DNA of 64,000 nt from Flavobacteriales bacterium (lineage in GTDB: Bacteria > Bacteroidota > Bacteroidia > Flavobacteriales > UBA7312). How positions within the stretch are numbered: position 1 is the first letter of the stretch; the number at the start of each line of letters is the position of its first letter. A program made the translations under genes and the position numbers. Below are positions 1 to 64,000 of this stretch, in pieces. The notes under the pieces are model-generated. The model searched no databases and was not told where the DNA came from. It was given only the letters and a program-made list of their open reading frames with translations. Location of the stretch: contig JAQWJZ010000030.1 of the NCBI GenBank assembly GCA_029248105.1, positions 1 to 64,000 on the forward strand. The letters run 5' to 3'.

Positions 1-31
1 TTTTTTCTCCTTGTAGTTTGAAAAAATAAAT

Positions 32-39
32 TACTTTTG
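32..39 (+). promoter_or_regulatory. Candidate -7 promoter box for the adhesin operon
   Basis: TACTTTTG matches the Bacteroidota -7 consensus TAnnTTTG. It lies 32 bases before the TTG start of the giant adhesin. A TTG at 11-13 sits about 18 bases upstream and could be part of a -33 box, but a full TTTG at that spacing is not present. The match is by eye only. Confidence 0.4.
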
Positions 40-71
40 AACAAGTTTTTAACAATTTAACCTTTACAACC

Positions 72-3000
72 TTGACAATTAAAAGATATTTATTTTTTAT
101 ATTGATTATACCTTTTTTTGCTAATAGTCAATCTATAACGCAAATTAGTATAACCGATTCTATTTATTGTAATGGAGATGCAGAATGTGTCGATATTGAC
201 TTAATTAGTTTTTCTAATGATGAGCAATATGACTTATGGATTTGGAGAGACATTGGTTTAGTGAACAACCAACTTATTGGAATAGTCGAAGATGTTATAA
301 ATAGTGCTTTATATGAACCGATTACTTCCTCCAGTGGTACGTTAAATTATTGTTTTGAAAATACCGGAAATTACGTTCTGGAAATAACCAACGAGTCATT
401 TGATGTTGTTACAGATACTATCTGGACTACAATGCCATGGCCAGTAGAATTAGGCGTAAATCAGATGAACTCTAACAATGTGTTAGAATGTAATGGCAAC
501 TCTGATGGTACACTAAAAGTAAATAGTATTGGTGGTGTTCCACCACTGAATTTTAGTTGGTCTGGTCCAAATGGTTTTACCGCTACTCAAACTGATGTTT
601 TTATTTCTGAAATAAGCGGTCTTTCAGCAGGTAATTATTTTCTGTTTTTAACCGATAATAATGGATGTGAAAATAATTCATTTGTTGCTAATGTATCGGA
701 GCCTTCAAACATTTCTGTTGATATCACAATTGACAATCTTGAAAGTTGTTATGATTCTTCCGATGCCCAATTAACCGTTACTGCTTCTGGAGGAAATAAT
801 TCTAATTACTCCTATTTATGGGATAATGGTGAAACAACCCCAACGATTTTAGTTGGAGCGGGTTTTCACTCTGTTGTTGTTGAAGATGCTGATGGTTGTC
901 AAGGCAATAGTTTTATAGAATTAGATGAAATTCCAGCATTATCAATAGATGATATTATAATTGATGACGCTTTATGTGTGAATACTGAAGGCTTTGTAGA
1001 ATTAGTAGTTTCTGGCGGAACAGGAGATTTATCTTATGATTGGCCAGCTGGCACTTCAAATACGAATACTCAGAATTTATCTGCTGGTGAATATGAAATT
1101 AATATCACTGATGAAAACTCATGTTTGATTCAAGCTACATTTAACGTTTTAGAAGCTGATAGCATAGAATTTAGCTTAAATTCAATTGTTAACACAAATT
1201 GCTTTGGTACTTCAGACGGTGAAATTAGCTTTGCTATAAGTGGAGGTACACCTAATTATTCAATTACATTTAATGGAGAAAATAGTTTACCATTACAGTA
1301 TTTGAATATCAATTCCGATACTTCTTTTCAAAATTTTGAAGCGGATAACTACTCAATTTTTATAACTGACGATAACGGCTGTACCAATTCACAGTACCTA
1401 GATAGTGTAAGTCTTTTTGAACCATCAGAACTTTCCATAACAGATACTACTATAACTAATGTTTTATGTTTTGGCAATTCAACAGGAAATATTGAAGTAA
1501 CCGTTAGTGGGGGGCATGGGAATTATATCTATAATTGGACAGATGAATTGAATAATTCAATTGGTAATGAAAGTTTTATCTCTGATTTATCTGCTGGTAC
1601 TTATAGTTTGTTAGTTAATGACAGTGTTTGTTCCGAATCATTTTCTTTTGAAATTACCCAATTTGATCAGATTCAGTATCAATCACTTCCAAACCCTAAT
1701 GATGTCAGCTGCTTTGGTGGTAATGATGGATTTATTTCTGACCTTGTTATTCAAGGTGGTTTAGCTCCCTATCAATACAGTTGGGATAACAATGGTGTAA
1801 TAATAACTCAAGCTAACCCTTCATCGCTAGAAGCGGGTTTGTATGAATTAACCGTTATAGATTCAAACGAATGTCAATTATCATTTCCTGTAGTTGAAAT
1901 ATCTGAGCCATCTGAATTGATTTTCCTTCCCAATTCTGTGATTTCTCAACCTTCTTGTTTTAATGTCAATGATGGTTCAATGAATATTTTTGCTAATGGT
2001 GGTGTTACTAATTACACCTATCAACTTGAAGAAATTACATCTGGAAGCCTATATTTTGATAACGAGCTAGAAAATTTACCTGCTGGAGAATATAATTTTA
2101 AAGTTACAGATTCTAATGGTTGTGAAATAGATTCACTGTTTACTTTTAATAATCCTGACGACTTAGTTTTTAGCTCTACAACTAGTGATTTGACTTGTTT
2201 CGAGTCAAACGATGGATTCATTGCATATAGTTTTGAAGAAGGGTTTATACCTCCTTACACCATTTACTTCGAAGGAGCTATACAAGCTAATGATACTGTT
2301 TTCGGACTTGCGGCGTCTAGCTACACTTCTTTCTTAGAGGACGGTAATGGTTGTACAAAAACACTGATTAACACCATATCTCAGCCAGATATAATTAGCT
2401 ATACTTCAGATGTTGTTATACCAAGTTGTAATGAAAACAATCTTCTTCAAAATGGATTAATTTCCAACGGTAAAATTATCTTAGATCTTTTCGGAGGAAG
2501 TGGTTTCTATGAAGTTATTGTAAATGAGGATACTAATCAAGTTGAAACTGGTATTTCTTTTAGTATTAACAATTTATCTGCAGATTCATATGATATAGAT
2601 GTTGTTGATAATCAAGGCTGTTTACTATCTTTTAGTGAAACGGTACAGAGTCCAAACCCAATAAATGTATATGCTGACATCACAGATGTTATAGTCTTTG
2701 GTAATTCAACAGGCTCAATAGATATTAGCGTAACAGGAGGACAACAACCCTATGATATTTCGTGGACTGGTCCAGGATTTATTTCTAACTCTCAAGATAT
2801 TATCAATCTACAAGCAGGAATTTATACACTGGTTGTAGTAGATGCTAACGGCTGTTATGAACTTTTTGAATATGCAGTTAATCAGGGTGATTGTAATGTT
2901 CAGATTAATCCATCTGTTGTTGAGCCTAGTTGCTCAGGCGACAACGCCATCATTAATTTTGATCTTTATGGAGGTATACCCCCATACAGTTGTTATTTGC

Positions 3001-6000
3001 AAGGTGATATTGATTCAGATGGTAATATTGACGAAGTACTTCCTAATACTAACATAACTTCTTCTTTAGCCAACGATTTGGTTGTTCCTGCTGGAAATGA
3101 GTATACTCTTTTTGTTGAAGATGCAAGTGGATGTTTACTTACTTATAATTTTGTAATTCCTGTTGTTGAACCCATTTCATTATCAGCGAATATGGTAAAT
3201 GCATCATGTTATGGTAGTGAGAATGGAAAGATTATCATTGATCCATTAACTGACGTAACTGGCGGTACAGCACCTTATGACATTAATTGGTTAGGATTAG
3301 ATTTAAATCCTGTTGATCCTTATGCTTTAAGTTCTGGACAATACATAGTGACTATTGAGGATGATAATGGTTGTCAAGACACATCCTATTTTAATATTTC
3401 AGAGCCTACTCAAATCACCTTATTCGATGCAATTGTTAGTCATACAAATTGTACTGAAGGAACTAACACCTCGGCTTCTGATGGTTCAATATCTGTTATT
3501 GCTCAAGGTGGTAATACTCTAGGTTCAGGCTTGTATCAATATTCTTGGTCTGATGTTTCTATTCCATCTTTACAAAATATTGACGGACTTTCACCAGGTT
3601 CTTATTCTGTAACTATTAGTGATCAAACCAACTGTTCTTCACCTGTATATTCATTTGAAATTTTATCACCAGAATTTATAGAGTTTGATTATTACACTAC
3701 TGATCCTATTAGTTGTCACAATAATTGTGATGGTTCAATAAGTGTCTTCACAAGTAATACATCTACAGATTTATTTTATTGGTATGATGTAAGTGATTCA
3801 ATATATATAGGCAATTCAAACACTCTAAACAACCTTTGTGAAGGGAGTTATTATTTTGCTATTGAAAATGAATTCAATTGTTATAGAGAATCACCGGCTT
3901 TGGGTATTGGTAATATCACTTTGGATAATCCTGATGAATTCACTATTAACTTAACGCACTCAGTCTCTGTTCCAAATGGATTATGCAATGGCTTGGCTAG
4001 TGTTACTTCTACATCAGGAGTTGGTTTAGTAACATTTGATTGGTCTACTGGTGAAACAACTTCAACTATTGAAAACCTTTGTGGCAATGAGATTTATCAG
4101 GTAATTGCAACGGATGAAAATAATTGTGAATCTTTCGAACAATTTATCGTTGAAGAAGATGACTGCAATTTAAGTATCGGAGATTTAACAGTTGAAAATA
4201 TAAGTTGTAATAATGCTAATGATGGCAAAATATATTCTCTAAATACCTTTCAAGGAGGATATCCTCCTTACACCATTTACTTGTATAATCAGGATATACT
4301 TGTTGATCAACAGACAACCAATTCTAATTTATTAAATTTCTCGTCCCTCTCTGAAGGAGAATATTTTGTTATTCTTGAAGATGTTGGTGGTTGTTTATCT
4401 ACATTTAGTACGCCTATTACAAATCCTAACCCTATTTCGTATAGTTATGAAATAGAAAATAGTGATTGTTATAATTCATTTGACCCTGAGGTACATATTA
4501 CCATTACAGGAGGAACACCTTTTAGTGGTATTACTGCTTATGATATTGATTTCTTTGACTATGAATATTATGTATCATATGAAGAAAATGGAATTGAAAA
4601 CTATGTTTCTGGTAATAGCGTAAGTTCAGGTAATTACCCTCTAATAGTTTCGGATTCTAACGAGTGTATAACTCCTATCATTCCTTCCAATGATATTTTC
4701 ATTGTGGAAGTTAATGAAGTAGATTCTATATTTGTTGATGTACAAGTGACTTCACCATCATGTAATGGTGATTCTGATGGTATAGCTATTTTAACTTTTA
4801 ATGGTGGTCAAGGACCTTTCGATATTAATTGGTACGAAAATGGCTCGATCCTTCCAATAGCACAATCAAATATAATTGTTGAAGGTCTTAGTGCAGGAAA
4901 TTATTACGTGTCTGTTAAAGATACTTTGGGTTGTGAAACAATTCATTACTTTGATATTATTGATATTAATCCTATCACTGTTGTTTCACAAATAACCTCA
5001 CCTTCATGTGTAGGTTCATCTGATGGTTCGATTAGTACAATAATTTCTGGAGGAAATGGAGGATATGATTATCTATGGTCGCCTGGAAGTATGATTTCAA
5101 ATAATGTTACTGGATTGTCAGCAGGAATTTATGATTTGATAATAACTGACGTTTCATCATGTGTACATACAGAAACATTTGTAGTCAATGACCCTGACGT
5201 TATAGCAATAGATTTAAGTGTATCAACAATTAGTTGTAATGGTCTGTCAGATGGCTCTATTTCTGCTACAGCTTCTTTAGGCTCAGGAATTTATACTTAT
5301 CAATGGTATTTGAACGGAGGTGCTATTTCAAGCCTTGACGGAGGTATTTCACCGGATATTGTTAACCTGTCCTCAGGAATATATTCTGTAGAAGTAATGG
5401 ATACCTACGGATGTACCTCGTCAATGTCTTATGAAATGGTGGAACCTTCATCAATTAGCATAGAAATTGAACAAAATGATCCTTCTTGTTTTGGTTTTAA
5501 TGATGGGCAATTTATAGCCTCTGTAAATGGTGGGGCAGATGGATTCCAATTTGTATTAAAAGATGAGTCAAATAATATATTAACTGAAGAATTTTATTCT
5601 AATCAACTTCTTTCAGGAACTTATAATCTCGTTGTTACCGATATAAATTCGTGTCAAGATTCAGTTTTATTTACACTAAATGACCCAGATGCTATTTTAT
5701 TAAACGTAAATGTTACTGACGTTAGTTGTTATGACGGTAATAACGGTAGTGCAACATTTGATGTTCAAAACAATATAGGTCCTGTAAATAATACATGGTC
5801 TAAAGTAATTGCTTTAAACGACTATGAACCAATTAGTTTCTCTGAAATATTAAATAATAATGTAGTCGAAGGTAATTATATTCTTGAAGTTATTGATAGT
5901 ATCGGATGTATACAATCAGAATTCTTTAGTGTTGAGCAAGCAGACTCAATAGAAGTTACGATTCTAACTTCTCCTTCAGTGTGTTCTAATGTAAGTGGTG

Positions 6001-9000
6001 CAACCGCTATGGCATCTATATTAAATGCTTCAGAACCTATTAATTATGTATGGACAATAAACCAAGAAAATAATATTACACAAACGACTGAGACTGCCAC
6101 AGGTTTAAGTCCAGGAACAATTTATTTAAATGGTACTGACGATAATGGTTGTGCAATTCCTTTAACGGTTGTTGAAATTCCTGAATCTGAAAATGCATTA
6201 ATTCAGGTTCAAATAGATATTCTTAACCCTAACAATTGTTTTAATGACTCACAAGCAGAGCTTGAGGCTGTAGTCTATAATGATGATAATACCCCTATTA
6301 ATAGTAATGTGCTATATCAATGGTATTTTAACGGAAATGCAGTTTTAGCATCTCAAGGGGGTACAGTTAATATTTTATCTGATTTAGGCCCAGGTGTTTA
6401 TTCTGTAGAAGTCATCAACGAAAACTTAGGCTGTATTCACTCCGATACTATTGAATTATTTAATCCATCGGAAATAACTATAGATATAGTTACTGAAGAT
6501 ATTGATTGTTTTGGTGATAGTGTTGGAACAGCTTTAGCAACAGTTGTTAATGGTACTCTACCATTAAACTATCAGTGGAACAATTCAATGGGAGTAAATA
6601 TAGAAAGTGATGTATTTAACCCATTAAATCTAAAGGCAGGAATTTATGAGCTCGTCGTTACGGATTTTAACGGTTGTAATCAATCTGAAGTTTTTGAAAT
6701 TTTTGAAAACGACAGTTTAGCATTAGAAATAAATGCTCAATCGATTAGTTGTTTTGGAGGCGACGATGGAATCATTTACTCATCTATTGTTGGAGGCTTT
6801 GGTGATTATTCATATCAGTGGCGCAACGATCTGAACGAGATTATTTCTATATCTCCTTCAGCGACTGATTTAACAGCTCAAAACTATACCCTTACTGTTT
6901 CTGATGATTTGGATTGTTCGGTAACTTCTTCATTAACATTAGATCAAGCTGAGGAATTTATTATCACAACTAACATTGTTGATATAAATTGTTTTGGGTA
7001 TTCAACTGGCTCTATTAGTCTAGATGTTTCGGGAGGAACAGGGGAGTTGACTTACGAATGGGATTCTACAGAAGACAATGTAAATCAAATTATAAATTTA
7101 AGTGAAGGCACATATCAAGTCATTATTTCTGATGAAAATGGATGCCAAACAACAGAGTCATATTATGTAGAACAATCGCCACAATTAGTAGCTTCAGCAG
7201 AAGGTATTTTCCAAAGTTGTACTGAAGGGATTGTAAATATTACCTCCGTTGAAGGTGGTACTCTGCCTTATGAATTTTTCTGGCTCGACGATCCGACTAA
7301 TGAAACAATGTCTATCTCTAATTTAATGCCTGGCTATCATACATTTATTATTTCTGACTTCTATGATTGTATGCTAACAGATTCTGCTCTTATTAGTGGA
7401 TCAAATGAAATATTTACATCGCTTTCTTCTGATAGCGTATTATGTCAGGGTGATTCGACTGGTTCAATTACAGTTAGTATTTTGAACGCTGATAATTATC
7501 CTTACTATTACTCAATAAATGATGAAAATTCATTTGACGAAATGGTTATCACCCCAACATTTGTTATTGATAGTTTACCAGTTGGAGATTATACTATTTA
7601 TATTAAAGACGGTGAAAACTGTATTGATACGACTGAACAACTTTCATTGTTTGAACCGACTTCATTAGAGGTTCAAATTTTATCTACTGATGTTTTATGT
7701 TTTGGAAACGATGATGGACTGATTTCTATTCAATCTTCTGGTGGTATTGCACCTTATGATATTTCTTTAGATGCTGGTAATACATTTGTTACTACTGACT
7801 TTGATGGTATGGAAGAACTGAATGTATTTAGTGGAGATTATGAAGTTTTGATTTCTGATCATAATGATTGTACTTTTTCAGAATCAGTATCTATTAATCA
7901 GCCAGAACCTTTATTCCTTTCGGTTAGTAATTTTTCTGATTATAATGGTTTTAACAACTCATGTTACAACTCTAATGACGCATCATTAACGATAAATATT
8001 TCTGGAGGAACAGGTGATATTGAATTATCATTTAATGACTCGTCATTAATGATCACCAATGGATTTGTATTAGAAAACTTGAGTAAAGGAGATTATTCAT
8101 TTGCAATCAGTGATACCAATTTATGTTCGGAAACATTAGATACTGTCATAACTGCTCCCGATACCTTGAGTTTTAGTTTGGTTTCAGTTTCAGACTATAA
8201 TGGTGTGAATACCAGTTGTTTTGGTATCAATGATGCATCGCTTTTAACTTCTGTTTCAGGAGGTGTTGGTCCTTATGATTACTCTAATAATGGTGGCACT
8301 TCCTTTATTGTTTCAAATACATTCAATGAATATAATTTTGAAAACTTAGGTGCTGGTATTGTAAACTTTCAAGTAAAAGATTTAAACGAATGTGTAGACA
8401 CCTTCTCTTATGAAATTACTTCCTCTGAAGAAATTATTCCTTCTTTGAGTTTATACACTCCAATTAGCTGTAATGGACTTGATGAAGCAGTTATACTTGC
8501 TGAAGTTCAAGGTGGTATTGCTGATTATACATTTGATCTGTCAAATCAAGAAAATACTCAAACAATTGAATCTACTGAGCTGTCAACTTTATTTACTGAT
8601 TTATCTTCAGGTTTTTATGAGCTTAATGTAGTAGATATTAATGGCTGTACTAACACTTTATCCAATGCTAGTCAGTTGAATGTTGATCAGCCAGACTCAT
8701 TAGCTTATGACATCAATATTGGAGAAATTTCATGTAATTCTGTAGCTGATGGAACTATGCAGATTAGTAATATTAATGGTGGTGTAGGGGAGTATTCATT
8801 TAAATTATATAATACTTCAGGTTTTTATCATGAAGAGGATAACTTAGAGAATTTCGATTTATTAGAATTTGATTCTCTAGCTTCATCGGCATATATTCTA
8901 ATTATTACTGACGAAAATGACTGTCAGATTTTGGATACTATAGCTATAGATAATCCTGAGATTTTGAGTGTTGTAGAGTCTGTCACGGATTTAGAATGTT

Positions 9001-10187
9001 ATGGAGTGCCTAATGGGAACGTACAATTAAACGTTCAAGGAGGCTCATCTCCATATGTATTGATACTTAATAATACTAACTATACTGAAGATGAAACATT
9101 CTCTATAGAGGGCTTGATTGCTGATAATTATAACTTTCAGATAATTGACGATAATGGTTGTGAATATATTTCAGACTTATTAATTTCTCAACCAGATTCA
9201 TTAATATTTGAATCGATAATTCAAAATAATATTTGTTTTGGTCAGTCATTTGGCGAGGTAACTTTTAATGTAACAGGTGGTGTTTTACCATATACCTTCC
9301 AGTTTACAGATGTTAACGGAATACTAATTTCAGATTCTAGTACTGTTTCTAACTTGGCGGCTGACACTTATTTCATAAGCGTTTCAGATTCTAATGGTTG
9401 TGCTTTTGATGATCAGATAGAAATATCAGAACCAAAAGAAATAGTTATTAGTCAAGTTGTATTTAATGAAACTTGTACAAACGCTAATGATGGACAAATC
9501 ATTACATCTATTTTAGATTTTCAAGAATCATTTGAAGTGTTCTGGTCTGATGTAAATTTATCAGGAATAGAAAACACAAACTTAAGTCCGAATGACTATA
9601 TCATTACTGTAGTTGATAATAAGGGTTGCTTTAAAACCGATACTGTATCTATTGAGAGTGCATTGGAATTAAATGTATTTACTGCTGTTACTCTTACTGA
9701 ATGTGAATATACCAACAACGGTGCTTTGAATGTCGATTTTCCACAAGACGGCAACTATTTTGTTCAATTGACTGATGGCACATCATCTTATCAAAATAGT
9801 ACGACAAATGAGCTTTTATTCGACAATTTATCTGCTGGCGATTACATCTTGACAATCAATTACGATTCGATTTGTACATACGATACTACCATTACTATAA
9901 CTCACGAAGGGGGCTATGGATGTATCGTTCCTGAACCAACATTTACTCCAAATTATGATGGTATAAACGATGAGTTTGCTCCAGCACAAGCATTTTATGA
10001 AAATGTAGAGCTGTTTATATACAACAGATGGGGAACAATGTTATACAATCAAAAATCTGTGAACCCAAAATGGGACGGTACAGATTTAAATGGAAATTTA
10101 GTTCCTAGTGCAGACTACTATTACATTATCAAGTTTAATAACACTTTGTTTAACGATTTAACAGGAATAATAACACTTCTGAAATAA
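72..10187 (+). CDS. Giant SprB-repeat cell-surface adhesin with T9SS type B C-terminal domain
   Basis: A secreted repeat protein of 3371 residues, probably displayed on the cell surface for adhesion or gliding. Residues 1-20 form a signal peptide. I count about 38 diverged units of roughly 75-90 residues. Each typically starts with a motif like SCFGxxDG, followed by GGxxPYxYxW, LxAGxYxxxVxDxxGC, and a closing EPxxL; this is the SprB repeat pattern. The Cys at each end of a unit probably form disulfides. From about residue 3283 the sequence TFTPNYDGINDEF and YNRWG marks the gliding-motility-associated C-terminal domain (CHU_C type), which directs type IX secretion. The start is TTG: no ATG lies upstream in frame before a stop, and the signal peptide begins right after it. 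The stop overlaps the ATG of the PorP/SprF gene (TAATG), so translation is probably coupled. Ligand is unknown. Confidence 0.9.
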   Translation: MTIKRYLFFILIIPFFANSQSITQISITDSIYCNGDAECVDIDLISFSNDEQYDLWIWRDIGLVNNQLIGIVEDVINSALYEPITSSSGTLNYCFENTGNYVLEITNESFDVVTDTIWTTMPWPVELGVNQMNSNNVLECNGNSDGTLKVNSIGGVPPLNFSWSGPNGFTATQTDVFISEISGLSAGNYFLFLTDNNGCENNSFVANVSEPSNISVDITIDNLESCYDSSDAQLTVTASGGNNSNYSYLWDNGETTPTILVGAGFHSVVVEDADGCQGNSFIELDEIPALSIDDIIIDDALCVNTEGFVELVVSGGTGDLSYDWPAGTSNTNTQNLSAGEYEINITDENSCLIQATFNVLEADSIEFSLNSIVNTNCFGTSDGEISFAISGGTPNYSITFNGENSLPLQYLNINSDTSFQNFEADNYSIFITDDNGCTNSQYLDSVSLFEPSELSITDTTITNVLCFGNSTGNIEVTVSGGHGNYIYNWTDELNNSIGNESFISDLSAGTYSLLVNDSVCSESFSFEITQFDQIQYQSLPNPNDVSCFGGNDGFISDLVIQGGLAPYQYSWDNNGVIITQANPSSLEAGLYELTVIDSNECQLSFPVVEISEPSELIFLPNSVISQPSCFNVNDGSMNIFANGGVTNYTYQLEEITSGSLYFDNELENLPAGEYNFKVTDSNGCEIDSLFTFNNPDDLVFSSTTSDLTCFESNDGFIAYSFEEGFIPPYTIYFEGAIQANDTVFGLAASSYTSFLEDGNGCTKTLINTISQPDIISYTSDVVIPSCNENNLLQNGLISNGKIILDLFGGSGFYEVIVNEDTNQVETGISFSINNLSADSYDIDVVDNQGCLLSFSETVQSPNPINVYADITDVIVFGNSTGSIDISVTGGQQPYDISWTGPGFISNSQDIINLQAGIYTLVVVDANGCYELFEYAVNQGDCNVQINPSVVEPSCSGDNAIINFDLYGGIPPYSCYLQGDIDSDGNIDEVLPNTNITSSLANDLVVPAGNEYTLFVEDASGCLLTYNFVIPVVEPISLSANMVNASCYGSENGKIIIDPLTDVTGGTAPYDINWLGLDLNPVDPYALSSGQYIVTIEDDNGCQDTSYFNISEPTQITLFDAIVSHTNCTEGTNTSASDGSISVIAQGGNTLGSGLYQYSWSDVSIPSLQNIDGLSPGSYSVTISDQTNCSSPVYSFEILSPEFIEFDYYTTDPISCHNNCDGSISVFTSNTSTDLFYWYDVSDSIYIGNSNTLNNLCEGSYYFAIENEFNCYRESPALGIGNITLDNPDEFTINLTHSVSVPNGLCNGLASVTSTSGVGLVTFDWSTGETTSTIENLCGNEIYQVIATDENNCESFEQFIVEEDDCNLSIGDLTVENISCNNANDGKIYSLNTFQGGYPPYTIYLYNQDILVDQQTTNSNLLNFSSLSEGEYFVILEDVGGCLSTFSTPITNPNPISYSYEIENSDCYNSFDPEVHITITGGTPFSGITAYDIDFFDYEYYVSYEENGIENYVSGNSVSSGNYPLIVSDSNECITPIIPSNDIFIVEVNEVDSIFVDVQVTSPSCNGDSDGIAILTFNGGQGPFDINWYENGSILPIAQSNIIVEGLSAGNYYVSVKDTLGCETIHYFDIIDINPITVVSQITSPSCVGSSDGSISTIISGGNGGYDYLWSPGSMISNNVTGLSAGIYDLIITDVSSCVHTETFVVNDPDVIAIDLSVSTISCNGLSDGSISATASLGSGIYTYQWYLNGGAISSLDGGISPDIVNLSSGIYSVEVMDTYGCTSSMSYEMVEPSSISIEIEQNDPSCFGFNDGQFIASVNGGADGFQFVLKDESNNILTEEFYSNQLLSGTYNLVVTDINSCQDSVLFTLNDPDAILLNVNVTDVSCYDGNNGSATFDVQNNIGPVNNTWSKVIALNDYEPISFSEILNNNVVEGNYILEVIDSIGCIQSEFFSVEQADSIEVTILTSPSVCSNVSGATAMASILNASEPINYVWTINQENNITQTTETATGLSPGTIYLNGTDDNGCAIPLTVVEIPESENALIQVQIDILNPNNCFNDSQAELEAVVYNDDNTPINSNVLYQWYFNGNAVLASQGGTVNILSDLGPGVYSVEVINENLGCIHSDTIELFNPSEITIDIVTEDIDCFGDSVGTALATVVNGTLPLNYQWNNSMGVNIESDVFNPLNLKAGIYELVVTDFNGCNQSEVFEIFENDSLALEINAQSISCFGGDDGIIYSSIVGGFGDYSYQWRNDLNEIISISPSATDLTAQNYTLTVSDDLDCSVTSSLTLDQAEEFIITTNIVDINCFGYSTGSISLDVSGGTGELTYEWDSTEDNVNQIINLSEGTYQVIISDENGCQTTESYYVEQSPQLVASAEGIFQSCTEGIVNITSVEGGTLPYEFFWLDDPTNETMSISNLMPGYHTFIISDFYDCMLTDSALISGSNEIFTSLSSDSVLCQGDSTGSITVSILNADNYPYYYSINDENSFDEMVITPTFVIDSLPVGDYTIYIKDGENCIDTTEQLSLFEPTSLEVQILSTDVLCFGNDDGLISIQSSGGIAPYDISLDAGNTFVTTDFDGMEELNVFSGDYEVLISDHNDCTFSESVSINQPEPLFLSVSNFSDYNGFNNSCYNSNDASLTINISGGTGDIELSFNDSSLMITNGFVLENLSKGDYSFAISDTNLCSETLDTVITAPDTLSFSLVSVSDYNGVNTSCFGINDASLLTSVSGGVGPYDYSNNGGTSFIVSNTFNEYNFENLGAGIVNFQVKDLNECVDTFSYEITSSEEIIPSLSLYTPISCNGLDEAVILAEVQGGIADYTFDLSNQENTQTIESTELSTLFTDLSSGFYELNVVDINGCTNTLSNASQLNVDQPDSLAYDINIGEISCNSVADGTMQISNINGGVGEYSFKLYNTSGFYHEEDNLENFDLLEFDSLASSAYILIITDENDCQILDTIAIDNPEILSVVESVTDLECYGVPNGNVQLNVQGGSSPYVLILNNTNYTEDETFSIEGLIADNYNFQIIDDNGCEYISDLLISQPDSLIFESIIQNNICFGQSFGEVTFNVTGGVLPYTFQFTDVNGILISDSSTVSNLAADTYFISVSDSNGCAFDDQIEISEPKEIVISQVVFNETCTNANDGQIITSILDFQESFEVFWSDVNLSGIENTNLSPNDYIITVVDNKGCFKTDTVSIESALELNVFTAVTLTECEYTNNGALNVDFPQDGNYFVQLTDGTSSYQNSTTNELLFDNLSAGDYILTINYDSICTYDTTITITHEGGYGCIVPEPTFTPNYDGINDEFAPAQAFYENVELFIYNRWGTMLYNQKSVNPKWDGTDLNGNLVPSADYYYIIKFNNTLFNDLTGIITLLK

Positions 10188-11641
10188 TGATTAGAAAAAT
10201 TATATTAATACTTACCTTATTGCCATTTGTAGGATTTGGACAGCAAAGCGCTTTAATATCTCATTACTATGAAAATATAACGCTTTTAAATCCAAGTATG
10301 GTTGGCTATGACCAAAATACATCGATTCGTTTGAATGCACGACAACAATGGTATAAGTTTACTGATGCCAATATAGGTCGTTCATCACTTTCAATAAATA
10401 AAGGGTTTGCTGATGACGGTGTTGGAGTCAGTATTTTTAGTGATAATTCTGGAAATATTACTAAAAGTGGTTTTAATGTCAGTTATAGTAGGCGTGTAGC
10501 TATTGATGATGAATCTTCATTATTTTTTGGTTTGTCTGGTGGTTTTCAGAATAATCAAATTCAGAATATATCGCCAATTGACTTTCAATATTTTGATAAC
10601 AAATATAATTGGTCGCCAAATTCGTCATTTGGTTTAACATATAACCACAATTCATTGTTATGTGGTATATCTGTTGATGGTTTGCTAGAATCAGATTTAG
10701 GCTTTACAAATCAAGAGAATATTATAGAAAAGAATTACTACGCATTCATGACTTACAATTATATGGTAAGTTCTTTTGTTGATCTAAAACCTTCTATCTT
10801 ATATAAAGAAGCAGAAAGTGGTTTGTCACAATTTGACTTAAATCTTAATTTGTCTTACAAAAATGCACTAACAATTGGTTTCGGATATAAAGGAAACTTC
10901 ACTGAAGATAGTGATTTTGGTCCTCTAGTAACTTTAGGACTAAACTTCGGAAGTATCACATCTCTGATTAGTCAAGAATTTAACTCAAGCGAAGTTTCAT
11001 CTTATTCTGTTGGAACTAGTGAGTTAACATTAAGTTATGTCGTTTCTGCCAAAGAAGAAGTTGCTCCAATTAAAAAAGAAGAAGTAATAACTGAAGAAGA
11101 AGTATTTAAAGATTCAGATAACGATGGTGTTATAGATGAAGAAGATCAATGTCCTAACGAATATGGAAGTAAATCAGCTAATGGTTGCCCAGATTTTGAC
11201 AATGATGGAGTAAGGGATTCTGAAGATAACTGCCCAAATACAATTGGTGATTTAATGAATGGAGGGTGTCCAATCTTAAGTCTTGAGGATAGTTCAACTG
11301 TTGCCGATGCAATGTTTAATCTGGAGTTTGATAAAAACTCCTCTGATTTAAAGCAATCCTCATTACCTTACCTTTCAAATATTGGAAAGTTACTTTTAGG
11401 TAATAAAAATATGTTACTTATCATTTCAGGTCACACAGATAGTGATGCCTCTAATGAATACAACTTTAGTCTTTCAGCTAAAAGAGCACAAGCTGTAAGA
11501 AATCACATCACAAAAATGGGTGTTTCTAAATCAAGATTAATCATTGATTTTTATGGTGAAACAAAGCCAATAGTTCCTAATGATTCTGATTTGAATAAGC
11601 AAAAAAACAGAAGGGTAGAGTTTGGAATTACTTTTATTTAA
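10187..11641 (+). CDS. PorP/SprF family T9SS outer-membrane protein fused to an OmpA domain
   Basis: An outer-membrane barrel that in known systems attaches or exports T9SS substrates with type B C-terminal domains. Residues 1-18 are a signal peptide. Residues about 20-280 show the PorP/SprF pattern: SHYYENITLLNPSMVGYD near the start, then alternating strands. From about residue 309 there are calcium-binding thrombospondin type 3-like repeats (DSDNDGVIDEEDQCP and DFDNDGVRDSEDNCP). Residues about 365-484 are an OmpA-like peptidoglycan-binding domain with GHTDSDASNEYN, LSAKRAQAV and NRRVEFG. Ordinary SprF/PorP proteins are about 300-350 residues, so the tail is an extra module that could tether the barrel to the cell wall. 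It is translationally coupled to the upstream adhesin, its likely cargo. The pairing with that cargo is inferred. Confidence 0.88.
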   Translation: MIRKIILILTLLPFVGFGQQSALISHYYENITLLNPSMVGYDQNTSIRLNARQQWYKFTDANIGRSSLSINKGFADDGVGVSIFSDNSGNITKSGFNVSYSRRVAIDDESSLFFGLSGGFQNNQIQNISPIDFQYFDNKYNWSPNSSFGLTYNHNSLLCGISVDGLLESDLGFTNQENIIEKNYYAFMTYNYMVSSFVDLKPSILYKEAESGLSQFDLNLNLSYKNALTIGFGYKGNFTEDSDFGPLVTLGLNFGSITSLISQEFNSSEVSSYSVGTSELTLSYVVSAKEEVAPIKKEEVITEEEVFKDSDNDGVIDEEDQCPNEYGSKSANGCPDFDNDGVRDSEDNCPNTIGDLMNGGCPILSLEDSSTVADAMFNLEFDKNSSDLKQSSLPYLSNIGKLLLGNKNMLLIISGHTDSDASNEYNFSLSAKRAQAVRNHITKMGVSKSRLIIDFYGETKPIVPNDSDLNKQKNRRVEFGITFI

Positions 11642-11659
11642 AACTAGAATGATTATCGT

Positions 11660-12913
11660 ATGAAGTATTTATTATTTTCTGTCTATTTTTTGTTTTGCCT
11701 CTTGTCTAATGCACAAGATGTTAAGCTAAATTATTCTAAAGGAGCATCTATTTTATTTTTTGATATAGATTCGAAAACTGAAAAATTATCCAATAAAATT
11801 GGGTTGTCGCTTAACAAAGGTGAGTACGAACTTCAATTTGGATATTTAAATTCTAGTTTCAGTTATGATGGCAATTTTCTGGAACAACAAGATTTGTATA
11901 AAAACTATATAACTGAAGTACAAGGTGCTTATATAGCATACAGTCATGAATTAATTGAACAAGATAAATTAAAGTTTAGTTTAGGCTTAGAATTAGGGTT
12001 CAATCAATATTCCATTTCTACTAATTTGGAAAATAATCGAGGTATTTTATATTCCGATTTTGAAATAGATCAATGGAATGAATTAGGTTATTTTTCAGAA
12101 AATAATTTCGAGACAGATATGTCACAATTAAATATTGATCAATTAGAGGATTACAATTTAAATTATTTCAGTTTTGGCCCAACGATTGAATGTTCATATC
12201 AACTAGTAGATAATTTTGAAATTTTTGTAAAGTCTCACTACAGAAAAAATACTAATGATTTACTCGACAATGTTAATATATACAACCAAAGAGATATACC
12301 TTCTAGTAATGAGACAGATAATCAGATAGATTTAATGTTTGGAATAAAATTTCAGTTCAACAATAAACAAGCCATTAGCAATGACTCATTAGTGTCATTA
12401 ATTGATTTTATTACAAGCGATGAACCTGATACTATTATTCCAAACCAAAATCAAGTTGAAGTTTTAGAACCAGTTGCTAGCGTTAATAATGATGTAAATG
12501 AAGTAAAAGATAATAGTGAATATATACTAGGCTTCTTTGATTTTAATCCAGATAGTATAAATTATACTTCTTCGCTAAAAGATGAAGATTTTACTGAAAT
12601 ACAGCAGACAGAAATAGAAGAAGAATCATTAGAAAATGAAAATGACATTGATGATGAAATAGTAGAGATTCAAACAATAGATGCTCTTGCTGTCGATAAT
12701 GACTCTGACATTAATCATTACCTTATAGTAGGTGTATTTTCAAGTCAATCCAATTCAGAATCCTTTGCCAACTTTATAGAGATCAGCCCATCCAACATAT
12801 TATTAAGAAATAATATGTATTATTTATATGCTATGAAATCTAATAATATAAATGAGATTCGTCAACTAAGAGATAGTTTTGAATACGATAGTTGGGTTTT
12901 AAGCATTGAATAA
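11660..12913 (+). CDS. Barrel-like envelope protein with C-terminal SPOR-like domain
   Basis: I do not recognise a named family for the whole protein. Residues 1-18 are a signal peptide ending LSNAQ. Residues about 20-235 have alternating hydrophobic strands with paired turns (for example LKFSLGLELGFNQYS and FEIFVKSHYRKN), which suggests an eight-stranded outer-membrane barrel. Residues about 240-345 are an acidic, low-complexity linker rich in Glu, Asp and Asn. The last 65 residues start HYLIVGVFSSQSNSESFANF and resemble a SPOR domain, which binds denuded peptidoglycan glycan strands. It follows the PorP-OmpA gene by 18 bases and is probably in the same operon. A structural role beside the adhesin and its barrel is inferred. 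The SPOR call is by pattern only. Confidence 0.65.
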   Translation: MKYLLFSVYFLFCLLSNAQDVKLNYSKGASILFFDIDSKTEKLSNKIGLSLNKGEYELQFGYLNSSFSYDGNFLEQQDLYKNYITEVQGAYIAYSHELIEQDKLKFSLGLELGFNQYSISTNLENNRGILYSDFEIDQWNELGYFSENNFETDMSQLNIDQLEDYNLNYFSFGPTIECSYQLVDNFEIFVKSHYRKNTNDLLDNVNIYNQRDIPSSNETDNQIDLMFGIKFQFNNKQAISNDSLVSLIDFITSDEPDTIIPNQNQVEVLEPVASVNNDVNEVKDNSEYILGFFDFNPDSINYTSSLKDEDFTEIQQTEIEEESLENENDIDDEIVEIQTIDALAVDNDSDINHYLIVGVFSSQSNSESFANFIEISPSNILLRNNMYYLYAMKSNNINEIRQLRDSFEYDSWVLSIE

Positions 12914-12961
12914 TGCTTTATCAATTCTAATCCTATAATTATTTAATATTGTCTCACAAAG

Positions 12962-12982
12962 TTTCTAAAACCTCTTTAGAAA
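12962..12982. terminator. AT-rich hairpin between convergent genes
   Basis: TTTCTAAA (12962-12969) and TTTAGAAA (12975-12982) form a perfect 8-bp stem with a 5-base loop. It lies in the 91-base gap between the ends of two convergent genes, so it could terminate in either direction. The stem has only one G-C pair and no clear T-run follows, so it would be weak. Confidence 0.35.
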
Positions 12983-13004
12983 GTTTATGGAATTCTTTTG
13001 TAGA

Positions 13005-14282
13005 TTAATTATCTTCAATAAAATAGTTGTCAATATATGATATAGAAAACTTCTTATAATTAAGTAATTTATGAAGTTTAATATACTCAGCTTTTATCTT
13101 CTGTTTTTCATTTAAATCCTTCTCAATAGAATATTTATATATCAGTAAAAAAACCATTGCAATATCTTCATAACTATATCTTATTTCATCTAAAGAAAAT
13201 TGCTTGAAGAATTTTTTCTCAAGACTCTTTACTTTGGTTATTTTATAGTAATAAGTGCACATTAAATAATAATAATTCAAATAAAATAATTTGTAGTCAC
13301 TATTGAATAATTGATTTTCGTTATGGAAGTAATTAATAATATATTTCATAATATCCATATTTTTAGAAATCAATGCTTGTACTATAATTTCGAGGAAATA
13401 ATCGAGATTTTTCTTCTCCATTATTTCATGTTTGCTGGAATATCGATTTAGTAAATCTTCAATATCATCGTAATTGTTAGCCATGATTTTTACGGACAAC
13501 AAACGACTGCATAAAACAGGGTGGAATTCTGAGCTGAATGCCAAATTATCAAATTTATCGACAACAGCTGAATTATTCATATAGCTATTAAGCTCCATTA
13601 AGGCAGAGGTAAAGAGTTTAATCTCTTTATTCTTTGTTGTTTCATTGACATATTTTGCCCATTCACCATAGTATTTATTCAAGTTGGTGTAATCAACAAA
13701 AATTAAAAAAACAATTCTTAAAAAATTAATGTTTTGAAGTAACTCTTTATTTACAACATTATTCTTTCTAAAAATGATTCCAACAGAATTTCCTAAGTTT
13801 AAGATCTCGTGATAGCTAAAACTATCATACTTTAATTCTTTTTGTTTGAAAATTTTATTTAAATCTTCAAATTGTTTGTTGTAGATAAGTTCACGAATAA
13901 GAAGAGTTAATAAACTCAATACATCACTTGAACTTGTTCTGATATCTTTTACTAAGTGTAATAACTCCTTTTCATTGGTTTTATAAATACGGTCTGAAAT
14001 TTTAAGTCTATATTTAAAAGAATAGGTTTGAATAAAATGCGAATAATTTTTATAACCATTAAATCGAGCTAATTTATCTAGAGTTTTTGTACGTGTTTTA
14101 ACATCTGGAGCAAGTCCATAAATTCTTCTAAATGTATTATAATTTATGTATTCATCAATTGTCTCAAGAATAATTTCTGATAATAGTTTGCAGTTGCCTA
14201 AATTATTAATTTTAAATTTTACTTTCTTTTCAGTAATACTTTTAAGTTCTTCAAAAAAATATGTGTTTTTACTACTCGACAT
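13005..14282 (-). CDS. Hypothetical helical protein, possible regulator
   Basis: Function is not known. The N-terminal 100 residues have the pattern NCKLLSEIILETI, YINYNTFRRIYGL, TLDKLARFNGYKNYSHFIQ. I have seen this arrangement at the start of uncharacterised Bacteroidota proteins; it looks like a helix-turn-helix-like or scaffold domain. The remaining 325 residues are almost all helical and rich in Lys, Asn, Tyr and Leu, as in TPR or HEAT-type solenoids. There is no signal peptide or membrane segment, so it should be cytoplasmic. It starts 4 bases after the small membrane protein gene at 14287-14754 and is surely co-transcribed with it. A regulator acting with that membrane protein is a guess. 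Confidence 0.6.
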   Translation of the reverse strand: MSSSKNTYFFEELKSITEKKVKFKINNLGNCKLLSEIILETIDEYINYNTFRRIYGLAPDVKTRTKTLDKLARFNGYKNYSHFIQTYSFKYRLKISDRIYKTNEKELLHLVKDIRTSSSDVLSLLTLLIRELIYNKQFEDLNKIFKQKELKYDSFSYHEILNLGNSVGIIFRKNNVVNKELLQNINFLRIVFLIFVDYTNLNKYYGEWAKYVNETTKNKEIKLFTSALMELNSYMNNSAVVDKFDNLAFSSEFHPVLCSRLLSVKIMANNYDDIEDLLNRYSSKHEIMEKKNLDYFLEIIVQALISKNMDIMKYIINYFHNENQLFNSDYKLFYLNYYYLMCTYYYKITKVKSLEKKFFKQFSLDEIRYSYEDIAMVFLLIYKYSIEKDLNEKQKIKAEYIKLHKLLNYKKFSISYIDNYFIEDN

Positions 14283-14286
14283 CTAA

Positions 14287-14754
14287 TCAATCTATTTTCA
14301 TACTTAGTATACTATCAATTAGTTTCTTCCTTTCTTTTTTGTTAAGAATAGATACGTTTACTATATGTTTGTTTTTTGATAATGTAGTAATTTTTAACTC
14401 TTTCTTGAGTCCTAAATATTTAGATTTTTCAGAGGTTTTAATTTTTGATGATTTAGGTATTTGAATATAGCTAATATGGTTCTTTGAAAACCATAAAAAA
14501 ACATTGGTAGATTTAATTTTTATCAAATCATCACTAAAGTATATAGAAATTTGATTTACCCCAATAATGGATAGTAGTATGGGTATTACTGCAGGAATAA
14601 GAAATAATAAAATATTGCTTTTAATGCTAATACTTATCATGCCGTTTGTGCTTATTAAAACAATAAGAGCTATAACATAAAGTATTATTATCTGATAATA
14701 CAAATACATTAAAAGTAACATTTTGATTTTCGAGCTAAGGTTTTTTTTTCTCAT
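14287..14754 (-). CDS. Small two-span membrane protein, paralogue of the parE-parC spacer protein
   Basis: An unrecognised protein of 155 residues. Two hydrophobic segments (about residues 12-36 and 46-66) are followed by a soluble tail of about 90 residues that looks like a beta-rich, PH-like fold. It aligns by eye with the protein encoded at 27902-28378. The shared core is IPxxIPIxLSxxGxN after the second membrane segment, a central Phe-Ser region, and GLxKxLxI near the end. It is the first gene of a two-gene unit with the helical protein at 13005-14282. Membrane topology predicts the tail faces one compartment throughout, but which one is not clear. No catalytic motif is visible. Confidence 0.6.
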   Translation of the reverse strand: MRKKNLSSKIKMLLLMYLYYQIIILYVIALIVLISTNGMISISIKSNILLFLIPAVIPILLSIIGVNQISIYFSDDLIKIKSTNVFLWFSKNHISYIQIPKSSKIKTSEKSKYLGLKKELKITTLSKNKHIVNVSILNKKERKKLIDSILSMKID

Positions 14755-14815
14755 TGTTATATAAATTAAACTATCTGATTAAAATAGCTAACTTGTGTTT
14801 AGACGAAATTTTATA

Positions 14816-14823
14816 CAAAATTA
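14816..14823 (-). promoter_or_regulatory. Candidate -7 promoter box for the two-gene unit
   Basis: Read on the minus strand, TAATTTTG matches TAnnTTTG and lies about 60 bases upstream of the ATG at 14754. A TTTG is present upstream, but at about 14 bases rather than the usual 19-21. The rest of the 145-base gap 14755-14899 shows nothing else I can support. Confidence 0.33.
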
Positions 14824-14899
14824 AGATAATATACTATCAAAATAAGTACATATTAAGTACAAATAATTATTTTAAAAAAAGAGCTTAAAGGTCGATTTA

Positions 14900-17887
14900 T
14901 CAGTGAAAAATGAGTCTAATTCTAGAAATATTGAAAGCTGTATTAATTGAAAGAATATAAAAACCCTTTGGAAAATCCATTAAATTCAAATCATGCTCAA
15001 AAGAATCTGTTTTGATTTTAGTAATAGTAACTACTTCTTGACCAATTGGGTTAATAATTTTAATATCAACATTTTGTATGTTAGGAAGTGTTACTGAAAT
15101 ATTAAATATACCATTAGAGGGGTTAGGATAAACATAAATATTTTCTAATGAGGTATTTATTCTATTGCTTCCCAAAGCGTAAAATTGATATGCTGTAAAA
15201 GGTGTAGCCCATGAAGTGCCATTAGTACCGCAAGCACCTCTAATTCTCCAACAGTAATCACCAGCAGATAGGCCAAACTTAGTTTTAGTATTTGAAGAGC
15301 CTGAAAGATTATTCCACGCCCATACTTGCCCAGTTGTTAGGTTGGTAAGTTCTAAAAAATAATGGTCTGGTTGTCCGCTAGTAGGAGTGTCCCATGACAT
15401 AGTTATTGCTGTATTAGCACTATTATTAGTTGTGCTTAGGTTGTTTGGTATTTTATCACAGTTATCTTGTGTAGTGAATGGAATAAAACTTCCCCAGCCA
15501 GAATGGTATTGTGAATCGGATATTCCATTTTCATCACTATTTCCTGTACACCATGCTTTGGTGTGCCATTCATAGGAAGTATTAGGAGTGAAGTTGCCTT
15601 TTAAAACGTCAATAGAATTACCACCATTAACGTATCTAAAGTTAGATGTGCCAGACTCTCGGATTTTTCCTTTGGATTGCCATATTTGCCAATCACCGCT
15701 TGGTTCATTGGCCGTAAATGTTACCCAATTTGCTTCTGTTTCAACGGATAGGTTTTCAAGGTTGGGGCATGAAGGTAAAGTGGTAAATGTTGCATTTTCA
15801 GACCAATCCGATTGGCATTCTGTACTGCCGCTTGGGTTGACTACCCTTGCTCGAATAGACCACTCATAAGTTGTATTATCTTCTAAGAAATACCGTGTTC
15901 TTGAAACACCAGAGTAGGGGTTTGTATTTTGAGATCCAGCAGAAATAACGGTCCAAGACGATAGGCCTTGAATACGATAGCGAATCATGTAATAAGAGGG
16001 TAAAGCACTAGGCTGATCCCAATTAAATGTAACTCTATTGTGAATAATATTATTAACAGTTAAGCCAGTTGGAGCATTGTCACAAGGGTTATCAGGGTAC
16101 AAACAACTTCCGTCATATAATGTTGCTTGAGGGACATAATTCGTTGCTGATGAGTCAGTACACCCTGATATATATTCGCAACTACCATTATTAAAATAAG
16201 CGTTTGGGTTATAGTTTATTGCTAATTCATCAGTACAACCGAAGTAACAACATATACAAGAGCCATCGTCTACTGTTGCATCGGCATCAAAGTTTATTGA
16301 AGCAGGATCGGTACAGCCTTGAATGATTATTTCACAGGGTTGATAATGACTACCTAAATTACTCCAATCGTTATTTGACAATACTTCCCATTCGGAGTTC
16401 TCTAAATTTGTTCCTGCTGATTCTTCCCAGTTATCATTTCCTTGACTAACAGAGCATTTTCTAACTAATGTATGGTCTTTTGTTCCATTTGATACACCAG
16501 CTACTGGCCAAGCACTTCCAGGGTCACCATTCCAATCACCGATTCTATCAACAACTATATATCCTCCAACTGTTGGGTTAGAGTTTGTTGAAGGTTGGGT
16601 TCCATATACTAGAGCTATGCCATCATCACCATTACTGAGATGCGTAGTAGTCATATTTGCCGATGCGAGTATTGTTGGGTCTGAAGAGGCGTGAGCTACA
16701 ATAAAAACACCATTAGCAGGCACATTAGAACCAATATCGAAGTAATGCCAAGAGTCATAAACTCCTACTTGTGCTGGAGCATTTACCACCAAAGCCATGG
16801 CATAGTTATCTAAACTTACCGATGAAGATGAAGGATTATATATTTCAAGGTATTTGTTGTTTGAAGATCCTTCGGCATATTCGGAGAAAAAGAGAACAAT
16901 ATCATCATTTCCTGTGTCGTAGGTACAAGATCCATCGTCTATTGAAGCATCAGGATTGAAGTTAAGGGCTAATGGGTCGGTACAACCGTTAGCATAAACT
17001 AAACTAATGCCTACGGGCATATGGTCTGTAATATTATTGTCATAAGAGTTGAATCCGCCACTGATATAATTATCAACCTGAATGGTAGCTACATCGCTTA
17101 CTGTTGAATTGAATTCATCGAATATTTCATTAGTAATAAGTATATGGTCAATGTGGCTTGGCCAGTTTGGAAAAGAGAAGTTTTGTGGATTACCTAATGC
17201 TATTTCCATATCTGCAAATTGATAATCGCTATCATCAATGAAGTTTTGAAAAACATTATCACTTTCGTCATCCGTCAGTTCGTCATTATAGTCGCCAATT
17301 ACCAATACATTTTCATCATTTAAATTGTTGTCTATATAGGATTTAATGTGGTTCAAGGCCACTAGTCTTCTGTTTTCTTCATCAGAAGAATCAGAGGTAT
17401 TAAGGTTGCCATCTCCACAACATTTGAGGTGGACGTTAATTACATAATATTCAATGTTGTTTTTTTCTACGTGAATCAAATAAGGTGGCCTTCCTGCAAA
17501 AGCATAATTGTAGTTGTTAGACGATAGTATAGCGTAATCGTCAATAACTGTAATATCATTTTTAACAGCATAAGCCAGATTAATACCGCCATAATTAGCA
17601 TCTAGCACATATCCTGTGTAACCATTGGTAGAAGCCATCATAGCATTGAAAGCATCCATATCGTTTATTTCTTGAAAGCCTATTACTTCAGACTCCAATT
17701 CTATGATGATATCAGAAACATAATCTTCTGTTGTGCCATCTACTTTAGGAAAGGTTTCTAAGTTCCACGTAATTACATCGAATGTATTATCGTTACCAAA
17801 GCTCAAATTACTAAGCGATTGCCCATTAGTATTAATGAAAAATAAGAAGAAGAAAACACCAAATAAAGATAGGAAAAGATGGTTCAT
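14900..17887 (-). CDS. Secreted multidomain EEP-family nuclease/phosphatase with T9SS type A tail
   Basis: A secreted enzyme of 995 residues, probably an extracellular nuclease. Residues 1-22 are a signal peptide. Residues about 25-297 are an endonuclease/exonuclease/phosphatase domain with its metal and catalytic motifs intact: FQEIND, VIGDYNDE, WPSHIDHILI and DHMPVG. A GCTDP...DGSC repeat occurs near residue 300 and again near 524, 551 and 576. Between them, about 331-500, is a lamin-tail-like domain (EYAEGSSNNKYLEIYNPSS). Three fibronectin type III-like domains cover about 605-890. Residues about 915-995 are a T9SS type A sorting domain (YVYPNPSNGIFNIS). A shorter paralogue is encoded divergently at 17968. 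DNA scavenging for phosphate or nucleosides is likely but inferred; phosphoester substrates other than DNA are possible. Confidence 0.88.
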   Translation of the reverse strand: MNHLFLSLFGVFFFLFFINTNGQSLSNLSFGNDNTFDVITWNLETFPKVDGTTEDYVSDIIIELESEVIGFQEINDMDAFNAMMASTNGYTGYVLDANYGGINLAYAVKNDITVIDDYAILSSNNYNYAFAGRPPYLIHVEKNNIEYYVINVHLKCCGDGNLNTSDSSDEENRRLVALNHIKSYIDNNLNDENVLVIGDYNDELTDDESDNVFQNFIDDSDYQFADMEIALGNPQNFSFPNWPSHIDHILITNEIFDEFNSTVSDVATIQVDNYISGGFNSYDNNITDHMPVGISLVYANGCTDPLALNFNPDASIDDGSCTYDTGNDDIVLFFSEYAEGSSNNKYLEIYNPSSSSVSLDNYAMALVVNAPAQVGVYDSWHYFDIGSNVPANGVFIVAHASSDPTILASANMTTTHLSNGDDGIALVYGTQPSTNSNPTVGGYIVVDRIGDWNGDPGSAWPVAGVSNGTKDHTLVRKCSVSQGNDNWEESAGTNLENSEWEVLSNNDWSNLGSHYQPCEIIIQGCTDPASINFDADATVDDGSCICCYFGCTDELAINYNPNAYFNNGSCEYISGCTDSSATNYVPQATLYDGSCLYPDNPCDNAPTGLTVNNIIHNRVTFNWDQPSALPSYYMIRYRIQGLSSWTVISAGSQNTNPYSGVSRTRYFLEDNTTYEWSIRARVVNPSGSTECQSDWSENATFTTLPSCPNLENLSVETEANWVTFTANEPSGDWQIWQSKGKIRESGTSNFRYVNGGNSIDVLKGNFTPNTSYEWHTKAWCTGNSDENGISDSQYHSGWGSFIPFTTQDNCDKIPNNLSTTNNSANTAITMSWDTPTSGQPDHYFLELTNLTTGQVWAWNNLSGSSNTKTKFGLSAGDYCWRIRGACGTNGTSWATPFTAYQFYALGSNRINTSLENIYVYPNPSNGIFNISVTLPNIQNVDIKIINPIGQEVVTITKIKTDSFEHDLNLMDFPKGFYILSINTAFNISRIRLIFH

Positions 17888-17931
17888 AAAGGATAAGTTT
17901 TATAACAAGCTAAATTAATAAGAATATCCTT

Positions 17932-17947
17932 AGCATTTCATAATGCT
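17932..17947. repeat. Short inverted repeat between the divergent nuclease genes
   Basis: AGCATT and AATGCT are exact inverted copies separated by TCAT. They lie in the 80-base gap between two divergent paralogous nuclease genes, next to a candidate -7 box. A shared operator is possible, but a 6-bp arm can occur by chance in AT-rich DNA. Confidence 0.25.
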
Positions 17948-17955
17948 TTTAGTTG

Positions 17956-17963
17956 TAAATTTG
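17956..17963 (+). promoter_or_regulatory. Candidate -7 promoter box very close to the ATG
   Basis: TAAATTTG matches TAnnTTTG and ends only 4 bases before the ATG at 17968. If it is used, transcription would start at or near the start codon and the mRNA would be leaderless or nearly so. No TTTG is seen at the usual -33 distance. Confidence 0.35.
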
Positions 17964-17967
17964 TTCT

Positions 17968-19005
17968 ATGCAAAAAATCTTAACCCTTAGTTTATTTTTC
18001 CTTTTTTCTAACACTTTTTCTCAAAGTCTTTCGGACCTTACATTTGGTGGCGTAGGTTCCTTTGAAGTTGTGACTTGGAATTTGGAGTTTTTTCCAAAAA
18101 ATAACCAAACCACTATTGATTCTACTGCTTTGGCCATAAGTTCACTCAATGCCGACGTTTATGCTTTGCAAGAGATTGATGATCTTGACGCACTACAAGA
18201 GTTAGATGATTTGCTAGAAGACTATCAAGCCTATGTTATTCCTGAAAATTACAATAACTTGACTTTGGCATACCTAGTTAAAAAGGATATTGAAGTGGTA
18301 AATTTGAACTCCATTTATGCCTCATCTTCTTACAATAATATATTTGCTGGACGTCCTCCTCTTTTATTAGAATTACTTTTTAATGGATCTAGTTATTTTT
18401 TGATAAACGTTCATCTTAAATGTTGTGGAGATGGTAGCTTGAATACAAATGATAGTTCCGATGAGGAGAATAGAAGGCTACAAGCGGTTAATCAAATCAA
18501 AACCTACATCGATAGTTATATCCCTAATGAAAAGGTAATTGTATTGGGTGATTATAACGATTTGTTAGAGGATAATACATCAAATAATGTTTTTCAATCT
18601 TTGTTAGATGATTCGGACAGTTATCTTTTTGCTGATATATCTGTTTTGGATTTGCCAAACTCTCACTGGTCATTTCCTAATTGGCCTTCTCACTTGGATC
18701 ATATCCTTATTACTAATGAATTATTTGATGAGTTCAATAATGCCTATAATTATGCTACTACTATAAAGATGGCAGACTATTTTACAAATGGTTTTTATGG
18801 ATATGACAATTGTATTTCTGATCATTATCCTGTTGGCATGCGTTTGTGGCCTTTTGTAACTGAGATTGAGGAAAAAAAACCAACGGACAAAAGACTCAAT
18901 CAAATTCGAGATATTCAAGGTAGAATAACGAATCCACAACACAATCAAATTCAATTCTATTTTTATGAAAATGGAACTGTAGAAAAATCAATTTTATTAG
19001 ATTAA
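17968..19005 (+). CDS. Secreted EEP-family nuclease/phosphatase, short paralogue
   Basis: A 345-residue secreted enzyme related along its whole catalytic domain to the larger protein at 14900-17887. Residues 1-18 are a signal peptide. The EEP motifs are intact: LQEIDD, LGDYND, WPSHLDHILI and SDHYPVGM. Both proteins also share the stretch NVHLKCCGDG followed by a Ser/Asp-rich segment and EENRRL. It lacks the lamin-tail, fibronectin and GCTDP modules. The last 40 residues (IRDIQGRI, then FYFYENGTVEKSIL) resemble the end of a second kind of T9SS tail that finishes with YDDGTVEKR in other Bacteroidota proteins. It may therefore still be secreted by T9SS. The SDR gene starts one base after the stop, so the two are probably co-transcribed. 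Confidence 0.85.
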   Translation: MQKILTLSLFFLFSNTFSQSLSDLTFGGVGSFEVVTWNLEFFPKNNQTTIDSTALAISSLNADVYALQEIDDLDALQELDDLLEDYQAYVIPENYNNLTLAYLVKKDIEVVNLNSIYASSSYNNIFAGRPPLLLELLFNGSSYFLINVHLKCCGDGSLNTNDSSDEENRRLQAVNQIKTYIDSYIPNEKVIVLGDYNDLLEDNTSNNVFQSLLDDSDSYLFADISVLDLPNSHWSFPNWPSHLDHILITNELFDEFNNAYNYATTIKMADYFTNGFYGYDNCISDHYPVGMRLWPFVTEIEEKKPTDKRLNQIRDIQGRITNPQHNQIQFYFYENGTVEKSILLD

Positions 19006-19006
19006 T

Positions 19007-19711
19007 ATGAACTTAGAGAGAAAACACATTATACTAACAGGCGGTAGCTTAGGAATAGGCAGAGCAACAGCTAAAATGTTGGTTGATAAAGGAGCCAAAG
19101 TACTTATAACAGGGCGGTCGGATAATCGCTTAAAAGAAGCGGCTTTGTTCTCTGGTGCACAAAGTCTAGTTTTTGATATTTCGGATTTAGATAATGTTGC
19201 CGCAAATGCTCAAAAGTGTATTGAATTACTAGATGGTAGAGTAGACGCTTTGATTAATAATGCTGGACTTGGTACATTTCAAAAAATTGATGAAGTGACT
19301 CAAAATGATTTTGAGCTAATTTTTAACACTAATGTATTTGGTTTGTCCTTATTATCTAAAGAAATCATTGGACTAATGAAATCGGCACAAAGTGGAACTA
19401 TTATTAACATTGGTTCATCGGCTAGTGTGAAAGGATTTGCTGGGGGTAGTGTATATGCCGCATCTAAGTTTGCTGTTCGTGCCTTAACCCAATGTTGGCA
19501 AGCCGAACTTAGACCCTTCAATATCAGAGTGTGCCAACTTAATCCAAGTGAGGTAACTACGGCTTTTTATAACCAAGAGCGAAAGGAAAGGGCAGAAGAA
19601 CACAACAAACTATCTCCTAAAGAAATAGGACATTCTATAGTATCTATTCTAGAAATGGAAGACAAAGGCTTTATAACAGAACTCAACGTTTGGGCAACTA
19701 ATCCGTTTTAG
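19007..19711 (+). CDS. Short-chain dehydrogenase/reductase (SDR)
   Basis: A cytoplasmic NAD(P)-dependent oxidoreductase of 234 residues, the usual length for classical SDRs. It has the cofactor motif TGGSLGIG near residue 11, NNAG near residue 85, the catalytic Ser in IGSSASVKG, and YAASK with the catalytic Tyr and Lys near residue 151. The family resembles 3-oxoacyl-ACP reductases and sepiapterin reductase-like enzymes; the substrate cannot be told from sequence. It begins one base after the short EEP nuclease stop codon, so it is likely in the same transcript, though a functional link is not obvious. Confidence 0.85.
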   Translation: MNLERKHIILTGGSLGIGRATAKMLVDKGAKVLITGRSDNRLKEAALFSGAQSLVFDISDLDNVAANAQKCIELLDGRVDALINNAGLGTFQKIDEVTQNDFELIFNTNVFGLSLLSKEIIGLMKSAQSGTIINIGSSASVKGFAGGSVYAASKFAVRALTQCWQAELRPFNIRVCQLNPSEVTTAFYNQERKERAEEHNKLSPKEIGHSIVSILEMEDKGFITELNVWATNPF

Positions 19712-19878
19712 TAGTAGCCAAAATTAAAACAGTTTTTTATATCTAAGCAACATGTATTGTTAAGTATTCTTAGGAGTACCCTTTTAAGTCACCAAAATTT
19801 AAGCCAATGAAAGCTCTGCCACTTTAAGAGTGCCGTTTAGTTGGCTATTTCCTCAAGATAAAACGACTTTAGATTGAT
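19712..19878. other. Intergenic region with nested inverted repeats
   Basis: A 167-base gap between convergent genes. AGCCAA (19802-19807) pairs with TTGGCT (19841-19846), and inside it CACT (19820-19823) pairs with AGTG (19829-19832). Together they could fold into an imperfect hairpin that helps end both transcripts. No T-run follows, so it is not a classic intrinsic terminator. No coding remnant was recognised. Confidence 0.3.
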
Positions 19879-20088
19879 TTATTTTTTCTTATCAAAGAAA
19901 GCATCGAGTGTAGTTTTAAGTCCTTTATAGGCAAAGAAAAACAAGCATAAGATAAAGAAGATTCCAAGCCCTTTAAGCGCTATACTGTCCTTGCTGTCAG
20001 CAATAAAAATCGTAATGGCAGCAGTGAAAATGAAGAAGATAGCCATTGAAATCCACATCATACCGTTTGCTAATTTCTGTTTATCCAT
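19879..20088 (-). CDS. Small two-span membrane protein (DUF6095-like)
   Basis: A 69-residue protein with two hydrophobic segments (about residues 10-29 and 39-57), and charged ends including a C-terminal FFDKKK. Size, topology and position next to murQ match what I recall as the DUF6095 family in flavobacteria; that assignment is from memory. Its start overlaps the murQ stop by 8 bases, so the two are translationally coupled. Function is unknown. Confidence 0.65.
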   Translation of the reverse strand: MDKQKLANGMMWISMAIFFIFTAAITIFIADSKDSIALKGLGIFFILCLFFFAYKGLKTTLDAFFDKKK

Positions 20089-20893
20089 TATTCTGGTGTT
20101 TTTGTACAGCAGCTCTTACACTTCCTGTATCGTTTAATAATTGTTTTGCTGAGTCGTAATCCAAACCTGTTTCTTTAACTACCATAAGCGTACCTCTATC
20201 AACCAATTTGTTGTTACTCAACTGCATATCGATCATTTTATTTCCTTTCACTCTGCCTAATTTAATCATTACAGAAGTGGATATCATATTTAATACTAGT
20301 TTTTGAGCAGTACCTGCTTTCATTCGTGTTGAACCAGTAACAAATTCAGGACCAACAACCACTTCAATAGAATGTTTGGCAGCTTTTGAAAGGGGCGAGG
20401 CAGCATTGCATGTAATACAAGCCGTTAAAATGTTGTTTTTATTACATTCTTCTAATCCTCCTATTACATAAGGTGTAGTGCCAGAAGCAGCTATACCAAC
20501 GACTGTATCCGTATCGTTTATGTTATAATCTAATAAGTCTTTCCAGGCTTGTTGGCGGTCGTCTTCGGCAAACTCAACAGCTTTTCTAATGGCAGAATCG
20601 CCACCAGCAATAATGCCAATGACTAAATCATGAGAAACACCAAAAGTAGGTGGGCATTCAGAAGCATCTACTATGCCTAATCGGCCTGATGTGCCAGCGC
20701 CAATATAAAACAAGCGACCACCTTGTATCATTCTAGAGTAAATACTGTCAATTAAAGGTTCTAATAGTGGGATAATTTGCTCAACTGCTGTAGCAACACT
20801 TTTATCTTCTTGATTAATCCCTTGCAACAAACTGAGGGTATTCATCTTTTCAAGATGATTATGGTTTGAGTCTTGTTCGGTTGTTTTCTTCAT
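20081..20893 (-). CDS. murQ: N-acetylmuramic acid 6-phosphate etherase
   Basis: A cytoplasmic lyase that cleaves the lactyl ether of MurNAc-6-phosphate to give GlcNAc-6-phosphate and D-lactate, in peptidoglycan recycling. The 270-residue protein is a single SIS domain. Clear family marks are GGRLFYIGAGTSGRLGIVDA near residue 60, IIAGGDSAIRKAVE, VGIAASGTTPYV, and the MurQ signature GSTRMKAGTAQKLVLN near residue 190. It starts directly after the E1 dehydrogenase stop codon and overlaps the small membrane protein gene downstream. It is slightly shorter than the roughly 300 residues of the E. coli enzyme at the C-terminus, as is common in Bacteroidota. Confidence 0.95.
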   Translation of the reverse strand: MKKTTEQDSNHNHLEKMNTLSLLQGINQEDKSVATAVEQIIPLLEPLIDSIYSRMIQGGRLFYIGAGTSGRLGIVDASECPPTFGVSHDLVIGIIAGGDSAIRKAVEFAEDDRQQAWKDLLDYNINDTDTVVGIAASGTTPYVIGGLEECNKNNILTACITCNAASPLSKAAKHSIEVVVGPEFVTGSTRMKAGTAQKLVLNMISTSVMIKLGRVKGNKMIDMQLSNNKLVDRGTLMVVKETGLDYDSAKQLLNDTGSVRAAVQKHQNNG

Positions 20894-23311
20894 CTAAAGA
20901 CTGGGGTATTTTGTAGGGTTGTGTTCGTGCATTATAGCATAAACACTTTCGAAAATATCGTCAGTATTAGGTTTAGAGAAGTAATCACCATCTTCACCGT
21001 AAGCAGGTCTGTGGTCTTTAGCAGATAGTGTTCTAGGTTCGCTATCTAAATGGAAATAACCTTTTTGCTCTTCGATTACTTTTTGCATCATGAAGGCAGT
21101 AGCACCAGCCGACACATCTTCATCTATGAACAAGACTTTATTGGTCTTTTTCAGACTCTCAACGATAGAGTGGTTAACATCAAATGGTAATAATGATTGA
21201 ACGTCAATTACTTCACAAGAAATTTCAACTTTTTCTAACTCTTTGGCAGCTTCTGTCACTAATCTCCAAGTAGAGCCGTAAGTTACTAGAGTAATGTCAG
21301 TCCCTTGTTTAGTAACTTCAGGAATACCAACAGGCGTTGTAAACTCACCTAAATTAGCCGGTAATTTTTCCTTTAAACGATATCCATTTAAACATTCTAT
21401 GACTATGGCAGGTTCATCGCTTGCTAACAATGTATTATAAAAACCGGCAGCTTTAGTCATATTTCGAGGTACAAGTACATGCATACCTCTTAAGCCGTTT
21501 AACATCATGCCCATTGGTGAGCCAGAGTGCCATATACCTTCTAGTCTATGACCTCTTGTTCGGATAATTAATGGTGCTTTTTGTTTTCCTTTGGTTCTAT
21601 AATGAAGGGTAGATAAATCATCGGACATTCCTTGGAAACAATACAAAAGGTAATCTAGATATTGAATTTCTGCAATAGGTCTAAGTCCACGCATAGCCAT
21701 GCCAATTCCTTGACCTAAAATAGTAGCTTCTCTTATACCTGTGTCAGATACTCGGAGTTCGCCAAATTTTTGTTGTAAACCTTCCAACCCTTGATTAACA
21801 CCTCCTATTTGACCACTATCTTCACCAAAAATCAGTACTTCTGGATTTTTAGATAATATAGAGTCGAAGTTATCTCTTAAAATTATTCTAGCATCCACTT
21901 CTTCAGAATCATTGGAGTATTTAGGTTCAACAGCTTTAACGCTATTTATAGCTTGTGTAGACTGACTGTACAAATGAGAACTGTACCTTTCTTGATTTTG
22001 CGAATTCCATTCAGATAATAAACTTTTTAATTGTGTTTTTGCGTTTCCATTTTCACCTCTAACAAGGCGTAAAGCTGAACGAATGGCGCTAAAAATGTTT
22101 TTGCGATGAGGATTAAGTTTAGCATCAAACTCTAACTTTTCTTTAATCGGTTTGATGAATACTCCATTTGGGCTTTCATTAATAAGATTGTCCAATAGGC
22201 TGATAGCTCTGTTAAGTTCTTCAATAATTGGTGTTTGATAGGCTTTCCAGGCCTTGTTTTTTTGTTTAGATACCTCTTTCTTAATGTTAGACCTTAGAAC
22301 ATCTAACTCTTCTTCTGAAGCTATTGAATTTGAAACGATCCATTGTTTAAACAATTCTATGCAATCAAAGTCTGTTTCCCACTGTAAACGTTCTTTAGAT
22401 TTATACCTTTCATGAGAACCTGAAGTAGAATGGCCTTGAGGTTGTGTCATTTCGGTAACATGTACTAGAACAGGTACGTGCTCATTACGAGCAATTTTTT
22501 CAGCTTTTTCATAAGCTTCAATAAGAGCAGGATAGTCCCATCCTTTTACTTTAATAATCTCAAAGCCTTTATTCTTCTTATCTCTTTGAAACCCTTTAAG
22601 TATCTCAGATATATTTTCTTTAGTAGTTTGGTGTTTGCTATGAACAGAAATACCATAACCATCGTCCCATACCGAAATTACCATTGGAATTTGTAAAACC
22701 CCAGCAGCATTTATAGATTCAAAAAAATGACCTTCTGAAGTAGAAGCATTTCCTATTGTACCCCAAGCTATTTCATCTCCTGATTTAGAAAAATTATCCC
22801 AAGTTTTAAGTAATTCATTTTCTCTATAAACTTTTGATGCTTGTGCTAATCCTACTAGTCGAGTAATTTGACCAGCAGTACACGAAATGTCAGATGCTGA
22901 ATTGTATTGTTCAGTTAATTTTTTCCAACTACCATCTGCATTCAATGATTGTGTAGAAAAGTGGGCTACCATTTGCCTTCCGCCAGATTGCGGTTCGGCA
23001 TCTATATCGGCATGACCATACAAAGCAGCAAAAAACTGATTGATATTTAACTCTCCTAAGGCCATCATTAGAGTTTGATCTCTATAATAACCTGATCTGA
23101 AATCCCCTTTCTTAAAACACCTAGCTAAGGCTATCTGTGCCAATTCTTTACCATCACCAAAAATTCCAAAACTCCCTTTGCCAGAAAGAACTTCACGCCT
23201 TCCCATCAAACTAATTTCTCTGCTCTCGCATGCAATTTTAAAATCCCTTAGTACAGATGATTTAAAATCATTAAATGTTAATTCTTGTGAATCATTATTT
23301 TTCTTTGCCAT
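20894..23311 (-). CDS. Fused E1 alpha/beta subunit of a 2-oxoacid dehydrogenase complex
   Basis: A thiamine-diphosphate enzyme that decarboxylates a 2-oxoacid and passes the acyl group to a lipoyl E2; most like branched-chain 2-oxoacid dehydrogenase. In many bacteria alpha and beta are separate; here they are one 805-residue chain. The alpha half (about 40-400) has RSGYYRDQTLMMALGE and the ThDP region AWGTIGNASTSEGHFFESIN with DDGYGISV. The beta half (about 470-800) has VLIFGEDSG, GIGMAMRGLRPIAEIQYLDY, GMHVLVPRN and VIDVQSLLPFD. The fused form is usual in Flavobacteriia. E2 and E3 are not in the window. It stands 44 bases after ubiA and abuts murQ. Confidence 0.92.
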   Translation of the reverse strand: MAKKNNDSQELTFNDFKSSVLRDFKIACESREISLMGRREVLSGKGSFGIFGDGKELAQIALARCFKKGDFRSGYYRDQTLMMALGELNINQFFAALYGHADIDAEPQSGGRQMVAHFSTQSLNADGSWKKLTEQYNSASDISCTAGQITRLVGLAQASKVYRENELLKTWDNFSKSGDEIAWGTIGNASTSEGHFFESINAAGVLQIPMVISVWDDGYGISVHSKHQTTKENISEILKGFQRDKKNKGFEIIKVKGWDYPALIEAYEKAEKIARNEHVPVLVHVTEMTQPQGHSTSGSHERYKSKERLQWETDFDCIELFKQWIVSNSIASEEELDVLRSNIKKEVSKQKNKAWKAYQTPIIEELNRAISLLDNLINESPNGVFIKPIKEKLEFDAKLNPHRKNIFSAIRSALRLVRGENGNAKTQLKSLLSEWNSQNQERYSSHLYSQSTQAINSVKAVEPKYSNDSEEVDARIILRDNFDSILSKNPEVLIFGEDSGQIGGVNQGLEGLQQKFGELRVSDTGIREATILGQGIGMAMRGLRPIAEIQYLDYLLYCFQGMSDDLSTLHYRTKGKQKAPLIIRTRGHRLEGIWHSGSPMGMMLNGLRGMHVLVPRNMTKAAGFYNTLLASDEPAIVIECLNGYRLKEKLPANLGEFTTPVGIPEVTKQGTDITLVTYGSTWRLVTEAAKELEKVEISCEVIDVQSLLPFDVNHSIVESLKKTNKVLFIDEDVSAGATAFMMQKVIEEQKGYFHLDSEPRTLSAKDHRPAYGEDGDYFSKPNTDDIFESVYAIMHEHNPTKYPSL

Positions 23312-23355
23312 AAACCTTGGGATTTGAATGAGCGAAATTAAGAAAAAAAGAGGAT

Positions 23356-24210
23356 TTAGATAAGTATTTCTATAACGACAAAAACACCAAAAATAATAGA
23401 TGCTATTCCATTCGTTGTGAAAAATGCTATGTTTACTTTACTCAAGTTTTTTTCAGACACTATATTGTGCTGATACGCTAACAATAGGGTGAAAATAGAA
23501 TAGCCAATCCAATATAATAATTGAGTTTCAAAAAGAGTACCTGCTAACAATAGGCTAGAAGCAGTTAATAGATGTAAAAAACGACTCATTAGCAATGCAT
23601 TTTTACGTCCTAAGGCTACAGGAATAGAATGCAATTTATGCTGACTATCAAAGGTATCGTCTTGTAATGAATAAATAATGTCAAAACCTGCCACCCAAAA
23701 TAAAACGGATATAGAAAAAAGAATCGGTAAAATTGCAAATTCAGCGGATACCGCTAAATATGCACCTAAGGGAGCTAATGATAAACCTAAGCCTAAAATA
23801 ATATGACATAAAGCTGTAAATCGTTTGGTATAACTGTACCCTAATATCACTAGTAGAGCAATAGGTGAGAGGTGAAAACACAGACTATTAATGAAATAAG
23901 TTGTTAGTATAAAAGCTAAGCAGTTTAAAATGACAAATAATAAAGCAGATTTTGGTTTTATTGTGCCGTTTGGTATTTCTCTAACTTGGGCTGTTCTAGG
24001 ATTTTCTAGGTCTATATCTCTATCAATATATCTGTTGAAAGCCATAGCAGCAGAACGGGCAAAAATCATACATAAAAGAACATAAATCAATATGCTCCAA
24101 TCGAAACCGTATCGGCTACTAGCTAAATAATAGCCAATAATTGCAAAAGGTAATGCAAAAACGGTATGACTAAATTTTATGAGAGAAAGGTAATTTTTAA
24201 TATTTGCCAT
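23356..24210 (-). CDS. UbiA-family prenyltransferase
   Basis: An integral membrane enzyme that attaches a polyprenyl chain to an aromatic acid. Eight or so hydrophobic segments cover the 284 residues. The two Asp-rich motifs that bind the Mg-prenyl diphosphate are present: NRYIDRDIDLENPRTA near residue 60 and DIIYSLQDDTFDSQHKLHS near residue 175. The sequence is the UbiA-like type rather than MenA. In Bacteroidota that lack ubiquinone this type is usually the prenyltransferase of the futalosine menaquinone route (MqnP); that is inferred, since no other menaquinone gene is nearby. It starts 7 bases after the M61 peptidase gene. Confidence 0.88.
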   Translation of the reverse strand: MANIKNYLSLIKFSHTVFALPFAIIGYYLASSRYGFDWSILIYVLLCMIFARSAAMAFNRYIDRDIDLENPRTAQVREIPNGTIKPKSALLFVILNCLAFILTTYFINSLCFHLSPIALLVILGYSYTKRFTALCHIILGLGLSLAPLGAYLAVSAEFAILPILFSISVLFWVAGFDIIYSLQDDTFDSQHKLHSIPVALGRKNALLMSRFLHLLTASSLLLAGTLFETQLLYWIGYSIFTLLLAYQHNIVSEKNLSKVNIAFFTTNGIASIIFGVFVVIEILI

Positions 24211-24217
24211 TAGTAAA

Positions 24218-25921
24218 TTATTTAGCCCAAACGGCTCTGTACATCAATTGCTTTTCACTTGCTTTGTCTTGTTTTTCTAAACAATAAATAGGGTAGTAGT
24301 GTCCGCATTCTAAGTTCACATCAACAGTGTTAAAGCGTTTTTTGATTGTCATTTTTACCAAACCTTTGGAGTCTTTCAAGAGGTCGCTTATTTTTTGCCC
24401 TTTAATTTCTTTACCATCAATAGCTAGTATTTCATCTTCAACAGCTATTCCTGAATTATCGGCAATGCTGCGATTTTGAATTTTCTTGATGATATGCTTG
24501 TTGTTTTCTACAATGGATATGAAACCAAACTTATTGGCAGATGGATTAGGGTTGTTTGTCTTAACTAATTCAAAACCAACTATTTTCATTGCAGACTTTA
24601 AAGATTCAGTATAGTCTTCAATTCCATAGATGTGATTACTAAACACTTCACTAACGTTCAATCCGCCATATTCTACACATAAATTTTGGAAGTCGTCTTC
24701 TGTATATCCTGTTGTTAGAAAGTCATCATAAAGGCGTTTCATAACATCATTAAGAGAGTGTTTGCCATCAGAATGCTCTATGATGAATAAATCAATCATG
24801 AGCATATTTAAAGCGCCATCGGCATAAATAGAGGTTTTTCTATTGGGTATTCCTAAAGAGTAGCCATCAAGCCAAGAGTCAAAGCCACTATTTGCGACCG
24901 ACATATTATGTCTTCCATCGTTTTCATAGTGGCGTTTTAAATTTTCGTTTTGTGTTTTAATAAACTGCCCCCAATTAAATACACCACTTCTCTTAAGCAT
25001 AAGGTCTCCCATATAAGTGGTAACACCTTCTGCTACATATCCAAGTCTTGAGTAGTTTTCCTTAGAGTAGTCGTAAGGCAGCATTTCCTGAGGCCTAATA
25101 GCCTTTATGTTCCAAGTGTGATAAAGCTCATGAGAGCAAATTCCTAGAATGTTATCGTAATGTTTATCAAATACATCTTCGGTATTTCCCATTAAAATGA
25201 CTGTGGAGTTAGTATGTTCTACCCCATGATAACTTCTGTATGGTGTGATTTGAAATAAGAAATAATAGTCATCCACAGGAAGTGTGCCGAAATTTTCAAC
25301 TTGCTCTATGGTATATGCTTTAAAATCTTTAGATAACCTATCTAAATCTGGATTACAAGGCCCTTGAATCCATAGATGATAAATTACGCCATTAACATCA
25401 TAATTAGCATATTGCATACTATTTGAAGCTATGAATGGTGATTCGGCCAATTGATCAAAACTATTTGCTGTAAGAAAACCCTTGTCATTGATTTTCATGC
25501 CACATGCTACTTTGTAGTCATCTGGAATATCTAGTTCAACTTGATGTTCTTCATTTTCTCTTCCTACAACAAACAAACAGCAATTCACTGGATTTACATA
25601 AAGCTGATTTTCATCCAAATAGGAAGAACCAGCATCTAAAACGTTTGCGTAATAATTATACGTAACAGTGACTTCATTAATACCATTACAATCGACTTCC
25701 CAACGGTCTTTTGTTGTTTTTCTAGAGACTAGTTCAAGCCCATTTTCATCAAAAGCATTCCATTTCTGAATATTTTTAGCAAAATCGGCTAATTCATATC
25801 TGCCTGGCCTCCAAGATGGAAGCTGAAAAGTGAGAAGATTTGCTCCATTTGTTTTAACTTTTAAGTCAATATCAATGAAGTGATTGTGAGCTTTGGTATA
25901 TGAAAAAAGATAGTGCATCAT
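24218..25921 (-). CDS. M61 family peptidase (glycyl aminopeptidase-like) with PDZ domain
   Basis: A zinc peptidase of the M61 family. Residues 1-170 are the N-terminal beta domain (LPSWRPGRYELADFAKNIQKW). The zinc site is CSHELYHTWN near residue 265, with the downstream Glu in LGYVAEGVTTYMGDL. A PDZ domain is near residues 465-545 (IVEDEI and AIDGKEI region). I chose the first ATG at 25921, not the longer TTG frame starting at 25942, because a candidate -7 box covers that TTG. No signal peptide is visible, so it is probably cytoplasmic; many relatives are the same. It is the first gene of a minus-strand run toward ubiA, E1 and murQ. The natural substrate is unknown. Confidence 0.88.
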   Translation of the reverse strand: MMHYLFSYTKAHNHFIDIDLKVKTNGANLLTFQLPSWRPGRYELADFAKNIQKWNAFDENGLELVSRKTTKDRWEVDCNGINEVTVTYNYYANVLDAGSSYLDENQLYVNPVNCCLFVVGRENEEHQVELDIPDDYKVACGMKINDKGFLTANSFDQLAESPFIASNSMQYANYDVNGVIYHLWIQGPCNPDLDRLSKDFKAYTIEQVENFGTLPVDDYYFLFQITPYRSYHGVEHTNSTVILMGNTEDVFDKHYDNILGICSHELYHTWNIKAIRPQEMLPYDYSKENYSRLGYVAEGVTTYMGDLMLKRSGVFNWGQFIKTQNENLKRHYENDGRHNMSVANSGFDSWLDGYSLGIPNRKTSIYADGALNMLMIDLFIIEHSDGKHSLNDVMKRLYDDFLTTGYTEDDFQNLCVEYGGLNVSEVFSNHIYGIEDYTESLKSAMKIVGFELVKTNNPNPSANKFGFISIVENNKHIIKKIQNRSIADNSGIAVEDEILAIDGKEIKGQKISDLLKDSKGLVKMTIKKRFNTVDVNLECGHYYPIYCLEKQDKASEKQLMYRAVWAK

Positions 25922-25939
25922 GAGGTTGAAAATAGAGCC

Positions 25940-25947
25940 CAAATATA
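25940..25947 (-). promoter_or_regulatory. Candidate -7 promoter box for the M61-ubiA run
   Basis: Read on the minus strand, TATATTTG is an exact TAnnTTTG match 18 bases before the ATG at 25921. It argues against the in-frame TTG at 25942 as the start. A perfect -33 TTTG is not present at the expected distance. Confidence 0.5.
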
Positions 25948-26061
25948 CAGATTCTTCGTTGAAAACTCTGTTAATAAAGTTGGTGTGCTTTAGGATTTCA
26001 TGAAAGGTGTTTTTTTTACTTTTACAATCCTATATTTTTTTAGGAAATTTAAAGATAGTTA

Positions 26062-27912
26062 ATGGCAGAAAATCAATATACAGAAGACAATATCCGTTCG
26101 TTAGATTGGAAAGAGCATATTCGCCTTCGTCCTGGTATGTATATTGGTAAGTTAGGTGATGGTTCTTCTGCCGATGATGGTATATACATTCTTATCAAAG
26201 AAGTTATTGATAACTCCATTGATGAGTATGTGATGGGTAATGGTAAGACAATAGAAGTATCCATTCGAGACAAGAGGGTTACAATACGAGATTATGGTCG
26301 TGGTATTCCTCTTGGAAAAGTTATTGATTGTGTATCTAAAATCAATACTGGTGCCAAATACGATTCTAAAGCGTTTAAAAAATCAGTAGGTCTTAATGGT
26401 GTAGGAACAAAAGCAGTTAATGCACTGTCAAGCCATTTTAAAATACAATGTGTTAGAGATAACCAAACCAAAGTAGCAGAATTTGAAAGTGGGGTTATTA
26501 TTAACGATTCTCCTATTGAATCTAGTACCAACAGAAAAGGTACAAAGGTTACTTTTACACCTGATCATTCTATATTTGGGAATTACCGTTTTCTCAATGA
26601 ATATGTTGAGAAAATGCTATGGAATTATTGTTACCTAAATCCTGGTTTAACAATTATCTACAATGGTGAAAAATTTTATTCTGAAAACGGTTTAAAAGAC
26701 TTACTAGAACAGAATATTGATTCTAAAATAGTTTATCCTGTATTACACCTGAAAGGAGAAGACATTGAAGTGGCGATGACTCACTCTCAGAAAGCTTATG
26801 GTGAGCAATATTATTCTTTTGTCAACGGTCAGCATACTACTCAAGGAGGAACACATCAAGCAGCTTTTAGAGAAGCAGTAGTTAAAACGGTAAGAGAGTT
26901 TTATGGCAAGAATTTTGATGCGGTTGATATTCGACAAAGTATCGTTGCGGCAGTTAGTATAAAAGTAATTGAGCCTGTTTTTGAATCCCAGACCAAAACA
27001 AAATTAGGTTCAAATGAGATAGGGCCAGGAATGGTTACTATTCGTACGTTTATCAATGATTTTTTAAAAACACAACTAGATAATTATCTTCATAAAAATC
27101 CTGAAACAGCAGAGTTGTTTTTGAAGAAAATTATTGAAGCAGAGAAAGAAAGAAAAGCATTAGCTGGGGTTAGGAAGTTGGCAAAAGAACGAGCTAAAAA
27201 AGCTAACCTACACAATAGAAAACTCAGAGATTGTCGTGTTCATCTGAATAATGAAAAAAATGATAGGCGATTTGAAACCACATTATTTATAACTGAGGGT
27301 GATTCAGCAAGTGGTTCTATAACCAAAGTCAGAGATGTCATTACTCAAGCTGTATTCAGCTTAAAAGGCAAGCCCTTGAACTCTTATGGTTTGACAAAAA
27401 AAATCGTTTATGAAAACGAAGAGTTTAACCTACTTCAAGCAGCATTAAATATAGAAGATGGCTTAGAAGGTTTGCGATATAAAAATGTCGTTATTGCTAC
27501 TGACGCAGATGTTGATGGTATGCATATTAGATTATTACTTATAACCTTCTTCTTGCAGTTTTTTCCTGAGCTGATAAGAGAAGGCTACTTGTATATCCTC
27601 GAAACTCCATTGTATAGAGTCAGAAATAAAAAAGAAACCGTTTATTGTTATTCAGAACAAGAAAGGGTAGATGCTATTAACAAACTTGGTAGAAATCCTG
27701 AAGTAACACGATTCAAAGGTTTGGGAGAAATATCACCTAATGAGTTTAAGCATTTCATTGGAAAAGATATGCGTTTAGAACCAATTATTATTGGTAAGAA
27801 AATGAGTGTTGAAGATTTGCTTTCATTCTACATGGGCAAAAATACGCCTGAAAGACAAGAATTTATAATAGAAAATCTAAGAGTTGAAAAAGATATTAGT
27901 AATGAAGAATAA
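26062..27912 (+). CDS. parE: DNA topoisomerase IV subunit B
   Basis: ATPase subunit of topoisomerase IV, which unlinks daughter chromosomes. The 616-residue protein has the GHKL ATPase fold: [20 protein letters not shown] and [14 protein letters not shown]. The transducer follows, with QTKTKLGS. The TOPRIM domain has [18 protein letters not shown] and [11 protein letters not shown], the metal-binding Asp triad. I call it ParE rather than GyrB because parC follows closely and the start [18 protein letters not shown] is the Bacteroidota ParE form. Its end overlaps a small membrane protein gene by 11 bases. A weak TATATTTT upstream near 26031 might be part of its promoter. Confidence 0.95.
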
Positions 27913-28378
27913 CGATTTGTTTTCATTTGAAAATAAGCTCAATTTTGTAAAGAGCTTATACATAGCAATGCTGGTAGGATATATAATCATTCTATTGTTT
28001 TTATTTTTTACCAATGGTTCTATACAAAATAATATTCAGGATAATTATTTATACATTTTACTTCCTTTATTTATTCCTATATTCTTGTCAATGGTTGGTC
28101 TTAATAATTTCAAGATTGAAAAAAATGCTGAAAATGTCAAAATATACTCTGATTGTATTGTCATGAGTAGCTTTTCAGATAAATTCAATAAAAAAATGAT
28201 AATTAATCTTCATGAGCCATTCGACAAAAATATTACTATATCTCATTTTGGATTAAGGAAATCCCTTATCATTAGACAAAACATCAATGATAAATTAGTA
28301 AGTGGTAAAATAAATATCTCTCTTTTATCTAGCATTCAGCACAATGATTTACAAGAAAAATTAAAAAGTAATAAATAG
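27902..28378 (+). CDS. Small two-span membrane protein between parE and parC
   Basis: A 158-residue protein of unknown function. Two hydrophobic segments (about residues 19-41 and 51-70) are followed by a soluble tail of about 85 residues. I chose the ATG at 27902; a longer frame begins at a TTG at 27884 deep inside parE. It overlaps parE by 11 bases and its stop overlaps the parC GTG start (TAGTG), so all three genes are probably translationally coupled. It is a diverged paralogue of the protein at 14287-14754, sharing the IPxxIPIxLSxxGxN core and the GLRKSLII-like tail motif. Membrane attachment of topoisomerase IV is one possible role, but nothing in the sequence shows it. Confidence 0.7.
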
Positions 28379-31008
28379 TGGATAACACCTCTGAACATAA
28401 CGATTTACCACAAGACATTTCTCATGTAAACGGAATGTATAAGAACTGGTTTTTAGACTATGCTTCTTATGTTATTTTAGAACGTTCAGTTCCATTGATT
28501 GAAGATGGTTTAAAGCCTGTACAACGACGTATTCTTCATGCTTTAAAAGATCTAGACGACGGTAGATTCCACAAAGTAGCAAATGTAGTAGGACACTCAA
28601 TGAAATACCACCCTCATGGAGATGCTTCTATTTATGACGCTATGGTCCAAATAGGTCAAAAAGATATTCTACTTGATTTACAAGGAAACTGGGGAAATAC
28701 ACTTACTGGTGATAGTGCTGCAGCAGCTAGATATATAGAAGTTAAATTATCCAAATTTGCTCTAGAGGTTGTATATAATTCAAAAATTACTGAATTCACT
28801 CCATCATACGATGGTAGAGGTAAAGAACCCGTTGCACTACCCGTTAAATTCCCACTACTTCTTGCACAAGGTGTTGAAGGTATTGCTGTCGGTTTATCAA
28901 CCAAAATTTTACCACATAATTTTAATGAATTAATAGATGCTTCTATTAAAATTTTAAAAGGAAGTAAGCCAAAGATATACCCAGATTTTCCAAATGGAGG
29001 AATGGCAGACTTCTCTAATTATAACGATGGTTTAAGAGGAGGGAAGGTAAGAGTTAGAGCTAAAATTGAAGTTCTTGATAGCAAAACTTTAAAGATTAGT
29101 GAGCTCCCTCATGCTACAACTACAGTTTCTTTAATTAACTCCATATTAAAAGCCAACGATAAAGGGAAAATTAAAATTAAAAAAATTGACGATAACACTT
29201 CAGAGGGAGTTGAGATATTGGTTTATTTACCAGCAGGTGTTTCTCCTGATAAAACTATTGATGCTCTTTATAGTTTCACAGACTGTGAATTAGCAATATC
29301 ACCATTAGGATGTGTTATCGATAGTGACACCCCACGTTTCATGGGGGTGAGCGAAATGCTTCAAGTTTCTACTCAAAATACTTTAGAGCTTCTAAGGAAA
29401 GAGTTAGAAATTAACCTTAAAGAACTTCAAGAGAAGTGGCATTTTTCATCTTTAGAAAAGATATTTATAGAAAACCGTATTTATCGTGATATTGAAGAAT
29501 GTGAAACTTGGGATGCCGTTATTAAAGCAATTGACGATGGATTAAAACCACACATTAAACATCTTTTAAGAGAGGTTAACAAAGACGATATAGTTAGGCT
29601 CACAGAGATAAAAATTAAAAGAATCTCGAAATTTGATAGCTTTAAAGCGGATGAAGATATTCTGAAACTAGAAGATCAAATAGCTATCATAAAAAATCAT
29701 TTAGATAATCTTGTTGATTATGCTATAGATTATTTTAAAAACCTTAAAAAGAAATACGGTGAAAAAAGAGGTAGAAGAACTGAGATAAAAACATTTGACA
29801 ACATTATTGCCGCTAAAGTTGTCGCTAAAAATCAAAAGCTTTACGTTAATAAAGAAGAGGGTTTTATAGGAACAAGTATGCGAAAAGATGAATTTGCATT
29901 CAACTGTTCTGACATAGATGAAATAATAGTATTCAGAAAAGACGGAAAAGTAGTTGTGACTAAAGTTGATAAAAAGACTTTTGTTGGTAAAAACATTATA
30001 CATCTAGCTGTATTTAAAAAGAAAGATGATAGGACAACTTATAATATGATTTACACTAATGGAGTAACCAAAAACTCCTATATGAAACGTTTTCATATAA
30101 CAAGTTCGACAAGAGATAAAGAATACGATCTTACTAAAAATGGAAAAGGAGAAGTTCTTTATTTTACTTCAAATCCAAATGGAGAGGCAGAAAAAGTTAC
30201 CGTACACTTAAGAGCTTTACAACGTTTGAAAAAGTTAAAATTAGATATAGATTTTTCTGAACTAGCAATCAAAGGCAAATTATCAATGGGTAATTTGGTT
30301 TGCAAATCACCCATTAAGAAGATAGAGCTAAAAGAAGAAGGTGTTTCTACCTTATCAGCCAGAAAAATTTGTTTTGATGAGTTAATAAACAAGTTAAATA
30401 CAGAAGAAAGAGGCAAATACTTAGGGGAATTTGAAGCAGATGATAAGATCCTTGTTATTCAAAAATCAGGGGTTCTTCAATTATTAAACTTTGATTTAAG
30501 TAGACATTTTAATGATGACATTCTTCTTATTGAAAAATGGAAGCCAGAAAACCCTTTAACGGCGGTGTATTTTGATAATTCAAAAGAATGTTATTATGTC
30601 AAGCGATTTATTCCTGTTAATTCTGATAAGTCCATAACCATAATTAGTGACTCTAAAGGTTCTTTTCTTGAAATAATAACTTCTCACCCTTCGCCAGAAT
30701 TAAATATTTCCTTTGTCAAGGAAAGAGGAAAAGATAGGAAAGAAGAGCATTTAGTTCTTAAAGATTTTATCGCTGTAAAAGGTGAAAAAGCACAAGGCAA
30801 TAAACTCAGCTCAAAGAAAATTCACAAACTCAGTTTGATTGAAAAAGAAGTTGAACAGAATGAAGAAGAAGTTGTAGAGGAGATAAATAAAGATAAAGAT
30901 TTTGTAAAAAATGATTCATCTGACGAAATTAAAACAGAATCTGAATCTGATACAAAAATAATTATTGACGAAGATAGCACTGACAATCAGTTCAAACTCG
31001 AATTATAA
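28378..31008 (+). CDS. parC: DNA topoisomerase IV subunit A
   Basis: DNA-cleaving subunit of topoisomerase IV. The 876-residue protein begins with GTG. The winged-helix DNA-binding region has LKPVQRRILHALKDLDDG and HPHGDASIYDAMV; the catalytic Tyr lies in GDSAAAARYIEVKLS near residue 121. A long coiled-coil-containing region covers about 340-480. The C-terminal part is a degenerate beta-pinwheel, followed from about residue 820 by a Glu/Asp/Lys-rich tail. The quinolone-pocket position that is Ser80 in E. coli ParC reads Ala here, with Ser at the next residue, as I recall for Bacteroidota ParC. It follows the small membrane protein gene with a 1-base overlap. Confidence 0.94.
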   Translation: MDNTSEHNDLPQDISHVNGMYKNWFLDYASYVILERSVPLIEDGLKPVQRRILHALKDLDDGRFHKVANVVGHSMKYHPHGDASIYDAMVQIGQKDILLDLQGNWGNTLTGDSAAAARYIEVKLSKFALEVVYNSKITEFTPSYDGRGKEPVALPVKFPLLLAQGVEGIAVGLSTKILPHNFNELIDASIKILKGSKPKIYPDFPNGGMADFSNYNDGLRGGKVRVRAKIEVLDSKTLKISELPHATTTVSLINSILKANDKGKIKIKKIDDNTSEGVEILVYLPAGVSPDKTIDALYSFTDCELAISPLGCVIDSDTPRFMGVSEMLQVSTQNTLELLRKELEINLKELQEKWHFSSLEKIFIENRIYRDIEECETWDAVIKAIDDGLKPHIKHLLREVNKDDIVRLTEIKIKRISKFDSFKADEDILKLEDQIAIIKNHLDNLVDYAIDYFKNLKKKYGEKRGRRTEIKTFDNIIAAKVVAKNQKLYVNKEEGFIGTSMRKDEFAFNCSDIDEIIVFRKDGKVVVTKVDKKTFVGKNIIHLAVFKKKDDRTTYNMIYTNGVTKNSYMKRFHITSSTRDKEYDLTKNGKGEVLYFTSNPNGEAEKVTVHLRALQRLKKLKLDIDFSELAIKGKLSMGNLVCKSPIKKIELKEEGVSTLSARKICFDELINKLNTEERGKYLGEFEADDKILVIQKSGVLQLLNFDLSRHFNDDILLIEKWKPENPLTAVYFDNSKECYYVKRFIPVNSDKSITIISDSKGSFLEIITSHPSPELNISFVKERGKDRKEEHLVLKDFIAVKGEKAQGNKLSSKKIHKLSLIEKEVEQNEEEVVEEINKDKDFVKNDSSDEIKTESESDTKIIIDEDSTDNQFKLEL

Positions 31009-31029
31009 ACTTACTCAAAACCATTTGAG

Positions 31030-31037
31030 TATATTTG
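31030..31037 (+). promoter_or_regulatory. Candidate -7 promoter box downstream of parC
   Basis: TATATTTG is an exact TAnnTTTG match, 17 bases before the ATG at 31055 and 21 bases after the parC stop. It would give the LVIVD-type gene its own promoter and supports the ATG at 31055 over a longer reading frame that begins inside parC. Confidence 0.48.
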
Positions 31038-31054
31038 TACCAAACTTTTATATT

Positions 31055-33433
31055 ATGAAAAAGCTATTTATTTTCACCTGTCTTATATTTTCTCTGACGG
31101 CATTTTCACAAAGTAGCAGTAATATTTCACTTGTAGGTTTATTAGATTACGCGGGTACTGAAGGTAATGACGTTTGGGGATATGTCGATTCTACGGGAAG
31201 AGAATATGCCTTAGTTGGTTTGCAGAATGGCTTTTCTGTAGTTGACTTATCAGACCCTGCTAACCCTACAGAATCTTTCTTTATTTCAGGAACTCAATCC
31301 ATTTGGCGTGATATAAAAGTATGGGAACATTATGCATATGTAACAGCTGATGAAGGAAGTGATGGTTTGTTGATTGTTGACCTAAATGATATGACTGGAA
31401 ATACATATCTTTATACAACCACAGACATTAATAATGATTTAATCTTCAATAGAGCACATAATATTTATATTGATGAATTTGGCAAGGCTTATTTATTTGG
31501 TGGTGATGTTGGAGGTAATTCCGTAAATAATGCTGGTGCTCTTATTTTAGATGTGACTAATGTTTCACTAGAACAAGGAAATGTTGTTCTACCAACTGTT
31601 TTAGGAATTTTTGACAATTTCTATTTACACGATGGTATGGCGCGTGGTGATACATTATGGGGTTCAGCTGTATATGAAGGAAACTTCTTCGCAATAGATG
31701 TATCAAACCCTGCTGAGCCTGTAATATTTAACGATAGTCTAGCTTTTCATCAAACGCCTAATGCTTTTACTCATAATTGTTGGATATCAGATGATGGTAA
31801 TACTTTATTTACAACTGATGAGAAAAGTGGTGCATATATAGCAGCATACGATGTTTCTGACTTAGAAAATATTCAAGAAATAGACAGAATTCAATCTTCA
31901 CCAGAAATAGGAACTGTTATTCCTCATAATGCACACGTATACGGAGATTTTTTAGTGACTTCATATTATAGAGATGGTATCGTTATTCATGATATATCAC
32001 ACCCAAATAATATGGTAGAAGTAGGGCATTATGATGCTTTTGCAGGAGGAGGAGATGGCTTTGACGGATCATGGGGTGCATATCCCTATTTGCCTTCAGG
32101 GTTAGTGCTTTCGGCAGAAATTAATAGTGGTCCAAATGGAGTTGGACAATTATTAGTTTTAGATCCTGAATATAAAAGAGCAGCCTTTTTAGAAGGTACA
32201 GTAAAAGATTCACTTTCAGGAAATTCATTATCAAATGCTTCGGTTAGAATTTTATGGTATAGTGTCACAACTTCATCAACAAATTTGTCAGGAAATTACT
32301 TTATGGGAGTAGAAAATGCCAATACATTTGACGTTGAATATAGCAAAGAAGGTTATTTCACAGATACTGTACAAGTTACCTTAATTAATGGCGAGATAGT
32401 AACTAAAAACGTTTCTCTGTTGCCAAAAGATTCATTTTCAAAAACGGGCAAAATTGTAGATAGTCAAGGTGTAGGGATTCCAAATTGTAATTTGTTTATA
32501 TCAAGTAGTTTCTATGAAGATTCCTTAATAACCAATCAAAATGGAGAATTTTCACTTGATACGTTGTATCAATCTGACTACTCAATTTATTATGGAAGTT
32601 GGGGTTTTCGTACAAAATGTGAAACGATAACAATTTCAAATGATAGTTTACCAATAGTTCTTCATTTAGATTATTCATATTACGATGATTTTACTTTTGA
32701 TTTTGGTTGGATTATTTCTGGAAATTCTTCAAGCGGTATATGGGAGATAGGCAACCCAAACCCTACAATTGAAGACGATGAAATTTATAATCCTAGTGAT
32801 GATATTGATAACGATTGTTATATCAATGCACTAATTACTGGTAATGCACTCGGAGGCGGATCTACAGCTGACGATGTGGATGATGGATATACACAAATAA
32901 CATCACCTATTTTTGATTTGACTTCGTATAATAACCCTGCTATAAAGTATTTTGAATGGTTTGCTAACGGAAGCGGTTGGTCAGACGGAGATGATTCTTT
33001 AAATGTATTCATCTCTAATGGAATAACTTCAAAAATGGTAGCTTATACTGTAGGTCAGATGAATAACCAATGGATTGAGAAAAATATTAATGTTTCTAAT
33101 TTTCTTGAGCCAACATCAGAAATGACAATTTCATTTAAAGTCACCGATTTTAATCCATACAATCATTTAGTAGAAGCAGGAATTGACGGATTTGAAGTTT
33201 ATGAAGATAACACAGTGTCAATAAATAGCAAATTCCTTGATAAAAACACCATCTATCCTAATCCAGCAGAAAATGAAATAAATATTTCTATCAATGGGTT
33301 AAAGAAGATTTATAATCTTTCAGGAACGCTTGTCTTGTCAACACACGAAAAAATAATTGATGTTACTAAATTAAAAGCAGGAGTATATTTTATAAATTCT
33401 AACGAACATTTTTATAAATTCGTTAAATTATAA
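31055..33433 (+). CDS. Secreted choice-of-anchor B (LVIVD repeat) protein with T9SS type A tail
   Basis: A secreted beta-propeller-like protein of 792 residues. I start it at the ATG at 31055, where MKKLFIFTCLIFSLTAFSQ is a typical signal peptide. Residues about 25-390 carry LVIVD-type repeats: EYALVGLQNGFSVVDLSDP, AYVTADEGSDGLLIVDLND and similar blades, as in the choice-of-anchor B family. Residues about 390-540 contain two carboxypeptidase regulatory-like domains (GTVKDSLSGNSLSNASVRI, TGKIVDSQGVGIPNCNLFI). A further beta domain follows, and the last 75 residues are a T9SS type A sorting domain (NTIYPNPAENEINIS). Its function is not known; surface anchoring is expected. The alpha/beta hydrolase gene starts 11 bases downstream. 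Confidence 0.85.
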   Translation: MKKLFIFTCLIFSLTAFSQSSSNISLVGLLDYAGTEGNDVWGYVDSTGREYALVGLQNGFSVVDLSDPANPTESFFISGTQSIWRDIKVWEHYAYVTADEGSDGLLIVDLNDMTGNTYLYTTTDINNDLIFNRAHNIYIDEFGKAYLFGGDVGGNSVNNAGALILDVTNVSLEQGNVVLPTVLGIFDNFYLHDGMARGDTLWGSAVYEGNFFAIDVSNPAEPVIFNDSLAFHQTPNAFTHNCWISDDGNTLFTTDEKSGAYIAAYDVSDLENIQEIDRIQSSPEIGTVIPHNAHVYGDFLVTSYYRDGIVIHDISHPNNMVEVGHYDAFAGGGDGFDGSWGAYPYLPSGLVLSAEINSGPNGVGQLLVLDPEYKRAAFLEGTVKDSLSGNSLSNASVRILWYSVTTSSTNLSGNYFMGVENANTFDVEYSKEGYFTDTVQVTLINGEIVTKNVSLLPKDSFSKTGKIVDSQGVGIPNCNLFISSSFYEDSLITNQNGEFSLDTLYQSDYSIYYGSWGFRTKCETITISNDSLPIVLHLDYSYYDDFTFDFGWIISGNSSSGIWEIGNPNPTIEDDEIYNPSDDIDNDCYINALITGNALGGGSTADDVDDGYTQITSPIFDLTSYNNPAIKYFEWFANGSGWSDGDDSLNVFISNGITSKMVAYTVGQMNNQWIEKNINVSNFLEPTSEMTISFKVTDFNPYNHLVEAGIDGFEVYEDNTVSINSKFLDKNTIYPNPAENEINISINGLKKIYNLSGTLVLSTHEKIIDVTKLKAGVYFINSNEHFYKFVKL

Positions 33434-33444
33434 AAATCGTCACA

Positions 33445-34266
33445 ATGAAAACTTTTGTTATCTCAAGCCAAAGAAACAAAAACATTACTCTTGATATTAA
33501 TTTTACAAAAACTATACAGGATCCATTAGTTATTTTTAGTCATGGTTTCAAGGGTTTTAAAGATTGGGGGCCATTTAATGCGATTTCTAATATTTTTGCT
33601 CAATCTGGACTGAATTTTCTTAAGTTTAATTTTTCGCACAATGGAGTTTCAAATGAAAATTTATTAGAATTTACTGACTTAGATTCTTTTGGTAGTAATA
33701 ATTTTTCTATTGAATTAGAAGATCTAGAAAGTGTTATTGATTGGGCAACAAATAATTTAGCTGATAAAGTTGATCTTGATAGAATATATTTATTAGGTCA
33801 TAGTAGAGGAGGAGGTATTTCCATCCTAAAAGCTTCAACAAATACAAAAGTCAAAAAATTAGTTTCATGGGCAAGTGTAAGTGATTTTGAAAAAAGAATC
33901 GAAAATGATAAAGTTAATCTATGGAAGGATAGGGGAGTAGTCTATGTTTTTAATAGCAGAACGAATCAGCAAATGCCACTATATTATCAGTTTTACGAAG
34001 ATTATATCAATAATAAGTCGCTTTTTTCTATACCTAATGCATGCCGTATGTTAACTATACCGACTCTGATTATTCACGGTGACGAGGACCAAACAGTAGA
34101 CTTTTCAGAAGCAGAAGATTTACACACTAATATTAATAACTCTCAATTATTAAAGTTGGTAAACTCAGATCATGTTTTTAATGCAAAGCACCCTTTTGAT
34201 GAAAATTCTTTCTCAAATCAGCTTAAAACAGTAATTGCTGAAAGTATTTCTTTCTTTAAAAATTGA
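33445..34266 (+). CDS. Alpha/beta hydrolase
   Basis: A cytoplasmic serine hydrolase of 273 residues with no signal peptide. The fold is marked by FSHGFKGFKDWGPF (oxyanion region, near residue 30), the nucleophile elbow LGHSRGGG near residue 119, the Asp in IIHGDEDQTVDF near residue 212, and the catalytic His in SDHVFNA near residue 242. It resembles small esterases or dienelactone hydrolase-like proteins; the substrate is unknown. It lies between a secreted protein gene and the polysaccharide operon, with a separate candidate promoter just after it, so it may not belong to the polysaccharide operon. Confidence 0.85.
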   Translation: MKTFVISSQRNKNITLDINFTKTIQDPLVIFSHGFKGFKDWGPFNAISNIFAQSGLNFLKFNFSHNGVSNENLLEFTDLDSFGSNNFSIELEDLESVIDWATNNLADKVDLDRIYLLGHSRGGGISILKASTNTKVKKLVSWASVSDFEKRIENDKVNLWKDRGVVYVFNSRTNQQMPLYYQFYEDYINNKSLFSIPNACRMLTIPTLIIHGDEDQTVDFSEAEDLHTNINNSQLLKLVNSDHVFNAKHPFDENSFSNQLKTVIAESISFFKN

Positions 34267-34273
34267 AATCCAC

Positions 34274-34281
34274 TATATTTG
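34274..34281 (+). promoter_or_regulatory. Candidate -7 promoter box of the polysaccharide operon
   Basis: TATATTTG is an exact TAnnTTTG match in the 37-base gap after the hydrolase gene, 22 bases before the ATG of the Wza-like gene. It would put the start of the polysaccharide transcript near 34288. No TTTG is seen at the -33 distance. Confidence 0.48.
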
Positions 34282-34303
34282 CTAGTACACTAATTACCTA
34301 AAC

Positions 34304-35047
34304 ATGTTTAGAAATACCTTAACATACTTATTATTTATTTTCTTATTGTCGTCTTGTATTACCAACAAGGACTTGGATATCTTTCAAGTTAAACAGGATT
34401 CTGAAATAAATGTTTTTGAAAATGTCAATGAATTATCTGATGGTGACTTGATATATGTTGAAATAAAATCATTAACACCAACTAATTATGATTTTTTCAA
34501 CAAAGGTCAAGATAATTCAAACTCAAAATTACTTAATCCGTATGTTTATGGCTATTTAGTTAATGATTCGGGTTTTGTTTCTCTCCCTATATTAGGTGAG
34601 ATATATGTTCGAGGTAAATCTATACAGGAAGCAGAAAAAACAATAAAAAATGTATCGAAAAATTATTTTTCCAACCCTTTTGTTAAAGTTGTTTTACTAA
34701 ACTTCAATATCACTGTTTTAGGCGAGGTTAATAGCCCTGGTAAGATAAATGTCGTGGATCCTTCAATGAATATTATCGATGCAATTGGTATGGTAGATGG
34801 ATTTACTTCAATTGCAAACAGAAAAAAAATTAAAGTTATTCGATTTGATGGTAAAAAACCACAGGTTTATACTATAGATTTAACGGATACTAATGTATCT
34901 AACTCTGAGAAATTTTTTGTAAAATCGGGTGATATAATAACGGTAGAACCTGTTAAAAAACGATTTTTCGTAATTAATAGCTTGTCATCAGGGATTTCGG
35001 TAATCATTTCAAGTTTAACTCTTTACTTTTTACTTACAACAAACTAA
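34304..35047 (+). CDS. Polysaccharide export lipoprotein, Wza-like
   Basis: Outer-membrane export protein for capsule or exopolysaccharide. The 247-residue protein has a lipoprotein signal with lipobox LLSSC, Cys at residue 18. Residues about 35-130 are the poly-export domain (LSDGDLIYVEIKS, GFVSLPILGEIYVRGKSIQEAE). Residues about 133-215 are an SLBB domain (ITVLGEVNSPGKINV). A C-terminal hydrophobic segment at about 220-245 is usual for the Bacteroidota form of this protein. It is followed one base later by the Wzc-like kinase, its known partner across the periplasm, and starts the operon of sugar transferases. Confidence 0.92.
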   Translation: MFRNTLTYLLFIFLLSSCITNKDLDIFQVKQDSEINVFENVNELSDGDLIYVEIKSLTPTNYDFFNKGQDNSNSKLLNPYVYGYLVNDSGFVSLPILGEIYVRGKSIQEAEKTIKNVSKNYFSNPFVKVVLLNFNITVLGEVNSPGKINVVDPSMNIIDAIGMVDGFTSIANRKKIKVIRFDGKKPQVYTIDLTDTNVSNSEKFFVKSGDIITVEPVKKRFFVINSLSSGISVIISSLTLYFLLTTN

Positions 35048-35048
35048 T

Positions 35049-37391
35049 ATGGCTAAATTACTAGATGAAGATTTTATTCCAATTAAAAAGTTTGTTTTTT
35101 TAATTTTAAAAAACTGGCAATGGTTTATTGTAAGTATATCCTTATCATTACTAGTTTCATTACTTATAAATAGATATTCAGCTAACATTTATTCTAATTC
35201 AATTAAAATGAATGTTAATAATTCTTCTAGTGAAATAGATCCACTAGAATCCGTATTGGGTGAAAAAACATCAAGATTCAATTCGGTAAATTTTTCTGAT
35301 AAAATATTTATGATAACCTCATATCCTTTGGTTTACAAAACAATCAATGATTTGGGTTTTGATGTAGAGTATTTTATACAAGGTAATATTAAAACAGCAG
35401 AATCTTATAAGTATAGACCCATAACATTTAACCCTTTAATTTTTAATAAAAAATATGGGCAAGAATTTAATATTGATTTAATAAATCAATATCAATATTC
35501 TATTGAATCTGATTTGTTGATGAAGAAGACCTACAATTTTGATGAAGTAGTAAATACTTCTTATGGCTCTTTTTCTGTATCTCTTAATGATTATTTTGAG
35601 CTAGAAAAGATTAATGATTATCCTGCTTTAATTGTAAAGGTTAAAAACCCGCATTCTATTACTAAATATTACAAAGACAAGATAAAAGTTAATAGACTTT
35701 CAAAGGAAGCTTCAATAATAAATATATCTATAGAAGGGGAGGACTTGGTTAAAGAAACAGAGTTTTTGAATAAGCTTTGTGAAAATTATATTCAAGATGA
35801 TTTAAATACTAAAAATCAAGTTTCTACTAACACTATTAAATTTATAGATCAACAATTAATAGAAATTAAGGATTCTTTAAATTTAATTGAAGCACAATTA
35901 CAGATTTTCAAGAAAAATAATGGAGTAGTTCAAATAAGTGTCGAATCAGAAAATTTCTATGGTGATATTAAAGATTTACAAAATGAAAAATCTAAATTTT
36001 TAATTGAAAATAAATATTTCAAATATCTTTCAGATTATCTGAACAAAAAATCATCCTTTGAAGATATAATTGTTCCTGTTTCTTATGGAATATCGAATAA
36101 CCTATTAAATGATTTAATTACACAGTTAGTTGACTTACAGCTAGAAAGAGATTTACTGAATCCTAACGGTACACTTATAAACCCTGTTGTTTCAGAGCTT
36201 AATGGTAAGATTGATAGATTAAAAGGTACACTTAATGATATGATTTCTAATTTGAAATCTAAGAATAGTATCTTGATAAACGACTTGACAAAGCGAATTA
36301 AAGTCTCCGAAGAAATGCTTAAAACACTGCCTAGTGTCGAAAGGGAACTCATAAATATTGAGAGACATTACGAATTGAGTGAAAACATCTATTTGCTTTT
36401 AATGACTAAAAGAACCGAGGCTGGCATATTAAGTGCTGGGAATGTGTCAGATGCCAAAATTGTAGAGCCAGCAATTATTCAATCAGGAGTGTTAGTTTCC
36501 CCTAATAAATCACAAAATAATATTCTAGCATTGTTGATAGGAATATTTTTGCCCTTTACAGTATTTACTCTTATTGAGCTGTTTTATACAAAAATAACTA
36601 GCTCTAACGATATCGAAAAAAATACTAAAATTCCGTATCTAGGTTATGTAGCCAGTAATAATACGGGTTTTGATTTGATAGTTAATGAAAAACCTAAGTC
36701 TAGGATTTCAGAATCCTTCAGAAATATTAGGTCAAATATCGAATTCATCTTGCCTAAACATAATTTTGGTAAGACAATGTTATTTACTTCATCAATTAGT
36801 GGTGAAGGAAAAACCTTTTGCGCTAAAAATCTTGCTACAGTATATGCTATTTCTGGAAAGAAGACTATCATTATTGGTGCTGACTTAAGAAAACCAAAAA
36901 TGTATTTAACCTTTACTGATCAAAATGATGTTGGTTTATCAACTTTTCTTTCCGGTCATTCTACTAAAGATGAAATCATTCAAAATTCTAAAATTGAAAA
37001 CCTAGATTATATTACTTCTGGACCTATACCTCCTAATCCAGCAGAATTATTAGGGAGAGATAAAATGAAATCATTCATTGATGAACTTAAAAATGAATAT
37101 GATTATGTTATTATAGATTCTCCTCCTGTATTTATTGTTTCGGATTCAATGTCTCTTATGGAGTTTGTTGACTTAAATGTTTATGTATTGAGACAAAACT
37201 ATACTAAACGCGAATTATTAAATTATGCAAATAGTTTTTATGATTCTGATAAAGTCAAAAACATATCTTTAATTTTAAATGATGTGGATTTCTCTAATAA
37301 TTACGGTTATAATTATGGCTATAACTATGGTTACAATTATGGCTATAATTATGGATACAATTATGGTGGCGGATATTATGATGAAGACTAA
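35049..37391 (+). CDS. Polysaccharide co-polymerase/tyrosine autokinase, Wzc-like
   Basis: Inner-membrane protein that controls chain length and export of the polysaccharide through tyrosine autophosphorylation. The 780-residue protein has membrane segments at about 18-38 and 493-515, with a large periplasmic coiled-coil region between them. The cytoplasmic BY-kinase domain has Walker A TSSISGEGKTF near residue 580, Walker A' GADLRKP, and Walker B YVIIDSPP. The C-terminus is unusual: five copies of NYGY encoded by a 12-base repeat, then a Gly-rich end with YYDED, giving 13 tyrosines in about 30 residues. That is the place where Wzc proteins carry their phosphorylated Tyr cluster. The stop overlaps the next start (TAATG). 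Confidence 0.93.
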   Translation: MAKLLDEDFIPIKKFVFLILKNWQWFIVSISLSLLVSLLINRYSANIYSNSIKMNVNNSSSEIDPLESVLGEKTSRFNSVNFSDKIFMITSYPLVYKTINDLGFDVEYFIQGNIKTAESYKYRPITFNPLIFNKKYGQEFNIDLINQYQYSIESDLLMKKTYNFDEVVNTSYGSFSVSLNDYFELEKINDYPALIVKVKNPHSITKYYKDKIKVNRLSKEASIINISIEGEDLVKETEFLNKLCENYIQDDLNTKNQVSTNTIKFIDQQLIEIKDSLNLIEAQLQIFKKNNGVVQISVESENFYGDIKDLQNEKSKFLIENKYFKYLSDYLNKKSSFEDIIVPVSYGISNNLLNDLITQLVDLQLERDLLNPNGTLINPVVSELNGKIDRLKGTLNDMISNLKSKNSILINDLTKRIKVSEEMLKTLPSVERELINIERHYELSENIYLLLMTKRTEAGILSAGNVSDAKIVEPAIIQSGVLVSPNKSQNNILALLIGIFLPFTVFTLIELFYTKITSSNDIEKNTKIPYLGYVASNNTGFDLIVNEKPKSRISESFRNIRSNIEFILPKHNFGKTMLFTSSISGEGKTFCAKNLATVYAISGKKTIIIGADLRKPKMYLTFTDQNDVGLSTFLSGHSTKDEIIQNSKIENLDYITSGPIPPNPAELLGRDKMKSFIDELKNEYDYVIIDSPPVFIVSDSMSLMEFVDLNVYVLRQNYTKRELLNYANSFYDSDKVKNISLILNDVDFSNNYGYNYGYNYGYNYGYNYGYNYGGGYYDED
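37299..37367 (+). repeat. 12-base tandem repeat encoding NYGY units
   Basis: Five full copies of a 12-base unit (AAT-TAC/TAT-GGN-TAT) and a 9-base partial copy at the 3' end of the Wzc-like gene. Synonymous differences show the copies are not brand new. Gain or loss of a unit would keep the frame and change the number of tyrosines. Confidence 0.85.
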
Positions 37392-38557
37392 TGAGGATTT
37401 TTTATTATATCCAGTTTTTTACTTCACTTTCTTTTTATCGTTCATTAAGACTTTTATTCTATTTTACTTCTCATAATAGAACGGATGTTTTTTATTATTA
37501 TCCTCAGCATTTTAATACTAAATCTGAATATCCTTTATCTCTTTCGCCATTAATTAAAAGTACTGAGAATAACCGACTTTCTTTTTTGGTAATTGAAGAG
37601 CCTAATATATTTGTTAGAGAAAGCCGTTCTAGAAAGGCAGTGCCCATTGATTTTATATGGATTTTGGCATTATTTTTAAGAAAGTTTTACAGGGGTAATG
37701 ATTATAATCTAATAGACGTTAAAATTGGTAAACTTTTGTCAAAGGTATTACTCATAAATCGTGATGTTAAAAACATAATAACTGTCTCTCAAAGTTTTCA
37801 GTCTATTTTTAGAGGTATGTTTCCCAATGCTAATCTCTATGATTATCAGCATGGTTTAATTTCATCAAAATATTATGGTTATATAAATGGAAACTCCATT
37901 GCTCAACACATCACTAATAATCAATCAAATGTTTTGCTTTATGGTCAAGGGTTTAAGAATAAGTTGTTGAATATCAGAGGAGGGGAGTATTTTCAAAATC
38001 ATTCCTTTGTCATTGGATCTATCTACGAAGAATACAAAAAACCAAGAGAATCATTTAATGGAAATGTATTGTTTACTTTACAATTTACAGAAAGTCATTC
38101 CTATGAGTTCAATAAATTCCTATTGAATAAAACTATCGAATTATTCGAAAAAATTAAGTCTAGTAAATTAAATTTAACCATATATCTAAAATCGCACCCT
38201 AGATTTGATAAAAATGTTGACACTAAGATGTTATACGAATATAATTTTGTTAAGTGTGCACCTGAAAATTTAAAGGATTGTTTTAAAATTTGTAACCTAC
38301 ACATTACGGAGTATTCTTCAGTGCTTTTCGATTCTATTACTGAAGGAGTACCTACTTTATTAACAGCATTTTCTGAAGAAATGAATATTTATGAAAGGGA
38401 ATATTCTTTTACTAGCTGTAAATTAAGTCTAATTGATAACTTTAATAAAATCAATAACGACAATTTCTATAAAAAAATAATTGATGAGCAAGTTAAATGG
38501 TCAAAGGAATTGTATCAACCTTTTGATGAAAAATATTTCATAGATTTAATAAAATAA
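37391..38557 (+). CDS. Capsule-type glycosyltransferase (GT-B-like)
   Basis: A 388-residue protein that looks like a GT-B transferase of the capsule/CDP-glycerol polymerase kind. Features are YDYQHGLIS near residue 155, IYLKSHPRFDKN near residue 263, and the C-terminal donor-site-like ITEYSSVLFDSITEGVPT near residue 312. No signal peptide or clear membrane segment is present, only a hydrophobic, aromatic N-terminus that may touch the membrane. It overlaps the Wzc-like stop by one base and precedes a GT4 gene by one base, so it is inside the polysaccharide operon. Donor and acceptor are unknown. Confidence 0.72.
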   Translation: MRIFYYIQFFTSLSFYRSLRLLFYFTSHNRTDVFYYYPQHFNTKSEYPLSLSPLIKSTENNRLSFLVIEEPNIFVRESRSRKAVPIDFIWILALFLRKFYRGNDYNLIDVKIGKLLSKVLLINRDVKNIITVSQSFQSIFRGMFPNANLYDYQHGLISSKYYGYINGNSIAQHITNNQSNVLLYGQGFKNKLLNIRGGEYFQNHSFVIGSIYEEYKKPRESFNGNVLFTLQFTESHSYEFNKFLLNKTIELFEKIKSSKLNLTIYLKSHPRFDKNVDTKMLYEYNFVKCAPENLKDCFKICNLHITEYSSVLFDSITEGVPTLLTAFSEEMNIYEREYSFTSCKLSLIDNFNKINNDNFYKKIIDEQVKWSKELYQPFDEKYFIDLIK

Positions 38558-38558
38558 G

Positions 38559-39707
38559 ATGATTGATTATATAGTAATAACGCCATTTTTTCCAAGCAAG
38601 GGTTCTTTTAGGGGTTCTTATTTGTTGGATCAGGCTAAAGCTATACAATCCAATTCAAATCATAAATTAACGGTAATTATATTATCCTCTTTTTTTAAGA
38701 AATCAGATGAAAATTATACTTTTGAAGGAGTTAATTGTATAACGTTTCAACTTCTAGATTTACCTTCTTTTATTTTTCCAGGTATTTTTCATTCTATAAA
38801 TCTATCTAGGTTTAATGTCTTTTTGAAAAAAAATGGCTTAACTCCTAATGATAAGTCTATTATTCATGGACATATTAATTATCCATCCTTAAATTTTTTA
38901 GATTTCTTTTCTAAGAAATATAAATGCAAAACAATTTTGCAGCATCATGGTTTAGATATATTGCAAACGCAGACAGGTTTAAGATTACCATTTTTAAAAA
39001 ACATTCAAAATAAAATCATTTTAAAGCGATTTAAAAGCTTTTCGACTTACATAAGCACACATATTGCAGTTAGCAGTGTTGTCAAGGCAGAGCTAATTAA
39101 AATCGTGCCAAAACTAAAGAATCGTTTATATGTATGTGTTAATGGTGTAGACACCTCCAAATTTTATGTTGACTCACTAAAAAAAACAAAAAATTCAAAG
39201 TTTATCATTGGATGTGTTGCAAATTTTTGGGAACTAAAAGATCATATTACTCTTTTAAAAGCGGTTAAAATATTAAATGATGAAGGTGTTAAAAATATAC
39301 ACCTAAAGTTAGTTGGAAATGGAGAAACGTTTAAGCAATGTTTTGAATATGCTAAGAATAACAATATAGACTGTGAATTTGTAGATGAAATAAAGCATAG
39401 TGAATTACGTACATATTATAATCAATTAGATTTGTTTGTACTTCCTTCAAAATACGAAGCTTTTGGATGTGTATATTTGGAAGCATTAGCTTGTGGAGTG
39501 CCATTTATTGGAGTGAAAAACCAAGGTATAGAAGATGTTGTTCCTGATGGTTTGAAAGATTTTCAGCTTGTAGAAAAGAATTCTCCAGCTGATTTATCAA
39601 AATTGATTTCCTACTTTTATTCAAATAATTTGACTATTAAATTTGATGAAATATACAACATTGATAATACTATTAGACAAATGTTAAATCATATAAATAA
39701 TCAATAG
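38559..39707 (+). CDS. Glycosyltransferase family 4
   Basis: A 382-residue GT-B sugar transferase of the polysaccharide operon. The N-terminal domain has SKGSFRGSYLLDQAKAI and HGHINYPSLNFLDFF; the C-terminal donor domain has IGCVANFWELKDHITLLKA, LKLVGNGE and the EX7E motif in LPSKYEAFGCVYLEALACG. Length is normal for GT4. It probably adds one sugar to a lipid-linked repeat unit on the cytoplasmic face. It lies one base after the previous transferase and 7 bases before the polymerase gene. The sugar is unknown. Confidence 0.88.
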   Translation: MIDYIVITPFFPSKGSFRGSYLLDQAKAIQSNSNHKLTVIILSSFFKKSDENYTFEGVNCITFQLLDLPSFIFPGIFHSINLSRFNVFLKKNGLTPNDKSIIHGHINYPSLNFLDFFSKKYKCKTILQHHGLDILQTQTGLRLPFLKNIQNKIILKRFKSFSTYISTHIAVSSVVKAELIKIVPKLKNRLYVCVNGVDTSKFYVDSLKKTKNSKFIIGCVANFWELKDHITLLKAVKILNDEGVKNIHLKLVGNGETFKQCFEYAKNNNIDCEFVDEIKHSELRTYYNQLDLFVLPSKYEAFGCVYLEALACGVPFIGVKNQGIEDVVPDGLKDFQLVEKNSPADLSKLISYFYSNNLTIKFDEIYNIDNTIRQMLNHINNQ

Positions 39708-39714
39708 CGCAGAT

Positions 39715-40872
39715 ATGAATAACATTATAAAATATTTAGCTTTTATTTTTCTGATAAATAATATTGTATTTAGTATAAGTGGGTTTTATGATTATGCAGA
39801 ATCGTTTTTTCTAATCTTTATGGGAGCTTCCTTATTGGTTGTAATGTATTCAGTTAACATTTTGAAGAATGTGATTTTTGATAAATCATTTCAATTATTT
39901 TTCATTTTAAATTTCTTAAATCTAGTATATTATCTTTTTATTGAATTGGGAGATTTTGAATCTTTAAAATATTTATCTGCAAGGTTTGTACAATTCTCTA
40001 TTTTTTCAATTTCTATTTATTCTTTAAAAGAAGATTTTCCATCAAAGTTTATTAAACTTTTGAAAATCATTACAATAGGATCTTTGTTCATATCATTACT
40101 ATTCAACTTTCCAAATTTTGAGTCTAGGTATATGGGTATTTTTTTCAACCCAAATGAATTTTCTATTATCATGGTAATAGGTTTCGCTCTTATTCTCTTT
40201 ACAGAAAATAAAACCACAATTAATTATTTGATTCTAACACTATTCTTGCTTGTTATCGTTTTATCTGGATCTAGGTCAGCAATTGTAGGTCTTAGTCTTG
40301 CCATTATTACCTACGTCCTTCATTATAAATCAAGGAACTTAAATAATATTATTTTCATTGTATTAACTATGATAGCTTTCTCTCTTTTGGGCGGTCAAAA
40401 TAATGCTATTCAAAGAATGTTTGATGTAGACTTGCTTGTTAATAGAAGGTATGAATACCTATATGCAATTGATACTTTTTTACAAAAACCAATATTTGGT
40501 CATGGACTAAAGAATTATGCTTTTATCGATTTTTCATTAATTCAATTTAATGATGTACAAATTGATTTTGGTGCTCATAATGGATACCTTTCAATATTAG
40601 TACAATACGGTATCATTTTTTCAATAATATTCTTCAGTGTTTTTATTTATTTCCTAAACAAAATTTATAAATCTAAAATTGAAGCTTTTGGAGAAAATAT
40701 TTTGCAAACCAAGTTTTTGTTTTTTTTAATTTCATACACTTTAGTTAATGGAATGTTTGAAAATACCCTTATCGGAATTAATTTTTTTCAGAGTAATTTG
40801 TTTTGGATTACTTTAGCTTATTTATTATTTGTTTTATATCATAAAGATGAAAGTAATAGCATTTCTGACTGA
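39715..40872 (+). CDS. O-antigen ligase/Wzy-like polymerase
   Basis: A membrane protein of 385 residues with about ten hydrophobic segments. The long periplasmic loop near residues 235-290 carries RRYEYLYAIDTFLQKPIFGHGLKNY and ends in AHNGYLSILVQYG, the Wzy_C/O-antigen ligase pattern with conserved His. Together with the Wza-like and Wzc-like proteins this suggests a Wzy-dependent polysaccharide. The segment VLSGSRSAIVGLSLAI near residue 180 is also typical. Its end overlaps the next glycosyltransferase gene by 26 bases. Whether it polymerises or ligates cannot be read from sequence. Confidence 0.85.
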   Translation: MNNIIKYLAFIFLINNIVFSISGFYDYAESFFLIFMGASLLVVMYSVNILKNVIFDKSFQLFFILNFLNLVYYLFIELGDFESLKYLSARFVQFSIFSISIYSLKEDFPSKFIKLLKIITIGSLFISLLFNFPNFESRYMGIFFNPNEFSIIMVIGFALILFTENKTTINYLILTLFLLVIVLSGSRSAIVGLSLAIITYVLHYKSRNLNNIIFIVLTMIAFSLLGGQNNAIQRMFDVDLLVNRRYEYLYAIDTFLQKPIFGHGLKNYAFIDFSLIQFNDVQIDFGAHNGYLSILVQYGIIFSIIFFSVFIYFLNKIYKSKIEAFGENILQTKFLFFLISYTLVNGMFENTLIGINFFQSNLFWITLAYLLFVLYHKDESNSISD

Positions 40873-41926
40873 ACCAGCTTCATATACAATTGATTTGGTT
40901 AAAAATGTTCATATACCTAATCATATTTCGTATAAATTTTTGTTTGACCTATCTTACACTAGATTAGAATCAAACCTAATTAATAATGATGATTTATTTT
41001 TGAATAAAATACCTATTGTAAGTCGTTTTCAAACAATTAGAGAAGACTATATAAATCATGATGCTATTGTTTTTAATGGTTATGATTCTGTTTCTTTCCT
41101 CTTATTATGGTTGGTTCATATTTTCTCGAAAAATAAAAAACCCATTGCTATTGAGTCTGATACTCCTTTAAAAATACCAGCTAATTTTTTTAAACGAATA
41201 GTTAAAAGGTTGTATTTAAACTATTTATTTAAAAATCCATATCTACATGGATTAGCAGGAGGTAATAAGTCACAAAAGCAATTGTTTAGTCATTACGGAA
41301 TGTCTTTTGAAAGAATTCATTTTTTACCAATGGTAGTTGATGTTAATCAATTTAATTATCTGCCTCAGAGAAAAAGACATACAAAGTTTTCGTTTCTTTT
41401 TGTAGGACGTTTCATTCCATTAAAACAAATTGAGTGTATAATTGATGAGTTTTTATTGAAATTTAAAAATGACAGTAGCGTACAGCTAATTCTTGTTGGA
41501 GATGGGGATAGATATTCTAACATTTTTGAAAACTATTCTAAATTTGAAAATGTCATATTCAAAGGACGATTATCGGGAAAGGCTTTACAAAAAGAGTTTG
41601 AATTGGCTCACGTACTTGTCTTAGCTTCTAATAATGAAAATTGGGGTTTAGTTATTAATGAAGCAATGTCTGCAGCTATTCCCGTGTTATCTAACATAGG
41701 AATTGGTGCTAATCATGATTTAATTGATGATAAAGATACTGGCCTTACGTTTGATTCATCGATTGAGGGAGATTTGGCTAATAAGATGAATATCATATAT
41801 AAAAATAAAGACTTGTATCAAGTATGCTCAAAAAATGCATATTCATTAATGCATGAATATTGGAATTTTAACCTTTATTCAAAACAATTAAAATTGGCAT
41901 TATCTAAAATGATAAATGAAAAATAA
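40847..41926 (+). CDS. Glycosyltransferase family 4
   Basis: A 359-residue GT-B transferase. I chose the ATG at 40847, beginning MKVIAFLTEPASYTID; a longer frame starts at a TTG at 40829 within the polymerase gene. The donor domain has SFLFVGRFIPLKQIECIIDEF, LILVGDGDRY, FKGRLSG and ASNNENWGLVINEAMSA with the EX7E pair. It overlaps the polymerase gene by 26 bases and the deacetylase gene by 11, so it is tightly placed in the operon. Sugar specificity is unknown. Confidence 0.86.
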   Translation: MKVIAFLTEPASYTIDLVKNVHIPNHISYKFLFDLSYTRLESNLINNDDLFLNKIPIVSRFQTIREDYINHDAIVFNGYDSVSFLLLWLVHIFSKNKKPIAIESDTPLKIPANFFKRIVKRLYLNYLFKNPYLHGLAGGNKSQKQLFSHYGMSFERIHFLPMVVDVNQFNYLPQRKRHTKFSFLFVGRFIPLKQIECIIDEFLLKFKNDSSVQLILVGDGDRYSNIFENYSKFENVIFKGRLSGKALQKEFELAHVLVLASNNENWGLVINEAMSAAIPVLSNIGIGANHDLIDDKDTGLTFDSSIEGDLANKMNIIYKNKDLYQVCSKNAYSLMHEYWNFNLYSKQLKLALSKMINEK

Positions 41927-42644
41927 ACTGAGAAATATTTTACTTCAGCTAGGTTCGTTTTTATATTCTAATAAGGATAGTAAAGTTTTATTTTATCATG
42001 ATATTCATAAAGCTAACACTTATAGCCAGACATCAACGTCATTAGATCTCTTTATGGAGCACATTAAGATAATCAGAGCTGAATCCTTTGAAATTGTTTC
42101 AGAGATAACTAGAAAAGAAAATCAAATTAAATTGCAACTTGATGATGGTTATAAAGGTGTTTATGACTGTTTGGAGTATTTAATTGAAGAAAAAATACCG
42201 ATTGAGATTTTTATAATCACTTCTGAAATTGGTAATCCAAATTTCTTAAATGAAAAGCAAATTTTAGAACTTTTAAATAGTGGGTTAGTAAAAATATCAT
42301 CTCATTCTCATTCACATTTAGAGTTAAATCAGATAGATAAAAAGTCTCTCAAATATGAGTTGGAAAAATCGAAAGAAATTATAGAAAGTTTAACTAAAAC
42401 AACAACAAATTCTATTTGTTATCCTTTAGGTAAATTTTCAAGTCAAGTGATTAAGGAGTGTTCGTTATCAAATTATGAATTTCAATATTCATCATTAGCA
42501 GGTTCTTATTATGATAATCCCTTTGAAAATGTATATAGAAGAAACCTTGTTCAATTTGCAAATACTAAAGAGTTGAAATTAGTACTTAAAGGTGCTAATT
42601 CTATTTTTAATAAATTGTATTTTGCGAAGCATTTCTCAAGATGA
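41916..42644 (+). CDS. Polysaccharide deacetylase (NodB-like)
   Basis: A carbohydrate esterase family 4-type protein of 242 residues. NodB motif 1 appears as KLQLDDGY (the usual form is TFDDG), motif 2 as ISSHSHSH with the metal-binding His pair, and motif 3 as CYPLGKFS. There is no clear signal peptide, so it may act in the cytoplasm or at the membrane on a lipid-linked sugar. Motif 1 starts QLDDG rather than TFDDG, so the first Asp pair is kept. It overlaps both neighbouring glycosyltransferase genes by 11 and 4 bases. Removal of an N-acetyl group from the operon's polysaccharide is the likely role. Confidence 0.82.
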   Translation: MKNKLRNILLQLGSFLYSNKDSKVLFYHDIHKANTYSQTSTSLDLFMEHIKIIRAESFEIVSEITRKENQIKLQLDDGYKGVYDCLEYLIEEKIPIEIFIITSEIGNPNFLNEKQILELLNSGLVKISSHSHSHLELNQIDKKSLKYELEKSKEIIESLTKTTTNSICYPLGKFSSQVIKECSLSNYEFQYSSLAGSYYDNPFENVYRRNLVQFANTKELKLVLKGANSIFNKLYFAKHFSR

Positions 42645-43768
42645 AACTAGTTGTTGTTATACCATATTTTTATCCAGCCTATGTTTATGGCGGCGCTGTT
42701 TTTGCAGCATATCATTTAAGTCATAAAACGGCTCAAAATGATGTTGATGTTGAAGTCATAACAACTAATTTAAATGGCAGTACTAAACTAGACGTAACAC
42801 CTAATATTTTAACTTCACTTAATGGCTTTAAAGTTAAGTATTACAATAAATGTTTGATTCCTTTCTTCTCCTTTAAAATGATTTTTGGATTAGCAAATGA
42901 TATTCTAAAAGCAGATGTTGTTCATATTCAATCCATTTATTCTTTAAGTACTCCTTTTGCTTTATTTCATTCATATATTCAAAAAAAGACCACTTTACTT
43001 TCTCCAAGAGGGAGTTTAACCACTTATTCATTTAAACATAGGGGAATGATGAAAAAATTGTGGATAGCTTTTCTCATTAAGCCTTTTGCAAAGAGAATAC
43101 ATTGGCACGCCACTTCTCAAAAAGAAATAGATGATATCCGTCATTTTTTTCCTAATGCTAAAATTGAATTAATACCTGATGGTGTTGATTTTGAGGAAAG
43201 CAAAATAAAGCACGTTTGTAGTGAAAAGTGGCAAAATAGCTTTTACATTGCTTGTCTAGGAAGGATTCACAAAATTAAAGGCTATGATATTATATTGAAG
43301 GCAATGCCTGAAATAATAAAATCCCTCCCTAAACTAAAGCTATTCATAGCTGGAATGGATGAAGGAGAGTTAGATAATCTTCAGCGATTGACATTAGAAT
43401 TAAACATTGAAAACAATGTAGAGTTTCAAGGTCCTTTGGAATCAGATGATAAAAATTGTTTTTTGAAATATGCACAGTGTTTAGTAATGCCTTCTCATAC
43501 TGAAAATTTTGGGATAGTAGCAGCTGAGGCTTTGAATCAAAAAACACCTGTTATTGCATCAAAGCATACTCCTTGGGGTGTATTAGAAACTAAGCATGCC
43601 GGTTTTCACATTGACAATACGCCACAGGCAATGACCAAAGCCGTAATCACCTTATTACAAGATGTTGAATCTTATAGAAAAAATACAAGCCATGTTGTTG
43701 AACAATTTTCATGGGATAAAATAGCCGAAAGTTATAAATCAACTTTATTAAAAATATCTAAAAGCTAA
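42641..43768 (+). CDS. Glycosyltransferase family 4
   Basis: A 375-residue GT-B transferase and the last gene of the polysaccharide operon. The N-terminal domain has YVYGGAVFAAYHLS and HIQSIYSLSTPFALF, typical of GT4 proteins that act early or late in repeat-unit assembly. The donor domain has ACLGRIHKIKGYDIILKA, LFIAGMDEGE and MPSHTENFGIVAAEALNQ with the EX7E motif. A segment LLSPRGSLTTYSFKHRG is characteristic of a GT4 subgroup found in exopolysaccharide clusters. It overlaps the deacetylase gene by 4 bases. Donor sugar unknown. Confidence 0.88.
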   Translation: MKLVVVIPYFYPAYVYGGAVFAAYHLSHKTAQNDVDVEVITTNLNGSTKLDVTPNILTSLNGFKVKYYNKCLIPFFSFKMIFGLANDILKADVVHIQSIYSLSTPFALFHSYIQKKTTLLSPRGSLTTYSFKHRGMMKKLWIAFLIKPFAKRIHWHATSQKEIDDIRHFFPNAKIELIPDGVDFEESKIKHVCSEKWQNSFYIACLGRIHKIKGYDIILKAMPEIIKSLPKLKLFIAGMDEGELDNLQRLTLELNIENNVEFQGPLESDDKNCFLKYAQCLVMPSHTENFGIVAAEALNQKTPVIASKHTPWGVLETKHAGFHIDNTPQAMTKAVITLLQDVESYRKNTSHVVEQFSWDKIAESYKSTLLKISKS

Positions 43769-43779
43769 AAAGTTATTTG

Positions 43780-44343
43780 ATGAGAATATTATTGGTCGAT
43801 AATTACGATTCTTTTACATTCAATTTGTTTCATCTAATACAGGGCAAAGTTTCTTCAATTGATGTAGTACGAAATGATAAACTCGATTTTGATAAAGTTC
43901 ATCAATACGATAAAATTGTTTTATCACCAGGTCCAGGCATTCCGTCAGAAGCTTCAAAACTTAAACCTTTAGTAGAGTTTTTTTCAATGTCTAAGAGTAT
44001 TTTAGGAATTTGCTTAGGTCATCAAGCGATAGGCGAGGTGTTTGGCTGTAAAATGCTCAAAATGAGCAATGTAATTCATGGCTCTAAATCCTTTTTGACG
44101 ACTTATGACACCGATGATTACTTATTTAAAGGTTTAAAAAATCCAATTCAAGTTGGACATTACCATTCATGGATTCTTGACGATAAGACGATTTCTAGTA
44201 ATATAAAAGTTATAGCCGAGAGTGAGAACTTAATTATGGCAATTACTCACAAACAATACGATGTGAAAGGTTTACAGTTTCATCCAGAATCTATTCTAAC
44301 TCCCCAAGGAGAAAAGATTCTAGATAATTGGTTGACTTATTGA
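43780..44343 (+). CDS. pabA: Glutamine amidotransferase component II (PabA/TrpG)
   Basis: Class I glutamine amidotransferase that supplies ammonia to chorismate, for p-aminobenzoate (folate) or anthranilate (tryptophan). The 187-residue protein has LLVDNYDSFTFNL at the start, LSPGPGIPSE, the nucleophile Cys in GICLGHQAIGE near residue 77, and the catalytic His-Glu in LQFHPESILTPQG. I start at the ATG at 43780; a TTG three bases earlier is possible. With no trp genes nearby, the pabA reading is preferred but not proven. It sits 11 bases after the last glycosyltransferase and overlaps the convergent lptD end by 7 bases. Confidence 0.88.
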   Translation: MRILLVDNYDSFTFNLFHLIQGKVSSIDVVRNDKLDFDKVHQYDKIVLSPGPGIPSEASKLKPLVEFFSMSKSILGICLGHQAIGEVFGCKMLKMSNVIHGSKSFLTTYDTDDYLFKGLKNPIQVGHYHSWILDDKTISSNIKVIAESENLIMAITHKQYDVKGLQFHPESILTPQGEKILDNWLTY

Positions 44344-46820
44344 TAGTCGTACCAATCTTTTTTCTTTTCCCATTTTAAATCTTGTAATACCGAAGCTTTT
44401 ACTCTAATTGTGAAGTTATAGCTCTGTCTAAATCCAAAAGGAATCCATTTTACCAACATTTCCCAACAATGTAAATCTCTATATATATTTAATGATGTGT
44501 AACTCAAGTCTTTAGCGTCAAAATCATATCCAGAGTTAAAACCAATTTTCCATTTGTCAGTAAGTTTAAGATCTCCTGAAAAATTTAGAGATTGATTTAA
44601 TTTTTGAGTTATTGATTGTTTATTGTAATTCATGGTATAATTCACGCTTAAGTTCCAAGGAATATCAAAGTCTACGTAATCAAGCCAATGTGTAATATCG
44701 TTTTCTTCCTTTTTAGCACCTCCATTTAATCTAAAATTTAAACTTGTACTGGCATTTGTTAATCTGGCAGGCAAATAGGTGTCCGAAAAATAATATTTAT
44801 TGACTCGGCTACCATTTATATTTTGATATGGGTCATAAGTGCTACTAAAAGTGATGTCAAACTTATTAAACAATCGTGTTCTACCATTAATTAAAACATT
44901 GCTGAACTGCATAGAGTCAGCTAGGAAGTTATAACTTGTTGAAACATTTAGACCTTCTAATAGTTTTATTTTCTTGATAGGGTTAATAGTATCTTTCGAT
45001 AGTGTTTTCATTTCAAGTATGTTCCCTAATGAGAAACGCATAGATCCGTTTGATTGGCTCCCTGGTGATCCATAAATACCATTTTGATAATAAGAATACT
45101 GTTGAGTGTTTCCTAGGCTGTCAATCTGAACTTCATCGAAAAAGTTAAAATTATTAGCTGAAAAATCTGGAGAATAGCTCAATGAAACGGAAGGACTTAA
45201 TACATGCCTAATTGCCTTTACTTTTTTACCATTAAAATTAAACATTCCATAAAGCTTTGTGCTAACTGATAAACTGTAGGAGTAATTGAATGCTCTATAA
45301 AAGCCATTAACAGTGTCTGTGTTTAATTGATTGTCTATCCATTGTTTTTCTGTTCTATCAAAATACCATCGTTCACGATAACTAAATGATGGGGATAGAT
45401 TGAAGTATTTGAATGCAGTTAATGAAGTTGATACCGGAATATTATGTACAATACCATTTCTAAATTTTGTTAAGGTAGAAGGCTGAAAAAGTAAACTATC
45501 AGCAATAGAAATTGTATTTTTAAAATTACTAGAATAATTTACGGATAATTTATCGTACCATTTGGGTTTATTACTTTTATTAAAGCGCTTTAAGGGATAA
45601 AAACGGTTTAAGTTAAAGGCTACTTCTGGCAAACTTAAATCTACTTGTTTTGAAAGGGTATTTTGACTGTGTCTAAGATTCATAGACAACGCCGATGACT
45701 TCCAATTTCTAGAGTATGATAAGTTAGATTGAAAAGTATTGCTTAAATAGTCTTTATCAGAAAAAGAGTTGTTTTGTTGATAAGAACTACTACCAGCGTT
45801 TATATTTGCTGAAAAACGTCTGTTCAGATTAGCTTTAGCATCTTGTTGATGTTTCCACCTAATAAAAAAGTCTCTTTTATCGGTATTGTTACCCACTAAA
45901 GGATTACCATTTTTAAGGCTTGAATAACTTAAATTGAAATTTCCTTGATATCGATATCTCTTTTTATAATTTGAATTGGCTTTTAAATTCCAAGATCCTT
46001 TAGTATAAATGTCGCCAATAATTGATAAATCCATGTAATCACTAATAGCAAAGTAATAGCCTCCATTTCTAAGAAAAAAACCTTGATTAGAAGATTCACC
46101 ATAAAAAGGAAAGATTATTCCTGAACTCTGTTTCTTCTGATTTGGAAAGAATCCAAAAGGAATTGCTAATGGAGTAGGAACACCACCAAACTCAAGCACT
46201 GCTGGACCAGTAATAATCTTTTTGTTAGGAATGGTCTTAATTTTATTTGCTTTAATAGAAAAATGAGGTATTTCGGCATCGCAGGTGGTATACCTTCCTT
46301 TGGAAGTGTAAACAACATCGTCGGGATTTTTCTTCACTTTTTCTCCAAGAATATAACTGTCACCCTCTTGAGTACGAACTTCTTTTATTATTCCTTTCTT
46401 AGTGTTAAAATTATATGTTATCTCTTTAGATGTAAAACTTTTTCCATCTTCAGTAAATACAGGAAATCCATATTTTTCTCCAGTACTATCATTAACTAGG
46501 CTTTTTGCAAAAACAATATTTTTATCTGAATCGAGTTCAATGTATGCGGCTCTAAGTGTTATTGATCCGTATTTAATTTCAGCATTATTATATAAAAACA
46601 CTTTGTTGTATTCAATATCATAATCGATAGAATCCTGAGCAGAGCTTATCACTTGTTCTTCAATTTTATCTTCTGAAATTAAATCAGAACTAATACTCAG
46701 AGAATCGCTAATAACTTCTTGTGCATTGCTTGTTGAAAAAACAAATAATGAGAATAAAGAGTAGCACATAAAATATGCTACTTTTGAGATTGATTTTGAA
46801 ATGTAAAGATGGTTTTTCAA
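44337..46820 (-). CDS. LPS-assembly protein LptD-like, Bacteroidota type
   Basis: Outer-membrane translocon that places lipopolysaccharide in the outer leaflet. The 827-residue protein has a signal peptide ending STSNAQ, an N-terminal OstA-like beta domain (YNNAEIKYGSITLRAAYIEL, then VYTSKGRYTTCDAEIPHF), and a long C-terminal barrel with many aromatic-ended strands. PLAIPFGFFPNQKKQSSGIIFP near the domain border is typical of LptD. The frame starts with TTG at 46820; an ATG at 46769 would remove the charged N-region of the signal peptide, and a -7 box just upstream also fits the TTG. An OstA-like relative is encoded at 53200-54693. Convergent with pabA, divergent from the amidase. Confidence 0.88.
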   Translation of the reverse strand: MKNHLYISKSISKVAYFMCYSLFSLFVFSTSNAQEVISDSLSISSDLISEDKIEEQVISSAQDSIDYDIEYNKVFLYNNAEIKYGSITLRAAYIELDSDKNIVFAKSLVNDSTGEKYGFPVFTEDGKSFTSKEITYNFNTKKGIIKEVRTQEGDSYILGEKVKKNPDDVVYTSKGRYTTCDAEIPHFSIKANKIKTIPNKKIITGPAVLEFGGVPTPLAIPFGFFPNQKKQSSGIIFPFYGESSNQGFFLRNGGYYFAISDYMDLSIIGDIYTKGSWNLKANSNYKKRYRYQGNFNLSYSSLKNGNPLVGNNTDKRDFFIRWKHQQDAKANLNRRFSANINAGSSSYQQNNSFSDKDYLSNTFQSNLSYSRNWKSSALSMNLRHSQNTLSKQVDLSLPEVAFNLNRFYPLKRFNKSNKPKWYDKLSVNYSSNFKNTISIADSLLFQPSTLTKFRNGIVHNIPVSTSLTAFKYFNLSPSFSYRERWYFDRTEKQWIDNQLNTDTVNGFYRAFNYSYSLSVSTKLYGMFNFNGKKVKAIRHVLSPSVSLSYSPDFSANNFNFFDEVQIDSLGNTQQYSYYQNGIYGSPGSQSNGSMRFSLGNILEMKTLSKDTINPIKKIKLLEGLNVSTSYNFLADSMQFSNVLINGRTRLFNKFDITFSSTYDPYQNINGSRVNKYYFSDTYLPARLTNASTSLNFRLNGGAKKEENDITHWLDYVDFDIPWNLSVNYTMNYNKQSITQKLNQSLNFSGDLKLTDKWKIGFNSGYDFDAKDLSYTSLNIYRDLHCWEMLVKWIPFGFRQSYNFTIRVKASVLQDLKWEKKKDWYDYQ

Positions 46821-46839
46821 CTACACTTGTATTTGGATT

Positions 46840-46847
46840 CAAAACTA
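46840..46847 (-). promoter_or_regulatory. Candidate -7 promoter box for the LptD-like gene
   Basis: On the minus strand TAGTTTTG matches TAnnTTTG, about 20 bases before the TTG at 46820. It lies in the 58-base gap shared with the divergent amidase gene, for which I see no comparable box. Confidence 0.42.
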
Positions 46848-46878
46848 ATCATTTCTACTATTTTAAAAGCTTGATATT

Positions 46879-48003
46879 ATGAAACGCTATAATTTTATAT
46901 TTCTTGTTCTGATATCACTCTTTTTTGCTGATGCTACTTTAGCTCAAAAAAGTGTTGTTCAAGCTATTGTGCTAGATGCAGGACACGGAGGTAAAGATCC
47001 AGGTGCTTTGGGAACCGGACGGTATTCTAAATCAGAAAAACACATTGCCTTAGAGGTTACTCTTAAGGTAGGAGAGTACCTCAAGGAGACATTTCCTGAA
47101 ATGAAAGTCATATATACGAGAACAGGTGATACTTTTCCTACGCTAAAGGATAGAACAGATTTGGCCAACAATTCTAATGCCGATTTATTTATTTCAATTC
47201 ATTGTGACTCCTTTACTAAGTCATCAGCAAAAGGCAGTTCATCCCACGTTATGGGCTTACGCTATACAGAAGCAAATTTAAGGGTTGCACAAAAGGAAAA
47301 TTCTGTGATTTATCTTGAAGATAATTATGAAGAAAATTATGATGGTTTTGACCCTAACTCACCAGAAAGTATAATAGCATTTTCACTAAGTCAGACTACT
47401 TACTTGGATCAAAGCATACTAATCGCTCAGAAAATTCAAGAGCAATTTAGAGAAAGAGTTAAACGATCCGATAGAGGGGTTAAGCAAACACCCTTATGGG
47501 TTACTAGAGCAACATCTATGCCCAGCGTTCTAGTTGAATTAGGTTTTATATCAAACCCTAATGAAGAAGACTTTTTAAACTCTGAAAATGGACAATCTTA
47601 CATGGCTTCTGCTATTTTTAGAGCTATCAAGGAATATAAAAATGATCTAGAATTACCTTCAAATAATCTAGAAAGCCCAGCAATTGTAGCTAAGGATATG
47701 GTAGATTCGACAAAGTTATTTGCAAATAATGAAACGACACAAAAAGGTGTTATATTTAAAGTCCAAATTAAAACCTCTTTACAACCGAAAGAATTCTCAT
47801 CTATTTTAGATTATAAAGTAGATGTATTCAAAGAAAGTAACATGTATAAATACACAATAGGTAATGAGATGCAATTGGAAAAGGCAAAGGAAATTCAACA
47901 AATTGCAGTTGAAAATGGCTATAAAGATGCTTTTATCATAGCATTTTTAAATAACAAAAAAATAGGCATTTCTGAAGCTATAAATTATCAAAATCAAGAA
48001 TAA
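46879..48003 (+). CDS. N-acetylmuramoyl-L-alanine amidase
   Basis: A periplasmic zinc amidase (Amidase_3, AmiC-like) that cleaves the bond between MurNAc and the stem peptide during cell separation. Residues 1-22 are a signal peptide. The catalytic domain, about 28-245, has LDAGHGGKDPGALG (zinc His), the Glu in KHIALEV, LFISIHCDSFTK and MPSVLVELGFISNPNEEDFL with the catalytic Glu. The C-terminal 75 residues (FKVQIKTSLQP, YTIGNEMQLEKAKEIQQIA) look like a SPOR-like domain that would guide it to the septum. Its stop overlaps the ATG of the MlaD-like gene. This LptD-amidase-Mce arrangement is familiar from flavobacteria. Confidence 0.92.
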   Translation: MKRYNFIFLVLISLFFADATLAQKSVVQAIVLDAGHGGKDPGALGTGRYSKSEKHIALEVTLKVGEYLKETFPEMKVIYTRTGDTFPTLKDRTDLANNSNADLFISIHCDSFTKSSAKGSSSHVMGLRYTEANLRVAQKENSVIYLEDNYEENYDGFDPNSPESIIAFSLSQTTYLDQSILIAQKIQEQFRERVKRSDRGVKQTPLWVTRATSMPSVLVELGFISNPNEEDFLNSENGQSYMASAIFRAIKEYKNDLELPSNNLESPAIVAKDMVDSTKLFANNETTQKGVIFKVQIKTSLQPKEFSSILDYKVDVFKESNMYKYTIGNEMQLEKAKEIQQIAVENGYKDAFIIAFLNNKKIGISEAINYQNQE

Positions 48004-48989
48004 TGAAAGCAGAATTAAAAATAGGTATTATAGGTATTCTCTCTATTTTGTTACTTATCTGGGGAATTAGTTTTCTAAAGGGTAATAATATTTTTAAAAA
48101 TTCTAATGAATACTATTCTATTTATAATAATATTGATGGTCTTGAGTCTTCAGCTCCTGTACGAATAAATGGTTTGACGGTTGGAAATGTAACTGAAATA
48201 TACTTTCATCCTAATAATTCAGGAGACATCATTGTTCAATTTACTTTAAATGATGACATTAGATTTCCTAGAAATACAATTGCTAGAATTTATAATTCGG
48301 ATATAATGGGGACTAAAGCTGTTCAGTTAATTTATGGCAACTCTAATCTGTTTGCATCTCCCGGTGATACTCTTTACGCAGAGATAGAAGATGGCCTCAA
48401 AGATGAAGTGAACAAACAAGTACTTCCATTAAAAAATAAAGCAGAAGAGCTCATTTCATCTATTGATTCTGTTATGACAGTAATTACTACTGTATTGGAC
48501 AAAGATGCTAGAGAAAGTTTATCAGGCAGTTTAAGAAGCCTCAACAGAACTTTTAGCACTATGGAGTTGGCGATGGTAAAGTTGGATAGTGTAATTTATA
48601 AAAATGATTTGAGAGTGACTACCATACTTCAAAATGTAGAGTCAATTACCACTAACTTGCATAACAATAACGATATGATTGCAAGAACCTTAAAGAATTT
48701 CGAATCCATCTCTGATTCTTTAGCTAAATCGAATATTAAAAGTACAATCAAGAATTTAGATAAATCGTTATTTGAATTTGATAAAATTCTTCAAAAGATT
48801 GAAAATGGAGAGGGTACAATTGGTTTACTTCTTAATGATAAAGAAATGTATAATAATCTATCAAGTGCATCTAAACAATTAGACTTGTTGATTGAGGATA
48901 TGAAAAAACACCCAAAACGTTACGTTACTTTTTCACTTTTAGGAGGTAAAAGAACAACATTTGAATTAAAAAAAGATACCGTTAAATAA
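48003..48989 (+). CDS. MlaD/Mce family lipid transport protein
   Basis: A membrane-anchored periplasmic protein that binds phospholipid and moves it between membranes. The 328-residue chain has one N-terminal membrane segment (about 7-25), then the Mce domain at about 37-115 (YYSIYNNIDGLESSAPVRIN and GTKAVQLIYG). A long helical region at about 130-300 contains heptad-like repeats as in Mce needle proteins. It overlaps the amidase gene by one base. The ABC transporter partners MlaE and MlaF are not in this window. Confidence 0.9.
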   Translation: MKAELKIGIIGILSILLLIWGISFLKGNNIFKNSNEYYSIYNNIDGLESSAPVRINGLTVGNVTEIYFHPNNSGDIIVQFTLNDDIRFPRNTIARIYNSDIMGTKAVQLIYGNSNLFASPGDTLYAEIEDGLKDEVNKQVLPLKNKAEELISSIDSVMTVITTVLDKDARESLSGSLRSLNRTFSTMELAMVKLDSVIYKNDLRVTTILQNVESITTNLHNNNDMIARTLKNFESISDSLAKSNIKSTIKNLDKSLFEFDKILQKIENGEGTIGLLLNDKEMYNNLSSASKQLDLLIEDMKKHPKRYVTFSLLGGKRTTFELKKDTVK

Positions 48990-48998
48990 CCATCATAT

Positions 48999-50306
48999 AT
49001 GGGATTAGAGCAAGTCATTTTTTTATTAGTTTTTATAGGTTTTTCATTCTTGTTTGCCAAGAATTTTAGAAAAATCATTCGTAATATAAATCTAGGAACA
49101 GATATTGATAGGTCTTCCAATTCGTCTGAGCGATGGAAAGTAATGGCTCGGGTAGCTCTTGGACAATCTAAAATGGTAACTAGACCAATAGCTGGGTTCT
49201 TACATCTATTGATTTATATTGGTTTTGTAATCATAAATATTGAAGTTATTGAAATCATCATTGACGGTATTTTTGGCACACACAGAATATTGGCTTTCTT
49301 AGGACCATTTTATTCATTCATCATTGGAGCATTTGAAGTTTTAGCAGCTTTAGTACTCATTGCTTGTGTCTTCTTCCTTACTAGGAGAAATATAATGCGT
49401 ATTCCAAGATTTTTAAGTAAAGAGATGAAAGGATGGCCAAAAACAGATGCTAATCTAATTCTAGTGTTTGAGATAGTTTTGATGTTTGCTTTTCTTCTAA
49501 TGAATGCTAGTGACTCTTTGCTAGTAGCTATGAATTCAGCACATTATACCGTAGATTTTGCAACACCTATTAGTCAATATTTCATTCCTTTAATTAGTGA
49601 TATTTCTGAATCCAGTCTGATTTTAGTAGAACGAATATGCTGGTGGTTTCATATTATAGGGATTCTTGCATTTTTGAACTACCTAGTTATTTCAAAACAT
49701 TTACATATCATATTAGCCTTTCCAAATACATATTATTCTAACCTGAACGCAAAGGGGAAGTTTTCAAATATGGATTCGGTAACCAACGAGGTTAAAAAAA
49801 TGCTAGACCCCAATATTGATCCTTTTGCAGCAACTGATGATGTAGCAACAGAACGCTTTGGTGCTAAAGACGTTCAAGATTTAAGCTGGATACAGCTTAT
49901 GAATGCTTACAGTTGTACTGAATGTGGAAGATGTACCTCTGAATGTCCTGCCAACCAAACGGGCAAATTATTATCTCCCAGAAAGATAATGATGGACGTA
50001 AGAGATAGACTAGAAGAAGTAGGAAAGGGAATTGACAATGAAGGAGACAATTTTAACGATAATAAATCCTTACTAGATTCTATTTCAAAAGAAGAATTAT
50101 GGGCTTGTACGTCCTGCAATGCTTGTGTAGATGCATGTCCAATAAATATTGATCCTTTATCTATAATTGTAGATTTAAGACGATATTTAGTGATGGAAGA
50201 ATCAGCCGCACCGATGGAACTGAATACTATTTTTACTAACATGGAGAATAATGGTGCGCCTTGGCAATTCTCTATGTCAGACCGATTGAATTGGAAAGAT
50301 GAATAA
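48999..50306 (+). CDS. Membrane Fe-S electron-transfer subunit (HdrC-like, 4Fe-4S)
   Basis: A membrane protein of 435 residues with a cytoplasmic di-cluster ferredoxin domain. Five or six hydrophobic segments (about 4-20, 65-90, 100-125, 155-175, 210-235) precede two CxxCxxCxxxCP motifs: CTECGRCTSECP at about 306 and CTSCNACVDACP at about 370. Such proteins pair with a CCG-domain subunit to form a heterodisulfide reductase-like or glycolate oxidase-like electron-transfer module; the partner is encoded at 50728. The electron donor and acceptor are unknown. Its end overlaps the HAD protein gene by 8 bases. Confidence 0.85.
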   Translation: MGLEQVIFLLVFIGFSFLFAKNFRKIIRNINLGTDIDRSSNSSERWKVMARVALGQSKMVTRPIAGFLHLLIYIGFVIINIEVIEIIIDGIFGTHRILAFLGPFYSFIIGAFEVLAALVLIACVFFLTRRNIMRIPRFLSKEMKGWPKTDANLILVFEIVLMFAFLLMNASDSLLVAMNSAHYTVDFATPISQYFIPLISDISESSLILVERICWWFHIIGILAFLNYLVISKHLHIILAFPNTYYSNLNAKGKFSNMDSVTNEVKKMLDPNIDPFAATDDVATERFGAKDVQDLSWIQLMNAYSCTECGRCTSECPANQTGKLLSPRKIMMDVRDRLEEVGKGIDNEGDNFNDNKSLLDSISKEELWACTSCNACVDACPINIDPLSIIVDLRRYLVMEESAAPMELNTIFTNMENNGAPWQFSMSDRLNWKDE

Positions 50307-50724
50307 CAAGATTAATTTAGAAGACAAAATTGTCGATGGACAGCACATAAGTCCAGTATTACCAGAACACGTAAAAAATTATATGATTGATATCGATGGC
50401 ACTATTTGTGATGATATCCCTAATGAAGAGCCAGAACGAATGGCAACAGCAGAATTATATCCAGATGCTTTAGCAACACTAAACAAATGGTATGATCAAG
50501 GTCACATTATTACCTTTTTTACTTCTAGGATAGAAGAACATCGAGAAGTGACTGAGAAATGGTTAAACAAACACGGTTTTAAATACCATGGTATGCTCAT
50601 GGGAAAACCAAGAGGTGGTAATTATCATTGGATTGATAACCACTTAGTTAGAGCAACACGATTTGATGGTAAATTTACCGACCTTGTTGAGAAAAAAGTT
50701 ACTATTCAAGTATTTGAAAAATAA
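50299..50724 (+). CDS. HAD-superfamily hydrolase-like protein
   Basis: A 141-residue protein with the HAD signature: motif I YMIDIDGTICDD near residue 30 with both Asp, motif II TFFTSR near residue 74, and a Lys-Asp end in GMLMGKPRGGNYHWIDNH near residue 98. It has almost no cap domain, so it would act on large or open substrates such as sugar or polynucleotide phosphates. Relatives are sometimes named phosphoheptose isomerase in databases; no isomerase (SIS) motif is visible here. It is placed between the two Fe-S subunits, overlapping the first by 8 bases and lying 3 bases before the second. Confidence 0.78.
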   Translation: MNNKINLEDKIVDGQHISPVLPEHVKNYMIDIDGTICDDIPNEEPERMATAELYPDALATLNKWYDQGHIITFFTSRIEEHREVTEKWLNKHGFKYHGMLMGKPRGGNYHWIDNHLVRATRFDGKFTDLVEKKVTIQVFEK

Positions 50725-50727
50725 GAT

Positions 50728-51516
50728 ATGAGTCAATTAACAGTACCTACAATGGCAGAGCTAATGGCCAAAGGAGAAAAAGCAGAAGTTCTCTTTTGGG
50801 TAGGTTGTGCAGGAAGTTTTGATGATAGAGCTAAGAAGATAACTAAGGCTTTTGTTAAGTTATTAAATAAAGCCAATGTCAAATTTGCTGTATTAGGTAC
50901 GGAAGAAAGTTGTAGTGGTGACCCTGCAAGACGAGCAGGAAACGAATTTTTGTTTCAAATGCAAGCCATGGCAAACATCGAAGTTATGAATGCCTATGAA
51001 GTACAAAATGTAGTAACCGCTTGTCCGCATTGCTTTAATACCTTAAAAAATGAGTATCCTGATTTAGGGGGTAATTATGAAGTTGTTCATCACACTCAAT
51101 TATTAAAAGAATTGCTGGATAAAGGTAAACTAACTATTGAAGGGGGAAGTTTTGAAGGAAAGAAAATCACTTTCCACGATCCTTGTTATTTGGGTAGGGC
51201 TAACGATGTGTATGAAGCACCAAGAGAACTAATTCAAAGGCTAGATGCCGAATTGGTAGAAATGAAGCGTTGTAAAGCCAAAGGCCTATGTTGTGGCGCT
51301 GGTGGTGCTCAGATGTTTAAAGAGCCTGAAAAAGGTAATAAGGACATCAATATTGAACGTACAGAAGACGCTTTAGCTGTAAAGCCTGAATTCATCGCTA
51401 CAGGCTGTCCATTTTGTAATACTATGATGACGGATGGTGTAAAGAACAAAGAAAAAGAAAACGATATTCAAGTCATGGATATTGCAGAAATGATTGCTCA
51501 AGCTCAAGACCTTTAA
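50728..51516 (+). CDS. CCG-domain Fe-S protein (HdrB-like)
   Basis: A cytoplasmic 262-residue protein with two cysteine-rich domains of the heterodisulfide reductase B type. The first holds CAGSF near residue 28, ESCSGDPARRAGNEFLF and TACPHCFNTLK. The second has FHDPCYLGRAND near residue 150, CCGAGGAQMFKE near residue 188 and TGCPFCNTMM. The second set is a full CCG-type binding site for a non-cubane Fe-S cluster. It is the expected partner of the membrane 4Fe-4S protein at 48999-50306. The physiological reaction is not known. Confidence 0.87.
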   Translation: MSQLTVPTMAELMAKGEKAEVLFWVGCAGSFDDRAKKITKAFVKLLNKANVKFAVLGTEESCSGDPARRAGNEFLFQMQAMANIEVMNAYEVQNVVTACPHCFNTLKNEYPDLGGNYEVVHHTQLLKELLDKGKLTIEGGSFEGKKITFHDPCYLGRANDVYEAPRELIQRLDAELVEMKRCKAKGLCCGAGGAQMFKEPEKGNKDINIERTEDALAVKPEFIATGCPFCNTMMTDGVKNKEKENDIQVMDIAEMIAQAQDL

Positions 51517-51517
51517 A

Positions 51518-51985
51518 ATGTACATTCCTTACGACCAAATAAGTGCTGATGCTAGAGTGTGGATATATCAAAGCAATAGGGCGTTTGACTCCGATGAAAA
51601 AGCTGATATAGAAAAACAACTCATTGACTTGTGTAATAATTGGAATACTCACGGAACAGCATTGCATTGTTCATTTCAAATACACGATTGGTTCATTTGT
51701 TTATTTGTAGATGAGAGTATGCAGGGCGCAAGTGGCTGTTCTATTGACAGTTCGGTAGCCGTTATTAAATCTATAGCTAAACAGTATCAAATAGATTGCT
51801 TTGATAGAATGAATATTGCTTATTTGGAAGGGGAGAATACCCAGGTTTTACCACTTCCTAAATTTAAGCAAATACTAAGTTCAGAAACGCTAGTTTTTAA
51901 CAACTTAGTGAAAACTAAAGCGGAATATGAAAGTCAGTGGAAGATACCTATCTCAGATTCTTGGTTAGCTAAGTATATTTCCTAA
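51518..51985 (+). CDS. Conserved hypothetical protein downstream of the Fe-S pair
   Basis: A 155-residue soluble protein. I start at the ATG at 51518, one base after the previous stop; an earlier in-frame start would lie inside the Fe-S gene. It begins MYIPYDQISADARVWIYQSNR and has WNTHGTALHCSFQIHDWFICLFVDE and SGCSIDSSVAVIK. Relatives in flavobacteria carry the label ABC transporter ATPase, but there is no Walker A or signature motif, so I do not use that name. The conserved Cys in GASGCSID and the charged face suggest a small enzyme or binding protein. Close spacing puts it in the Fe-S operon. Confidence 0.65.
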   Translation: MYIPYDQISADARVWIYQSNRAFDSDEKADIEKQLIDLCNNWNTHGTALHCSFQIHDWFICLFVDESMQGASGCSIDSSVAVIKSIAKQYQIDCFDRMNIAYLEGENTQVLPLPKFKQILSSETLVFNNLVKTKAEYESQWKIPISDSWLAKYIS

Positions 51986-51999
51986 AGGGATATATTTTA

Positions 52000-52007
52000 T
52001 ACATTTG
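52000..52007 (+). promoter_or_regulatory. Candidate -7 promoter box for the interrupted barrel gene
   Basis: TACATTTG matches TAnnTTTG, 21 bases before the ATG at 52029 and just after the stop of the hypothetical protein gene. No clear -33 TTTG. Confidence 0.42.
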
Positions 52008-52028
52008 TTACTCCTTAAAATTTATGTC

Positions 52029-53192
52029 ATGAAAACTAAAATTGTAATACCTTTCTTATTTCTAATCTTTATATTTACGAATACGAACGCTCAAATTGAA
52101 AATGAAATTAAATCATTTTCTGATTCCACAACTGAATTTGTGAATAATGGTAGAAAGTTATTAATTCAATCCATTGCCAAAGAAGACTATGAGAAAGCAA
52201 AAGAAATTAGCCAATATTTGAATGAATATACGTCAGATAAAGCCTATTCAGCTTTCTACTTTCCTGAAAATTTAAATATTAACTTACTGACTTCAGATTT
52301 TTCTGGCTTTTTAGAAAAAGTCAAAAAATATGATATGTATGCAAATCAAGCTCCTTATCCAGATTCTTATAAGATAGGCAATGTATTGCTAAAAGAGATT
52401 GACAATAAAAAAAGAAGACATTTTAAATAACTTAAAAAAGACTGCTATAGATAGTGAAGGGAAAAGACTAATAAATATGTATTTACACCTTGTTAATGAG
52501 GGTTCTAAAAATGATGAATATTCTCGATTATTGAGGAACTATAAAAGCAATTTCCCTAAAACTAAATACTCTGATTTTATACAAGAGGCATTACCTAAAA
52601 AATATACCCCAGCCTATTTTACATATACATTTGGTACAGGAGGAGTTGGTTTAACTAATAATTTAAAAAATACATTTTCTACTAATATGATTTTCAATAT
52701 GTCAATGGATATTAGGATACATAATGTGTTAGCTTCTCTTTATTTAAATGGAGGTAATTTCAATGTGAAAACTCCATTTTTTGGATATACAGATAATAAC
52801 GAACCAATTAACTTTGAATTAAATGACTCTGTATCATATTTTAAAAGAGGAATGTATTGGGTTATTTTATAGATGATTCAGAAGTTTTAAATATTGCTCC
52901 TTATATAAATATAGTTAAGACTTCAATAGAAAGCAATCAGTTCGGACCTTCGGAAAAAGATAAAGAATATGTATTAATAAATGATTTTACCTATGGCTTA
53001 GGTTGTCGTGCGGAAATAAAATTAGCTCAATTTCAAGCTAAATATTCGTATTACGAAATGTTTAACCCAAAACATCATATTGCTTTGGCACTAAATGTTG
53101 GTTATGATATGATATCACAATCCGATGATTTTTTTGAAGGTAATTTGTACTATGCCAATATTGGTATAGTGTGGGGCTTTGGTGATTTTTAG
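52029..53192 (+). pseudogene. Frameshifted gene for an outer-membrane barrel-like protein
   Basis: Three adjacent reading frames belong to one gene. The first has a signal peptide (MKTKIVIPFLFLIFIF, then NTNAQ) and stops at 52430. The second picks up at a run of seven A at 52407-52413: with six A the frame reads DNKKEDILNNLKK and continues. It stops again at 52872, after GGG at 52859-52861; with one more G the frame reads YWGYFIDDSEV and continues to 53192. The total length is a multiple of three, giving 387 residues. The N-terminal half is helical, the C-terminal half (TPAYFTYTFGTGGVGL, ending LYYANIGIVWGFGDF) has barrel-like strands with a terminal Phe. Function unknown. Either a true pseudogene or a sequence with two homopolymer errors. 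Confidence 0.82.
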
Positions 53193-53199
53193 TCAATAA

Positions 53200-54693
53200 C
53201 TACTCCCAAATATCTTCTTTATCTATGATGCGTTCTTGATAGCGTTCATTGAAGCCTTCTAATCTTTTCCACTCATTGGGTAATTCTTCAATAGGGTATA
53301 TGATAGCATTGGGCTGTTTTTGAAAAGATATACGTCGAATCTCTTTTTCTTTCACATTGATATTCATCTGACTACAGCTTACTGTATTGATGCCGGATAT
53401 TTTATCACCTTCGTCTTTTATGACATATACTGCCTGACCATTGCCATTAACATTGATTTTGTTTAGCTCATTTCTTTTGAAAAAACCAATCATATTTCTT
53501 CCTTTAATTTGGTTGTATAAGTCTAAACTATCTTGAGAAATGATGAAGGCATTTTGTAATAGATTCATCTTATCAATAGAATTGTCTTTTAGCTCAAGTA
53601 TAATATGCTCTGAAGTCAATTGATAATTATCAGACCAGAGTATAGGCTCATTGAACATCTGAATAGTTGAGTCTCGCATATAGTAAAACAATACTTGGCA
53701 TTTGCCTTGAAGGTTTTGACTATAGAATTTAGCTCCAGTAAACGCTTTAATTTGTTGTTTTCCTAAACTGTCTAAATTGGCGATAATAGTATCAGAATGT
53801 AGGTATAAAGTGTCTTCCTCAAAATCGGCAACTAGAAGAGGTAAATCAGTGATTATTGAGCTATCTAATTTCTCAAAATATTCGGCTTTATTTCCATAAA
53901 TAGTATAATCATTGGCAGTGTCTTCAATAGCTACATTCGAAAGAGCTCTACCATATCCATTGTTTCTATCATAGTACAAGATATTTCCTGAAAGTATCTG
54001 ATTGTCACTTTTCAAATAGGCATTACTGCTAAATTCGGATTTATTGGTAAGGGTATTATACCAGCCGTCTTCACAATAAATAAAGTTGCTGTCTGATGTT
54101 ATTGTGGTTGGTCCATTAAAATAAGCTATTTCACTATCAATATTATAATCTAGAGTATCGCACTCTATCAAATACTCTGGATTGTCAAGTGTAACATCGC
54201 CTTTAAATACTAAGGTTTTAGCTCGAGAAAGGTAGTCACCTTTTTTACTTTTCAAAACATTCTCTTTATTGGTAATTACAGCACCAGAATAATAGGAGGC
54301 GATATTACTTTTTAAGAAGTAATGCAGTTCATCCGTTTTTAAGTTCATGGTTCTATCTTTAAGTAAGATATTTCTCTGTACTATGGCTTTATGATTAGCA
54401 CCATCATAATTTAGCTTTTCTCCATATAAATGAATACTATCACCCTTGTTGATGTGGATATTGCTGTATGCTTCAAATCGATTTTCTTTGAAATAATGCC
54501 AAGCACTATCACAATCCATTATGGCTCCTTCGTGTTTAAAACTCACATCACCGACCAAACGTCTAATATCAGGGAATTTTTCTTGGTCGAAATAAGTATA
54601 ATTGGCGTTGATAATTTCTAGTTGACTACTCTCTTGTGCATATACGATATTAATGATGCTAATCATTAATACCATATTTCGAAGAAATATCAA
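53200..54693 (-). CDS. OstA/LptA-like protein
   Basis: A periplasmic protein of the OstA family, related to LptA and the N-terminal domain of LptD, that probably carries LPS across the periplasm. The 497-residue chain has a signal peptide (ending IVYAQ), then repeated beta-jellyroll units: RRLVGDVSFKHEGAIMDCDSA, IHLYGEKLNYDGANHKAIV, LKSKKGDYLSRAKTLVFKGD. It is much longer than E. coli LptA (about 185 residues), as in other Bacteroidota. The longest frame starts with TTG at 54693; an ATG at 54675 is also possible. It follows purA by 5 bases on the same strand, so it is probably the last gene of that operon. Confidence 0.8.
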   Translation of the reverse strand: MIFLRNMVLMISIINIVYAQESSQLEIINANYTYFDQEKFPDIRRLVGDVSFKHEGAIMDCDSAWHYFKENRFEAYSNIHINKGDSIHLYGEKLNYDGANHKAIVQRNILLKDRTMNLKTDELHYFLKSNIASYYSGAVITNKENVLKSKKGDYLSRAKTLVFKGDVTLDNPEYLIECDTLDYNIDSEIAYFNGPTTITSDSNFIYCEDGWYNTLTNKSEFSSNAYLKSDNQILSGNILYYDRNNGYGRALSNVAIEDTANDYTIYGNKAEYFEKLDSSIITDLPLLVADFEEDTLYLHSDTIIANLDSLGKQQIKAFTGAKFYSQNLQGKCQVLFYYMRDSTIQMFNEPILWSDNYQLTSEHIILELKDNSIDKMNLLQNAFIISQDSLDLYNQIKGRNMIGFFKRNELNKINVNGNGQAVYVIKDEGDKISGINTVSCSQMNINVKEKEIRRISFQKQPNAIIYPIEELPNEWKRLEGFNERYQERIIDKEDIWE

Positions 54694-54698
54694 ATTCG

Positions 54699-55964
54699 TT
54701 ATCTGTTTAATGTTTGAGTTCTATCAGGCCCTACAGAAACAACAACAATTGGTGTTTCTAGCTCTTTTTCAAGAAAATCGATATAATCTATCAATTGAGA
54801 TGGAGCGTGGTCCAATGAAGATAGCTGGGTTAAATCTTCTGTCCAAGCAGCTAGTTCCTTGTATATGGGCTTAATGGTGTCTTCACTAGCATCAAATGGT
54901 AGATAGTCAATTAACTCTCCATTGTATTCATAATGAGTACACACCTGAATATTTTCTAAATTACTAAGAACGTCTGCTTTCATCATCATTAGCTTAGTAA
55001 CGCCATTTATGGCGATTGCGTATTTAAGAGCTGGAATATCTATCCATCCACAACGCCTTTTTCTACCTGTTGTAGCACCAAATTCATTACCTACTTTACC
55101 AATAAATTCACCTACTTCATCAAACAATTCAGTAGGGAAGGGGCCACTCCCGACACGAGTGCAATAGGCTTTGAAAATACCAAAGACATCACCAATTTTA
55201 TTAGGTGCTATTCCTAGACCGGTACAAGCACCAGCAGATATGGTGTTGGATGATGTAACGAATGGATATGAACCGAAATCTATATCTAATAAAGTACCTT
55301 GTGCACCTTCAGCTAATATTTTTTTGCCTTGTTTTTGTGCTTGATGCAAATAGTGTTCACTATCAATATGTTTGAATGATTTAAGAACTTCAATTCCTTC
55401 GAACCAATCTTTCTCTAATTTCTCTAAATCAAAGCCCATAAAGTCATTATCTAACATTCGGGAATGTTTTGATACTAATTTATCATAACGGTTTTTAAAC
55501 TCTGTAGAACTAATATCACCTACTCTTAAGCCATTTCTACCAGTTTTATCCATGTAAGTTGGCCCAATACCTTTTAAAGTAGAGCCAATCTTACTTTTAC
55601 CTTTTGCTTTTTCTGAAGCAGCATCTAAAAGTTTGTGAGTTGGTAATATAAGGTGGGCTTTTTTGGATAAAAAAAGTTTAGAAACTAAATCAACATTCAT
55701 CTCGTTTAATGCGTCAATTTCTTTTTTGAAAATAATAGGGTCAATAACGACTCCATTACCAACAATATTGATGGCATTTTTATGAAAAATCCCTGATGGA
55801 ATAGTATGTAACACGTGTTTGATACCGTCAAATTCTAGTGTATGACCAGCGTTTGGACCACCTTGAAAACGAGCAATAATATCGTAATCTTGAGTTAATA
55901 CATCTACAATCTTACCTTTTCCTTCGTCGCCCCATTGTAGGCCTAATAATACATCTACCGACAT
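54699..55964 (-). CDS. purA: Adenylosuccinate synthetase
   Basis: Cytoplasmic enzyme that makes adenylosuccinate from IMP, aspartate and GTP, the first step from IMP to AMP. The 421-residue protein is full length. It has LGLQWGDEGKGKIVD with the catalytic Asp at the start, GGPNAGHT with the catalytic His, GPTYMDKTGRNGLRVGD, AEGAQGTLLDIDFGSYPFVTSSN, GSGPFPTEL and TGRKRRCGWID. It lies 10 bases after fur and 5 bases before the OstA-like gene, on the same strand. Confidence 0.97.
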   Translation of the reverse strand: MSVDVLLGLQWGDEGKGKIVDVLTQDYDIIARFQGGPNAGHTLEFDGIKHVLHTIPSGIFHKNAINIVGNGVVIDPIIFKKEIDALNEMNVDLVSKLFLSKKAHLILPTHKLLDAASEKAKGKSKIGSTLKGIGPTYMDKTGRNGLRVGDISSTEFKNRYDKLVSKHSRMLDNDFMGFDLEKLEKDWFEGIEVLKSFKHIDSEHYLHQAQKQGKKILAEGAQGTLLDIDFGSYPFVTSSNTISAGACTGLGIAPNKIGDVFGIFKAYCTRVGSGPFPTELFDEVGEFIGKVGNEFGATTGRKRRCGWIDIPALKYAIAINGVTKLMMMKADVLSNLENIQVCTHYEYNGELIDYLPFDASEDTIKPIYKELAAWTEDLTQLSSLDHAPSQLIDYIDFLEKELETPIVVVSVGPDRTQTLNR

Positions 55965-55974
55965 TTATATAAGT

Positions 55975-56427
55975 TTATTTTTTTGATTGACATTTTTCAC
56001 ATAAACCATAAAGGTTTAAAGAATGATTAGACACTTTAAATTTCAATAATTCTTCAACTGTATTCTTAATGTTTTGAATTCTTGGATCACAAAACTCTGT
56101 CACTGAATGACAAGCGGAGCAAATAAGATGGTCATGTTGCCCACTAATTAAGGACTTTTCATATTGCGATTGATTCTTACCAAACTGATGTCTTCTCACT
56201 AATTTACTATCAATAAGTAATTCAATAGTATTATATAAGGTAGCTCTACTTACTCTATATTTTTTATTTTTCATTTTAATATAAAGAGTTTCTATATCAA
56301 AATGGCCATCATGATCGTATATTTCTTGTAGAATAGCGAAGCGTTCAGGTGTTTTGCGCTGACCATTTTTCTCAAGATATTGAGTAAAAATTTCTAATAC
56401 AGATGAAGTTGATTCTATCTTAGACAT
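55975..56427 (-). CDS. Fur family transcriptional regulator
   Basis: A metal- or peroxide-sensing repressor of 150 residues. The N-terminal winged helix (about 15-85) has [28 protein letters not shown] and [19 protein letters not shown]. The C-terminal dimer domain has the metal ligands in [20 protein letters not shown] and a second CxxC in LCEKCQSKK, so a structural Zn site is likely. Iron (Fur), zinc (Zur) and peroxide (PerR) types cannot be separated by eye. It is between rel and purA, a gene order familiar in flavobacteria. Confidence 0.92.
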
Positions 56428-56495
56428 TTGTGTTAATGTTATGTGTAAAAATAACTTTTTTTTGAGAAGTTGTATGAGTATTTTTTCAACACTTT

Positions 56496-58703
56496 TTAAA
56501 GGCGTTCTACCGACTCAACCCCCTCAATACTTTCTAATTTGTTAATAAGATTTTCAAGGTGTACTTTATTTATAACAATCACAGAAATTATACCATCAAA
56601 AATACCGTTATTAGATTTAATATTGATTGATGATATATTAACATTCATTTCGTTTGAAATAAGCTTGGTTATTTTATTAACTAGTCCGATTTGGTCAAAC
56701 CCTTTAACGCTAAGAACGGCAGAGTATTTTAAGTTTTCTATAGTTGCCCATTCCGCTTTCATTATGCGGTATGCGTATCTAGATTGAAGTTGAATAGCAT
56801 TGGGGCAATTTACATTATGAACCTTTATGCCTTCATTTATTGTGGTAAATCCAAAAATTTCATCGCCACTAATTGATGAACAACATTTAGCAAGTTTATA
56901 ATCTAGAATTTGCTTATCATCACCAAATAAAATAGCAGGTTGACTATTGGCACGTTTTACAGTATCATTAGTTGTAACTATCTTGTTATCTTTTTTCGAT
57001 ATTTTACTTTTAATAAGACCGTACCAGCCTTGATTTTTCGTGTTTACAAAAGATCGAATATGCTTATTGTTTAGATTTCCAACCCCAAAATTATAATACA
57101 TATCAAGACTGCTTTTAAAATTGAAAAACTTCAACATTTCATTTTCAGTATTATGGTTGAAGTTTATTTTAATGTGTCTTAATTTTCTAAGCAACAATTC
57201 TTTACCCTCTTGACCTATTTTCTTCTTTTCTTCTTTTAAAGCATTTTTTATTTTTGATTTGGCTCTTGATGTTTTAACAAAACTCAGCCAATCTTCTTTT
57301 GGAGATTGCTTGTTGGAAGTTATTATTTCAACTTGATCACCGCTTTTAAGGATGTAGGAAAAAGGTACAAGCTTACCGTTAACTTTAGCACCTAAGCAGT
57401 GACTACCTACTTCAGTATGTATTTCATAAGCAAAATCAAGCGGGGTTGCATCTTTTGGTAAAGTTTTTAAATCACCATTTGGAGTAAAAATGAATATTTC
57501 TTCTGTAAAGAGGTTCATTTTAAAATTATCTACAAAATCAATGGCGTTAGCATCAGGGTTTTCTAATAACTCTCTTATTCTGTTTATCCAATTATCGAGG
57601 TTAGATTCTTTTGATGAAGAGCCTTTATACTTCCAATGAGCGGCAAAACCTTTTTCAGCAATATCATCCATTCTTTCTGTCCGAATTTGCACCTCTACCC
57701 ATTTACCATTAGGACCCATTACAGTAGTGTGTAAGGCTTCATACCCATTAGCTTTTGGTGTAGAAATCCAATCCCTCAGTCTATCGGGATTTGGCTTGTA
57801 AAAGTCCGTCACTATGGAATAAACCCTCCAGCAAATAGACTTTTCATTTTCCTGTGTTGCTTTCACAATAATTCTAATTGCAAACTTGTCAAACACTTCC
57901 TCAAATTCAACACCTTGTTTTAACATCTTATTTCGAATAGAATAAATGGATTTAGGTCGACCTTTTATCGTGTAGGCAAAGTCTTGTTTATTGAGTTCTT
58001 CTTTAAGAGGAATAGTAAACTTATTTATATAGCGTACTCGTGATCTTTTACTTTCAGCTAGTTTTTCTGAAATAGCTTTGTAAATTTCTGATTTGGTATA
58101 TTTCAACCCCAAATCTTCTAATTCTGTTTTTATAGCATACAAGCCTAAACGATGGGCAAGAGGAGCATATAAATACAGCGTTTCAGAGGCTATTTTCAAT
58201 TGTTTATGTTTTGGCATTGAGGATAGGGTGCGCATATTATGCAATCTATCTGCCAATTTGATAAGAATAACCCTAACATCATCAGAAAGAGTTAGCAGCA
58301 TTTTTCTAAAGTTTTCTGCCTGCATAGATACGTTCTGGTCGTATACATCAGAAATCTTTGTTAGACCATCTATAATTCTGGCAACTTTAGAGTCAAAAAT
58401 ACGTTCTATATCTTCTAGAGTATAGTCTGTATCTTCTACAACATCATGTAATAAAGCACATATAATAGAAGTCGTTCCTAGTCCTATATCTTTTGCAGCA
58501 ATCCTGGCAACATCTATCGGATGATAAATGTACGGTTCGCCAGATTTCCTACGCATATCTTTGTGAGCTTCAACAGCAATGTTAAAAGCTTTACGAATAC
58601 GCTTTTTATCTTCTTTACTAGTTTTATCTCTACAATCTCTTAATAACCCTTTATATCTATTGAGGATTTCTTTTCTTTCTATGTCAAGATTAATAGATTG
58701 CAA
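56496..58703 (-). CDS. Bifunctional (p)ppGpp synthetase/hydrolase, Rel/SpoT family
   Basis: Makes and breaks the stringent-response alarmone. The 735-residue protein has all expected domains. The HD hydrolase (about 25-190) has [11 protein letters not shown] and [16 protein letters not shown] with intact HDxxED. The synthetase (about 230-350) has [32 protein letters not shown] and [17 protein letters not shown]. The TGS domain (about 390-455) has [22 protein letters not shown] zinc-finger region and a C-terminal ACT domain (about 655-735) follow. Since both active sites look complete, it is probably bifunctional. It starts 12 bases after fahA and precedes fur. Confidence 0.96.
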
Positions 58704-58715
58704 ACTTGGAGGAGC

Positions 58716-59966
58716 TTATTTTGTTGGTAAAACTTTTGTTCTAACTTCACCAAAACCAACTCTAACATTGTTTTTGATACTGTGAGCTTTCATTATCACG
58801 CTATCTCCATCGAGTATGAATTTTCGTTCACTACCATCAGGCATAGATAAGGGTTTTGTACCTTTCCAAGATAGCTCAAGCATTGATCCGTATGCGCTTT
58901 CATCATTTCCAGAAATTGTACCAGACGCCATCATATCACCAGCATGAATATCGCAACCATTTACAGAATGGTGTGCTAATTGCTGATTCATATTCCAATA
59001 CATGTATTTGTAGTTAGATTTTGATACAGTATGAGCAGGAAAATTATCTGATTCAATCTGAACTTCTAGATTAATGTCTATATTTTTATTACCAAAATAC
59101 TTAAGGTAAGGAAGTACTTCAGGTTCTTGCACTTCACCTTGGCATCTAAACGGTTCAAGAGCATCAAGGGTAACTATCCATGGAGATATAGAAGATGCAA
59201 AGTTCTTAGCCAAAAACGGTCCTAATGGGACATATTCCCATTTTTGAATATCTCTTGCTGACCAATCATTAAAAATAACCATACCAAAGATATAGTCTTC
59301 AGCTTCATCTATAGAAATAGAATCACCTAAGGATTTACCTTGCCCAGTAATAAACGCCATTTCTAATTCGAAGTCGAGAAGTTTACAAGGTCCGAAAACA
59401 GGTGATGTTGCATCTAATGGTAGTTGTTGACCTTTAGGCCTATGAATATCTGTTCCTGACAAAACTATGGATGATGCACGACCGTGGTATCCAACAGGAA
59501 TGTGTAGCCAATTAGGTAGTAGTGCATTATCGGGGTCTCTAAACATACAGCCTACATTATAAGCATGCTGTCTTGATGAATAAAAATCAGTGTAATCGCC
59601 TACTTTAACAGGCATACACATACTAACATCTTTAATGTCAAATAACGCTGAAGTGAATTTTTCTTTATTGCTTTCATTAGAAAAAATTTCAGAAATCCTA
59701 TTTCTCACTGCTCGCCAATCTGATTTTTTTTGTTTTAAAAAATCATTTAAAAATGGCTTATTGAAAAAATTTTCTGAAATAATACCATCAAAGGCATCTA
59801 AATCATATAATGAGGATAAGTTTATTACCACATCTCCAATACGGCTGACAGCTAACTTTTCACTGTTAATAATTGCCATTCCGAAAGGAATATTTTGAAT
59901 AGGGAAATCACTAGTGTTAGGGACTTCTATCCAGCTTGTTAATTTAGGATTATTAGCTTCAATCAT
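58716..59966 (-). CDS. fahA: Fumarylacetoacetase
   Basis: Hydrolyses fumarylacetoacetate to fumarate and acetoacetate, the last step of tyrosine breakdown. The 416-residue protein starts at the ATG at 59966 (MIEANNPKLTSWIEV); a longer frame from a TTG at 60005 would begin upstream of the likely promoter. Family marks are FYSSRQHAYNVGCMFRDPDNAL with metal and catalytic residues near 115-135, GYHGRASSIVLSG near residue 165, LDFELEMAFITG, and FNDWSARDIQKWEYVPLGPF near residue 235. Length is normal. Other tyrosine-catabolism genes are not in the window. It heads the run to rel, fur and purA. Confidence 0.95.
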   Translation of the reverse strand: MIEANNPKLTSWIEVPNTSDFPIQNIPFGMAIINSEKLAVSRIGDVVINLSSLYDLDAFDGIISENFFNKPFLNDFLKQKKSDWRAVRNRISEIFSNESNKEKFTSALFDIKDVSMCMPVKVGDYTDFYSSRQHAYNVGCMFRDPDNALLPNWLHIPVGYHGRASSIVLSGTDIHRPKGQQLPLDATSPVFGPCKLLDFELEMAFITGQGKSLGDSISIDEAEDYIFGMVIFNDWSARDIQKWEYVPLGPFLAKNFASSISPWIVTLDALEPFRCQGEVQEPEVLPYLKYFGNKNIDINLEVQIESDNFPAHTVSKSNYKYMYWNMNQQLAHHSVNGCDIHAGDMMASGTISGNDESAYGSMLELSWKGTKPLSMPDGSERKFILDGDSVIMKAHSIKNNVRVGFGEVRTKVLPTK

Positions 59967-59988
59967 TGCTTCTATTTTTTTCTTAAAG

Positions 59989-59996
59989 CAAAGATA
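59989..59996 (-). promoter_or_regulatory. Candidate -7 promoter box for the fahA-rel-fur-purA run
   Basis: On the minus strand TATCTTTG matches TAnnTTTG, about 22 bases before the ATG at 59966. It would place transcription start downstream of the in-frame TTG at 60005, which supports the shorter protein. Confidence 0.48.
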
Positions 59997-60042
59997 TATA
60001 AACAATTCAATTCATTTAGTAAGAAATCAAAAAGCTACTAAC

Positions 60043-60050
60043 TATATTTG
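60043..60050 (+). promoter_or_regulatory. Candidate -7 promoter box next to the ATG of the DUF2279 gene
   Basis: TATATTTG is an exact TAnnTTTG match ending 4 bases before the ATG at 60055. As at 17956, this would give a leaderless or nearly leaderless mRNA if used. Confidence 0.4.
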
Positions 60051-60054
60051 CACA

Positions 60055-60906
60055 ATGAGAGGCCTCATAATTTTATTCTTAATATTCTATAATTTTTCCT
60101 TTGCACAAAAAGCAGATAGTACACGTGCATTTCATATTGCTCTAGGTACAGAGATTGTATTATATTCAACAACGATGTATGCTCTAAATGATTTATGGTA
60201 TAAAGATTATCCTAAAAGTGAATTTCATTGGATAAATGATAATTCTAATTGGCTACAAATGGATAAAATAGGGCATGCAACTACAGCATATCAAGTTGGA
60301 ATGTTAGGAAAAGATGTAATGCAATGGTCGGGTGTAACAGAGAAAAAAGCCTTATGGTATGGCGGTTTGTATGGAGCTTTTTTTCTTACTACCATTGAAA
60401 CATTAGATGGTTTTTCAAAAGAGTGGGGGGCATCGTGGGGTGATTTAATTGCTAACACTTCTGGAACTCTTGTTTTTATTGGTCAGGAATTACTTTGGAA
60501 TGAACAAAGAATACAAATGAAATATTCTTTTAAACCATCTAAATATGCAGATTACAGACCTGATTTATTAGGCTCTAATTTTTTACAACAAACTATAAAA
60601 GATTATAATGGTCAGCTATATTGGTTATCTTTTAATATCAATTCTTTCCATAAAACCTCTTTACCTGATTGGCTAAATATAGCATTTGGTTATGGGGCTG
60701 ATGGTATGTATAATGGCTCACCATCTGAGCCTAACACCTATAGAGAATATTACGCCAGCTTAGATATAAATCTTAGGAAGATCAAAACAAAGAAAAAGTT
60801 TCTTCAAAAAACATTAAAAATATTTAGCTTCATAAAAGTTCCTTTGCCTGCTTTTAAACTATCAAAAAATAAGTTGCAGTTTTATCCTTTTCATTATGGA
60901 CAATAA
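60055..60906 (+). CDS. DUF2279 (YfiM-like) lipid-associated envelope protein
   Basis: A 283-residue envelope protein, start at the ATG at 60055 where MRGLIILFLIFYNFSFAQ is a signal peptide; a longer frame from 59914 overlaps fahA and has no support. Conserved parts are NSNWLQMDKIGHATTAYQVG, WYGGLYGAFFLTTIETLDGF and EWGASWGDLIANTSGT, as in the DUF2279 family of predicted membrane-bound enzymes. These have Asp-Lys-xx-His and Glu/Asp pairs that could be catalytic. Its biochemical role is not known. Its stop overlaps the Smr protein gene by 11 bases. Confidence 0.8.
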   Translation: MRGLIILFLIFYNFSFAQKADSTRAFHIALGTEIVLYSTTMYALNDLWYKDYPKSEFHWINDNSNWLQMDKIGHATTAYQVGMLGKDVMQWSGVTEKKALWYGGLYGAFFLTTIETLDGFSKEWGASWGDLIANTSGTLVFIGQELLWNEQRIQMKYSFKPSKYADYRPDLLGSNFLQQTIKDYNGQLYWLSFNINSFHKTSLPDWLNIAFGYGADGMYNGSPSEPNTYREYYASLDINLRKIKTKKKFLQKTLKIFSFIKVPLPAFKLSKNKLQFYPFHYGQ

Positions 60907-61426
60907 TATTAGAATAGGTGATAAAATTAAATTTTTAGACTCTGAAGGTGGAGGAGAGGTTATCTCCATTTCGGGTAATCAATTTTTGATATCTACAGAT
61001 GAGGGGTTTGAAGAATTTCATTCTTTACAATCTATTGTTAAGGTTGACATAGCTATTGAGAAAACTCTAAAAACAACTTATGTGCCAGTTGGGTTTAAAA
61101 AAATTACTAAAAAGCTAGAGAAAAACTCTATTTTTAAATCAAAGTCTCCACTAGTTTGGGAAATAGATATTCATATTGAAAATTTACTTGACAATTTTCA
61201 TCACATGAGTAACCATGAAATAGTAAATTATCAGTTAGACAAGTGTGAAAATATAATTCATAAAGCGTTGAAATCTAAGATTCATAAACTAGTGATTATT
61301 CATGGAAAAGGGCAGGGAGTGTTAAGGAGGGAGGTGCATAATTTATTGTATTCTTTTCGACTCGATTTTAAAGACGCTGACTACATGAGATATTCTGGTG
61401 GCGCTACGGATGTATTTTTTAGATAA
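60896..61426 (+). CDS. Smr-domain protein (DUF2027-type)
   Basis: A 176-residue cytoplasmic protein. The N-terminal 50 residues (IRIGDKIKFLDSEGGGEVISI) are a short beta domain as in DUF2027 proteins. The C-terminal 80 residues are an Smr domain with KLVIIHGKGQGVLRREVHNLL and the final YSGGATDVFF. Smr domains occur in MutS2 and nick or bind branched DNA or RNA; a role in nucleic-acid processing is inferred. It overlaps the DUF2279 gene by 11 bases and is followed by a strong hairpin. Confidence 0.85.
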   Translation: MDNNIRIGDKIKFLDSEGGGEVISISGNQFLISTDEGFEEFHSLQSIVKVDIAIEKTLKTTYVPVGFKKITKKLEKNSIFKSKSPLVWEIDIHIENLLDNFHHMSNHEIVNYQLDKCENIIHKALKSKIHKLVIIHGKGQGVLRREVHNLLYSFRLDFKDADYMRYSGGATDVFFR

Positions 61427-61428
61427 AA

Positions 61429-61457
61429 AAAAGGCAAACATATAATGCTTGCCTTTT
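61429..61457. terminator. Intrinsic terminator between convergent genes
   Basis: AAAAGGCAAAC (61429-61439) pairs with GCTTGCCTTTT (61447-61457) around a 7-base loop, with one mismatch. The A-tract and T-tract at the two sides give a U-run in either direction, so it can stop both the Smr gene transcript and the opposing OmpA gene transcript. Confidence 0.75.
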
Positions 61458-61476
61458 AAATATATTGCTATTTGGG

Positions 61477-62581
61477 TTAGTTGTTTATCAACCTAAATTC
61501 TGTTCTTCTGTTTACCGAATGTTCTCTTTCTGTACAAGAAACACCATCAGAACATCTGTTTTTTAGTCTCTTTTCTCCATAACCGTTTGCTACTAATAAA
61601 CTTTAGTTAATTCCTCTTTTCTTGAAGGTAATTAACCACAGCTTGGGCTCTTCTTTCAGAAAGTAATTGATTAGATTCGTCTGTCCCTCTGGAGTCAGTA
61701 TGGGATGCTATTTCTAATTTAGCTGTTGGATTATTAGCTAGAACAGGCATCAGTTTTGTATCAATGATACTTTTAGCTTGATTAGTTAGAACGTAACTAT
61801 TTAAATTCCAATTAATTGGTAGTGCTTGGTATTCGACTAGACTACAATCCACTTCTTTCCAACTAGTTAAACCGCCTTTTTCTTTCAACACTTCTCTAGT
61901 AACAGTGGTATATTCAGCAGGTACTACTTCTTCAATGGTTTTTGCATCTTCAATTCTAACATTTTTGGTTATTGTAGCATATTCAGCAGGTACAATTTCC
62001 TCAACAACTTTTGCAGATTCTGTAATAACTTTCCTTGTATAAGTTGCTGTTTGTGAGTTAATAGGCTTTCTATTTACAATAGCATTTTTATCTAACTTTT
62101 TAATATTTACCATTTTAAATTCAGCAGGATATTCTTTGTAGCACCAAATTTTACAATCATTAGGATTGTTAGATTCACAATCTGGATTTGAATCTCCCAT
62201 TTCCCATTGAGCATATTTTGGTTTAATCTCAATGGTTTCAACATCATTTTTAAATTTTGCTACTGTTGGAGTAAGTACAGAAGAGCCATCTTTCTTTACG
62301 TATTCGATAACTTCTTTTCCCCATTTAGCAGGAACAACTTTTAATTTTTTCTCTTCTGCTTTTAAAAGAACTTTTTCGGTTCTTTTTTCAAATTTAGCAG
62401 GAATAGTTTTGATGATTTTGTAAGAGGGTTTAATTTGAATTTTTACCTCTTCATTGACGTATATGTCAGGAGTGGTACATCTTACATAACATTTACCTGG
62501 TTCTGGATTTTGTGGCAAGTCTTGAGCTATTAAAGCAAAAGAGCCGAATGCCATAAGGCATAGGAGTAGAGTTTTTTTCAT
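61477..62581 (-). pseudogene. OmpA-family outer-membrane protein with interrupted C-terminus
   Basis: A signal-peptide protein (ending ALIAQDLPQ) with repeated segments such as IPAKFEKRTEKVL, VVPAKWGKEVIEYV, IVPAEYATITKNVR and VVPAEYTTVTREVL, then an OmpA domain from about residue 250 (TAKLEIASHTDSRGTDESNQLL, SERRAQAVVNYLQ). The frame stops at 61607, before the OmpA domain ends. The rest of the domain (VANGYGEKRLKNRCSDGVSC, then HSVNRRTEFRLIN) is present in another frame down to the stop at 61477. Adding one base to each of two short T runs (61617-61620 and 61602-61604) restores one 368-residue frame. As read, the open part is 324 residues and would lack the C-terminal peptidoglycan-contacting strand and helix. 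Confidence 0.85.
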
Positions 62582-62644
62582 GATTTTTATTATTTATTAA
62601 GGCTGTAAATATATAACAACTTAACTATTAATAAACCAAATCAA

Positions 62645-64000
62645 TCATTTATTTGCTTCTTTAAGTACAACTTCTGATAACTGCTCTACACCAATATTTC
62701 CTTTTATTGCATTAACAAGAATTTTCTTCTCATTATCTAATAGGTAAACCTTTGGAGTTCCATTGATATCGTACAGTTGCTTAATGTAGGGGAAAGGGGT
62801 AACGTAAGGGTCATTTTGTCGATTGTATTCACCATCAACATAGGTTTTAAATTCAGCAACATTTGTCCAATCACCAATATCATATGTGTTGATGAAGTCA
62901 GTCCATTTGCCTCTATCAAGTTCAACACTAACAGCCACTACTTCTATACTAATGCCATCTTTTAACCATTGGTCATAGTTTTGCTTGATTACAGGGATTT
63001 CTTTCTTACAATGTCCGCAATCGGGGTCATAGAAAATCACCATTGTCAAATCTTTATCAATTTGATGTAAGTTGTGAATGACATCGGAAGAGTCTCTTAA
63101 AATCAAGTTAGGGGCTTTTGAACCAATCATTAATGGTTCAATCGTTTCTGCTCTATCTACAATCTTGAACATTTGAGTATCATCGACCCAAGTAACCTCA
63201 TTTGTTTTGTAATATTTATTTACTAAATGAACAAAAACCTTTTCTAGGCCCATTATTTTAGATCGTTCATAATTAGATGTCAGATAAGAAACAACATATC
63301 TGAATACGACCGGATTTGCTCTTGATTTTTCAATCAAATAGTCGCATGATACAATAATAGAATCAGGCACTTTTGAAGTTAGGTTTTCAAGATAAGTATT
63401 AATCTTACTATGAAAAACAGGAGTTCTTATTAAGCGATCATCAGAAAAATCAAATGTGTCGAAGAAATGTGCTTTATAATATTTAAATTGAAAATCCTTA
63501 TCTGGAGTGCCATCTTCTAAAAGTGGGGCATCTGGAATCTCTACCTCTTTACTTGCGTTCAATATTTTGCTGAATAAAATATCAGGGTTATTGGTTGTGA
63601 AATTCTCTTGAAAATCCATTACAATTTTACCCATTTCTTCAATTTGAATATCTATATTTTTCGCATCATTTTCATTAGCATTTTCTTTTGAGCCTTGTAA
63701 TTCTTTCAATGCTTTTTGTTTTTTGGAAATAAACTGAATATAACCATAAAACTTTTCATTTTCATATGAATTGCTAAATTTCATATTTCCAATTAAATCA
63801 TCAATAGAAGTAGAAAATGAAAAACGTTCTTCTGTAACTACCATTTCAAAATAATTACCATCAGGTAATACAACCATATACATACCATGGTCAAGTGTAT
63901 CAGTTCCACTAAAAACAAATCTACCATCGTTGTCTATGTCTGCTGTATCCTTAGCGTATTGTTTATCACCATAATAATAAGCTAACATACAAGTAGTATC
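62645..64000 (-). CDS. TlpA-like thiol-disulfide redoxin with DUF4369/DUF5106-like region, 5' end beyond window
   Basis: The reading frame is open to the window edge, so the N-terminus and signal peptide are missing; about 450 residues are seen. The first part (LAYYYGDKQYAKDTADID, FVFSGTDTLDHGMYMVVLPD) is a DUF4369-like beta domain. The middle, about 75-280 of the visible part, is helical and resembles DUF5106. The C-terminal thioredoxin-like domain, about 300-447, has IGSKAPNLILRDSSD, then FYDPDCGHCKKEIPVI with the CGHC redox pair, and the cis-Pro in NGTPKVYLLDN. Such proteins reduce or shuttle disulfides in the periplasm. Partner unknown. Confidence 0.85.
   Translation of the reverse strand, partial: DTTCMLAYYYGDKQYAKDTADIDNDGRFVFSGTDTLDHGMYMVVLPDGNYFEMVVTEERFSFSTSIDDLIGNMKFSNSYENEKFYGYIQFISKKQKALKELQGSKENANENDAKNIDIQIEEMGKIVMDFQENFTTNNPDILFSKILNASKEVEIPDAPLLEDGTPDKDFQFKYYKAHFFDTFDFSDDRLIRTPVFHSKINTYLENLTSKVPDSIIVSCDYLIEKSRANPVVFRYVVSYLTSNYERSKIMGLEKVFVHLVNKYYKTNEVTWVDDTQMFKIVDRAETIEPLMIGSKAPNLILRDSSDVIHNLHQIDKDLTMVIFYDPDCGHCKKEIPVIKQNYDQWLKDGISIEVVAVSVELDRGKWTDFINTYDIGDWTNVAEFKTYVDGEYNRQNDPYVTPFPYIKQLYDINGTPKVYLLDNEKKILVNAIKGNIGVEQLSEVVLKEANK

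Follow-up and report, generated by a model that had tools for sequence, protein, structure and literature searches.

Receptors of the RRNPP group (PlcR, PrgX, Rgg, NprR) carry an N-terminal DNA-binding domain, and MalT, which also binds repeated sites, carries its DNA-binding part at the C-terminus. In a paper on RRNPP receptors that treats Firmicutes, their length is given as 250–500 aa (PMC10075063). The PHb families DUF304, DUF1200 and DUF2244 are described by Xu et al. (2010; PMC2817789) as membrane-anchored proteins with an intracellular PH-like domain that lack strand beta1, DUF2244 having two N-terminal TM helices.

The window, that is, the whole stretch of 64,000 nucleotides analysed here from a Flavobacteriales bacterium (genome G000), contains two adjoining genes, PH2 and HX, whose products were compared with these proteins. 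PH2 resembles PHb proteins in having two N-terminal TM helices and, in a model of low confidence, six strands and a C-terminal helix, and 3hsa and 3dcx are its best structural matches; its family differs in reaching no Pfam bPH or DUF cut-off and in having its usual place between parE and parC. HX (425 aa) resembles RRNPP receptors in its length, in the possibly TPR-like solenoid of its model and in structural matches that run nearly full-length. By contrast, no sequence relation to them was found, nor was a propeptide gene found in the window; the candidate operator of HX consists of phased direct repeats and occurs at a single site in each genome of the window genus, and the host belongs to Bacteroidota as opposed to the Firmicutes treated in that paper. 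The alpha-solenoid of HX matches domain III of MalT (1hz4, Z 8.0), but HX lacks the length for an ATPase module and would bind DNA through its N-terminal end. The features of the window are as follows.

14287..14754, minus strand: PH2 (155 aa, ATG start), paralogue of the spacer protein, with two TM segments and a C-terminal PH-like domain at about aa 66–155
13005..14282, minus strand: HX (425 aa, ATG start), all-helical, with an N-terminal helical domain at about aa 4–90 followed by an alpha-solenoid
13998..14267, minus strand: N-terminal helical domain of HX (about aa 6–95), putatively DNA-binding, from AF2 helices and conserved motifs
14843..14861, minus strand: candidate HX operator TGTACTTAATATGTACTTA, a direct repeat of TGTACTTA with period 11
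27902..28378, plus strand: spacer protein between parE and parC, the parent-type copy; an earlier TTG start is possible at 27884
26062..27912, plus strand: parE, context of the spacer copy, from sequence and synteny in relatives
28378..31008, plus strand: parC, context of the spacer copy, from sequence and synteny in relatives

PH2 and its paralogue between parE and parC

The products of 26062..27912 and 28378..31008 are presumably ParE and ParC, judged by their sequences and by synteny in relatives. A preliminary description of this DNA had given the coordinates, minus strand, length and start of PH2 correctly, and the two-gene unit that it proposed with a 425-residue helical protein is real: HX follows PH2 on the same strand after 4 bp in the window and after 1 bp in each of two genomes of the same genus (G003 and G004). 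PH2 lies 13 kb from parE–parC, i.e. it is a paralogue and not a syntenic orthologue of the spacer gene. The paralogy itself, also proposed there, proved true. BLASTP aligned the two proteins with 31% identity over 144 aa (E 1e-12), and hhalign, with three orthologues on each side, aligned columns 7–150 with E 1.7e-17 and a probability of 98.9. Their local alignment score was 151, whereas 1000 shuffles that preserved the composition of the TM part and that of the remainder separately averaged 42.9 and never exceeded 74. Similarity was significant in both the pairwise and the profile–profile comparison that had been proposed as a check and, because the homology stands well above chance, the objection named in advance, a lack of significant profile similarity, fails. 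The TM half supplies most of the pairwise signal (shuffle z 14.2); the C-terminal halves alone were equalled by 107 of 1000 shuffles, which is not significant pairwise, and it is the profile that links them. The core quoted for both proteins, IPxxIPIxLSxxGxN, is exact in PH2 (IPAVIPILLSIIGVN), whereas the spacer protein has its own 15-residue version.

Hydropathy peaks at aa 22–40 and 48–66 of PH2 are preceded by a positively charged N-terminus, and only about 7–12 residues lie between the TM segments. An AF2 model built from three sequences (pLDDT 66.6) contains helices at residues 8–35 and 48–64, six strands and a C-terminal helix. For residues 61–155, the VIA matches listed were mostly of the PH superfold, the best being the PHb structures 3hsa (Z 7.1, rmsd 3.3, 84 residues aligned) and 3dcx (Z 6.8), values in the range below 8 that, as the tool warns, may reflect chance arrangements. 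PH domains ranked first in Foldseek at E 0.15 or worse, and no convincing match emerged when profiles were searched against solved structures, the best one (E 0.012) being to a stretch over the TM part. From its sequence, the PH-like domain of PH2 is predicted to be cytosolic.

In the window genome, PH2 and the spacer protein were the sole PH matches at E ≤ 10. Throughout the order, a nine-member profile gave 106 PH matches in 83 of 395 genomes, and a sample of 198 genomes from the class had matches to a 50-row profile in 9, several of which were weak. The search for the family with its neighbours, as had been suggested, covered 50 aligned members (49 from the 106 matches and one from another search): 36 lie beside parE or parC, five beside HX and nine elsewhere, either before a small gene and an hflX-like gene or after a tadA-like gene (families f8 and f5; gene names by eye), the second PH copy of G243 also being counted among these nine. 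Several families of the order have the spacer gene, usually with no regulator adjoining it, and PH copies number two or three in several genomes lacking the pair (e.g. G013, G076, G090, G115). The PH family is lineage-specific with its usual place between parE and parC, and its pairing with HX is derived, having been seen in two lineages. The "small family" of the preliminary description stands in that the two window copies do form a family, but this family is neither small nor based on the pair.

Pfam and NCBIfam held no convincing model for the 50 PH members (weak matches included DUF2244 once, E 0.018, and PH_2 once, E 0.034). No Pfam family came near its cut-off for the PH2 and HX proteins of the window, scans of Pfam, NCBIfam and PADLOC gave no family for PH2 or HX, and the anti-phage models of PADLOC had no match at E ≤ 0.01 among five proteins. 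None of the papers listed in literature searches dealt with the spacer protein, with HX or its relatives, or with the HX repeat. Elsewhere in the window, positions 14900–17887 and 17968–19005 encode adjoining paralogous endonuclease/exonuclease/phosphatase proteins, one of them with fn3, LTD and Por_Secre_tail domains and with a C-terminal region that occurs several further times in the genome; positions 72–10187 encode a 3371-aa repeated-module protein whose C-terminus is, by eye, of gliding/T9SS type.

HX and its candidate operator

HX, whose orthologue in G004 is 72% identical, was modelled by AF2 over its 425 residues from ten sequences (pLDDT 83.8) as an all-helical protein. Helices at 4–21, 28–42, 48–54, 65–74 and 80–101 form an N-terminal unit, with block pLDDT of 82–95 over residues 11–90, beyond which the model is an alpha-solenoid. 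TLRR and TLDILA-like motifs are kept in this unit across 27 diverse members. A search for an HTH in the N-terminus gave nothing significant in Pfam (best HTH_Tnp_Tc3_2, E 0.022, and HTH_AraC, E 0.063) and no HTH model in NCBIfam, and no TPR family matched HX at a useful E-value, the solenoid being seen in the model. Foldseek returned repeat proteins, PPR (pentatricopeptide) proteins first, and the best VIA matches, APC/C subunits (Z 10.3) and Rap proteins, cover the solenoid only. Four of the 50 VIA matches listed begin at residue 6 or 7, namely PrgX (2axz, Z 9.1; 2aw6, Z 8.0), PlcR (2qfc, Z 8.2) and NrpR (9lth, Z 8.1), with rmsd of 8.7–13.3; by the tool's own account, Z values of 8.0–9.1 are within the chance range for helical repeats. 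The models suggest that HX is an HTH-plus-solenoid regulator with an architecture like that of PlcR and PrgX, and the regulator-like nature ascribed to the helical partner of PH2 in the preliminary description is borne out.

HX belongs to an uncatalogued protein family, matched in 24 of 395 genomes of the order versus 83 for PH; in family f6, 30 matches were found in 29 of 178 genomes. At 22 of 22 f6 loci HX stands alone, without a PH gene, as it does in the stretches fetched from G355, G343 and G040. Because HX is alone at all these f6 loci, the majority of which have their own operator-like repeat, HX is autonomous and the membrane protein optional; because HX without PH2 is usual and PH is present in far more genomes, the two are not obligate partners. 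These loci speak against the pair, a putative membrane sensor with HX as its effector, as a core design. No neighbour is common to all 22 of them, and HX recurs there at certain places, either close to an rpoC-like gene or flanked by pyk-like and groEL-like ones (L236–L255, L117, L118); given its patchy presence, f6 HX is possibly mobile or often lost. In plasmids and phages HX had no match at E 1e-3, and a viral structure library gave unspecific repeat proteins only. Flavobacterium aciduliphilum (L128) has four HX-like genes in one 15-kb locus, two of them with upstream period-10 repeats of TTGCAA type, another half-site with similar phasing. In genus g55 (L106–L109, L111–L113, L115, L116), a divergent HX lies beside a recurring gene of about 300–360 aa, often with one of 132–144 aa. 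No Pfam family was found for the one pair of these neighbours scanned, and it is possible that they are other partners of HX.

The intergenic region before PH2 in G000, G003 and G004 has one strongly conserved block, TGTACTWAATANGTACTT, the best window of which has 19 of 22 columns invariant as against 48% across the whole region. The near end of the candidate operator is 88 bp upstream of the PH2 start, and in the window genus the repeat lies at −102 to −109 from PH2, farther than in f6. An 18-base consensus has exactly one perfect match in each of the three genomes, always before PH2; with two mismatches, matches elsewhere in seven genomes numbered 10, compared with 8 for the reversed control, and a scan of the window with up to 3 mismatches gave one match versus 0.07 expected. 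The lone HX of G355, from another family and 33–35% identical, is directly preceded by TGTACTAATAATGTACTGA on the other strand. Three period-11 copies precede PH2 in G198 (TGTATCAATTA, TGTATCAATTA and TGTAACAA), and G303 has one repeat pair before HX and another before PH2, the period-11 repeats of these two genomes being of the types GTATCAA or TGTAACA. A sigma-70-type promoter scan was near chance (21 found versus 17.6 expected) and gave no terminator. The −7 box of Bacteroidota is TANNTTTG; by eye, the window seems to have one (TAATTTTG), but G003 and G004 do not have it at the corresponding position.

Of 30 HX-related upstream regions, 11 had TGTA repeats with a period of 10 or 11, compared with 13 of 460 other such regions; the repeat may be due to chance in one or two of these 11 (G120, L128_136). 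Among the 19 HX regions without the repeat, three or four show a variant, namely those of G003, G004 and G303 HX (GTAC or GTATC) and, at 300 bp, that of G379; there is no repeat in G343, one G040 copy, five of six g55 genes, the Flagellimonas genes and most Flavobacterium-type HX genes. The operator thus belongs to certain branches of HX and not to others. In a motif-blind comparison, 8-mer direct repeats of period 11 occurred in 8 of 25 HX regions outside f6 versus 11 of 352 controls (p 5.5e-6), the eight including related genomes as well as G120 and G339, which look like chance, and not including G003. Of the other periods from 8 to 15, the next best was 8 (p 0.047), and period 10 had p 0.23. 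The motif-blind repeat for G303 PH2 differs from the TGTAAC one. In the flanks of 29 GTAC-core sites, direct repetition was better than inverted in 20 and worse in 3, with 6 ties.

For f6, a prediction was set down before fresh HX genes were fetched; four f6 genes among the 11 of 30 regions had served in no motif definition but had been seen in the same comparison. The fresh set comprised 22 genes (30 matches less three N-truncated ones and five genomes already used). The repeat was present in 19, from six genera, always with period 10 and at −34 to −73 from the HX start, compared with none of 22 non-overlapping control regions (Fisher p 1.1e-9). An initial count of 8 in 43 controls had included neighbours sharing the HX intergenic region, which were removed to give this control set. 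The p-values overstate independence because related genomes share sites by descent. The repeat is lacking in G602, G617 (stops in the HX frame) and G647; in G621, G690 and G693 the HX frame has a stop and the repeat is kept.

In 19 HX-bearing f6 genomes, picked since the site had already been seen in them, TGTACANNNNTGTACA occurs once in 14 and twice in five, one copy always being before HX. It is absent from five genomes without an HX match, and the reversed control gave two sites in 24 genomes. HX is beside none of the second sites in the five genomes, of which four fall inside genes, at gene edges or where no target is evident, and one directly precedes an integrase-like gene. Apart from its own site, no target of HX was found. 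The f6 site, TGTACA-N4-TGTACA, is also palindromic and as RNA could fold into a hairpin. In G686 (L235) it lies where a cas9-like gene ends, directly ahead of a cas1-like gene (gene names by eye), which is probably chance.

Origins of the PH2–HX pair

Close PH2 orthologues among 99 genomes (the window genome included) were found only in G003 and G004, in each case followed by HX. In family f11, a second PH copy lies near an HX homologue in G303 and G198, and gene orders differ: HX–PH2–glycosyltransferase in G303, PH2–glycosyltransferase (PF00953)–HX in G198 and PH2–HX in the window genus. A second PH copy is also present in G243, some 70 bases from the start of its contig, and the G243 genome gave no HX match. 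Phylogenetic analysis placed the PH2 copies of the window genus with the spacer copies of the same genus (support 95/89), and the second copies of f11 among the spacers of their own genus (100/99). A single ancestor of the paired PH copies was rejected: forcing the five HX-adjacent copies together cost 73.8 log-likelihood units (AU p 1.8e-7; 8.4e-6 when the copy of G243 was added as a sixth). Because the AU test rejects one origin, the trees place the formation of the association at least twice, each time from the lineage's own spacer gene, unless gene conversion misleads. An alternative to a duplication confined to the window genus had an AU p of 0.07 and was not rejected. Direct profile comparison of the two paired PH groups was weak (probability 9%), and they are linked through their spacer relatives.

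In the HX tree, the paired loci (G000, G003, G004, G198 and G303) fall in a group of seven (93/95), the unpaired members being G355 and G343, the latter on a contig of just 3.8 kb. Loss of the pair in G002 and G001 was considered; the G002 contig ends there and allows no judgement, and G001 (65% complete) has another ORF after the nuclease gene. HX is lost in G218, which has no second PH copy; a 39-aa C-terminal HX remnant (64% identical) is left at about 5753–5869 of L114, between ychF-like and transketolase-like genes. A simple model with 1500 genes gave a probability of about 7e-6 for PH2 to lie within two genes of HX in two lineages by chance, a figure that ignores the after-the-fact choice of partner and any bias of duplicates to stay near parE. 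In comparisons of the window with G003 and G004, dN/dS was 0.11–0.17 for HX and PH2 at a dS of 1.6–1.8, near saturation; between G003 and G004 it was 0.44 for PH2 and 0.23 for HX, the G003 HX having an in-frame stop. Judged by these substitution ratios, both genes are under purifying selection. The stop in G003 HX (L004/L031) is one in-frame TAA that leaves pieces of 254 and 168 aa, a real decay or a MAG error.

A proposed self-regulated operon and its alternatives

The homology, the operon layout, the conserved repeat with its near-uniqueness per genome, the repeated pairing and the purifying selection are directly supported. We lean towards a reading of PH2–HX as a self-contained, self-regulated operon, in which HX would be the autoregulator of its own promoter and PH2 the output. 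HX very likely binds DNA: it would be cytosolic, and its N-terminal helical domain would grip tandem TGTAC-type half-sites, one helical turn apart, that would lie upstream of its own transcription unit. The alpha-solenoid may sense something or oligomerise. By controlling its own promoter HX would limit its own expression, and it is fairly likely to do so as a repressor rather than an activator. Twice independently, once in the window genus and once in a genus of a different family, a duplicate of the spacer gene would have come under HX control. PH2, which two TM helices would anchor so that its PH-like domain faces the cytosol, would then be the output of the switch; that it is the regulated output of HX is likely, because it shares the operator of HX or, in G303, has its own. 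PH2 may also bind the HX solenoid and feed the state of the membrane back to HX, a physical contact that we hold to be somewhat doubtful.

That HX is the sole functional unit, PH2 being a functionally unconnected passenger that landed beside it by chance and is kept for spacer-protein dosage, would suit the occurrence of HX without a PH gene at all 22 f6 loci and in the stretches of G355, G343 and G040, as well as the two or three PH copies of several pair-less genomes. It is unlikely in view of the adjacency in two lineages, which stems from independent duplications, shows differing gene orders and has a very low chance in the simple model, where partner choice is ignored; the period-11 repeat before PH2 in the window genus and G198, and the separate one before PH2 in G303, also speak against it. 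One form of the membrane-sensor-plus-effector design of the preliminary description would make PH2 a membrane anti-regulator that holds HX and frees it on envelope stress, as in an anti-sigma-like pair. Alpha-solenoids bind proteins, both genes are in one operon, and the PH-like domain is predicted, from the positive N-terminus and two TM segments, to be cytosolic, as HX must be. So few residues separate the TM segments, however, that PH2 has no sensor part on the outer face, and HX repeats are present where no PH gene is near, which makes such a function rather improbable.

Two further readings concern HX itself. The upstream repeat might be an RNA element, and HX a PPR-like RNA-binding solenoid for which a UGUACA hairpin in the leader of its mRNA would be the point of self-control; pentatricopeptide proteins are indeed its best Foldseek matches, and the f6 site is self-complementary and close to the HX start (−34 to −73). 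We find this quite improbable, as alpha-solenoid matches are unspecific, the half-sites of G198 and G303 are direct repeats without self-complementarity, the flanks of GTAC cores favour direct over inverted repetition, and a spacing of 10–11 bp is a turn of duplex DNA. In its length and putative HTH-plus-solenoid layout HX is like PlcR, PrgX and Rgg, as would befit an RRNPP-type quorum-sensing receptor reading a secreted peptide, but no clear propeptide gene was found in the window, where the flanking gaps have ORFs of 20, 22 and 44 aa that by eye are unlike exported peptides, and this role is highly improbable.

Returning to the self-regulated operon, its broadest form is put forward tentatively: HX would be a new, patchy Flavobacteriales family of strictly self-targeting DNA-binding solenoids, with one private phased operator per genome in its main branches, that would have twice independently captured a spacer duplicate to form a minimal membrane-linked autoregulatory switch. 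Two uncatalogued protein families thereby gain a testable function, one as a regulator with a predicted operator and the other as a membrane protein encoded in the spacer between topoisomerase IV genes. A regulator with essentially one genomic site, its own, raises the question of what such a private switch serves, and an answer at the envelope is suggested by the fact that one membrane protein was taken up again independently.
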